A stretch of DNA of 33,228 bases, from positions 1-33,228 of the IMG/VR virus record IMGVR_UViG_3300022539_000312; one strand, given 5' to 3'. The notes below the pieces were generated by a model, which was given only the letters and a program-made list of their open reading frames with translations, was not told the DNA's origin and did not search any database. Below, piece by piece: positions 1-33,228 of this stretch; positions within the stretch are counted from its first letter, which is position 1, and the number at the start of each line of letters is the position of its first letter. The position numbers and the translations under genes were made by a program. The stretch comes from a virus.

Positions 1-1
1 C

Positions 2-91
2 TTGGATTATGCAATATCCCAAAACAAAAACGTTAGATATTTAGAATCAACACCATTCGGTAATACTTCAACCATAAGAAATAAACCATAG
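2..91 (+). CDS. C-terminal end of an unknown protein (cut by window start)
   Basis: An open frame enters from the left edge and stops at TAG 89-91, nine bases before the next ATG. The visible 29 residues end in STIRNKP and show no recognisable motif. The stop is followed directly by the SD of the next gene, as expected for a compact phage operon. Its 3' end shares the bases CCATAAGAAATAA with the 3' end of the next gene, a sign that these short genes exchange or duplicate ends. Whether this frame is really translated cannot be decided from the fragment. Confidence 0.4.
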   Translation: MDYAISQNKNVRYLESTPFGNTSTIRNKP

Positions 92-100
92 GAGGCTTAA

Positions 101-286
101 ATGAACGAACAAATATTAATAGATGGCTTAATGCGTAGGCACGATAAGCACGGTACAATTCCTGTATATCCAGAATATAAAGCAGATGAAGCGGATGACA
201 GATTATGTGGTGTTTGCGGTCAAGATGATAGGGTGTCTCATGCAGGGTGCTTACAGATTGCTTCAACGCCACACCATAAGAAATAA
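101..286 (+). CDS. Small CxxC-containing protein, unknown function
   Basis: A 61-residue protein preceded by a strong SD (AGGAGG, 90-95) at good spacing. It is charged at the N-terminus and has one CGVCG motif near residue 37, followed by H-x2-C (HAGC), which could complete a small zinc site. It belongs to the run of short proteins at the start of the window, all on the same strand with short gaps. I do not recognise the family. Function is unknown. Confidence 0.6.
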   Translation: MNEQILIDGLMRRHDKHGTIPVYPEYKADEADDRLCGVCGQDDRVSHAGCLQIASTPHHKK

Positions 287-304
287 GTCGTAGGAGGTAG
301 GGGG

Positions 305-541
305 ATGAAACCATGTGATTGTAAAAACCGGCAAGATAAAGACAAAATGGAAGTGCAAGGAATAACTATTAATGATAATTCGATTAGAGTCCGACCGCCA
401 GTTGTTATTTTGACAACTGGCTCATGTACTATGAAAATAACTCAATCTGTATTTAAAAGTTTTGCTCATTGGTATTTTGGAGATCAGAAGCAAAGCATCC
501 AGTGGCAACCGCCCGCAACTTGTAAACTTCATGATAAATAG
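305..541 (+). CDS. Hypothetical 78-residue phage protein
   Basis: Starts at an ATG behind a GGAGG-type SD (AGGAGGTAGGGGG, from 292). The N-terminus carries a CDC pair and a basic stretch; the rest is polar with a few aromatics (HWYFG around residue 56). No family is recognised. An unusually perfect 9-bp inverted repeat lies inside the coding sequence (listed separately). It is co-directional with its neighbours and probably co-transcribed with them. Confidence 0.55.
   Translation: MKPCDCKNRQDKDKMEVQGITINDNSIRVRPPVVILTTGSCTMKITQSVFKSFAHWYFGDQKQSIQWQPPATCKLHDK
397..421 (+). repeat. Perfect 9-bp inverted repeat inside a coding region
   Basis: GCCAGTTGT at 397-405 is the exact reverse complement of ACAACTGGC at 413-421, with a 7-base spacer. 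As RNA it would form a stable hairpin in the middle of the 305-541 message; as DNA it resembles an operator. There is no following T-run, so it is not an intrinsic terminator for the plus strand. Confidence 0.6.
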
Positions 542-556
542 CGATAAGAGGTAGCC

Positions 557-682
557 ATGATAAAGGCTAAATGCCAAGACTGCGGTCATGTATTTTGGGC
601 GGCTATAATTCTGGGTGAAACTAAATGTCCGAAGTGCGACAGCGAAAATACCTGTGTCGCAATTCATGTTTGTAATAGCTAA
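557..682 (+). CDS. 41-residue zinc-ribbon protein (paralogue of 3659-3778)
   Basis: ATG at 557 follows a weak SD (AAGAGGTAG). The protein has a full zinc-ribbon pattern: CQDCGH at residues 6-11 and CPKC at residues 24-27, with a hydrophobic strand between. The gene at 3659 has the same plan: CANCHHEF, a short hydrophobic link, ECPKCGS, then an HVAI ending. The two are therefore paralogues. Such mini-ribbons are common in phage early regions and may act in nucleic-acid or protein binding; the specific role is unknown. Confidence 0.65.
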   Translation: MIKAKCQDCGHVFWAAIILGETKCPKCDSENTCVAIHVCNS

Positions 683-710
683 TATAATGGAAAGTTTTCC
701 GTCTATAGAC
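683..710 (+). promoter_or_regulatory. TATAAT box followed by two adjacent palindromes
   Basis: TATAAT at 683-688 is followed at once by GGAAAGTTTTCC (689-700, five-base arms) and the perfect palindrome GTCTATAGAC (701-710). This sits 29 bases upstream of the ATG at 739. No good -35 box is visible 16-18 bases upstream of the TATAAT, so promoter activity is uncertain. The two palindromes could be operator half-sites. Confidence 0.3.
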
Positions 711-738
711 TGGTTCTTTTGCTTGGAGGTAAACGAAA

Positions 739-978
739 ATGCTTACTAAAAAACAAGTCATTGATATTTTAAATAATCCACACGCTTATACTAAAGATGC
801 ACGACAAGAAGCAGTTAAGGCTGGTATAAAGATATTGGATGAAATAGCAATTGCGGAAGACGCAAAAGAACACACCGCTGCACCGGACAGCGAAGGTCGT
901 GCGGTTTTCGAGGATGATATTAGATACATAACTTGCCATAAATGCGGGAAACATTGGGATTTCTGTCGCTGCCGATGA
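739..978 (+). CDS. Small protein with C-terminal zinc-binding tail and AAPDSEG segment
   Basis: A 79-residue protein behind a GGAGGT SD (725-730). Residues 1-45 look helical (a QVIDIL... KAGIKILDEIA pattern). They are followed by the AAPDSEG segment and then a Cys-rich end (CHKCGKHWDFCRC) that can bind zinc. The DNA encoding PDSEG is a 25-bp block shared exactly with two genes 5-6 kb downstream (see repeats). The 3' end (GCTGCC..TGAGCTAA) also resembles the ends of those genes. This suggests a different N-terminal half joined to a shared C-terminal module. Confidence 0.65.
   Translation: MLTKKQVIDILNNPHAYTKDARQEAVKAGIKILDEIAIAEDAKEHTAAPDSEGRAVFEDDIRYITCHKCGKHWDFCRCR
873..897 (+). repeat. 25-bp GC-rich shared block, copy 1 (others at 5849-5873 and 6722-6746)
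   Basis: This block is identical at all three sites and is notably GC-rich for this genome. It contains a 5-bp inverted repeat (CGCTG 876-880 / CAGCG 888-892). It is always read in the frame giving TAAPDSEG and always lies just before a Cys-rich C-terminal module. A related palindromic sequence (CAGCCG...CGGCTG) lies in the convergent gap at 7048-7071. Confidence 0.65.
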
Positions 979-998
979 GCTAATCATTATAAGAACAC

Positions 999-1027
999 TT
1001 GACACACATAATCAGGTTTGGTATGTA
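999..1027 (+). promoter_or_regulatory. Sigma70-type promoter candidate
   Basis: A consensus -35 TTGACA (999-1004) is separated by 17 bases from TATGTA (1022-1027). It lies in the gap after the 739-978 gene and points into the structured leader ahead of the T5orf172 gene. The predicted start is near 1034, giving a leader of roughly 145 bases. The same arrangement (TTGACA, 17 bases, TATGCA, then a folded leader) recurs at 9443. Confidence 0.5.
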
Positions 1028-1046
1028 TGATATGAGGATATCTTAT

Positions 1047-1157
1047 GAGATATTGCCGGAATCTCGACCAATCAAACTTTAAAGTTAGAAAAAGCGTATT
1101 AACAACCATTCAGCGCAATGCTGTTTTGGGGAGTCCGGCGCTCCAGTTAATGCGCTT
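1047..1157 (+). ncRNA. Structured 5' leader with three-way-junction-like fold
   Basis: The 5' part has a hairpin GAGAT/ATCTC (1047-1051 with 1061-1065). The main element is a 12-bp stem, AAGCGTATTAAC (1092-1103) with GTTAATGCGCTT (1146-1157), with one G-U pair. It encloses two small hairpins: CAGC/GCTG (1111-1114, 1120-1123) and GGAG/CTCC (1130-1133, 1141-1144). A T-rich run follows at once (GCTTTTTGTATTTTT), so the element could be an intrinsic terminator or attenuator. An SD (AAGGAG) and the T5orf172 gene follow. It is not recognisable as a named riboswitch. Confidence 0.45.
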
Positions 1158-1180
1158 TTTGTATTTTTAAGGAGATTATT

Positions 1181-1600
1181 ATGGAAAAAGTAAAAAAAAG
1201 ACAGTTCGTTGAATATGCTGGAGATTGGGGTGTTAGCCCAGAAGGTTATTATAGTAAGTTTTTTAATTATTATAGTCGATTTTTTCTTTATTTTATATGT
1301 GATGAGGATTCTAAATATTTAAAAATTGGGATCTCAAAAGAACCAGAAGAAAGAATAAAAGCTCTCCAAACTGGTTGTCCACTAAAACTCATCCTTCTTT
1401 TAAAGTTCTATGGTACTCAAGAAATAGAAACTAAACTACATGACGAATTAAAAGAATATCGTTTAAGGGGTGAGTGGTATTCATTAACAGATGAAAATGG
1501 ATGGAAAGTTAAAGCTGCAATAAAAGAACTGTGTTTGGGTTATTTTTGCGGTATGACAATGCCAACGTTTAATATTGTTTATGGTGATATGGATGGGTAA
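1181..1600 (+). CDS. T5orf172/MUG113-type (GIY-YIG-related) protein
   Basis: A 139-residue protein with an AAGGAG SD. Residues about 36-103 carry the typical pattern of this fold: a YFI strand, KIGIS, a PEERIKALQTGCP helix, E-x3-LHDEL and RGEWY. The family is related to GIY-YIG nucleases and is often found in phages as a DNA-binding or nuclease-like domain. A second member at 8990 has the same landmarks (KIGRT, LQVGCP, RGEWY) but a different C-terminus. Here the domain is flanked by about 35 residues on each side without recognised motifs. Catalytic activity is not established. It sits just upstream of the replication genes and ends 8 bases inside the next gene. Confidence 0.7.
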   Translation: MEKVKKRQFVEYAGDWGVSPEGYYSKFFNYYSRFFLYFICDEDSKYLKIGISKEPEERIKALQTGCPLKLILLLKFYGTQEIETKLHDELKEYRLRGEWYSLTDENGWKVKAAIKELCLGYFCGMTMPTFNIVYGDMDG

Positions 1601-2231
1601 ATCACCCGCATTTCAATTTTATCCTAAAGATTTTCTATCCGATATAAATGTTGCGTCTATGACTATGGAAGAACGCGGCATATATATTACCCTTCTTTCA
1701 TATTGTTGGCTTGAAGGGTGCTTGAAGGGTGGTTCGCAGGTGGTTGAAGCAATTTGCAACCATCCGGAAAATTGGGATGAAATTTGGGATAAAGTAAGCC
1801 AATGTTTTTATGAAAAAGATGGGAAATTCTACCATAAACGGCTTGAAGAAGAACGGAAAAAACAAGAAGAATGGCGAGAAAAATCAAGACTTGGGGGGAT
1901 AAAGAGTGGTAAAGCAAGAAGAAAATTTAAGGGTGGTTTAGGGGTGGTTGAACCAAAAGGCAACACTTCATCTTCATCTTCATCTATAAAGAAAATTAAT
2001 AAAGAAAAATATGGTGAGTTTGTTTTATTAACTAAAAATGAGTATAATAAACTAATAAAAAAATATTCTGAGTTTATCGTTAAAAATAAAATTGAGGATC
2101 TAAATAATTATATCGGTTCTAAGGGTGATAAATATAAATCCCATTATCATACTCTTTTAGCTTGGTTAAGGAAAGATAATCCAGAAAAGCCAAAAAAACA
2201 CGAACCATCATTAAAGGAACTTGTTTCCTAA
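1593..2231 (+). CDS. DUF1376-type phage replication protein
   Basis: The start is placed at ATG 1593 (MGKSPAFQFYPKDFL) because DUF1376 proteins begin with this FYP-x-DFL motif. An upstream TTG at 1575 is in frame but would add only six residues. Residues 1-95 hold the domain (MTMEERGIYITLLSYCW, then the FYHKRLEEER helix). A low-complexity Ser linker (about 127-134) and a C-terminal part ending YKSHYHTLLAWLRKDNPE follow; that ending is common in phage replication-initiation or helicase-loading proteins. Its stop overlaps the DnaB start (TAATG), so the two are translationally coupled. An origin-binding or helicase-loading role is inferred. Confidence 0.7.
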   Translation: MGKSPAFQFYPKDFLSDINVASMTMEERGIYITLLSYCWLEGCLKGGSQVVEAICNHPENWDEIWDKVSQCFYEKDGKFYHKRLEEERKKQEEWREKSRLGGIKSGKARRKFKGGLGVVEPKGNTSSSSSSIKKINKEKYGEFVLLTKNEYNKLIKKYSEFIVKNKIEDLNNYIGSKGDKYKSHYHTLLAWLRKDNPEKPKKHEPSLKELVS

Positions 2232-3550
2232 TGGACAACAGACTTCCACCACAAAATATCGAAGCCGAAGAATCACTATTAAGCGGTATTCTTATAAACA
2301 ATGACACATTAATTGATATTGTTGATATTCTTTCACATGAAGACTTTTATAGGACAGCCCACCAAAAAATATTCTCAGGTATTGCAAAGCTATATCTAAA
2401 AAAAGAACCTATTGACCTTATCACACTTCCTAATGTTCTCAAAGAAAGTGGGCATTTAGAAGAGATTGGAGGTGCGACATATTTAGCCACACTTGTTGAT
2501 ACCGTTCCTCTTGCTGTAAATGCAAAGCACTATGCTAAAATAGTTAAAAAAGCATCAGTAGCAAGGCAATTAATAGAAGCCTCAAACGATATAGCGAACT
2601 CAGCTTATGAGCTTAATGGAAATATGATTGAGATTTTAGATGAAGCTCAGTCTAAGATAATTAACATTAACTTTGATATTGATAATGATAATTTTGTATC
2701 GGCCGCTGATATAACGACACAAAGAGTTGAGCAATATGAAGAAATGTCTAAAAGGGGCAAGGTTTACGGCATACAAACAGGCTTTTATAAACTCGATATT
2801 CTGACAGGTGGGCTAAAGGGTTCTAAGTTTATTGTAATGGCATCAAGACCGCGAATAGGGAAAACAGCCCTTATGATGAACATGGCAAACAATATAGCAA
2901 AGGACAGTCATAAGGTAGGTATATTTTCCGTAGAAATGGACAAAGAAGAACTGATAGACAGGTCTATATCATCAAGGAGCGGGGTTAATTTAATAAAACT
3001 TACTACTGGAAACGGGCTAACGGCTGAAGATTGGCAACACATTACTGATGCCGCATCTGAGATTTATGATTATCCGATAGTTATTGATGATACTGGCGGA
3101 CTTAAAATACAAGAACTAAAGCGTAGGGCAAGAAAAATGGTCAAAGACGGAGTTGAGATAATATTCATTGACCAGCTTAGTAAAATTAGGGGCGGTAAGG
3201 GCAAGTCCGAATACGAAAAGCGGTCATTTATTGTCAATGAAATAGCTATATTAAAAAAAGACTTGCGAATACCTGTCTGTCTTTTGGCGCAGATTAATAG
3301 GAAGCTCGAAGACCGACAAAACAAAAAACCTATACTTGGGGATCTTAAAAGCACAGGAAGCCTTGAAGAAGATGCTGATATAATACTCTTAGGTCATAGG
3401 CAGTATGAATACACCCATGATGAAGACGACAAGCATCTTGCAGAATGGGAGATTGCAAAGCACAGACAGGGTGCTACCTGTAATATTGAGATGTATTGGG
3501 ATGGCAAGACTACAACATTTAGTTCTATACAGGAGGGCTATAATGAATAA
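2231..3550 (+). CDS. dnaB: DnaB-family replicative DNA helicase
   Basis: 439 residues, the normal DnaB length. The N-terminal domain (1-110) begins LPPQNIEAEESLLSGIL, a hallmark of DnaB. The RecA-like C-terminal domain has Walker A SRPRIGKTA (205-213), a Walker B strand IIFID (310-314), the LLAQINR motif (351-357) and DLKSTGSLEEDAD (371-383). Walker A departs slightly from the usual RPSMGKT, and R is replaced by K in the DLR-type motif. It would unwind DNA at the phage fork, presumably loaded by the upstream DUF1376 protein, with which it overlaps by one base. No phage primase or polymerase is seen in the window, so those may come from the host or from outside the window. Confidence 0.9.
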   Translation: MDNRLPPQNIEAEESLLSGILINNDTLIDIVDILSHEDFYRTAHQKIFSGIAKLYLKKEPIDLITLPNVLKESGHLEEIGGATYLATLVDTVPLAVNAKHYAKIVKKASVARQLIEASNDIANSAYELNGNMIEILDEAQSKIININFDIDNDNFVSAADITTQRVEQYEEMSKRGKVYGIQTGFYKLDILTGGLKGSKFIVMASRPRIGKTALMMNMANNIAKDSHKVGIFSVEMDKEELIDRSISSRSGVNLIKLTTGNGLTAEDWQHITDAASEIYDYPIVIDDTGGLKIQELKRRARKMVKDGVEIIFIDQLSKIRGGKGKSEYEKRSFIVNEIAILKKDLRIPVCLLAQINRKLEDRQNKKPILGDLKSTGSLEEDADIILLGHRQYEYTHDEDDKHLAEWEIAKHRQGATCNIEMYWDGKTTTFSSIQEGYNE

Positions 3551-3650
3551 AGACCAAGCCTACGAAAGAGAAAAGAAAAAACTCCCGCCCATGAAGCCAG
3601 CAGAGCATGAGAAAGCAATCCGGGAGATAGCGAGGAAGTTGAGGATATGA
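3543..3650 (+). CDS. 35-residue basic peptide overlapping the helicase end
   Basis: ATG 3543 has a strong SD inside the helicase 3' end (GGAGG, 3532-3536) and overlaps the helicase stop by eight bases. The peptide is highly charged (KDQAYEREKKKLPPMKPAEH...) and predicted helical. A longer in-frame start at 3405 lies wholly inside the helicase and is not favoured. Function unknown. Confidence 0.55.
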   Translation: MNKDQAYEREKKKLPPMKPAEHEKAIREIARKLRI

Positions 3651-3658
3651 GGTGAATT

Positions 3659-3778
3659 ATGATTAACGCTATTTGCGCAAATTGTCATCACGAATTTATT
3701 GCTATCGTTATCATGGGAATAACAGAATGTCCTAAATGTGGTAGTAAGGACACCCACGTTGCAATTTATGAGGATTAG
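3659..3778 (+). CDS. 39-residue zinc-ribbon protein (paralogue of 557-682)
   Basis: ATG 3659 lies eight bases after the previous stop. CANCHH (6-11) and CPKCGS (24-29) form a zinc ribbon; the spacing between the cysteine pairs and the C-terminal HVAI match the 557-682 protein. Two copies of the same mini-ribbon on either side of the replication genes suggest an old duplication. Role unknown. Confidence 0.65.
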   Translation: MINAICANCHHEFIAIVIMGITECPKCGSKDTHVAIYED

Positions 3779-3865
3779 GCTTCCTTATATAGCGAAATAA
3801 GCAGACATCTCCAAAAATAAGTACATGGGTAGGGGTAAACACTAAAAACGAAAGGAGAACTTATT

Positions 3866-4138
3866 ATGATTAATGAAGCAGGTAAAACAGGAAAAGAGTC
3901 AGAGGTGAAAGAATTTTTGAATGGTAATCATAGAAGGGTAGATAAATTAACAGATGTAGTAAGCCAACTTAAAGAACGATTGAGTTCAGTATTGCGAGTA
4001 GCAACACCAGAACCAGCGTGTGAGACAAAAGAAGCAAGAACCTTAGTGCCATTAGCTGAAGATTTAAAGGGACTATGCGACGGAATATCACAAGAAACAA
4101 CACGCCTTGAAGACATTTTAAACAGACTTGAGCTGTAA
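3866..4138 (+). CDS. Hypothetical 90-residue helical protein
   Basis: Good SD (AAAGGAG, 3850-3856). The sequence has heptad-like hydrophobic spacing at both ends (VDKLTDVVSQLKERLSSVL and the final RLEDILNRLEL), suggesting a coiled coil, with a Pro-rich linker between. No family recognised. It ends directly against the next gene, so the two are probably co-translated. Confidence 0.6.
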   Translation: MINEAGKTGKESEVKEFLNGNHRRVDKLTDVVSQLKERLSSVLRVATPEPACETKEARTLVPLAEDLKGLCDGISQETTRLEDILNRLEL

Positions 4139-4150
4139 GTGGTAAATGAT

Positions 4151-4720
4151 ATGAGTGAAGTAGATAGCAAAGAAGAACTGTATATGTCATGGTGGCTTTC
4201 CGAGCTAAAAGAAGCCGGATACATTAAATCATATCAACTTCACCCACAAAGCTATATCTTATCAAACTTGCGCAAGTACAAATATGATAAACAGCTAAAG
4301 ACTAAGACAAAAGAAATAGAAACTACTCTGATTGCAGGACATGTTTATACAGCGGATTTTGAAATTAAATGGCACGAAAAAGCAAGGCATATATTTTTTA
4401 ATACGTTCAGGGATAAAGTATATCTTAAAAAGATTCCATTTGTGGCTCAAGATGTTTTTGGTTCAGATTTTAGTTCGAGCAGCATCGTTGAAATCAAAGT
4501 AACATTTGATAGGTTTCATACAAATCGAGAATTTTCTATAAATCAAAAATGGATGTTGTTAAATCGGGACTTGTATGTGCAAAAGATAGTAGTTGCAAAG
4601 CTGTTTGAGAAAACTTTTGTACCAGAGAGATATTTAATGACAGATAAAAGTGGAAAGAGGCGAAAGATTAAGTTTGAGGTTAGGAGTTTACGAGAATTTA
4701 TAAATGACTCAAAAGTATAA
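4151..4720 (+). CDS. Candidate PD-(D/E)XK phage endonuclease
   Basis: Start ATG 4151 is chosen; GTG 4139, abutting the previous stop, would add four residues, and neither has a clear SD. The protein has a basic, aromatic-rich core. A strand YTADFEIKW at about 72-80 is followed about 45 residues later by VEIKV, then by a Q-K-W helix. This D ... E-x-K arrangement is the signature of PD-(D/E)XK nucleases, including small phage resolvase-like enzymes. It could process replication intermediates or degrade DNA, which fits its place beside replication genes. The long spacing between the D and ExK motifs makes the call tentative. Confidence 0.5.
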   Translation: MSEVDSKEELYMSWWLSELKEAGYIKSYQLHPQSYILSNLRKYKYDKQLKTKTKEIETTLIAGHVYTADFEIKWHEKARHIFFNTFRDKVYLKKIPFVAQDVFGSDFSSSSIVEIKVTFDRFHTNREFSINQKWMLLNRDLYVQKIVVAKLFEKTFVPERYLMTDKSGKRRKIKFEVRSLREFINDSKV

Positions 4721-4877
4721 ATACGCATGGGGCAATAATTCCAAAAGAGCCGAAATGAAAGGCAGAGAATGTATATTAATAGCTTCCGGCAAGAAAGGCT
4801 CTGTAATGATAAAATTTACTGATAACGGACAGAGAGAAATAGTGAGCCGGAGAGCGTTGAGGCGTATTAAATCTTAA
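4704..4877 (+). CDS. 57-residue basic protein, unknown
   Basis: Starts inside the end of the nuclease-like gene (17-base overlap), typical of coupled phage genes. The protein is rich in Lys and Arg (pattern WGNNSKRAEMKGREC... KKGSVMIKFTDNGQREIVSRRALRRI) with beta-strand-like segments, consistent with a small SH3-like or DNA-binding fold, but no family is recognised. Confidence 0.6.
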   Translation: MTQKYKYAWGNNSKRAEMKGRECILIASGKKGSVMIKFTDNGQREIVSRRALRRIKS

Positions 4878-4894
4878 CAGCATAGGAGGTAATG

Positions 4895-5068
4895 ATGAGT
4901 GTGTATAACGATATGGCTAATGATGCCGGTTATTCTTATGATACTGACGAAAATCAGCAAATGGCACAAATGCTGGAATGGGAAGAGGGACAAAAATTGC
5001 AAAGAGACTATGCCCGATATCTTGAAAATACAGAATATCGTGAAATATTATTTCGCAAGTTTTCCTAA
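4895..5068 (+). CDS. 57-residue acidic protein, unknown
   Basis: A strong SD (GGAGGT, 4885-4890) fits ATG 4895 better than ATG 4892, which would leave one base of spacing. The protein is acidic and Tyr/Gln-rich (DTDENQQMAQMLEWEEGQKLQRDYARYLE), probably helical. Unknown function. Confidence 0.6.
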   Translation: MSVYNDMANDAGYSYDTDENQQMAQMLEWEEGQKLQRDYARYLENTEYREILFRKFS

Positions 5069-5086
5069 ACCATAAAGGAGGACATC

Positions 5087-5410
5087 ATGCCATCACCGCA
5101 AAAAGTGCCGCAGGAAAAGATAAAAGCCATGCTTGCCGCTTATGAAATGACCGGTATAGTAAGAAGATATGTTATTGCGGAAATGTGTAATGTTCCGGCC
5201 AGCATAGTTAAAGATATTTCCGAGTTCAAAGAACGGCGTACTTACTTCAGGTACAAAAGAGGCAAATGGAAGCCAAGAGGAAAGGAGATGTGTGGGTGTT
5301 GTGGTATTCGGTCAATAGACAAAGAAGCAGGGTTAACGAAGCTATGTTATACTTGCTTTGAGAGCAATGGCGGTAGTGTCGGGGATGATTTATATAAGGT
5401 TTGGATATGA
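5087..5410 (+). CDS. HTH-like protein with C-terminal zinc site
   Basis: SD AAGGAGG and ATG 5087. Residues about 8-45 form a helical region that could be a helix-turn-helix (KAMLAAYEMTGIVRRYVIAEM then VPASIVKDISEF). A basic, aromatic linker follows (YFRYKRGKWKPRGKE), then CGCCG (about 69-73) and CYTC (about 87-90), a zinc-binding pair. A DNA- or RNA-binding role is inferred from this layout. Regulatory targets are unknown. Confidence 0.6.
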   Translation: MPSPQKVPQEKIKAMLAAYEMTGIVRRYVIAEMCNVPASIVKDISEFKERRTYFRYKRGKWKPRGKEMCGCCGIRSIDKEAGLTKLCYTCFESNGGSVGDDLYKVWI

Positions 5411-5469
5411 TATCATTGAATTAATGCACGTTATAGATTGGTTATGTTTCTTGGGAACAGGAGATAAAA

Positions 5470-5655
5470 ATGAGTATATTAGACATGAAAAATAAAGACA
5501 TTGAAAAATCATTATGCTATACTTGTTCTAATAGATTTCTATGTATATTCGCTTTAGAAGGTATAGTTCATACATGTAAAGACTATAAGAAATATAACAC
5601 ACCGCTTCACGCAGACAAGCAGGGTCGGCCTTCGGAGGTTGACGATGGCTCTTAA
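5470..5655 (+). CDS. Cys-rich small protein whose 3' end lies in a duplicated repeat
   Basis: SD AGGAG, ATG 5470. Residues 16-40 have four Cys (CYTC, then LC, then TC) of a type seen in small phage and plasmid proteins. The last 19 residues (NTPLHADK... DDGS) are encoded by the start of the 376-bp repeat copy A and read like an appended tail, so the original C-terminus may have been replaced. Zinc or Fe-S binding is possible. Function unknown. Confidence 0.6.
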   Translation: MSILDMKNKDIEKSLCYTCSNRFLCIFALEGIVHTCKDYKKYNTPLHADKQGRPSEVDDGS

Positions 5656-5693
5656 TCCCCTACTTGCTGGTGATTTTTGACGTTAGGTGACTT

Positions 5694-5957
5694 ATGAAAT
5701 ATGAATACAAAAGTAAGCGTACAGACGATACAGATCCATTTAGAGGCTCAGTCATGGAATTAAATGCTATGGGTCAAAATAGATGGGAGTTGGTGGCGGT
5801 TATACTCTTTCATAGAGAGACAGAGTGGATATTTAAGCGTCACCTAACCACCGCTGCACCGGACAGCGAAGGTGATATTGATTTAGAAAAAGAGTTTTGT
5901 CCAACGTGCGGTTCTACAAATATGTTCGGCGGAGTATGTCCAATTCGCTGCCTGTGA
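5694..5957 (+). CDS. 87-residue zinc-ribbon protein, first of two near-identical copies
   Basis: ATG 5694, with a GGTGAC just upstream as a possible weak SD. Residues 1-52 (MKYEYKSKRTDDTDPFRGSV..., then NRWELVAVI and WIFKRH) resemble small DUF4177-like proteins, in which an aromatic strand precedes a 'GW/RWELV' strand. The AAPDSEG segment follows at 53-60, then a zinc ribbon (CPTCGS ... CPIRC). This copy ends CPIRCL; the 6567 copy ends CPIRRL, so only this one keeps the last Cys. Function unknown. Confidence 0.7.
   Translation: MKYEYKSKRTDDTDPFRGSVMELNAMGQNRWELVAVILFHRETEWIFKRHLTTAAPDSEGDIDLEKEFCPTCGSTNMFGGVCPIRCL
5849..5873 (+). repeat. 25-bp GC-rich shared block, copy 2
   Basis: Identical to 873-897, inside the 5694-5957 gene, in the same reading frame (TAAPDSEG). 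It marks the border between the variable N-terminal half and the Cys-rich end. Confidence 0.65.
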
Positions 5958-5991
5958 GCTAAATTGTTATAAATCAGGAGGAGATATTATC

Positions 5992-6123
5992 ATGGATACT
6001 GAAGAATTATATCAAAACATAGATCAAGAGGAAGATATGTCGGATGCGGAAAAACGTGAAAGTTATTTTACAGAAGTTGAAAACGATCAGGCTTATGAAG
6101 ATTGGAAAGACAGAGGCCATTGA
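5992..6123 (+). CDS. 43-residue acidic peptide
   Basis: ATG 5992 behind an AGGAGGAG SD (5976-5983). It is strongly acidic (EELYQNIDQEEDMSDAEK...), the sort of small decoy-like or hypothetical protein often seen between phage early genes. No motif. It lies in the interval between the two copies of the 376-bp repeat. Confidence 0.5.
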   Translation: MDTEELYQNIDQEEDMSDAEKRESYFTEVENDQAYEDWKDRGH

Positions 6124-6138
6124 TTTATAACACAGCAC

Positions 6139-6221
6139 TGGAGCGGATTGCTAATGCTTGCGCCTACTCCAATGAATCGTCAGATTTAGACTGAAGGTGT
6201 TTAATTGGAATAAAGGCGCAA
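6139..6221 (+). ncRNA. Leader with mutually exclusive stems (attenuator or riboswitch-like)
   Basis: TTGCGCC-TACT-CCAAT (6158-6173) can pair with ATTGG-AATAAA-GGCGCAA (6204-6221), giving stems of 5 and 7 bp. The same CTCCA (6167-6171) can instead pair with TGGAG (6139-6143) upstream. A small hairpin (TCAG/CTGA) lies inside. Alternative pairing upstream of a gene is a feature of switches, but no ligand family is recognised and no clear promoter is seen. The SD of 6261 follows 20-30 bases later. Confidence 0.35.
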
Positions 6222-6260
6222 CCACTCAGTTATATCGTTCTATTTCTTGAGGATAAGAGG

Positions 6261-6449
6261 ATGATCATAAATTTAAACGTAAAAATTAAAGGTGGCCCGA
6301 GGACTCCAGTTGAGGTTGATGTATATGGGACTGCTGTAAATACAAAAGTAATGAAATTTAAAAACGGCAGAACTATATCAGATAATGATATCGCTGTATG
6401 GATTAAACATCACTTAACTGAAATACTATCCGGGATACAGTATGACTAA
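6261..6449 (+). CDS. 62-residue hypothetical protein
   Basis: ATG 6261 (MIINLNVKIKGG), with SD-like GAGG at 6250. It has two predicted beta-strands, a KFKNGRTISDND turn and a helix (AVWIKHHLTEIL). Not recognised. It lies between the repeat copies and follows the structured leader, so its expression could be controlled by that leader. Confidence 0.55.
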   Translation: MIINLNVKIKGGPRTPVEVDVYGTAVNTKVMKFKNGRTISDNDIAVWIKHHLTEILSGIQYD

Positions 6450-6566
6450 ATTTAGTTAAACGAAATAGAACACACCACTTCACGCAGACAAGCAGGGTCG
6501 GCCTTCGGAGGTTGACGATGGCTCTTAATCCCCTACTTGCTGGTGATTTTTGACGTTAGGTGACTT

Positions 6567-6830
6567 ATGAAATATGAATACAAAAGTAAGCGTACAGACG
6601 ATACAGATCCATTTAGAGGCTCAGTCATGGAATTAAATGCTATGGGTCAAAATAGATGGGAGTTGGTGGCGGTTATACTCTTTCATAGAGAGACAGAGTG
6701 GATATTTAAGCGTCACCTAACCACCGCTGCACCGGACAGCGAAGGTGATATTGATTTAGAAAAAGAGTTTTGTCCAACGTGCGGTTCTACAAATATGTTC
6801 GGCGGAGTATGTCCAATTCGCCGCCTGTGA
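6567..6830 (+). CDS. 87-residue zinc-ribbon protein, second copy (Cys to Arg near the end)
   Basis: Identical to the 5694-5957 protein except that the penultimate residue is Arg instead of Cys. This removes the last Cys of the second CxxxC-like pair (CPIRRL), so the zinc site may be weakened in this copy. The upstream 90 bases are also duplicated, so both copies carry the same translation signals. Confidence 0.7.
   Translation: MKYEYKSKRTDDTDPFRGSVMELNAMGQNRWELVAVILFHRETEWIFKRHLTTAAPDSEGDIDLEKEFCPTCGSTNMFGGVCPIRRL
6722..6746 (+). repeat. 25-bp GC-rich shared block, copy 3
   Basis: Identical to 873-897 and 5849-5873; part of repeat copy B. Its presence there follows from the 376-bp duplication, so only copies 1 and 2 are informative about independent insertion. 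Confidence 0.65.
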
Positions 6831-6860
6831 GCTAAATTGTTATATTTCTTGAGGTAAATT

Positions 6861-7037
6861 ATGAAATTGCACATTCCTAAAGACTGGGTAAGAAAATTCA
6901 ATCCAAAGGATAAGGATATGGGAGAGACTATTCCAATAGGTTCACCTGAATTATGCGGATGTGGGTCTGTTGTAATTATTGGTTGTGAATTTTGTAAAGA
7001 ATGTATTGATGGATATAGTGGCGAAGACGAAATATAA
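6861..7037 (+). CDS. 58-residue Cys-rich (zinc-finger-like) protein
   Basis: ATG 6861 with a TTGAGG SD. A proline-containing N-terminus is followed by CGCG (about 33-36) and CEFCKEC (about 44-50), enough for one zinc site. It is the last plus-strand gene before the convergent junction with the minus operon. Unknown function. Confidence 0.6.
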   Translation: MKLHIPKDWVRKFNPKDKDMGETIPIGSPELCGCGSVVIIGCEFCKECIDGYSGEDEI

Positions 7038-7047
7038 CCCACCTATG

Positions 7048-7071
7048 CAGCCGACACAGAAGGTGCGGCTG
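7048..7071. terminator. Hairpin in the convergent gap
   Basis: CAGCCG (7048-7053) pairs with CGGCTG (7066-7071), with further CAC/GTG pairing inside after a one-base bulge. It lies in the 44-base gap between genes ending at 7037 (+) and 7082 (-), where a bidirectional terminator is expected. There is no strong T-run, so termination is a guess from position. The loop sequence ACAGAAGGT resembles the shared 25-bp block. Confidence 0.4.
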
Positions 7072-7081
7072 ATTAAGGACG

Positions 7082-7300
7082 TTAGCCTCTCATGTCTTCA
7101 TCCGTTATCACGGCATTAAAGAATCCGTCTCCTTCCGGCGCATAGAATACATGACCGGACTCTACAGCTTCTTCATGGGCGGCTTGTCGGGTGGCTATGT
7201 CGAGGATAAAGAAAAACCATACAATAATCATTATGATTATAAACCAGTGCATAAATTCCTCTCTGCTTTCTTGCCATATAACTTTCCATTGTATTTGCAT
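7082..7300 (-). CDS. Small single-pass membrane protein
   Basis: Start ATG at 7300 is chosen because a strong SD (AAAGGAGG on the minus strand) precedes it and because it gives the TAATG overlap with the upstream gene. An upstream in-frame start at 7324 would ignore this. The 72-residue product has one clear transmembrane segment (WFIIIMIIVWFFFILDI) and a short soluble C-terminal domain. It is the last gene of the minus operon. Role unknown; superinfection exclusion or membrane modification are possible. Confidence 0.6.
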   Translation of the reverse strand: MQIQWKVIWQESREEFMHWFIIIMIIVWFFFILDIATRQAAHEEAVESGHVFYAPEGDGFFNAVITDEDMRG

Positions 7301-7467
7301 TATGAGTCCTCCTTTAAAACCCATTTTAATACCCTTATGGTTGTTTCCAATTCAAGTTGTACCAAAGCTAAAGGTGCATTTTCAACTATGGTTGCTGTTG
7401 GACTTTTCAGCCTATCATCCCCCTTTGCCTTATATAGCTGTTTCTTAATTTTCTCTATCGTTTGCAT
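7300..7467 (-). CDS. 55-residue hypothetical protein
   Basis: Reads MQTIEKIKKQLYKAKGDD... VLKWVLKEDS on the minus strand. It starts at 7467 after a GGAGGG SD and overlaps the previous gene's end (7455) and the next gene's start. It is mostly helical and basic at the N-terminus. The tight overlaps on both sides support it as a real operon member. Confidence 0.6.
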   Translation of the reverse strand: MQTIEKIKKQLYKAKGDDRLKSPTATIVENAPLALVQLELETTIRVLKWVLKEDS

Positions 7468-7649
7468 CTGCCCTCCTTGTCCATTGGTAATGAGATTATT
7501 GCATATCCCTCGTCGGTAGCAATATTGAAGAAACCATAATCAAATCTTGACCCCTTGATAAATCTTATATGATCTGATTCAATTACCCTCATTGCTTTAC
7601 CATAACCAAAAGTTTTTTCTGGGATCCACTTAACAACGATTGTTTTCAT
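7455..7649 (-). CDS. 64-residue hypothetical protein
   Basis: Starts at 7649 after an AAGGAGGG SD on the minus strand. It has alternating strand-like segments (MKTIVVKWI, RVIESDHIRFI, YAIISLPMD), suggesting a small beta fold. No family recognised. Just upstream is a 7-bp hairpin (7666-7685) next to the SD, which could tune translation. Confidence 0.6.
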   Translation of the reverse strand: MKTIVVKWIPEKTFGYGKAMRVIESDHIRFIKGSRFDYGFFNIATDEGYAIISLPMDKEGRCKR

Positions 7650-7665
7650 AATAATTCCCTCCTTG

Positions 7666-7685
7666 ACATAGCTCTCATGCTATGT
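7666..7685. repeat. Perfect 7-bp inverted repeat next to an SD
   Basis: ACATAGC (7666-7672) and GCTATGT (7679-7685) are exact reverse complements with a six-base loop. On the minus strand the hairpin ends a couple of bases before the SD of the 7455-7649 gene. A TTGACA lies across its edge on the plus strand (7663-7668), but no gene follows in that direction. Confidence 0.45.
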
Positions 7686-7729
7686 TCTAATTAGTTATTG
7701 GTTACTGTTTTCGCTGGTCTTTGATATAT

Positions 7730-7927
7730 TTATCCGAAAACAGAATCTTGGCATTTCTGGCACATGTGGCTAATAGAAAATTCTTTACGGGATAAGTCGT
7801 CTTTAAAATCATTTGGTTGTATTTTATCATTCCCGCAAGTAACACAAACATTGTCTTTTTGAGTTCTACCAAAGGCATTTTGTGTAAATTCATCTAAAAA
7901 CTTTTGCATTTCTTCTGACCTTTCCAT
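7730..7927 (-). CDS. Small phage CxxC protein (LSRKEF...CQKCQD...FG type)
   Basis: The start is placed at 7927 (MERSEEMQKF) because an SD (GGAGG, minus strand) lies just upstream; the longer in-frame start at 7984 lies within the preceding gene. The C-terminal half has CVTCG, LSRKEF, IS and CQKCQDSVFG, a pattern I have seen repeatedly in short hypothetical phage proteins. The four Cys suggest a zinc site. Function not known. Confidence 0.65.
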   Translation of the reverse strand: MERSEEMQKFLDEFTQNAFGRTQKDNVCVTCGNDKIQPNDFKDDLSRKEFSISHMCQKCQDSVFG

Positions 7928-7940
7928 TATCTTATACCTC

Positions 7941-8111
7941 CTATATTCTACCTTCAAGTTTAATCGACCCGCAACCTTGCTCATACGCCCATGAATGAAC
8001 TTTGATTGCTGTTTTGGCTGTTATTTCAGCCTCGATAGCCCCGTATTTGTCCCGGATTTCAGCATGAAAAATCTCATTGTCCGCTTGTATTAGGTGCGCT
8101 ATTCGTTGCAT
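7941..8111 (-). CDS. 56-residue helical hypothetical protein
   Basis: Minus strand, ATG at 8111 after a GGAGGT SD. The sequence is amphipathic helical (MQRIAHLIQADNEIFHAEIRDKYGAIEAEI...), ending in a Gly-rich turn. It is flanked closely by genes on both sides (9 and 13 bases), consistent with an operon. Unknown. Confidence 0.6.
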   Translation of the reverse strand: MQRIAHLIQADNEIFHAEIRDKYGAIEAEITAKTAIKVHSWAYEQGCGSIKLEGRI

Positions 8112-8120
8112 TATACCTCC

Positions 8121-8243
8121 TTATTCGGCAGCTTGCCGGTCTTTATCCTTATCAAAATCATATCTTTTACATCGAGGGCATACTTTCGGATCCTTAACCC
8201 TTGATTCCCATTTATATCCGCATCTTTTGCATTTACATTTCAT
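8121..8243 (-). CDS. 40-residue zinc ribbon
   Basis: Starts at 8243 after an AAGGAGG SD. It reads MKCKCKRCGYKW..., then VCPRCK, a compact four-Cys zinc ribbon of a kind common in phages, with a charged tail. It probably binds zinc and may contact nucleic acid. Specific role unknown. Confidence 0.65.
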   Translation of the reverse strand: MKCKCKRCGYKWESRVKDPKVCPRCKRYDFDKDKDRQAAE

Positions 8244-8259
8244 GTTAAGCCTCCTTAAT

Positions 8260-8466
8260 TTAAGGGGTTAAAAATTCAATGGCTTCGGTTTCATCTTTAA
8301 ATAATATTGCATCACATTCAGGGCAACGGAAATCATTAATATTATGATCGGGTTCAAAATCATTAATTTGATCGTATTGGCCGCCAGGAAAAAGCTCATA
8401 AGTATTAAATCCACTTGTAACATTAAGTAAATGCTCGATATTTTTATTACATTTTGGACATTTCAT
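8260..8466 (-). CDS. 68-residue zinc-ribbon protein
   Basis: Starts MKCPKC (residues 3-6) and has a second knuckle CPEC at about 48-51, separated by a 40-residue acidic insert. This is a split zinc ribbon. A GGAG SD lies about eight bases upstream. It is one of several ribbon proteins in this operon. Confidence 0.65.
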   Translation of the reverse strand: MKCPKCNKNIEHLLNVTSGFNTYELFPGGQYDQINDFEPDHNINDFRCPECDAILFKDETEAIEFLTP

Positions 8467-8507
8467 TTATCATTCACTCCATTGTTTAAGTTTAACTCTC
8501 CGTTTAG

Positions 8508-8672
8508 TTAGCGTATATAACCAAGATATATGCCAATATCTTGCAATTGTCGCATCCATTTAAACTCACGGATCTTGGTTTTTTTATTTAAAAAATCATC
8601 ATCAATTTTATCAGTAACCGCTATATTTAAAATATTCCATGCCTTTCTAATTTCTTCTTGTGTAAATTCCAT
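8508..8672 (-). CDS. 54-residue protein, first gene of the minus operon
   Basis: Start ATG at 8672 (MEFTQEEIRKAWNIL) with a good SD (GGAGGT, minus strand). The longer in-frame start at 8807 would translate the TAA/TTA microsatellite as poly-Tyr and has no SD. The product is helical and basic. It is the first gene downstream of the leftward promoter and operator candidate. Function unknown. Confidence 0.6.
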   Translation of the reverse strand: MEFTQEEIRKAWNILNIAVTDKIDDDFLNKKTKIREFKWMRQLQDIGIYLGYIR

Positions 8673-8823
8673 GTCATACCTCCATTGTTTAAGGTTTTTT
8701 GTTTTCGTTGCCATTATATACAAGCAAACTGTGTGCCAATAATTATAATAATAATAATAAAACATATAAGTTGCTGAAAGCATAAGTAATAATAATTTAT
8801 AAGGCATAAGTATTTAAAAAGTT

Positions 8824-8854
8824 TACATAGTGATTATCAGACAATTATTGTCAA
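8824..8854 (-). promoter_or_regulatory. Leftward promoter candidate with operator-like palindrome
   Basis: On the minus strand TTGACA (8854-8849) is followed after 19 bases by TATGTA (8829-8824). The 13-bp palindrome GACAATTATTGTC (8840-8852) overlaps the -35 box. It points at the 8672-7082 operon. The spacer is two bases longer than ideal. A protein on the palindrome would block polymerase. Confidence 0.45.
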
Positions 8855-8937
8855 TAAGCCCATAAAAATCATCATAAAACATATAATAATTATAACAATA
8901 TTAATAACATACAAAAAATGTTTATTCTTGACAAAAA

Positions 8938-8966
8938 TTGTCAGTTATAGTAAAAGGATTGTAACT
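8938..8966 (+). promoter_or_regulatory. Rightward promoter candidate with operator-like palindrome
   Basis: TTGACA (8938-8943) is followed after 17 bases by TAAAAG (8961-8966), which matches the -10 consensus only partly. The palindrome GACAAAAATTGTC (8940-8952; arms extend to TGACAA/TTGTCA) overlaps the -35 box, exactly as in the leftward promoter, and lies 100 bp from that copy. It would drive the T5orf172-Fis gene. Confidence 0.5.
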
Positions 8967-8989
8967 ATCTTAAAAAAGAAGAAAAAGTT

Positions 8990-9421
8990 ATGATTTATTT
9001 TATTCAAGCGGGAAGTTTAGGACCTATCAAAATAGGGCGCACTAATAATGGAGCTAAAGAAAAATTGAAAGAATTACAAGTTGGATGTCCTGAAAAACTC
9101 TATCTTGTCGGAACTATTGAAGGTAATAAAACAAGAGAGGGACAACTGCATTATAAGTTTAAAAAGTATCAGATAAGAGGTGAGTGGTATGAACCTAAAG
9201 CAGAATTGACAGCATATATCTATAAAAATGCTAATAAAATACAACTAATTAGCGATGAGACATTTACAGGTATTGATCTTGATGCTGAAATGATAAAAAC
9301 TGAACGTAAATATCTTAAAGATGCGTTAGATGTGGTTTTAGGCAACAAGAGACTAGCATCTAAAATGTTAAACATATCATTGAGATCATTAAGATATAAG
9401 ATAGATAAGTATGGACTATAA
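8990..9421 (+). CDS. T5orf172-type domain fused to Fis-type HTH; candidate regulator
   Basis: A 143-residue protein. Residues 2-68 are a T5orf172/MUG113-like domain (YFIQAG, KIGRT, LKELQVGCP, RGEWY), the same family as the 1181 gene. Residues about 103-143 match the C-terminal Fis-type helix-turn-helix of NtrC-family activators (LKDALDVVLGNKRLASKML, NISLRSLRYKI, DKYGL). The ATPase domain that normally accompanies this HTH in NtrC proteins is absent. Position as the first rightward gene, next to two identical-type palindromes, suggests it binds them and controls its own and the leftward promoter. This is inference; a nuclease role for the N-terminal domain is an alternative. The SD is weak (AGAAGAAA). 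Confidence 0.7.
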   Translation: MIYFIQAGSLGPIKIGRTNNGAKEKLKELQVGCPEKLYLVGTIEGNKTREGQLHYKFKKYQIRGEWYEPKAELTAYIYKNANKIQLISDETFTGIDLDAEMIKTERKYLKDALDVVLGNKRLASKMLNISLRSLRYKIDKYGL

Positions 9422-9442
9422 TAACGAATGTTATCTTTATGC

Positions 9443-9471
9443 TTGACAACAGCAATCTGATTTAGTATGCA
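9443..9471 (+). promoter_or_regulatory. Sigma70-type promoter candidate
   Basis: TTGACA (9443-9448), a 17-base spacer, then TATGCA (9466-9471). It lies about 20 bases after the T5orf172-Fis stop and points into a folded region and then the terminase operon. It is similar in form to the candidate at 999. Confidence 0.45.
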
Positions 9472-9477
9472 GTAAAT

Positions 9478-9570
9478 ACTACTCTATTGGGTAGTTACCT
9501 CCATGGCTCCGGCTGGTACTCAATTCAACACACTATTGACATAAAGGGGTTGCAGCTAACTGGCCGGAGC
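9478..9570 (+). ncRNA. Structured leader or small RNA
   Basis: A first hairpin ACTAC/GTAGT (9478-9482, 9491-9495) is followed by a perfect 8-bp GC-rich stem GCTCCGGC (9506-9513) with GCCGGAGC (9563-9570). This stem encloses TCAAT/ATTGA (9520-9524, 9535-9539) and a small GTT/AAC hairpin. It begins about where transcription from the 9443 promoter would start. The next plausible gene is 60 bases further on. It looks tRNA-sized but lacks T-loop and D-loop features. Confidence 0.4.
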
Positions 9571-9631
9571 ATGAATAAGGATATAAATGACAGTCAAAGA
9601 AGAAATTTCCTAAACAACGGTGTAAAATTAT

Positions 9632-9775
9632 ATGTTTTATTTTTGGATTTTTGATCTCGCATGTAGAACAGCACAAGAAGACAAGAACTATAAAGGTTTT
9701 AATAAAACAACTATAAAATTTTTGGAAGTACATGATTGTTTTGCTGGATGGTTTACTGAAAAGAGACGATCTTAA
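9632..9775 (+). CDS. 47-residue hypothetical protein
   Basis: An open frame from ATG 9632 to TAA 9773-9775 in an otherwise empty stretch. The N-terminus is aromatic and hydrophobic (MFYFWIFDLAC) and the rest polar. No clear SD is present, which lowers confidence. It could be a tiny membrane-associated peptide or a chance ORF. Confidence 0.35.
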   Translation: MFYFWIFDLACRTAQEDKNYKGFNKTTIKFLEVHDCFAGWFTEKRRS

Positions 9776-9814
9776 TGAACAACAAACTTCCCATGTAGTT
9801 TCGACTCATGGTGC

Positions 9815-9838
9815 GGGGATGGCTTAATCGCTGTCCCC
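9815..9838 (+). repeat. 6-bp stem upstream of the 9849 gene
   Basis: GGGGAT (9815-9820) pairs with GTCCCC (9833-9838) using one G-U pair, with a 12-base loop. No T-run follows. It ends about ten bases before the ATG at 9849, which has no SD, so it might affect translation. Confidence 0.3.
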
Positions 9839-9848
9839 TGCTAACATT

Positions 9849-10064
9849 ATGAATATGCTTGAAACATCTAAGCAGATCCAAGCCGTAAAGCTCTGGAACA
9901 GGGATCATCCGATAGGCTCAAAAGTCTATGTTATCCCATATCATGCCATAGTTTATAATGGTAAAACTACATCACAAGCTATAATGTATAATGACCAGGC
10001 ATCAGTCGAAGTGGACGGACAGATGAAACCGCTTAATAATGTAAGTGTAAGATCATGTAGCTGA
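9849..10064 (+). CDS. 71-residue small phage protein (HPIG type)
   Basis: MNMLETSKQIQAVKLWNRDHPIGSKV... resembles short phage proteins that carry a W-N-x2-HP-x-G-x2-V motif followed by beta strands. I recognise the pattern but know no function. ATG 9855 is an alternative start; neither has a convincing SD. It starts the gene run that leads to the small terminase. Confidence 0.55.
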   Translation: MNMLETSKQIQAVKLWNRDHPIGSKVYVIPYHAIVYNGKTTSQAIMYNDQASVEVDGQMKPLNNVSVRSCS

Positions 10065-10100
10065 GGCCAACAATAAGCGCAGGAGCGTTAAAAGGATAAT

Positions 10101-10253
10101 ATGCCCGAAGCCTTTGAAAAATGCAGAAAAGCAGGCGGACGCATACGCACAAAAAAACTAAGCGATAACCGTTACATACATATATGCTTTAAAGACGGCA
10201 AGAGTTACCCCGGTGAAGTTAAACATAAAGTAGGCATGGTAAGAAAGAAATGA
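10101..10253 (+). CDS. 50-residue basic phage protein upstream of terminase
   Basis: ATG 10101 with an AAAGGA SD, ending in an ATGA overlap with the small terminase gene. The sequence FEKCRKAGGRIRTKKL ... YIHICFKDGKSYPGEVK is a pattern often seen in short phage proteins near packaging genes. It is strongly basic, so nucleic-acid contact is possible. Function unknown. Confidence 0.65.
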   Translation: MPEAFEKCRKAGGRIRTKKLSDNRYIHICFKDGKSYPGEVKHKVGMVRKK

Positions 10254-10831
10254 AAGGCAACGGTAAACTCACACCTAAAATGAAAATGTTCTGTAAAGAA
10301 TATATAATAGACTTCAACGGCTCAAGAGCAGCAAGAGCAACATTCCCACATAATACCCACCCAAGACAGAAGGCCTTTCACTTACTAACAAAGGACTACA
10401 TACAGGCTGAGATCCAAGAAGAGGTTAAAAAAAGAGAGAATAGAACAGAGATCACACAGGATAGAGTTTTAAAAGAATATGCAAGGTTAGCTTTCTTAGA
10501 TCCGCAGAAGTTTTATGATGATGAAGGTAATCTACTTCCCGTAACCGAACTTCCTAAAGATGTAGCGGCAGCATTAACAGGTATGGATGTAAGCACAAGG
10601 TTTAATAAAGAAAGTTTAAGGTTTGATACACTAAAAAAGATTAAGTTTGCTGATAAAAAAGGTGCATTAGATAGTGTTGCAAAACATTTAGGGATGTTAA
10701 ATGACAAGCTAACCATTGGGATTGATGATAAAACTCTTATGCTTATAACGGGAGTTTTGCCGGAGAGGTATGCTATTGCAGTTAAGGCGGCGTTATTATT
10801 GATTGCAAAGGACACTAAGTTACTGAAATAA
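10250..10831 (+). CDS. terS: Terminase small subunit
   Basis: 193 residues, typical length. The N-terminus LTPKMKMFCKEYIIDFNGSRAARA is the Terminase_2-type HTH start (L-x-x-K-x-x-x-F-x-x-E-Y ... N-x-x-x-A), followed by a helical oligomerisation region and a hydrophobic C-terminal helix. It should recognise the packaging site and recruit TerL. Unusually, about 3.6 kb of accessory genes separate it from TerL at 14464, instead of direct adjacency. It overlaps the upstream basic-protein gene by four bases. Confidence 0.75.
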   Translation: MKGNGKLTPKMKMFCKEYIIDFNGSRAARATFPHNTHPRQKAFHLLTKDYIQAEIQEEVKKRENRTEITQDRVLKEYARLAFLDPQKFYDDEGNLLPVTELPKDVAAALTGMDVSTRFNKESLRFDTLKKIKFADKKGALDSVAKHLGMLNDKLTIGIDDKTLMLITGVLPERYAIAVKAALLLIAKDTKLLK

Positions 10832-10832
10832 T

Positions 10833-11045
10833 ATGGAATGGATTGATATAAAAAACCGTGAGCCAGAGCATTTGCAACAAGTTTTAATAACTGATGGTGA
10901 TGTAATTGCAACAGCAATAGTGGATTTAAAGTCTTACGATAAAATTGAGTGGAGGTTTTTTGGTATAAGTGGTTATGAATGTGAGTGGGATTTTATTGTT
11001 ACCCATTGGATGCCACTACCAGAGCCACCTAAGTTACTGAAATGA
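10833..11045 (+). CDS. DUF551-family protein
   Basis: 70 residues with the DUF551 hallmarks: WIDIKNREPE at the start, QQVLITDG, and the ending VTHWMPLPEPP. These proteins are common in phages and their function is unknown. It follows TerS by one base. The last codons (KLLK) and their DNA (AAGTTACTGAAAT) repeat the end of TerS exactly, showing local exchange or duplication of gene ends. Confidence 0.8.
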   Translation: MEWIDIKNREPEHLQQVLITDGDVIATAIVDLKSYDKIEWRFFGISGYECEWDFIVTHWMPLPEPPKLLK

Positions 11046-11212
11046 GGCAAGAATTAACAAGAGAGGAAGCATACTTCCCCATACTCCATAGATACCAAGT
11101 ACCTACTACATGGTATATACGGGGATGGGGGGCAGTATCTTACGATAGTATATGTGTGTTTTTTTGCCCGGTGTATTTTGGAGATATAAAAGGCGACCAT
11201 GAGGGAAGTTAA
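11042..11212 (+). CDS. 56-residue hypothetical protein
   Basis: Starts with an ATGA overlap on the DUF551 gene and ends 14 bases inside the next gene. It is aromatic-rich with strand-like stretches (TWYIRGWGAVSYDSICVFFCPVY). The overlaps on both sides support translation. Not recognised. Confidence 0.5.
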   Translation: MRQELTREEAYFPILHRYQVPTTWYIRGWGAVSYDSICVFFCPVYFGDIKGDHEGS

Positions 11213-11459
11213 TATACGCACATTACGCAAGGAATTGAGTACACAATTAGAGGATTTACCGTTTAGCGTAACAAAGAATGGTCGAATTATTGCTCAAGTG
11301 TGTACACAAGAGGGTAAAAGTGAAGCTATTGAGCCAAAAGCCGAAAAGCCAATTATCTGTAATAATAGACAAAAGACAACTTCTTCTACGGGGTCGATAC
11401 TTGATGAAATAAATAGAAGCAATCAGTACTTTAACCCACAACCTAAGGGTAAGCCATGA
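11199..11459 (+). CDS. Phd/YefM-like antitoxin-type protein without a visible toxin
   Basis: Residues 1-33 (MREVNIRTLRKELSTQLEDLPFSVTKNGRIIAQV) match the N-terminal DNA-binding fold of Phd/YefM antitoxins: V-N-I-R-x-L-R-x-x-L, then a V-T-K-x-G-R-x-I-A hairpin. The C-terminal half is polar and disordered, as in antitoxins. No Doc/YoeB/RelE-like toxin follows; the next gene is not recognisable as one. It may neutralise a host toxin or act as a DNA-binding regulator. It overlaps the next gene by ATGA. Confidence 0.65.
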   Translation: MREVNIRTLRKELSTQLEDLPFSVTKNGRIIAQVCTQEGKSEAIEPKAEKPIICNNRQKTTSSTGSILDEINRSNQYFNPQPKGKP

Positions 11460-11707
11460 CACGGAAGAAGATAATAGTTACTGGCCTTGATGATATGTAT
11501 TCACCCAATTATGATTTAAGCGAGGAAGGATTTATCCGTAGGAACAAGAATTGGGGAGATTTTTCGGATAGGTTCAGGGAGAACATTCGGTTATCGGCTG
11601 CGAGAATAAAGAAAAGAATAGCGGCTGAGTTAAAGGAGTCAAAAAGGAAACGAGCAGATATTCAGGTCAACCCATTATCTGAGAGCATATTAGCGCCTAA
11701 GACATGA
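11456..11707 (+). CDS. 83-residue hypothetical protein
   Basis: It has an acidic, aromatic N-terminus (GLDDMYSPNYDLSEEGF) and a long basic helix (RLSAARIKKRIAAELKESKRKR). It occupies the usual toxin position after the Phd-like gene, but no RNase or kinase motif is seen, so it cannot be called a toxin from sequence. Unknown. Confidence 0.55.
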   Translation: MTRKKIIVTGLDDMYSPNYDLSEEGFIRRNKNWGDFSDRFRENIRLSAARIKKRIAAELKESKRKRADIQVNPLSESILAPKT

Positions 11708-11731
11708 CGTTATAGGGATGGAGGTTAAATA

Positions 11732-11890
11732 ATGAGAACGAAAGAAGAGATACAAGAGAAGTTGTTGGCTGCATTACAGCAGAGTAAATCTAATAATTAT
11801 ACAGATGAAATTGCACTTAATAATGGTTTAATATTAAATGTGATAGCTGAGGTTTTAGTAGATATAAGAGAATTATTGATTAAGAAATAA
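11732..11890 (+). CDS. 52-residue helical hypothetical protein
   Basis: Good SD (GGAGGT) and ATG 11732. Amphipathic helical throughout (KEEIQEKLLAALQQSK ... LNVIAEVLVDIRELLIKK). This type of short helical protein is frequent in phage accessory regions. Function not known. Confidence 0.6.
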   Translation: MRTKEEIQEKLLAALQQSKSNNYTDEIALNNGLILNVIAEVLVDIRELLIKK

Positions 11891-11907
11891 ATAATATCAG
11901 AGGTGCT

Positions 11908-12231
11908 ATGAAGATGCCCAAGACAATAAAGATCGGCGGACATCAATATAAGATTATATTTCCTTATGTTTTTAATGAGAGATATGATCGTGTCGGGGAT
12001 CATGATCCTTCAACTAAAGAAATTAGATTAACCGATCAAGATGCTGCTGTTCCGATTGCTGATTCAGGCATTACAGTATCTCTTATACATGAAATTTTAC
12101 ATGCGATAGATAGAAATTCAGGATACAATATGTTTGTTGGAGATGAAGGAGAAAAGCGTATAGTGGCTATTTCCGAAGGGATATATCAAGTATTAGTAGA
12201 TAATCCAAAGTTAAAGGAGGTAATATGGTAA
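11908..12231 (+). CDS. HExxH zinc metalloprotease-like protein
   Basis: 107 residues with HEILH at 61-65, the zinc-binding HExxH helix, followed 14-25 residues later by acidic residues (GDEGEK) and a helix ISEGIYQVL. The N-terminus (IKIGGHQYKIIF) forms beta strands, as in small SprT-like or phage metallopeptidase-like proteins. The third zinc ligand is not certain. Possible roles include processing of virion proteins or counter-defence; not decidable here. An SD (GAGGT) lies close upstream. Confidence 0.65.
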   Translation: MKMPKTIKIGGHQYKIIFPYVFNERYDRVGDHDPSTKEIRLTDQDAAVPIADSGITVSLIHEILHAIDRNSGYNMFVGDEGEKRIVAISEGIYQVLVDNPKLKEVIW

Positions 12232-12470
12232 AGAGGTTCATAATCTTAATAATGCTTATATTCTTTTGTGGATGTACATTAAAGTTTCCAGGGGTTATGA
12301 CCAGCGTACAGTCCGCAAAGGATCAAGATTCAGAGTTATATGTTATAATCAAGTATGAAGAACCTCGGGCAGTTGCGGTTTATAAGAAAGCAGAAGACGG
12401 TGCATATAGGCTGGTTAACCCTGAACTTGTGCATTATAATCATAAAGAAGAAATAAAACAAGGAGGTTAA
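12225..12470 (+). CDS. Small lipoprotein
   Basis: 81 residues. Basic start MVKR, hydrophobic stretch FIILIMLIFF, then CGC where C17 can serve as the lipidated Cys (F-C-G-C, an imperfect lipobox). The mature part has a few beta strands. A very good SD (AAAGGAGGT) lies in the end of the metalloprotease gene. Phage lipoproteins often act in superinfection exclusion at the inner or outer membrane. It is directly followed by an outer-membrane barrel gene, so a joint envelope role is plausible. Confidence 0.65.
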   Translation: MVKRFIILIMLIFFCGCTLKFPGVMTSVQSAKDQDSELYVIIKYEEPRAVAVYKKAEDGAYRLVNPELVHYNHKEEIKQGG

Positions 12471-12473
12471 AGA

Positions 12474-13016
12474 ATGATTAAGAGACTAATATTAGCATTT
12501 ATGGCGGTATTGTTAATGTCAGTACCAGCGATGGCAGAGGACACCTATATCAGCATAGGCGGTGTTTATGCGATTGAGAACTTTGATACAGGTTTAATAG
12601 ATTTTGATAACACCGAAGGCTTGAATTTAAGAGCCGGATGTAATATAACAGATACATTCGCAGTTGAACTTACCTATGATTATCTCCCCGGGTTCTCTTG
12701 GAGCTATGATGGTTTAAGCGCAGATGCCGACATCGAGACACTTATGCTTGCCGGTAAGCTGTCAACCGGAGAGAAAGTCAGGCCGTATTTTACAGGCGGT
12801 ATCGGAGTTATGAGGGGTGATCTTACCGTATCATATCTTGGTCAAGCTCTAACAGCATCAGAAAGTGATATGTGCGGTAAAGCCGGAATCGGTGTTGACT
12901 ACTTTATTGAGGATAATGTTTCTCTTGGACTTGAGGGTGCTTATGTCGTGGGATTTGGAGATATGGACATGGTGGAATATACCATGATAACGTGTGGTGT
13001 AGCTTTGCACTTTTAA
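12474..13016 (+). CDS. Outer-membrane beta-barrel protein
   Basis: 180 residues. Signal peptide with cleavage after AMA (about residue 21), then alternating beta strands with Gly and aromatic residues (YISIGGVYAI, LNLRAGCNI, FAVELTYDYL, RPYFTGGIGV) and a C-terminal strand ending in Phe (GVALHF), the BAM recognition signal. Size and pattern fit eight-stranded OmpA/OmpW/Ail-like barrels. Phages such as lambda carry Ail-family genes (lom) that alter the host surface. Here it pairs with the lipoprotein just upstream (3-base gap). It strongly implies a diderm host. Confidence 0.85.
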   Translation: MIKRLILAFMAVLLMSVPAMAEDTYISIGGVYAIENFDTGLIDFDNTEGLNLRAGCNITDTFAVELTYDYLPGFSWSYDGLSADADIETLMLAGKLSTGEKVRPYFTGGIGVMRGDLTVSYLGQALTASESDMCGKAGIGVDYFIEDNVSLGLEGAYVVGFGDMDMVEYTMITCGVALHF

Positions 13017-13140
13017 GAAATATACAGTTTAGTCGAGAGGGTTAGGGTAAAGCGAAAACCTATTGGTTAAGGATTAAAATCAAGAGTTTATCAATGATGA
13101 TTATCTCAAGCAGAGCCAAAATGATCATTATAAATAATTA

Positions 13141-13186
13141 TAGCCAGATTTACTAAAAGAAAGATAAGCTCTAACTCTCTTGGCTA
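13141..13186 (+). ncRNA. Stem-loop in the 13017-13200 gap
   Basis: TAGCCA (13141-13146) pairs with TGGCTA (13181-13186) in the gap between the barrel gene and the 13201 gene. The remainder of the gap shows no gene. Its downstream edge carries the SD (AGGAG) for the next gene, so it is either a weak terminator for the barrel gene or a leader. Confidence 0.3.
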
Positions 13187-13200
13187 ATATTTAGGAGAAT

Positions 13201-13380
13201 ATGTGGTGTTTACATAGAATTAAAGAATCAAATGGATGGGTAGCGAAAAGGATTTTACGGCAATGTGTATATTATATGTCAGTAGTAAATGGTTTTTCAG
13301 TAGAAAAAGATGGTAGGATTATAATAGACTTCTTTAAAGCTGCTGATATATTTAGAGAAAAGCATAAACTATTTTTATAA
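13201..13380 (+). CDS. 59-residue hypothetical protein
   Basis: ATG 13201 with SD TAGGAG. A basic, slightly hydrophobic protein (MWCLHRIKESNGWVAKRIL...), ending in FFKAADIFREKHKLFL. It shows no motif that I recognise. It is flanked by folded leaders on both sides. Confidence 0.5.
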   Translation: MWCLHRIKESNGWVAKRILRQCVYYMSVVNGFSVEKDGRIIIDFFKAADIFREKHKLFL

Positions 13381-13384
13381 GATA

Positions 13385-13465
13385 ATTGCCGGAGAGTGCG
13401 GAATTGTCAAGATTTAGTAGAGCTTGTCATTGGAGTTAAGATATCATCTTCTGCCTTTCGGCAAT
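13385..13465 (+). ncRNA. Structured leader before a small membrane-protein cluster
   Basis: ATTGCCG (13385-13391) pairs perfectly with CGGCAAT (13459-13465). It encloses CAAG/CTTG and an AAGAT-ATC-ATCTT hairpin, giving a junction-like fold. It is followed within a few bases by the SD (GGGAG) and ATG 13479. No T-run is present, so termination is unlikely; a translational role fits better. Confidence 0.35.
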
Positions 13466-13478
13466 AATATGGGAGACT

Positions 13479-13616
13479 ATGGCTAATTGGGATGGTTTTT
13501 GGGATAAATTTTGGTGGGGAGCATTTTGGACGATAATTCCTGCTTGCTGTATTTTTCTGTTGGGTTTTATTATTTGGAGTAGTTATCAACTATATTTAAT
13601 GTGGCCACTATTATGA
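13479..13616 (+). CDS. 45-residue Trp-rich membrane peptide (holin-like)
   Basis: It has seven Trp in 45 residues and one transmembrane segment (WTIIPACCIFLLGFIIW), short and hydrophobic. Size and position in a run of small membrane proteins between terminase subunits are compatible with a holin or accessory lysis peptide, but no endolysin is seen nearby. It overlaps the next gene (ATGA). Confidence 0.5.
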   Translation: MANWDGFWDKFWWGAFWTIIPACCIFLLGFIIWSSYQLYLMWPLL

Positions 13617-13888
13617 CCAAACCTAAGATATTTCTAACCGCATTAATCGTTATCGTGGTGGTGTTTTCTTCTATTTGGATAATTAATGCTACCACTGATC
13701 GTATCTATTTCTATCCCACATATGTTGTAAATGATGGAAAGGACATAATGGTAAAACTACCATGTGGGACAGGAATAAACACAAATTTAACAAAAGAGGA
13801 TCTTGAAACGTTGATTTCAAACCCACTTGCGGGAATTTCTCCACAGTGCGCAAAGGAAATATTAGATTATTTAAAAGTGAAAATATGA
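13613..13888 (+). CDS. Membrane-anchored small protein, paralogous N-terminus (MTKPKIFL), copy 1
   Basis: The start is placed at ATG 13613, not 13601, because it overlaps the previous stop by ATGA and because the next gene begins with the same MTKPKIFL sequence. One N-terminal anchor (LTALIVIVVVFSSIWII) is followed by an about 65-residue polar domain facing the periplasm by the positive-inside rule. Two adjacent anchored proteins with soluble outer domains could be envelope-active or spanin-like, but no clear spanin features are present. Confidence 0.55.
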   Translation: MTKPKIFLTALIVIVVVFSSIWIINATTDRIYFYPTYVVNDGKDIMVKLPCGTGINTNLTKEDLETLISNPLAGISPQCAKEILDYLKVKI

Positions 13889-14250
13889 CCAAGCCTAAGA
13901 TATTCTTAATAATATTAGTTCTTATTGCCCTGTCTCTATTTGGGTATGCACTAGTCAGGACTTTTAGTGGAGAGAAGCAAGTTGAATATGCTAAGGGTAC
14001 AGTTACATACGGAGAAGGTATTGGTGATTGCTATGTAACTATGGAACGAGAGGGTGACGGTGAATTATATATAGATGGTAGAATTGAATATAAGTATCAT
14101 AACATAGTATGGTGTGGTGGTTCAGATAAGCCAGTATTAACATTAGAGATTATAGACAGTAAACCTGTCTTCACTTATGATAATATAGACGAAGCAGGAC
14201 AGGCATTTATGGATTGGATTGACAGGTATTATATAGAGCAAAATAAATGA
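13885..14250 (+). CDS. Membrane-anchored small protein, paralogous N-terminus (MTKPKIFL), copy 2
   Basis: ATG 13885 overlaps the previous stop (ATGA) and gives MTKPKIFLIILVLIALSLFGYAL, nearly the same N-terminal anchor as its neighbour. The in-frame upstream start at 13846 would place residues inside the previous gene and is not favoured. The 100-residue soluble part has paired strands, Gly turns and two Cys (GDCYV, VWCGG). The shared N-terminus with different C-terminal domains suggests duplication followed by domain exchange. Confidence 0.55.
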   Translation: MTKPKIFLIILVLIALSLFGYALVRTFSGEKQVEYAKGTVTYGEGIGDCYVTMEREGDGELYIDGRIEYKYHNIVWCGGSDKPVLTLEIIDSKPVFTYDNIDEAGQAFMDWIDRYYIEQNK

Positions 14251-14348
14251 GTGACATAGACACAAAAGAATTATTAAAGGCAATTATCAAAGGACTCGGC
14301 TTTTTGGTCGGGCAGTTGAAGAAGGTGTTAAAAGGAGAAAAGATATAA
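14247..14348 (+). CDS. 33-residue amphipathic helical peptide
   Basis: ATGA overlap with the previous gene. The sequence KELLKAIIKGLGFLVGQLKKVLKGEKI is strongly amphipathic and cationic, resembling membrane-active peptides. It could help disrupt or sense the membrane during lysis. A function is not established. Confidence 0.5.
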   Translation: MSDIDTKELLKAIIKGLGFLVGQLKKVLKGEKI

Positions 14349-14362
14349 TATAACAACATAAC

Positions 14363-14459
14363 AGTATAGTATCTCACTTCGGTAGCCTGCTATACTAAGC
14401 AGAAAGCGCACAAAGCTCTCTTCTGATGATTTACAATGTCATTAGATTAGGGCTTTTTT
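14363..14459 (+). terminator. Two hairpins with T-run directly before terL
   Basis: AGTATAG/CTATACT (14363-14369, 14390-14396) is the first stem. The second is a long hairpin: AAAGCTC (14412-14418) with GGGCTTT (14450-14456), and inside it CTGATGA/TCATTAG (14423-14429, 14439-14445). TTTTTT runs from 14454 to 14459, typical of an intrinsic terminator. The TerL ATG is only four bases after the T-run and has no SD. Termination before the late operon, or antitermination control, is therefore possible. Confidence 0.6.
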
Positions 14460-14463
14460 ATTT

Positions 14464-15978
14464 ATGACAACCACACATCCAACAGAACTACCACCGCCTG
14501 AAGAATTTGCGGCATTATTAGCAAGCCAGTTACAGCCGGGGTTGCTGGAGTCACTTGTATCGGCCGACAATGTTGCAGGAAAGACCGAAAAACTTGTTGA
14601 TTACATGGAATATGAGGGACGTGGTGCATGGCAGAATGAACCGCATCTTGATATATTATGTAATAAACTTGAGGATGTAGCACAGGGCAAGATTAAGCGA
14701 TTAATGGTATTTATGCCTCCTCGTCATGGAAAATCTCAGGTATGTTCTAAGAAGTTTCCAGCATGGTATCTCAGAAAGTTTCCTGACAGATATATAATGA
14801 TTACATCGTATTCCGCTGATTTGGCTTTTGACTTTTCAAGGATTGCCCGAAATACGATACAGGATGAAAGAGAGATATTCCCGAATATCGGTGTATCACA
14901 ACAGGCAAGAGCTGTTAAACATTGGACACTGGAAGGACGCAAGGGGGGTTTGATAGCTGCTGGTGTGGGCGGGCCGATAACAGGTCGGGGTGCAAGTGTT
15001 GCGATAATTGATGATCCATTTAAGAATTATGAGGAAGCGGCATCAGCAACCGTAAGAGAATCGGTCTGGCAGTGGTACAGGTCAACATTAAGAACTCGTT
15101 TAGACCCGAATGGAGCTATTGTTCTTATTATGACACGCTGGCATCAGGACGACATGGCTGGCAGATTATTAGCAGAGATGAAAGAAGGGACAGGCGAAGA
15201 TTGGGAAGTTATAAGCTTACCTGGAATTGCAGATAATGATGACCCTCTTGGTCGAAAAGCAGGTGAAGCATTAAGTCCGAGATTTCCAATAAATGAATTA
15301 CTTACAATCAAAAAGGCTCTTGGCGGTTATTTGTTCGGAGCATTATATCAGCAAACTCCGAGAGCAAAAGAAGGAAATTACTTTAAAGACCATTGGTTTA
15401 TAGATGCTGGTGATACGTCTGTATTATTAGAGTCTTGGAGAAAAAATGGACATTATGTTTCAATCTATGCTGCTATGGATTTTGCGATTGGCGAAAAACA
15501 GCAAAATGATTGGAATGTGATTGATGTTGCAGCAATTAGTCCTGAAGGTGAGAATATCCTGATTGATCGTATCAGGTTTAAAGATGATGCAGACGGTATT
15601 GCTGATGAAATAGTTAATGTTCAGAGAAAATATAAACCTTTACTATTCGGATTTGAGGAAGGGCAAATCAGGAAAGCTATTTGGCCGACAGTAATACGTA
15701 AGATGAAAGACGCAAAAGTTACCATTAATTCTCAATTCTTAGTTCCAATAGGCGATAAAATAGCCAGAGCAAGAACAGGTCAGGGACAGATGCGACAGGG
15801 ACAGTGGTTATTTTCGTTTAATGCAGACTGGTTTGAGGATTTTAAGGAATGGATGCTTGGTTTCCCGAATGCAACCTTTGATGATGACACAGATGCTTTT
15901 GCACACCTGTCAAGATTGATTGAAGATGTTAAACAGGGAATTTATGACCCAACTAGTTTAGACGGAGTATTAATTTAA
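14464..15978 (+). CDS. terL: Terminase large subunit (packaging ATPase-nuclease)
   Basis: 504 residues. ATPase: Walker A PPRHGKS (85-91), Walker B VAIIDDP (179-185), and the coupling motif IMTRWHQDDM (222-231). Nuclease: MDF (D339) at the first strand, FEEG (E398/E399), and DDDTDAF (473-479) as the third acidic cluster, as expected for the RNase H-like fold. It drives DNA into the prohead and cuts concatemers. The start is unusual: ATG 14464 follows a T-run with no SD, so translation may be leaderless-like or regulated. It begins the late operon. Confidence 0.95.
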   Translation: MTTTHPTELPPPEEFAALLASQLQPGLLESLVSADNVAGKTEKLVDYMEYEGRGAWQNEPHLDILCNKLEDVAQGKIKRLMVFMPPRHGKSQVCSKKFPAWYLRKFPDRYIMITSYSADLAFDFSRIARNTIQDEREIFPNIGVSQQARAVKHWTLEGRKGGLIAAGVGGPITGRGASVAIIDDPFKNYEEAASATVRESVWQWYRSTLRTRLDPNGAIVLIMTRWHQDDMAGRLLAEMKEGTGEDWEVISLPGIADNDDPLGRKAGEALSPRFPINELLTIKKALGGYLFGALYQQTPRAKEGNYFKDHWFIDAGDTSVLLESWRKNGHYVSIYAAMDFAIGEKQQNDWNVIDVAAISPEGENILIDRIRFKDDADGIADEIVNVQRKYKPLLFGFEEGQIRKAIWPTVIRKMKDAKVTINSQFLVPIGDKIARARTGQGQMRQGQWLFSFNADWFEDFKEWMLGFPNATFDDDTDAFAHLSRLIEDVKQGIYDPTSLDGVLI

Positions 15979-15986
15979 GGAGAAAT

Positions 15987-16259
15987 ATGAAAAAGACAGC
16001 CAAAGAGCAGCCAAAAGGAGTAGCGCCAATAGGGGCGATTAAAATTATCATAATGAGTGATGGTGGGGTGCAGGTAAATGGATTTCCGCAGGATTTGCAT
16101 GTAGCTCAATCTTGGATGGATGCGGCAAAAAGAGCAATAGTTAATTATTTTATAGATAAAGCCAAGCGTGGCGAACTTAACGAAAAAGGAATAGTTGAGA
16201 AGAAGATATTAACACGTGATAGAAGTCTTATTGGAGCAGATGGTAAGAGATTGCAGTGA
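15987..16259 (+). CDS. 90-residue hypothetical protein after terL
   Basis: SD AAGGAG eight bases from terL's end. Strands AIKIIIMSDGGVQVNGFP and a helix (LHVAQSWMDAAKRAIVNYFIDKA) suggest a small alpha/beta protein. Proteins of this type often lie between terL and portal genes. Unknown function. Confidence 0.6.
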   Translation: MKKTAKEQPKGVAPIGAIKIIIMSDGGVQVNGFPQDLHVAQSWMDAAKRAIVNYFIDKAKRGELNEKGIVEKKILTRDRSLIGADGKRLQ

Positions 16260-16873
16260 GAAAGCCTATTGAGCGTCATTATAACGAAAAGAACGACACA
16301 ACTGTCCTGTTCTTTAGTGAGACCGAAGAAGGCAACGAATACTACGTCAGAGGCGGTATATGCTTCCCAATCACTTTTGAGAGGGCAGGGGTAAGGGACG
16401 TTCAGGGATGCGCTCTATTAGGCGGTCAGGACGTTAGAACAAAGATAATTACAATATTCGAGCAGATAGAGTTTGTAACAATAGATAATATCATAGACGA
16501 CAAAACTCAGATGATTGAATATTACGGACTTGGTTCATGGCTGAATAAAGCATGGGCAAGATATTATGCAAGGAAGTTCTTTTATAATCAGCCGTTTGAG
16601 ACGGCGAAGAAATATAGACTTGAGATAATCAGGTCGAAAATGATTAACCCGAAACCTTATCTGATTTCCGTGCCGTTTATAGATGATGATGAAGCGCATC
16701 ACGTTATATGGAAACAAGTTAAGACAAAGCGAATAAAGATGAAAGAAGGTAGTATTTTGCACGAACAGCTTGGCGTGGTTAAAGGTGGAGATAAGCAGAT
16801 GCTTCCCGCTGTGTATGCTCTTGCGTGTTTATTGATAGGAATAGAACGTTTTCCTTACAGAAAAAAGGATTAA
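16256..16873 (+). CDS. 205-residue hypothetical phage protein
   Basis: Starts at GTG 16256 in a GTGA overlap with the previous gene. It has beta-rich N-terminal strands (TTVLFFSETEEGNEYYVRGGICFP) and then a helical region with many aromatics (LNKAWARYYARKFFYNQPFETAKKYR). A final hydrophobic helix ends in PYRKKD. No family is recognised. Its position between terL and portal suggests a role in head assembly or packaging. Confidence 0.65.
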   Translation: MRKPIERHYNEKNDTTVLFFSETEEGNEYYVRGGICFPITFERAGVRDVQGCALLGGQDVRTKIITIFEQIEFVTIDNIIDDKTQMIEYYGLGSWLNKAWARYYARKFFYNQPFETAKKYRLEIIRSKMINPKPYLISVPFIDDDEAHHVIWKQVKTKRIKMKEGSILHEQLGVVKGGDKQMLPAVYALACLLIGIERFPYRKKD

Positions 16874-16875
16874 AA

Positions 16876-17088
16876 TTGAACGAAATAGATAAAAACTATA
16901 TGTTAGATATAGCAAACGGTATAGAAAGATCAGTTAGATTGGGTAATATAAAAGATATTCCTGAAGGACAGCGATATATACAAATAAGTGATACTTTAGC
17001 TAAAGAGATAACAGAAAAATTAAGAATAATAGCACAAAAAGGATTAAAGAATGCACTTAGTAAATATGAAGAAACCGAAACTTACTAA
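16876..17088 (+). CDS. 70-residue helical protein
   Basis: TTG 16876 is preferred (SD AAAGGA just upstream; gives MNEIDKNYMLDIANGIERS...). The in-frame upstream start at 16825 lies inside the previous gene. Mostly helical with charged ends. It overlaps the next gene by about 20 bases. Unknown. Confidence 0.55.
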   Translation: MNEIDKNYMLDIANGIERSVRLGNIKDIPEGQRYIQISDTLAKEITEKLRIIAQKGLKNALSKYEETETY

Positions 17089-17389
17089 AGAAGAAATAAA
17101 AGCACAAACAGTTGAACCATCACTTGTAAATGAAGACCGATATCCATACGGTCTTAGGTTGCGATTAGATCAAGATGAAATAGCCAAAATTTCAGCACTT
17201 AAAACTATTGAAGCAGGAACTATGGTTTTGATTAAAGCTGTTGGCAAGGTTACTGAAGTTTCTGTTATAGACAGCGAAGACGATAAACGTAAACGCCGAA
17301 CTGTTGAAATTCAGATACATGAAATTGGGATTGCGGATAAGGCGGACGATAAAACAGCGTTTGATGAATATTCAGGAAAGGAGAAATAG
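17066..17389 (+). CDS. Capsid staple-like protein
   Basis: ATG 17066 (MKKPKLTKEEIKAQT) is the likelier start; 17051 is an alternative. The sequence YPYGLRLRLDQDEIAKI ... AGTMVLIKAVGKVTEVSV ... TVEIQIHEIGI fits the small phage beta-barrel 'capsid staple' family (G-L-R-I/L-x-L then a V-x-S-V strand and a final L-Q-I-x-x-M/I strand). It would clamp neighbouring capsomers from outside or inside. Family assignment is by pattern only. Confidence 0.55.
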   Translation: MKKPKLTKEEIKAQTVEPSLVNEDRYPYGLRLRLDQDEIAKISALKTIEAGTMVLIKAVGKVTEVSVIDSEDDKRKRRTVEIQIHEIGIADKADDKTAFDEYSGKEK

Positions 17390-17390
17390 T

Positions 17391-17546
17391 ATGTTTGATG
17401 TTAAATTAGAACAGTTTTTAAGAGATGAAGTTAAGGGTACAGTAAGAAAAATCGTTCCAGAACTTATTGAGAAAGTAGAGAAACTAGAGAGGCGTGTTCA
17501 AAGACTGAACACTAAAGTTAAAAAGCTCAAGAAAACAGGAAAATAG
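17391..17546 (+). CDS. 51-residue coiled-coil peptide
   Basis: ATG 17391 with an AAAGGAG SD; the longer upstream start at 17304 is out of context. It is almost all heptad repeat (VPELIEKVEKLERRVQRLNTK...), basic at its end. It may form a trimer or bind nucleic acid. Adjacent to the portal gene. Confidence 0.6.
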   Translation: MFDVKLEQFLRDEVKGTVRKIVPELIEKVEKLERRVQRLNTKVKKLKKTGK

Positions 17547-17549
17547 TAA

Positions 17550-19547
17550 GTGACCATAATAACACCCACTAATCCATCAGCGTTAGCCGAATACCTGCGT
17601 GATAATATTTACGATAAATTACGCAAGGAACGGGAAGCGACAATTGAACCCAAGTGGCAAAAGAATATTGATGCGTTTAATGCGGTTGTTAACAGTGAAT
17701 ATTGGAAAGAGGGTGAAACTGAAGGCTGGCGGTCTGATACTTTTATAAAACTGACCAAACAAAAGATTGTAACTGCCTATTCAATGATAGTGGATATTAT
17801 TTTACAGGGTGGTAAAATTCCTTTTTCGTTACTTCCGAGTCCCTGGGATACAATGGTTTTTAAAGATTTACCCGAAGAACAGAAAAAAAGACTTGAAGAC
17901 GATATAGACGAAATGGAGGATTTAATTAATCAGCAGTTTCAGGATTGCAGTGCAGATAGAGAAATGATGAAGAATATAATGAGTGGTGCAATCTATGGTG
18001 AGACTATTGGTAAGAAGTATGTCCATGAAGTCATTAGAACAGGTTATAAGAAGATTTCACTTGCTCCACAGGGTTTACAAGACCAGCAGGGTCAATATGA
18101 CAGGTTTGAGGCTTTCAAAAAAACTAAGGATGCTCCGGCATACAGGCATATATCTAACTGGAATTTTTTCAGAGACCTTGAAACCAATGATTTGCAGACA
18201 GGATTAGCAGATATTGAAAGAGACCTTGTTTCACCGTTTTGGCTTAGAAAGAAAAAAGGTCAGCCATTCTGGATAGATGATGCAATTGATAGGGCGATTA
18301 AAAACGCCAGAAAGCCAGGGGATACGTCTTCTACAGGCTCTACAAGTGATACCAGTTCTTTGCCGCCGTTTTTAAGAACAATTACTAACAGACATAATAC
18401 AATAGAAAATCTTGAGTTCTGGACTAGAGTTCCAACAGAAATAGTCGAGCAGTTTGAAAAAGATTTAAAGAAAAAAGGTCACTTTACGACAGATATACAG
18501 CTTGAATATGACGGTAATGAAACAGAAATAATGGCTGTTATGAGTGATGCCGAAGTTACAAGATACGCAAAAGCTGAGGAAGGCAAGCGACCTTTTTACC
18601 GTGTTGAGTGGGAGATGAAACCCGATCATGCAGAGGGTATTGGAGTTGCAGACAATCTTGAAGATGTTCAAAAAGTTCTTAATGGTATGATTAGGGCTTT
18701 TGAGAATAACAAGAAATTATCCGCAAATGTCATGGGTGCTGGTAAAAGCAGACTTATGCCTGATTGGGATGGATCATTTAAGCCCGGACAATTTATTGAA
18801 GTAGCTGAAGAAGTTGATGATGCAAGGATGGCTTTTCAGCAGATTATAGTTGCAGATGTAGGGGAGACGTTACTTAGCGGAATTGCTTTATTTGAGAGAT
18901 ACGCTGATGAATCAAGTATGCTTCCAAAGTTACTTGCCGGTTCGGTTCTGGAAAAGCAAAAGCCCGACACGCTTGGCGAACTTCATATGCTTCAGCAAAA
19001 CTCAGGCAAGTATCTTGGGTCTGTGATTAAAAACTTTGATGAAGGCATAATCGAACCTGTAGTTACCGATTTTTACCATTATATTATGGATGATCCTGAA
19101 GTTGAGAAAGGTAAGGGGAATTTCATAGCAAAGGCATTAGGTTTTACAAGTTTTCAGGATAAAATAATCAGAGTCCAGAAAATAATGCAGGCTATTAATC
19201 TTGCTTTATCGGATGATAGATTAGCACAGGAAGTTAAGTTCAGGGATTTACTTGAGGAAATTTATAAAGCACTTGATTTAGAACCATCACAGATTTTAAA
19301 GACTCCAGATGAAAAACAACAGGAACAAGAACAGCAGTTACAGATGATAGCAATGCAGGAGGCAAAAGCAAAACGAATGCGAGATGATGCTCTTATGGTA
19401 GAAGAAGAACAAAAAGATACCGACTTAGACAGAGAAATAGACAAAGAAGATGCAAAACATGAAAATGCTTTAGAGATGGAAGATGTTGAGTTTGAACATG
19501 AGGTGGCTTTGAAGACCGTACCAACACCGAAAACAGAAAGTAAATGA
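17550..19547 (+). CDS. Portal protein
   Basis: 665 residues, GTG start after an AGGA SD. Long portal features: an N-terminal helical domain with WKEGETEGWRSDTFIKLTKQKI, a central beta-rich wing (PAYRHISNWNFFRDLETND, YRVEWEMKPDHAEGIGVADNLEDVQKVLN) and a C-terminal helical stem. The tail is very Gln/Glu-rich and charged (from about residue 585), resembling the extended helical barrel found in podovirus portals. Located between terL and capsid genes, as expected. It forms the dodecameric DNA entry and exit vertex. Assigned by motif pattern and location. Confidence 0.8.
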   Translation: MTIITPTNPSALAEYLRDNIYDKLRKEREATIEPKWQKNIDAFNAVVNSEYWKEGETEGWRSDTFIKLTKQKIVTAYSMIVDIILQGGKIPFSLLPSPWDTMVFKDLPEEQKKRLEDDIDEMEDLINQQFQDCSADREMMKNIMSGAIYGETIGKKYVHEVIRTGYKKISLAPQGLQDQQGQYDRFEAFKKTKDAPAYRHISNWNFFRDLETNDLQTGLADIERDLVSPFWLRKKKGQPFWIDDAIDRAIKNARKPGDTSSTGSTSDTSSLPPFLRTITNRHNTIENLEFWTRVPTEIVEQFEKDLKKKGHFTTDIQLEYDGNETEIMAVMSDAEVTRYAKAEEGKRPFYRVEWEMKPDHAEGIGVADNLEDVQKVLNGMIRAFENNKKLSANVMGAGKSRLMPDWDGSFKPGQFIEVAEEVDDARMAFQQIIVADVGETLLSGIALFERYADESSMLPKLLAGSVLEKQKPDTLGELHMLQQNSGKYLGSVIKNFDEGIIEPVVTDFYHYIMDDPEVEKGKGNFIAKALGFTSFQDKIIRVQKIMQAINLALSDDRLAQEVKFRDLLEEIYKALDLEPSQILKTPDEKQQEQEQQLQMIAMQEAKAKRMRDDALMVEEEQKDTDLDREIDKEDAKHENALEMEDVEFEHEVALKTVPTPKTESK

Positions 19548-19807
19548 ATATAATTAAATACTTAAAAACTTCAGGCGAGATTTTAAACTTAAAGGATGCT
19601 CATCATATCGGAGCATCAAAGGCTTTATTAAATGCAGTAGAGATTAAGCGTGAAGAATTAAGAAAGAAAAAACCAATGCGATGTGATGAAGATTTAAAGA
19701 AAGACTTAGTTTTTATATTAGGGCAAATAAATATGGCAAATTGGCTCTTAGACCTTCCCAGAAAGGCAGGAGAGTATTACCAAAAAACAGAAGGGAGAGA
19801 GCTATGA
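19544..19807 (+). CDS. 87-residue helical hypothetical protein
   Basis: ATGA overlap with the portal gene, and its stop overlaps the next gene's start. Helical with basic patches (EIKREELRKKKPMRCDEDLKK). Small helical proteins directly after a portal can be head-completion or assembly factors. Unknown. Confidence 0.6.
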   Translation: MNIIKYLKTSGEILNLKDAHHIGASKALLNAVEIKREELRKKKPMRCDEDLKKDLVFILGQINMANWLLDLPRKAGEYYQKTEGREL

Positions 19808-21450
19808 AAAAGATTTTTTACGGATTGTTTGGGATGCTGCTTGTCGGTTTATTTATGACAAGTTCGGCTCAAGCATGGTTGACAGATTCTAATGATATGC
19901 TTTGGAATGGGGAGCATAGGTTTCAGCAGAAAGTAGAGACTAAGAGAGATATGGATATAGGTGATGCTTCCAATGATAGTCTTACCATTAGTGCAAGCAT
20001 TGATGGTACGGTCTTTTTAAATGACAACAGTGGGGCTGCACCAAATCTTATATTTCAAGATGGAACAGACGAAAAAATAACAATAACCAAAGTTGATGCT
20101 TCACATCTGACGATTACTACATCTGACGGAACTACATCGGTACAGATACTCACAGGTAATTTGAGGGTGGGTAATAGTACCGGCGAAGATGTATCTATGG
20201 ACGGAGAGGATACTTACCTTGAGGGTACATTAGAAGTTGATGGCAATACAAGATTAGATGGTGATACTGATATCGGTGATGATTCTTCAGACTCACTTAC
20301 TATTAGTGCCAGCGTTGATGCCACTCTTTTTATGAATGATGATAGTGGTGCAACACCAGCAATAATCTTTCAGGACGGAACTGATGAAAGGGTAACGATT
20401 CTTAAAGTTGATACCTCACATTTAACAGTTACCACGCCAGACGCATCAACTGCGTTACAAATACTTACAGGAAACTTTAGAGTAGGTGATGGTACTCCTG
20501 ATACAGCTTCAATGGACGGAGAGGATGCTTATGTTGATGGTGAACTTGAGGTTGATGGTGCAGTTAGGTTAGACGGTGCTATAGACGCAAATAGTACAAT
20601 GAGTATATCTGGAACATTTACCGCTACTGGCAATGCTGACATTGGTGACGATTCATCTGATACACTTACTATTGCTTCAAGTATTGATGGTGATGTTTAC
20701 ATAAACGATAATAGCGGAGCTTCACCGAATCTTATCTTTCAGGATGCTACTGATGAAAGAGTGCTTATTGCTAAAGTCGATACCTCACACTTAACGATTA
20801 CTTTACCAGATGGGACAACTTCATTGCAGGTGCTTACTGGTAATTTAAGAGTAGGAAACGGTACTGGTGAAGATGTATCTATGGATGCGGAAGATGCTTA
20901 TATCGAGGGTACGCTTGAAGTTGACGGAACGGTTCGATTTGATGGTGTTGTTACAGTTACTAAAGAAGGCAATATATCATTTCCGTTGATAGGAACATTT
21001 GTAGATACCAATAGTAATACTGGGTTAATTAGCGAAAGTACAGATCCGACTTTAGCAATAAATGATGGAAAAGCTAAGTTGGTTTGGACTGATGCTGCCG
21101 AGCTAACCAAACGACAGGTAACATTTCATGTGCCGGATGACTATGCTTCCGGTGGTGTATATGAATTAATGTGTACTCGTTCTGGTGCTCTTGATCCGCC
21201 AAGCGTTGATTTTGAGCAGCTTATTGAAATTGCTGGTTCTGCAATAGCTTCTTCACCTGATCCTGAAACAGCAGTTGAACTTGATCCTGCTTATTACACG
21301 AGTCCTCAGCAAGTAACACTTACACCTGCACTTCAGACGTATGCTGCGGGCATGAGAGTTACATTTAATTATTGGAGAGACGATACGGATACAAGCACAG
21401 ACAGTTTGGAAGTAAGCAATGCTATCTGGACGTACACAAAAGGTCTCTAA
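19804..21450 (+). CDS. Secreted fibre-like repeat protein with Sec signal peptide
   Basis: Start ATG 19804 (MKKIFYGLFGMLLVG...) follows GGGAGAG and overlaps the previous stop by ATGA; the longer upstream start is inside that gene. Residues 1-24 form a signal peptide ending SAQA. Three tandem repeats begin at about residues 51, 156 and 279, each opening DIGD-(A/D)-S-(N/S)-D-(S/T)-LTI and containing LIFQD-(G/A)-TDE, LTGN(L/F)RVG and LEVDG. The C-terminal 160 residues form a separate domain. Repeats of this type occur in phage fibre and structural proteins. The signal peptide is very unusual for a virion protein of a tailed phage. Confidence 0.7.
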   Translation: MKKIFYGLFGMLLVGLFMTSSAQAWLTDSNDMLWNGEHRFQQKVETKRDMDIGDASNDSLTISASIDGTVFLNDNSGAAPNLIFQDGTDEKITITKVDASHLTITTSDGTTSVQILTGNLRVGNSTGEDVSMDGEDTYLEGTLEVDGNTRLDGDTDIGDDSSDSLTISASVDATLFMNDDSGATPAIIFQDGTDERVTILKVDTSHLTVTTPDASTALQILTGNFRVGDGTPDTASMDGEDAYVDGELEVDGAVRLDGAIDANSTMSISGTFTATGNADIGDDSSDTLTIASSIDGDVYINDNSGASPNLIFQDATDERVLIAKVDTSHLTITLPDGTTSLQVLTGNLRVGNGTGEDVSMDAEDAYIEGTLEVDGTVRFDGVVTVTKEGNISFPLIGTFVDTNSNTGLISESTDPTLAINDGKAKLVWTDAAELTKRQVTFHVPDDYASGGVYELMCTRSGALDPPSVDFEQLIEIAGSAIASSPDPETAVELDPAYYTSPQQVTLTPALQTYAAGMRVTFNYWRDDTDTSTDSLEVSNAIWTYTKGL

Positions 21451-22537
21451 TGCACTTTCAATACTGCTTATTTTTGCGGTATTGGGTACGCCATTATTAA
21501 CCATAACCGATGTTCGATTGTCGGGGCAAGTAATGTTTGAAGTAATAATTGTTCTTGCCCTGGCAATCGGTATCGCTAAGATAAATTTGTGGTGCGGGCT
21601 GTTTTTAATATTAGCCTTTGGTTCAGCCTTGCATCCGTTTAATACTGAAGATTCCATTTTTGCTTTCAGGTACGTATTTTTTGGAATATTATGGTATTCA
21701 GTATTAGTTTTAACAGTAAAAGATGTAAAATGGCTATTGCATGGAATAAGGATTATTTGTTTTGTTAATATATTCTGGCTTGGGTTACAGTTTTTTGGTT
21801 TAGACCCATTAACAGTCCCGACAAAATTATGGGAAGAAACAACATTAAGAGTTGGTTTATTAGCAAATCAAAATGAAGTTAGCGCTTTGATAGCATTTTG
21901 CAGTCCGGCGTTTTTAATAGGTCGATGGAAATATTTTTTATCCATAGTCTTATTGGGATTGGCTTTGACAATGACAATTGGCGGAACACTATCGTTTTTT
22001 ATAGGTATGGCGTTCTATGTTATTGTAACAAATCCATTATCAAGATTCTGTACAAAGAGTGAGTTAACAATAATTTTATTTATGTGTTTTATATCAATGA
22101 GTTTCTTTTATTGTGTTTTTATAAGTAGTCCGACTTTTAAAAGAATGGAAGCATGGACTAAAGGGATAGAATTTTATAAAACTCGTTGGATTTTTGGTTA
22201 CGGAATAGGTCATTGGAAACAAGTCTTTGGCATGGCTTATCAGCATAAAGTAATAGATTCGTGGTGGGTATATGCTCATAATGAGTTTGTTCAAGGTCTG
22301 TTGGAAATGGGGATAGGATTTGCTGTTATAATTACAGGATATCTTACTAATATATTTAGAAGATTTACAAAAGAAACAGTTATACCGATAACTGCGATAG
22401 TTATTATTATTGCAAATTGTGTGGTTAATTTCCCATTCCATATAGCCCAGACAGCCATAGTTGCAATTACATGGATGGCTATTTTACAAATTGAGTTGGA
22501 GAAAACGTGGGTAAAAAGATTAGTAAAAAACCCATAG
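21419..22537 (+). CDS. O-antigen ligase/polymerase-like membrane protein, copy 1
   Basis: 372 residues, ten or more transmembrane segments. The large periplasmic loop and its exit carry the Wzy_C-family pattern GYGIGHW (about 260) and HNEFVQGLLEMGIG (about 290), the conserved H in the H-N-E/D-F motif. It would act on lipid-linked O-units, ligating or polymerising them, and so change the host surface. It overlaps the end of the repeat protein by 32 bases and has an SD-like GGAAG. It sits inside the virion operon, which is not where such genes are expected. Confidence 0.8.
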   Translation: MLSGRTQKVSNALSILLIFAVLGTPLLTITDVRLSGQVMFEVIIVLALAIGIAKINLWCGLFLILAFGSALHPFNTEDSIFAFRYVFFGILWYSVLVLTVKDVKWLLHGIRIICFVNIFWLGLQFFGLDPLTVPTKLWEETTLRVGLLANQNEVSALIAFCSPAFLIGRWKYFLSIVLLGLALTMTIGGTLSFFIGMAFYVIVTNPLSRFCTKSELTIILFMCFISMSFFYCVFISSPTFKRMEAWTKGIEFYKTRWIFGYGIGHWKQVFGMAYQHKVIDSWWVYAHNEFVQGLLEMGIGFAVIITGYLTNIFRRFTKETVIPITAIVIIIANCVVNFPFHIAQTAIVAITWMAILQIELEKTWVKRLVKNP

Positions 22538-23643
22538 TTGCTGAATATAGATTAGGAATTATTATAGCAATAATATTATTTTTAATGTCAGTATTACGAT
22601 TGCCTGCTGGGATAGGACAAAGCAGGGACATTATTAGAATTATTATAGAAACAGGTATTCTGTTAGCGTTAGGTTTTTTTGTTGTATATAAAGGTAATAA
22701 ATGGATAGGGTTTTTTGCTTTACTTGCAGTATTTTCGTTTTTTTATCCATTGGCTGATGAAAATGCTTTACTAACTCGTAATTCTGTTTTTTTTGGAATA
22801 GTCTGGTATATGATAATTGTTTTAGTATTTAATAAAAATACGGTTAAGTTTTTAATGTGGGCGATGTGCGGGATAGCTTTTGTTCATACTATATTTTTAA
22901 TTTATCAACATTTTGGGTTAGACCCATATGGAACATTTACTTTTGGATTTATGAAATCTACAATGTCTGGCAATCCAACAGGTTTAATGACAATGAGTAA
23001 CGAAGCTTCGGGTTTGCTTGCTATTACAGCGTCAGCGTTTCTTATTAACCGTTATTTAAGATGGGGACTTATAATCATAGCTATAGGTCTGTTTGTTACA
23101 AAGGATGCTGGTGGAATGATTGCAGTATATGTAGGCTTGGGTTTTTATCTGTTTTTTTCAGGACTTTCGTATCGGATAATAATTGGATGTATTATAGTAT
23201 CTTTATTGGCTGTTATTGAATATGTACAAAGATGTAAAATTCTTTCTATAATTGGAAGAGTAGATATTTGGAAAGTCGGTTGGGAATATTATAAAGAATA
23301 TTGGATATTAGGTTACGGGCTTGGACATTGGAAATTAGTAACCAAGCAGTTGCATGCTCATAATGACTTTTTTCAGGTGCTTTTTGAAATGGGAATCGGA
23401 GCATGGATTTTAATTGCAGGATATCTTACTAATATATTTAAAAGATTTACAAAAGAAGCTCTTATTTCAACAACAGCATTAATAGTAATATTAGTGCATA
23501 GTTGCTATTCATGGCTGTGGTGTATTGGGGTTACTGCAATTGTGCAGGTAACTTGGTTGGCAATTTTAGAAATACAATTAAGAGAGTGTTCACAACAAGT
23601 TAAAGTTAGAAAAAAAAGGAGAAAAAAATGCCAGAGGATGTAA
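22507..23643 (+). CDS. O-antigen ligase/polymerase-like membrane protein, copy 2
   Basis: 378 residues, GTG start with a GGAG SD in the end of copy 1. Same layout as copy 1: multiple transmembrane segments, FGLDP, GYGLGHWK, AHNDFFQVLFEMGIG, then GYLTNIF(K/R)RFTKE. The DNA around this last motif is nearly identical in the two genes, showing recent duplication or gene conversion. Elsewhere the sequences differ strongly. By eye the two genes are lower in GC than their neighbours. Two enzymes could act on different sugar units, or one as polymerase and the other as ligase. Confidence 0.8.
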   Translation: MGKKISKKPIVAEYRLGIIIAIILFLMSVLRLPAGIGQSRDIIRIIIETGILLALGFFVVYKGNKWIGFFALLAVFSFFYPLADENALLTRNSVFFGIVWYMIIVLVFNKNTVKFLMWAMCGIAFVHTIFLIYQHFGLDPYGTFTFGFMKSTMSGNPTGLMTMSNEASGLLAITASAFLINRYLRWGLIIIAIGLFVTKDAGGMIAVYVGLGFYLFFSGLSYRIIIGCIIVSLLAVIEYVQRCKILSIIGRVDIWKVGWEYYKEYWILGYGLGHWKLVTKQLHAHNDFFQVLFEMGIGAWILIAGYLTNIFKRFTKEALISTTALIVILVHSCYSWLWCIGVTAIVQVTWLAILEIQLRECSQQVKVRKKRRKKCQRM

Positions 23644-24623
23644 TAGAAGAAGAAATCTCAGAGCAAATCGAAGATAAGGAAGGCGAACCTGATTTTGATA
23701 CTTTTGTTTCTGACACAGAAGTAGCGGAAGAAGAAGAACCAGAAACAGATAAAAAAGTTGAAACAGATAAAAAGTCGGAAGAGTCTGAAAAAAAGGTAGA
23801 GGATGAGAAAAAACCGGAAGAAAAAAAGGAAGATGATAAAGAAGAGGAACCAGAAGAAGAACTTGAACCTGAAGACAAACTCGATCAGATAATAAAAGAA
23901 AGGGGTATTGAAGAAGAACTGCCCCCATCATCGGATGACCAACCTCCTTCATCCGATTCAAAGCAGGAGGGGTTAGAAGAACCGCCAAAAGGAACAACCT
24001 CTCCTGCATTAACAAAGGAAGTTATCGCAGACCACTTAAAATTGATTAATAATGATGAGCTTCCAGGTGAGGTTATAATCGGCAATGATACTATAAATCT
24101 TAAAGAATACGCTAAAGAATACCCAGAAGAATTTAATGCTACCAAGATTTTAAGTGCGACAATTGCCCAGAAAATGGTTGAAGACCTTATTGAAAAAGGT
24201 GTGGTTGTAACTCAGAAATCGGTTGATAGTTTTAGAGAAGATGCAACCAAAGCTATGAATAGTTTATATCAGGAAGTATCTGACCTTAAATTCTGGAACG
24301 AGGTTATGGAAGTCCATGCAGATGCAATTAAAATCAATAAAGATTCTGCATTTAAGGAAGTGTGGCTTGAGAAACAGTCAAAGGGTATTCAGGCTTTGGC
24401 AAAAGCCCTTCAAACACCAGCAGATGCGATAACTATTATTGACTTGTACAAAAAAGATATTGCAAAAGGGAATGTTGAGGAGTTTGACAAAAAGAAGAAA
24501 GATAAAAAGAAAAAGAGCGATGACTTGCATAAAGGCACTATAAAAAGCAAAACTATCGTTTCACAAACAGATGAAATTCAACCAGATGAAGATGAGAAGG
24601 CGTTTGATGAACATGCAAAGTAA
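23628..24623 (+). CDS. Acidic scaffold-like head assembly protein
   Basis: ATG 23628 with an AAGGAG SD inside the end of the second O-antigen gene. 331 residues. The first 130 are extremely acidic with Glu/Lys-rich low complexity (disordered). The middle is helical (ITKEVIADHLKLINN, EYAKEYPEEF, QKMVEDLIEKG) and the end has a poly-Lys stretch (DKKKKDKKKK). An acidic, helical protein just before the capsid gene is typical of phage scaffolding proteins. No protease motif is seen. Confidence 0.65.
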   Translation: MPEDVIEEEISEQIEDKEGEPDFDTFVSDTEVAEEEEPETDKKVETDKKSEESEKKVEDEKKPEEKKEDDKEEEPEEELEPEDKLDQIIKERGIEEELPPSSDDQPPSSDSKQEGLEEPPKGTTSPALTKEVIADHLKLINNDELPGEVIIGNDTINLKEYAKEYPEEFNATKILSATIAQKMVEDLIEKGVVVTQKSVDSFREDATKAMNSLYQEVSDLKFWNEVMEVHADAIKINKDSAFKEVWLEKQSKGIQALAKALQTPADAITIIDLYKKDIAKGNVEEFDKKKKDKKKKSDDLHKGTIKSKTIVSQTDEIQPDEDEKAFDEHAK

Positions 24624-24789
24624 TAACGAAATTAAACAGGCTGCATATATAAGGGGCAAGATTCAGGAAGGTCAATTCAGGTGCTTTTTCTGTAAAAAGA
24701 TGTTCTTTGTAGGGTACTTAGCATCTGGTTCAGAAGTAGAAGCAAAGTGTCCGAGATGCGGAGAGTTAAACACGTTTAGAGTAGTATAA
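24613..24789 (+). CDS. Com-like zinc-ribbon protein
   Basis: The start is placed at ATG 24613 (MQSNNEIKQ...); ATG 24607 is possible and both overlap the end of the scaffold gene. FRCFFCKKMFFVG, then VEAKCPRCGELN follows the pattern of Mu-like Com proteins (RCxxCxKLL ... I-K-C-P-R-C-x-x-x-N). Mu Com is a zinc RNA-binding protein that activates translation of mom by opening an inhibitory stem. Here the next gene is the major capsid, whose leader has a prominent stem around its SD. A translational control role is inferred. Confidence 0.6.
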   Translation: MQSNNEIKQAAYIRGKIQEGQFRCFFCKKMFFVGYLASGSEVEAKCPRCGELNTFRVV

Positions 24790-24821
24790 GTTTTTTATAA
24801 AATTTAGAGGCTCAACAGAAG

Positions 24822-24868
24822 CCCAATCGAGAGTGTAGAATTTTCTACGTACTTGATTGGGTTTTTTT
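24822..24868 (+). terminator. Strong intrinsic terminator-like hairpin before the capsid gene
   Basis: CCCAATCGAG (24822-24831) pairs with CTTGATTGGG (24852-24861; one G-T), and the inner GTAGA/TCTAC completes a long interrupted stem. T7 follows at 24862-24868. It is a textbook intrinsic terminator, placed 62 bases before the major capsid start. Capsid expression must rely on readthrough or a promoter downstream; TACAAT at 24874-24879 is a possible -10. Confidence 0.75.
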
Positions 24869-24884
24869 ATTAATACAATTCAGA

Positions 24885-24929
24885 AGTCCTTGAGACTCAT
24901 TTTAATCACTAGAAAAGGAGACAAGGACT
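24885..24929 (+). promoter_or_regulatory. 8-bp stem enclosing the capsid-gene SD
   Basis: AGTCCTTG (24885-24892) pairs perfectly with CAAGGACT (24922-24929), which ends on the base before ATG 24930. The 29-base loop contains the SD AAAAGGAG. The start codon thus sits at the foot of the stem, so folding could control ribosome binding. No Com-binding site is defined from sequence, but a Com-like gene lies just upstream. Confidence 0.6.
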
Positions 24930-25949
24930 ATGAGTAATAATTTTAATACCTACGGTGATATATCTCCAAGAACAGGAGGTATCGCCAAAGCAATGCTGCT
25001 TGAACGAGGTCAGCACCTTATGGTGGTGGAGCGTTTTGGGCAGGTTGACCCGCAACAGAGGAACAAAACTAAGACATCCAAATGGAGACGGTATTTGTCT
25101 CTTGCACGGGCAACAGCACCATTGGCAGAGGGCATTCCTCCAAAGGGGCAGAAATTAACTTATGTAGATATTTCAGCAACTTTGGAACAATTTGGTGACA
25201 CGATTGAACTCACTGATGTTATTCGAGATACACATGAAGATCCCGTTCTTCGTGAGTCGATGAAAATATTAGGTGAGCAGGCTGCCGAAACTATCGAGGA
25301 AATGAGAATTAACGTAATTAGGGCTGGCACGAATGTTTTTTACGCTAATAACGTAAGCACACGTGCAACAGTTGATTCACCTCCGTTAAGAGGCGATTTC
25401 AGGAGAATATATCGTTCCCTTAAAAATAACAAGGCAAGGGAAATTACTGAAATCGTAAGAGCTTCTGCAAAAATAAGCACACAGCCAGTAGAACCAGCTT
25501 ATTTTGCAATGGGTCATACAGACCTTAAAGCAGACATCAGGGCTATTTCTGGATTTATTCCGGTAGCGCAATATTCTGATAGTTCAAAAGCATTACCCGG
25601 TGAAATAGGGTCTGTTGAAGAGTTCAGGATTATCCTTACTCCGATGTTTGAGTCATGGGAAACATCAGGTGTAAGCGGAACAACCTATTTATCAGGCGGA
25701 GTTGAAGTAAGCTCAGAAGCACAATGCGATGTTTATCCGCTGATAATTGTTGCCAGAGATGCTTACGGTATCGTGCCATTGCAGGGTTTTGGTTCTATGA
25801 AGGTATCAGTTGTTAATCCAAAACCGACTGCTGGTGATATTCTCGGTCAGGTCGGTGGTGTTGGATGGATAACATATCAAGCAGCGGTAATTCTTAATCA
25901 GAACTGGCTTGCTAGGCTTGAGTGTGCAGCAACTGCTGATCCATCTTGA
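24930..25949 (+). CDS. Major capsid protein, N4-gp56 family
   Basis: 339 residues. The N-terminal half carries the N4-gp56 pattern: MLLERGQHLMVVERFGQ, a TSKWRRYLSLARATAPLAEG stretch, LTYVDISATLEQFGDTIELTDVI and the DPVLRESMKILGEQAAETIEEMR helix. The C-terminal part has HK97-fold elements and a Gly-rich end. It is the main shell protein, following the scaffold-like gene, with its own terminator-like and SD-enclosing structures upstream. This family occurs in many phages and does not by itself mean an N4-like virus. Confidence 0.85.
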   Translation: MSNNFNTYGDISPRTGGIAKAMLLERGQHLMVVERFGQVDPQQRNKTKTSKWRRYLSLARATAPLAEGIPPKGQKLTYVDISATLEQFGDTIELTDVIRDTHEDPVLRESMKILGEQAAETIEEMRINVIRAGTNVFYANNVSTRATVDSPPLRGDFRRIYRSLKNNKAREITEIVRASAKISTQPVEPAYFAMGHTDLKADIRAISGFIPVAQYSDSSKALPGEIGSVEEFRIILTPMFESWETSGVSGTTYLSGGVEVSSEAQCDVYPLIIVARDAYGIVPLQGFGSMKVSVVNPKPTAGDILGQVGGVGWITYQAAVILNQNWLARLECAATADPS

Positions 25950-26010
25950 GTAAGTAACTAATTTTATTAAAGAAAAATAAGTAACTAAATAGGAAAAGGA
26001 GAATTGTAAT

Positions 26011-26688
26011 ATGAAACCTACACAACTTATAAGCGGTACATTTAAACAGCAGAATGCCGCAATATATCTTGGGTTAGGATTTATGCCTGACTATTTCAGA
26101 CTGTACAATGCGTCTGATGGTGAAGACATGATTCTTGACTGGAACATTAACATGCGTGTGCTTGCTGCGATCGAAGGTTATGCACAGGTAGGCGATGATG
26201 ACGAAGCATTTGATGTTCATGATCTTGCCTTCGGTGAAGGTGCAGCTATTTACAGAGGCGGTGCTGCTATAGGTTCAGGCACAACGCCTTCGACAACTAC
26301 TTATCTTGCCAAAGAAGAGAATCCTGATAAGAGAGCTTCGGGTACTGGTGATGATATTGATACTTGGACATTACAGAACTCTTCAAACAGAACAGGTAAG
26401 TGGAATGCTGTTTGTAGTACTACCTATGTTGGTATCGGTTCAAGAATCTGTGTAGATGGTAAGTGGGCAACTGTTGTAGCTATATCTAGCAATGGTGCAG
26501 ATGATAACGAAGTAACCCTTAACGAAGCCTTAAAGTCAGGTACAATTCAGTATCTTACCAATATGTATGACTGGGTTGCACAGGCTTCAGGCACGATAAC
26601 AAAAGCCGGCATTATTATATCTGATACAACGTATCTTCTTGATGCTGCGACAGATATGATGGTTTTTGAAGCCGGAACTTATCGGTAA
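26011..26688 (+). CDS. Head accessory or decoration-like protein
   Basis: 225 residues, SD AAGGAG. The leader contains an 11-bp direct repeat (TAAGTAACTAA, 25951-25961 and 25978-25988). The protein is beta-rich with a first strand MKPTQLISGTFKQQNAAIYLGLGFMPDYFRLYN and a Thr/Ser-rich middle (GTTPSTTTYLA). A gene directly after the major capsid commonly codes for a decoration protein or minor head protein. Family not recognised; call by position. Confidence 0.5.
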   Translation: MKPTQLISGTFKQQNAAIYLGLGFMPDYFRLYNASDGEDMILDWNINMRVLAAIEGYAQVGDDDEAFDVHDLAFGEGAAIYRGGAAIGSGTTPSTTTYLAKEENPDKRASGTGDDIDTWTLQNSSNRTGKWNAVCSTTYVGIGSRICVDGKWATVVAISSNGADDNEVTLNEALKSGTIQYLTNMYDWVAQASGTITKAGIIISDTTYLLDAATDMMVFEAGTYR

Positions 26689-26733
26689 TTAACAATTGAG
26701 CTTCATGGAAGGCCAAACTACATAGGAGAAATT

Positions 26734-27261
26734 ATGGAAAGCCAAGAGTTTTCAAAAAACCAAGAGCCTATTATTCTAACTTCTGCTGATGAACCGTTTA
26801 AAACTAAACAGGCAGCAGTATTAACTATGAGTAATAAAAAACTTGTGGATTGTGAAGTAGTGTCTTTAGAAGGTGGTGGTTTCGGGATAAAAAAGAAACC
26901 TGTTCCAAAACCACCCAAAGAAAAATTCTATAGAGTAAAATTTAATGCAAAATCTTCTCCAAACGATACGGATGATGTGATTCTTTCTGTAAATGGTGCG
27001 ACACTAATTGCACAGAGAGAAAGAGAAATTGTGATTTCTGAGAGATACAAGGAAGATGCTGACCATGCGACATATCCTCAAACAAGGCAAATTCCTGGGA
27101 AAAATAGAAAGACAATATCATGGATTAAAACATATCCGTATGAAGTTATTGGGGAAGCAACTCAAGAAGAGTTTTTAGATGTTAAGAAAAAAGGCACGAA
27201 ACAAACCAAACGGAACATTCAGAAGTACGGGTATGATGTATCTCCAGAAGACCTAATTTAG
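26734..27261 (+). CDS. Putative virion structural protein
   Basis: 175 residues. Two Lys/Pro-rich linkers (KKKPVPKPPKEKFYRVK) separate small beta domains, and the end is basic (GTKQTKRNIQKYGYDVSPEDLI). Located between head protein and adaptor genes, so it may be a head-completion protein. Function not recognised. Confidence 0.5.
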   Translation: MESQEFSKNQEPIILTSADEPFKTKQAAVLTMSNKKLVDCEVVSLEGGGFGIKKKPVPKPPKEKFYRVKFNAKSSPNDTDDVILSVNGATLIAQREREIVISERYKEDADHATYPQTRQIPGKNRKTISWIKTYPYEVIGEATQEEFLDVKKKGTKQTKRNIQKYGYDVSPEDLI

Positions 27262-27270
27262 GGAGAAACT

Positions 27271-28137
27271 ATGTCAACTGATATATCTGATTGGGTTGAA
27301 AAAGTTGATATGCCTAACTGCCCGAATCCTATTATCGAGGGTATTGTCGTAGATATTCTCAGACGCTTTTGTGAATATACTAAGATTTGGGAAAAAAGAC
27401 TGTCGCCTATAAACATTGTTGTTGTCGAGGCTGCAACAGATATCGCTTTTGTTGCTTCTGATCCAGACACCATTACAAGTACATCAACAAGTTTTACATC
27501 CGCAGGTCTTGCGGCTGGCATGACAATAGTAACAGACCACGTTACATCCGAAGAAGATGAGAAAGATAATACAGGGCCATATCTGTTAGGTACGGTTGCC
27601 GCTCTATTATTAACTCTGGATTCTAATGAATCCGTAGTTGCTGATGATGCTGGCGATTCTATTTATATTAGTGTTCCCGAATACGAAATTTCTTCATCTG
27701 ACGGAGATATTATTAGTATAGCTAATGCAAAGTTTGACGGAAAAAAACTAATTCCAAAGACTGAAAACTGGCTTGATAGTAATGTTAGTAAGTGGCGAAC
27801 AGAAATGTCAACGCAACCTGTTTATTACTGCATGGGGCCGAGCAGGAAAATGTGGCTTGTCCGAGCGCCGCAGGAAGAAATCGAAAACGGTCTTGAAGTA
27901 TGGGTATATTTAAAACCTTTACTTACAGCGACAAGTGTTGAGGACTTTTTCTATGATGATTATGAAGAAGTTATTTCTGACGGAGCAAAGGCAAAATTAT
28001 ACAGCATGATAGGTAAACCCTGGGCAAATCTTGAATTATCTAATTATTTTGCTGCTCGTTACATAATTGGTCGCAATCAGGCATGGAATAAGAGTTTTAA
28101 GCGATACACAAGAGCAACTTTTGGAATAAGGGCGTGA
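27271..28137 (+). CDS. Head-tail connector/adaptor-like protein with inserted beta domain
   Basis: 288 residues. Residues 1-55 and 135-288 resemble a phage family ending in KLYSMIGKPWANLELSNYFAA (K-A-K-L/R-x-M-x-G-K-P-W-x-N-x-E-L), which is usually shorter. An insert at about 56-134 (TDIAFVASDPDTITSTSTSF ... DDAGDSIYIS) is a self-contained beta domain. The same domain type, opening with DPDTIT, occurs in the 945-residue protein encoded at 28755. A role in the head-tail junction is inferred from location. It ends two bases before the next gene. Confidence 0.6.
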   Translation: MSTDISDWVEKVDMPNCPNPIIEGIVVDILRRFCEYTKIWEKRLSPINIVVVEAATDIAFVASDPDTITSTSTSFTSAGLAAGMTIVTDHVTSEEDEKDNTGPYLLGTVAALLLTLDSNESVVADDAGDSIYISVPEYEISSSDGDIISIANAKFDGKKLIPKTENWLDSNVSKWRTEMSTQPVYYCMGPSRKMWLVRAPQEEIENGLEVWVYLKPLLTATSVEDFFYDDYEEVISDGAKAKLYSMIGKPWANLELSNYFAARYIIGRNQAWNKSFKRYTRATFGIRA

Positions 28138-28138
28138 T

Positions 28139-28789
28139 ATGAGTATAACCGCACAATCCGTAGTTGATGATGCTGAACTGATTTTAATGGATTCAGATAA
28201 TGACCATTGGACAGAAGCAGAGCTATTTGGATATCTAAAAGACGGAGAGAAAGAAACAGCAATTCATAAACCGGATATATATATAATCAATGATGATGTT
28301 GTTCTCGTTGAAGGAACAAGGCAATCCCTTCCTTCTGGCGCTATTCATTTAATTGATATTGTCAGGAATATGGGAACAAACGGTTCTACCATTGGAGATG
28401 TTATTACGCTAATTGATAAAAAGTCTTTTGATGCAATTGACAGGAGTTGGCATAAGGCTACAGCATCAGCAACGGTTGAACATTTTATGTTTGATTCGAG
28501 AGATCCTACACGTTTTTATGTGTACCCGCCACAGCCTTCGAGCAGTTTTGGTTATGTTGACATGATTTATGCCTCAATCCCGCCAACTATATCTGCAATA
28601 TCTTCAAATATTAATCTTGATGATATTTATAAACACGTTTTGGTTAATTATCTTCTTTACAGGGCATATTCTAAAGATGTGGATATTTCAGCAGATGGCG
28701 GTGCAAAAGCGACTTTTTATTATAAAATGTTTTTACAGGGGTTAGGAGTAAAAGATCAAAAAGAAGAGGCAGACGCTCCGAAGCGGTAA
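28139..28789 (+). CDS. Head-tail adaptor protein (DUF6682/T7 gp11-like)
   Basis: 216 residues. MSITAQSVVDDAELILMDSDNDHWTEAELFGYLKDGEKETAIHKPD is the typical start of the phage adaptor family (A-x-x-L-x-D-x-x-x-x-x-W-T-x-x-E-L-x-x-x-x-N/D-x-G). The end is helical (YKHVLVNYLLYRAYSKD). It would connect portal and tail. The gene's 3' end contains the putative SD and start codon of the following nozzle-like gene. Confidence 0.7.
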   Translation: MSITAQSVVDDAELILMDSDNDHWTEAELFGYLKDGEKETAIHKPDIYIINDDVVLVEGTRQSLPSGAIHLIDIVRNMGTNGSTIGDVITLIDKKSFDAIDRSWHKATASATVEHFMFDSRDPTRFYVYPPQPSSSFGYVDMIYASIPPTISAISSNINLDDIYKHVLVNYLLYRAYSKDVDISADGGAKATFYYKMFLQGLGVKDQKEEADAPKR

Positions 28790-31655
28790 ATTATTTATAT
28801 GTCTGATTTTTGCAGTATTGTTTTGTGTTAGCGCACATGCACAAGACAGACAAGCATACCAGTACGTCCAGTTTCCGTTTAACGGAGCATGGATGCCGGA
28901 TATCGACCCTGCTAATATCGGCCCGAATAATTTTAAAATATTACAGAATTTACGTTATAAAGATGACCGTTTAGAAGGTATTTCTGGATATACAAAAGTA
29001 AATACTACTGCTTTAACTACTTCTCTTAAAATTAGGAATGGTCATCAATTAAGAACAAATTACGATATAGATTCATATGTTATTGTCCAAGCCGAAAATG
29101 CTGGTCTAACTTCTTCGCAGGTATTACAAAATCAGACAGATATTGGAAGTCAGGGTGATTTTTCTCCAGATGTTTTACATACCGATGTTTCCGGTTCAGG
29201 ACTTGGTTTATTTACTACAGTAAGTAATGATGTAATATACTGCAACGGTAAAGAGGTAATTATCTGGGCAGGTAATGAACAGCGATGTTCGGCATTTTTT
29301 ACCTGTTCTGATTCAAGTCGTACCAATCCGATAGAATATACTGAAAGAGTTAATACCACCCTTGATGATTCTCCCAACAACATTGTTTTAATCGGTGCTA
29401 CTACAAGAAACTGGCTTGTATTTACTCCAAGACCAATTCAAGCGGTTAAATATACAGTAAAAACAGCCAATACCGCTACTTCAACTACAAGCGGTAAAGT
29501 TTGGAATGGTTCAAGTTTTGTATCAGTAGGTAATTTATCTGACAATACATCTTCCAGTGGTAAGTCTTTAGCTCAGTCCGGCACAATGACTTTCGACTCG
29601 ACTGTTGATACCGCAAAACCATTTCACTTTGAGAATCTTTATTTATATGCTTATCAGTTTGCGATTACTGACGGAAGTCCAGCAGTCAGTTTTGTTACGG
29701 TTAATGCTCCCTGGCAGGATATTGTTGATATATGGGATGGAGTTAAAAGACAGCCGATAGCATTTCAGATATATAGGGATTCAACCGGAACTTTTGAGGA
29801 TTATACGCTTCAGGTAAACGCTTCGTCTTATGAAGAACTTCCCATAGGTGGTATTCTTGATGGTTTAACTACGTCTGATTATATAGTTGTAATGTTTGAA
29901 GAACGTATGTCGGCGATTAATTATACGCTCTTGGGAACTCTTGTAAACCAGAATGCTGCAACAGCTACAATCTATTACAGACAAGGTGTTACATGGACAA
30001 CTGTTGGGACTGTTACTGATGGTACTGTGGCTAATAGTAAAGTATTCGGTCAAAGCGGTTTGGCGAGTTGGAATCCGCCATCCGAAACAGACGAAACTAA
30101 AACAGAATTATTCGGCAAAAAAGGTTATGCCTACAAAATAGTTTCAAGTGCGACTCTTTCCGGTTCAACTCCTAAATATATAAGAACCGATATAACTTTT
30201 AGCAAAACAAACGACCCGGATACTATTACTACGGCAGCAGGGAATTTTGTAACCGCTGGAGTTAAAGCCGGAGAATATATTGAAGTTGCAGGAACAGACA
30301 CAAACAACGGCGTATTTGCAGTAGTTAAGGTTACATCCACAGTTATTACTATTACCAACGATACTCTTGGAGCAGACGAGGCTTCTGGAGACACGGTAGT
30401 TTTTACTATTGATAGAGAACCAGAAATAGTTATTGACCTTGTAGCTGGCGTACCGTCACAGCAAACTATCAGAGCATATAAGTTTCCGTCATCTTATAGA
30501 AACAGACTTCTTTTATGCGGGGATACTGAAGGAAAAGAGGGAAACAGGGTTGATTATTCTGTATCTAATTCCCCCCAAATGCTTAACGGTGATGAATCAA
30601 GCAAGAATAAAGAACAGAGTTTATATTTTGGAAATTCCGATGATCTTACCTGTGGAACACAAATATATAACAGGTTCGGTTCTAATGTTATTGTTTCATG
30701 GCTTGGTCTGAAAAATAGCGAAACCTATTTATTAACCGGAGATGGGCCGGAAAATTTTAAAATACTTCCAGTATCGTTCACTGTCGGCTGTCCTGCACCA
30801 TTGACTTTAGATAATGCAGAAGTAGGATTTCAAATAGCAACAGATATTGAGAGAAATGTTGCTATCTGGTTATCTTATGCTGGCCCGATGATATTTGACG
30901 GAGCTGTACTAATTCCGATTCGTGGGATTGATAAATATTTTGACCCCAATGAAACAGACTGTATTAATTTTGATGCAATTGAAAATTCAAGAGGCTGGTT
31001 TGATGCTACCTATAAGGAATATAATTTATTAATTCCTTCCGGCGCAAGTCAGATAACTAATAATAAATGGTTTGTTTATGATCTTGTAAGAAAGAAATGG
31101 TACGAAAAATCAACAGGTTCAGCAGGACGTCCTCAATGCGCTTTCAGGGTTATAGATGAATATGGAACTCAATATATTTATGCCGGAATAGATTCTGGAT
31201 ATATGATGCAACTAGAAGACGGTACAAGCTGGAATGGAACAGGTATTACTCAAAAGGTTGTAACTGGCGATTTTTGGCCGACAGGCAGTATATGGGATAA
31301 AACCAGAGTCAGGCGAGTAAAGATTGTCGCAAAAAGAATAACCGAAGACCACGATTTAAAATTAAGTTATTATGCCGATACTAATATGTCAGAAGGCACA
31401 GATTTTGTATGGGCAGATACTTCGGCTTTTGTATGGACTGATACAGATGATTTTATATGGAGTTCTGCCGGTCTTGGCTCTTTAGAATTAAGTTTGGCTG
31501 AAGGAATGTACCGATTGGTAAGAACAACAGGAATATTAGATATATTAGGTTGGGCGCATGGTTTTGGATTTCAATTAACAACTGATGATTCGGCTAAAGG
31601 ATTCCAACCTATAGCATGGGGGATGGAATATTCTTTTGTAAGGAAGGATAGATAA
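28755..31655 (+). CDS. Nozzle/tail-hub-like protein with Sec signal peptide and probable AUC start
   Basis: About 966 residues from ATC 28755 (945 from TTG 28818). The mature N-terminus (QYVQFPFNGAWMPDIDPANI ... LQNLRYKDDRLEGI) matches podovirus tail-nozzle or stabilisation proteins, and the body is beta-rich. From the in-frame stop at 28749 to TTG 28818 there is no ATG or GTG. Yet the intervening codons give a perfect signal peptide (KKKRQTLRSGK, LFICLIFAVLFCV, SAHA). AGGAG (28744-28748) is six bases before ATC 28755. A DPDTIT beta domain lies at about nucleotides 30180-30420. The normal TTG start would yield a truncated signal peptide. Confidence 0.65.
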   Translation: MKKKRQTLRSGKLFICLIFAVLFCVSAHAQDRQAYQYVQFPFNGAWMPDIDPANIGPNNFKILQNLRYKDDRLEGISGYTKVNTTALTTSLKIRNGHQLRTNYDIDSYVIVQAENAGLTSSQVLQNQTDIGSQGDFSPDVLHTDVSGSGLGLFTTVSNDVIYCNGKEVIIWAGNEQRCSAFFTCSDSSRTNPIEYTERVNTTLDDSPNNIVLIGATTRNWLVFTPRPIQAVKYTVKTANTATSTTSGKVWNGSSFVSVGNLSDNTSSSGKSLAQSGTMTFDSTVDTAKPFHFENLYLYAYQFAITDGSPAVSFVTVNAPWQDIVDIWDGVKRQPIAFQIYRDSTGTFEDYTLQVNASSYEELPIGGILDGLTTSDYIVVMFEERMSAINYTLLGTLVNQNAATATIYYRQGVTWTTVGTVTDGTVANSKVFGQSGLASWNPPSETDETKTELFGKKGYAYKIVSSATLSGSTPKYIRTDITFSKTNDPDTITTAAGNFVTAGVKAGEYIEVAGTDTNNGVFAVVKVTSTVITITNDTLGADEASGDTVVFTIDREPEIVIDLVAGVPSQQTIRAYKFPSSYRNRLLLCGDTEGKEGNRVDYSVSNSPQMLNGDESSKNKEQSLYFGNSDDLTCGTQIYNRFGSNVIVSWLGLKNSETYLLTGDGPENFKILPVSFTVGCPAPLTLDNAEVGFQIATDIERNVAIWLSYAGPMIFDGAVLIPIRGIDKYFDPNETDCINFDAIENSRGWFDATYKEYNLLIPSGASQITNNKWFVYDLVRKKWYEKSTGSAGRPQCAFRVIDEYGTQYIYAGIDSGYMMQLEDGTSWNGTGITQKVVTGDFWPTGSIWDKTRVRRVKIVAKRITEDHDLKLSYYADTNMSEGTDFVWADTSAFVWTDTDDFIWSSAGLGSLELSLAEGMYRLVRTTGILDILGWAHGFGFQLTTDDSAKGFQPIAWGMEYSFVRKDR

Positions 31656-32716
31656 TGAAAAAATTATTATTATCGTTATTCATAACTTGTTTTATTTTTA
31701 TGGGCGGTATTGCTCATGCCACCGTAGAGTCTTACGGAGCATATGTCTTAACAGGTGGCACTTCTGGTTGTCTTGATGCCATAAACGGTTCGCTTTTAAG
31801 CGATGGTGATGTTTGCACGGTTAGAATATCGACAGGAACTTATTTTTATGTACTTGATTCTACTTCTGCCGCTACTGAAAGCTCACCGGATATTATTTCA
31901 CCCGACACAAATGCCGGAGATAAAAGGTGGTTATTAACAGAAGTAAAACCTGCTGCTTCAACTACGGTGGAAGGTACGATTGAAATATCTACCAACACAG
32001 AAGCAATAGCTGGTACTGCTACAGATAAGGCGCTTGTGCCAGACAATCTTGCTTACGTGCTTCAAGCTGGAACAATGACTTATGTGGCTGATGCTCAAGC
32101 TTCGGACACTTACGTAGCTACCTATGTCCCAGCGGTAGCAGCCTATGTAACAGGCATGGTAGTACATTTTTACGCTAAGACAGCTAATACAGGAGCATGT
32201 ACCTTAAATGTAAATGCTCTTGGTGCAATTGATATAAAAAAATTACATGACCAAGATCCTGCTACTGGAGATATCGAAGCTGGTCAAATACTAACAGTAG
32301 TATATGACGGTACTAATTTCCAGATGCAGAGTCAGATAGCAGCCACAATAATAACAGCCACAGAAGTAGTTCAGGCAGCTACAGACACACTTACTGCTGC
32401 GGAATGCTCAGGAACATTTATAAATAATTATGGTCAGGGGGCAGCGAACACGCAAACACTTCCTGCCGCAGCCGAAGGGCTTAATGGAATCGTTCATATT
32501 GCAACGGCTGGAGCAGGTGCATTTCATTTAAAGGCTAATACTGGCGATAAAATATATCTAAATGGAACAGCATTAACTGACGGAGACAAGGCTTCTATTG
32601 CAACTCCAGCGGTAGGTAATTCAATGACGTTTTGGGCATTTCAAACCGGAGCCGGTGCTTATGACTGGATGGTATCATCTGGTGTCGGAACAACAGTAAC
32701 AGACGGCGGTGCATAA
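31655..32716 (+). CDS. Tail fibre-like protein with Sec signal peptide
   Basis: 353 residues, ATG overlapping the previous stop (TAATG). Signal peptide MKKLLLSLFITCFIFMGGIAHA. After this comes a fibre-type repeat (TTVEGTIEISTNTEAIAGTATDKALVPDNLAYVL) of the kind found in lambda-type side-tail fibres. The C-terminal half is Thr/Ala/Gly-rich with beta strands. A receptor-binding role is inferred from the fibre repeat. Confidence 0.7.
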   Translation: MKKLLLSLFITCFIFMGGIAHATVESYGAYVLTGGTSGCLDAINGSLLSDGDVCTVRISTGTYFYVLDSTSAATESSPDIISPDTNAGDKRWLLTEVKPAASTTVEGTIEISTNTEAIAGTATDKALVPDNLAYVLQAGTMTYVADAQASDTYVATYVPAVAAYVTGMVVHFYAKTANTGACTLNVNALGAIDIKKLHDQDPATGDIEAGQILTVVYDGTNFQMQSQIAATIITATEVVQAATDTLTAAECSGTFINNYGQGAANTQTLPAAAEGLNGIVHIATAGAGAFHLKANTGDKIYLNGTALTDGDKASIATPAVGNSMTFWAFQTGAGAYDWMVSSGVGTTVTDGGA

Positions 32717-32719
32717 AAT

Positions 32720-33228
32720 ATGAAAAAAATATTATTAAGCATTCTGATTGTTTTTGTTATGGTTGGGACTGCCTATGCAATACTTAGACCAGCTATTTTA
32801 GGAACGGCTGGTGGAAAATTTTTAATAGCTTCAGGTGGAACTGAAACCACTGATGGTGATTACAAAATCCATACCTTTACTAGTACTGGAACACTAACAG
32901 TTTCAAACGGCGGTACGGTTACCTATCTTGTAGTTGCTGCCGGTGCTGGTGGAAAAAACGGAGCTGGTGGTGCTGGCGGATATAGAACAACCACTCTTGT
33001 AATAACGCCAGGTGCAAAAACAGTAACAATAGGTGCTGGCGGTGCGCCTGGTGCAGGGGGATCAAATTCTGTATTTGATTCTATCATATCAGTTGGTGGT
33101 GGTAATGGTGGTGCTGCTAATGTAAATGGAGTTGCTGGAGGTTCTGGTGGCGGAGGCGGTTATAATAAAACTGGCGGTTCAGCCACTCCTGCTGGACAGT
33201 GTGAAGCTGGTGGTGACGGTGGTGCTGG
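32720..33228 (+). CDS. Gly-rich fibre-like protein with signal peptide (cut by window end)
   Basis: ATG 32720 three bases after the previous stop, open to the window end. Signal peptide MKKILLSILIVFVMVGTAYA, then strands THTFTSTGTLTV-type (IHTFTSTGTLTVSNGG, VTYLVVAAGAGG) and a Gly-rich repeat region (GAGGAGGY, GGGNGGAAN, GGSGGGGGY). This is the Gly-rich tail-fibre or adhesin tip type. It is the fourth protein of the late operon with a signal peptide. Confidence 0.7.
   Translation, partial: MKKILLSILIVFVMVGTAYAILRPAILGTAGGKFLIASGGTETTDGDYKIHTFTSTGTLTVSNGGTVTYLVVAAGAGGKNGAGGAGGYRTTTLVITPGAKTVTIGAGGAPGAGGSNSVFDSIISVGGGNGGAANVNGVAGGSGGGGGYNKTGGSATPAGQCEAGGDGGA

Follow-up and report, generated by a model that had tools for sequence, protein, structure and literature searches.

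To our knowledge, which includes the searches described here, all known tailed phages build both head and tail in the cytoplasm. Filamentous phages (Inoviridae) export their virion proteins pVIII and pIII by Sec with signal peptides (SPs), but they extrude a membrane-inserted coat without lysis and possess no head, terminase or portal. Lom and Bor of lambda carry Sec or lipoprotein SPs, and Cor/Llp-type phage proteins have a role in exclusion, but these are proteins of the host envelope and not structural parts of a tail. The locus analyzed here resembles podoviruses with short tails of the SU10/N4/GP4 type, both in its gene order (portal, scaffold, capsid, connector, adaptor, nozzle, fibres) and in the predicted folds of adaptor and nozzle, which match the solved ones. 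Unlike T7, N4, Y3, StenR_269 and Rollin, in which no tail gene carries an SP, the tail block of this group appears to encode Sec precursors. Within the parts of the full-text literature that were accessible, no report was found of tailed phages whose adaptor, nozzle or fibre proteins carry SPs; the passages concerned endolysins, methods or negative results.

The window, i.e. the whole stretch of 33,228 nucleotides that was analyzed, contains the following features. SP scores are those of a heuristic calibrated on E. coli with a cut of 4.0.

17550..19547, + strand: portal or head-tail connector without SP (phrog_332, E 3.9e-26)
19804..21450, + strand: repeat-rich, beta-structure-like protein with predicted Sec SP at 19804-19875 (SAQA↓W; score 4.61)
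21419..22537, + strand: polytopic membrane protein 1 of the Wzy_C (O-antigen ligase/polymerase) superfamily (PF04932, E 2.8e-4; 10 TM windows)
22507..23643, + strand: polytopic Wzy_C membrane protein 2 (PF04932, 36.6 bits, above the curated cut-off of 31.7)
24930..25949, + strand: major capsid protein of the N4-gp56 type without SP (phrog_1357, E 5.8e-57)
27271..28137, + strand: connector gene directly upstream of the adaptor, without SP (phrog_437, E 1e-25)
28139..28789, + strand: portal-tail adaptor, without SP in the window (phrog_399, E 1e-41)
28755..28841, + strand: putative Sec SP of the nozzle, requiring an ATC start (score 5.55)
28755..31655, + strand: tail nozzle protein (AF2 model, nozzle fold matches, family alignment)
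31655..32716, + strand: tail fibre with predicted Sec SP at 31655-31720 (IAHA↓T) ahead of an 'LTGG..PDTNAGDKRW' N-terminal module (score 4.80; tail phrogs 4900 and 910)
32720..33228, + strand, cut by the window end: glycine-rich fibre with predicted Sec SP at 32720-32779 (AYA↓I) (Gly_rich_2 of Pfam, phrog_2295; score 5.53)
L002:13966-14799: complete form of the glycine-rich fibre gene

The genes at 19804, 31655 and 32720 each start with ATG and encode canonical Sec SPs, which read MKKIFYGLFGMLLVGLFMTSSAQA↓WLT, MKKLLLSLFITCFIFMGGIAHA↓TVE and MKKILLSILIVFVMVGTAYA↓ILR, respectively (arrow, cleavage site). GGGAGAG precedes the first of these starts and AAGGAAGG the second, while gene 32720 starts 3 nt past the stop of the preceding gene. 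A positive n-region, a hydrophobic core and an AxA-type cleavage site are present in the SPs of the window, in the nozzle only with the ATC start. The earlier note, which had ascribed Sec SPs to four virion operon genes, gave their coordinates and sequences correctly. Its assignment holds for the three genes with ATG starts and extends to 28755 only if ATC is the start. Genes 28755, 31655 and 32720 lie in the tail block; 19804 is probably not part of it. A fifth SP gene located just beyond the window end (L002:14809-15240) had been overlooked. In shuffled N-termini of the four genes, the observed score was reached in at most 0.6%. In an E. coli control region, the heuristic recovered the known Sec SPs, and all false hits stayed below 3.6. 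Among 209 genes of six cultured phages, eight were flagged, namely those for lysis proteins, for Lom and Bor and for a small lipoprotein, plus one gene without a name in a lysis cassette. Virion proteins of T7, N4 and lambda, 42 in all, gave no call. The earlier statement that SPs on virion-type proteins are unusual for tailed phages was correct. The lambda portal entry bears a 'sig_peptide' label where the heuristic gives no call; we take this label to refer to the N-terminal processing known for this portal rather than to Sec export.

The start codon of the nozzle gene deserves separate consideration. From 28755 on, the frame does encode M(I)KKKRQTLRSGKLFICLIFAVLFCVSAHA↓QDR. The nozzle frame opens behind a TAA at 28749 and its first ATG, GTG or TTG is the TTG at 28818, which sits within the hydrophobic core of the putative SP. 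Since no such codon lies ahead of it, the SP of the window nozzle requires the ATC at 28755 as start; a good AGGAG precedes this ATC by 6 nt. A single frameshift error that would restore an ATG was also considered: deletion, by hand, of one T from the run behind the ATG at 28799 yields MSDFAVLFCVSAHA. Because this product is devoid of a positive n-region, ATC 28755 remains the better start. An A↓Q(E/D) junction like that of the window nozzle recurs in the SP-bearing (SP+) nozzles of relatives.

The identity of the proteins concerned is indicated by profiles and folds. The adaptor family matches phrog_399 in the relative L007 as well (E 2.2e-11), and its predicted fold agrees with the adaptors of SU10 (TM 0.74), GP4 and N4. 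The AF2 model of the window nozzle (pLDDT 82) matches the nozzles of cyanophage A4, SU10, T7 and P22; the top Foldseek matches are all nozzles, with E values down to 4e-20 and TM scores of only about 0.4. In all contigs the nozzle gene lies directly 3' of the adaptor gene. The capsid protein is 41% identical to that of Pseudoalteromonas phage vB_Pun_Y3 and 53% to that of L063.

The relatives are uncultured virus contigs, and a survey of related phages for the same SPs, as suggested earlier, gave a divided answer. The nearest relative, L003, whose nozzle is 77% identical, has none of the SPs of the window, but at least 20 other contigs carry SPs across the whole tail block, from portal-tail adaptor and nozzle to the fibres and also on inserted genes; the genes inserted between adaptor and nozzle are SP-bearing in L046 and L061. 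Portal, capsid, scaffold and ejection proteins are without SPs. Three SPs lie on the head side, two of which (L060:7395 and L064:7186) break a simple tail-only rule. Adaptor and nozzle both carry an SP in 16 contigs, including L040 and L069, whose adaptors do not reach the cut and were assigned by visual inspection; neither does in 15, and the two differ only in the window (Fisher p = 6e-8, kinship ignored). In four contigs found later (L077, L081, L082 and L086), adaptor and nozzle alike carry an SP. Besides those two adaptors, the nozzles of L064 and L081/L082 are weak calls, as their long hydrophobic N-termini offer no convincing cleavage site. On the nozzle tree, the SP state changes at least seven times, three of which are forced by well-supported branches. 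The fibre module is found with an SP in 9 of 23 contigs and without in 14, and one fibre (L038:13596) bears a Tat-like signal, MLTRRKFIELTAIWGALLPASAQA↓SW, which is another route to the same compartment. Distant adaptors revealed no SP (0/44). A tblastn search of 50,697 phage records with three nozzles and one adaptor gave only two weak adaptor matches (21-22% identity), and no match was obtained in plasmids with the fibre module or in genome contigs with nozzle and fibre module.

The SPs stand exactly ahead of the mature domains. The cleavage junction of the adaptor is constant, (A/V/C)xA↓(G/A/S)SQQ, and corresponds to MASQQ, with which the SP-less (SP-) adaptor of L003 naturally begins. In 12 of the 16 SP+ nozzles, the start of the SP overlaps the adaptor stop by 1-8 nt, and 8 of the 16 contain no in-frame ATG or GTG between cleavage site and domain. 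SP+ genomes of 58-62 kb possess one nozzle gene each, every adaptor copy in them is SP+, and no second, cytoplasmic copy of adaptor or nozzle was found. An SP-less paralogue of the adaptor is encoded directly upstream of the exported one in relatives, a position occupied in the window by 27271. Mature adaptors and nozzles contain 5.6 cysteines per 1000 residues in SP+ and 9.6 in SP- contigs (p = 0.0008, kinship ignored), head-side proteins 10.2 and 11.8 (p = 0.91); the tail-minus-head difference between the two groups reaches p = 0.07 only.

Concentrated in the tail block and coming and going jointly, SPs on tail but not head proteins suggest separate sites of production for head and tail within the cell, each in a compartment of its own. 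On the strength of these sequence patterns, export of tail proteins is well supported. Adaptor, nozzle and fibres would be made as precursors, moved across the inner membrane by Sec and trimmed by signal peptidase; folding and maturation, and probably a first stage of assembly, would then take place in the periplasm. In the window this would concern the fibres and possibly the nozzle; in at least 20 relatives, adaptor, nozzle and fibres alike. Head, portal, SP-less adaptor paralogue and ejection proteins would remain at the site of DNA packaging, the cytoplasm, and the DNA-filled heads would join the tails once lysis proteins open the inner membrane. That the SPs are real and cleavable, that the tail is exported while the head stays cytoplasmic, and that both meet at lysis is, taken as a whole, an explanation we judge somewhat better than even. 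For the more far-reaching formulation, two-compartment morphogenesis in which complete short tails are built periplasmically from Sec- or Tat-exported parts and joined, either at lysis or across the membrane, to DNA-filled cytoplasmic heads with portal, and in which the trait switches on and off as a block in evolution, the balance is slightly short of even. Of the three roles suggested in the earlier note, assembly at an unusual envelope comes closest to the SP pattern. Wholly cytoplasmic assembly would entail structural proteins devoid of export signals, and the tail proteins of the SP+ contigs carry them. In phages of the P22 type, the DNA is kept inside the head by a seal of adaptor and hub; heads of this group would therefore need another seal. 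The window itself is a mixed or transitional case, with an adaptor lacking an SP and a nozzle SP dependent on ATC. Its adaptor would not be exported, so that fibres, and perhaps the nozzle, would go without it. An analogy, implying no kinship and with no envelope here, is offered by enveloped animal viruses, whose attachment spikes travel the secretory (ER) route and whose capsids are cytoplasmic.

Other functions of export have to be weighed against this model. Exported fibres, and 19804 with its Wzy-like neighbours, might mask or alter the receptor in the envelope and exclude other phages, virions using a non-exported fraction. In agreement with such a decoy, fibre SPs occur without an adaptor SP in the window and in L010, L022 and L024, where no SP-bearing adaptor or nozzle was called in the scanned stretch, and the window also encodes an OmpA-like outer membrane protein (12474) and a lipoprotein (12225). 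The homologue of 19804 in L037 (1126-1899) likewise has an SP and precedes a Wzy_C gene, although the tail block of L037 is without SPs. The product of 22507 is 28% identical to that of L037:1823-2956; 21419 stays below the PF04932 cut-off (21.2 bits) but is polytopic. Gene 19804, which is paired with Wzy-like genes, probably encodes an exported accessory that does not belong to the tail block, and it is the only possible candidate for a small exclusion protein apart from the virion structure. For the SPs as a whole, exclusion is unlikely. Receptor blocking or release of free fibres, both proposed earlier, leaves the exported adaptor and nozzle unexplained, as neither touches receptors as a free protein and no second, cytoplasmic copy was found; genes inserted into the tail block are SP-bearing, too. 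Export for modification before entry into the virion, by periplasmic glycosylation (the operon's Wzy_C-family O-oligosaccharyltransferase), disulfide bonding or chaperone folding, we regard as distinctly improbable. Two Wzy_C genes lie within the virion operon of the window, one occurs in SP+ L063, and glycosyltransferase and epimerase genes adjoin virion genes in SP+ L065. However, this Wzy_C gene also occurs in L037, whose tail is SP-, and in most SP+ stretches no Wzy_C gene is seen. As Wzy_C genes do not track the SP state, glycosylation was rejected as a general reason for export, and so was disulfide formation, since SP+ tails are depleted of cysteines rather than enriched.

It is also conceivable that the segments are uncleaved hydrophobic N-termini of virion proteins, serving membrane contact or anchoring at infection, or that they are dual-start signals yielding a mainly cytoplasmic product. 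The ATC start and internal TTG of the window nozzle, the nozzles of L064 and L081/L082 and, in some nozzles, a start codon in frame close to the cleavage site would fit this. On the other hand, the n-h-c architecture with AxA sites is retained despite sequence divergence, half of the SP+ nozzles lack an alternative ATG or GTG, Sec is replaced by a Tat-like signal in one fibre, and known nozzles and adaptors of the control phages have no such segments, which makes this reading highly improbable. Chance or an artefact of a solely heuristic predictor is hardly credible in view of the shuffling results, the clean controls and the way in which the SPs recur together in over 20 contigs.

For annotation, the export model for tail proteins carries the warning that an SP does not exclude a role in the virion, and SPs on adaptor and nozzle provide a simple genomic mark for spotting further cases. 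The model raises the questions of how a head without a tail retains its DNA, what links the two halves, and whether toxic or premature interactions of tail proteins are avoided in the periplasm. If it is true, tail assembly can shift to another cell compartment, by export signals on exactly the tail block that are gained and lost as a unit in a widespread group of phages.

Signal peptides were searched for with a rule-based predictor of our own, requiring a charged n-region, a hydrophobic core of 9-12 residues free of charged or polar amide residues, and small residues at -3 and -1. On the calibration set, a region of E. coli K-12, all Sec SPI proteins scored at least 4.07 and all false hits below 3.6; lipoproteins were found too, bar one scoring 3.46. 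Across T7, N4, lambda, Y3, StenR_269 and Rollin, 8/209 genes were flagged (SAR endolysins, spanins, Lom, Bor, a small lipoprotein and one unnamed gene adjoining an endolysin); all 42 virion proteins of T7, N4 and lambda went unflagged. The IMG/VR virus record of the window (33,228 bases) is identical throughout the overlap to a longer one (IMGVR_UViG_3300022538_000399, 38,921 bases; L002/L004), which extends beyond the window end. The earlier note claimed Sec signal peptides on four genes. Those of 19804, 31655 and 32720 are clear and follow ATG starts, while the nozzle gene at 28755 possesses one only by way of an ATC start. The segment is present in the nozzle frame, but no ATG, GTG or TTG lies ahead of its hydrophobic core. 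Judged from its context, the ATC at 28755 is the best and sole sensible predicted start, with AGGAG, a strong Shine-Dalgarno sequence, lying six bases before it. At most 0.6% of shuffled N-termini attained the observed scores. A fifth signal-bearing gene (L002:14809-15240, phrog_7759, unknown function) lies directly past the window end.

Elsewhere in the window, upstream of the terminase, a gene for an OmpA-like outer-membrane beta-barrel (12474-13016, OMP_b-brl, E 1e-16) adjoins a small lipoprotein gene (12225-12470, LIFFCG|C); the beta-barrel protein bears a clear Sec signal (VPAMA|EDT). A 300-nt direct repeat (5584-5883 and 6457-6756, 99% identical, spacing 873) yields two near-identical 87-aa ORFs (5694-5957, 6567-6830).

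The tail block comprises adaptor (28139), nozzle and fibres; the adaptor and three genes upstream of the block (portal, capsid and connector) have no signal peptide:

Portal, upstream of the tail block: phrog_332, without signal peptide
Capsid of the N4-gp56 type, upstream of the tail block: phrog_1357, without signal peptide
Connector, upstream of the tail block: phrog_437, without signal peptide
Portal-tail adaptor of the window (28139): phrog_399, without signal peptide

The adaptor family, modelled with AlphaFold (pLDDT 88.5), has structural matches among portal-tail adaptors, including those of SU10, GP4, KHP30 and N4, and the window nozzle model (pLDDT 82.1) matches the nozzles of cyanophage A4, SU10, T7 and P22. 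In the 31655 protein, a module LTGG..G.LDAIDG..PDTNAGDKRWIL comes right after the signal peptide. This module is common to fibre genes of 23 contigs, preceded by a signal peptide in 9/23 and by the start methionine alone in 14/23.

The survey of related phages that the earlier note had proposed gave a divided picture. The nearest relative of the window (contig L003, nozzle 77% identical) carries no signal peptide on adaptor, nozzle or fibre, while many other contigs do. A nozzle alignment yielded 40 contigs, and states were counted over the distinct ones. Adaptor and nozzle both had signals in 16 contigs (two adaptors, of L040 and L069, fell below the predictor cut and were counted by eye) and neither did in 15; only the window was split, its adaptor without a signal and its nozzle with the ATC-dependent one, and L055 was borderline. 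The adaptor search added four contigs with both signals (L077, L081, L082, L086), one with a signal-like adaptor and a signal on the next gene (L084) and three with a signal-bearing adaptor (L072, L078, L079); none of 44 distant adaptors had one. In signal-bearing contigs, essentially the entire block of adaptor, inserted genes (likewise signal-bearing in L046 and L061), nozzle and fibres is affected, and not the flanking head and ejection genes. L038 has a Tat-like signal (TRRKF...ASAQA|SW) in place of the Sec one on a fibre gene (13596-14420) whose immediate upstream neighbours, coding for fibre, nozzle and adaptor, have Sec signals. Contigs with signal-less tails have nearly no signal-bearing gene on the strand, the exceptions being the 19804 homologue of L037, one small L060 gene and the borderline L055.

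In two contigs with signal-less tails, proteins encoded between capsid and connector have signal-like N-termini (L060:7395-7961, L014:1822-2454); the motif VLCRS of the former recurs in L059 and L065, where the genes in that position are signal-less. To judge by its identifier, which is unlike the metagenome series, L052 (IMGVR_UViG_2522572160_000002) seems to come from an isolate genome. Its adaptor and nozzle have no signals, and inserted ORFs (8314-9381, 9394-10011, 9986-13246) seem to break up its nozzle gene. The host of L052 could show the range of the family.

Several features argue for real precursors, as far as can be read from the genes. The adaptor cleavage junction is constant relative to the mature domain, (A/V/C)xA|(G/A/S)SQQ, the counterpart of the natural start MASQQ in the signal-less L003; that of the nozzle is often A|QE or A|QD. 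In 12/16 contigs the start of the nozzle signal and the adaptor stop share 1-8 nt (4 nt in nine of these), and half of the 16 nozzles have no in-frame ATG or GTG from cleavage site to domain. Genomes of 58-62 kb have one nozzle gene each, multiple listed matches being pieces of a single frame, and one adaptor each, except for L059 with two, both signal-bearing. Cysteine in mature adaptor and nozzle amounts to 5.6 per 1000 with signals versus 9.6 without (p = 0.0008, ignoring kinship); head-side proteins, with crude ORF calling, do not differ (p = 0.91), and the difference of differences gave p = 0.07, again ignoring kinship. The best nozzle tree requires at least seven changes of signal state, three forced by starred branches. 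In two independent pairs on such branches, the adaptor state follows the nozzle in nearly all pairings; these are too few for significance, and thus the adaptor-nozzle association, though strong by count, has had just a modest test against kinship.

The 19804 protein has a homologue in L037 (31-33% identity within repeats, E 2e-12), which is signal-bearing although the L037 tail is not. The 19804 protein is read as an accessory apart from the tail, predicted to be exported and perhaps active at the cell surface. Both genes adjoin Wzy_C membrane proteins, in a cassette with a possible role in surface modification or exclusion; superinfection exclusion is a fair hypothesis for 19804. The cassette (window 19804-23643, L037:1126-2959) consists of the gene for the signal-bearing repeat protein and, downstream of it, one or two for Wzy_C membrane proteins, inserted between portal and scaffold in the window and after the capsid gene in L037.

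From the signals and their distribution, we infer that a periplasmic tail route is most likely. Sec would export the tail precursors, trimming and folding would take place in the periplasm, and adaptor, nozzle and fibres may assemble there together. Packaged heads would stay in the cytoplasm until lysis proteins open the membrane, and then join the tails. The gene directly before the adaptor in signal-bearing contigs is a signal-less adaptor paralogue (profile comparison, probability 84.5%, E 7e-6); therefore, a first ring could remain on the cytoplasmic head and a second go with the exported tail, which would fit a separation of head and tail. The window phage may be a mixed or transitional member, its fibres presumably exported, its adaptor not, and its nozzle uncertain.

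A tblastn search with three nozzles in 50,697 phage records found no relatives among cultured phages, and a search of the open-access full-text literature gave no report of tailed phages with signal peptides on their adaptors, nozzles or fibres. The parts of this podoviral tail are of a known kind, whereas the export signals on them are new. Assembly in two compartments would amount to a new principle if it were demonstrated.
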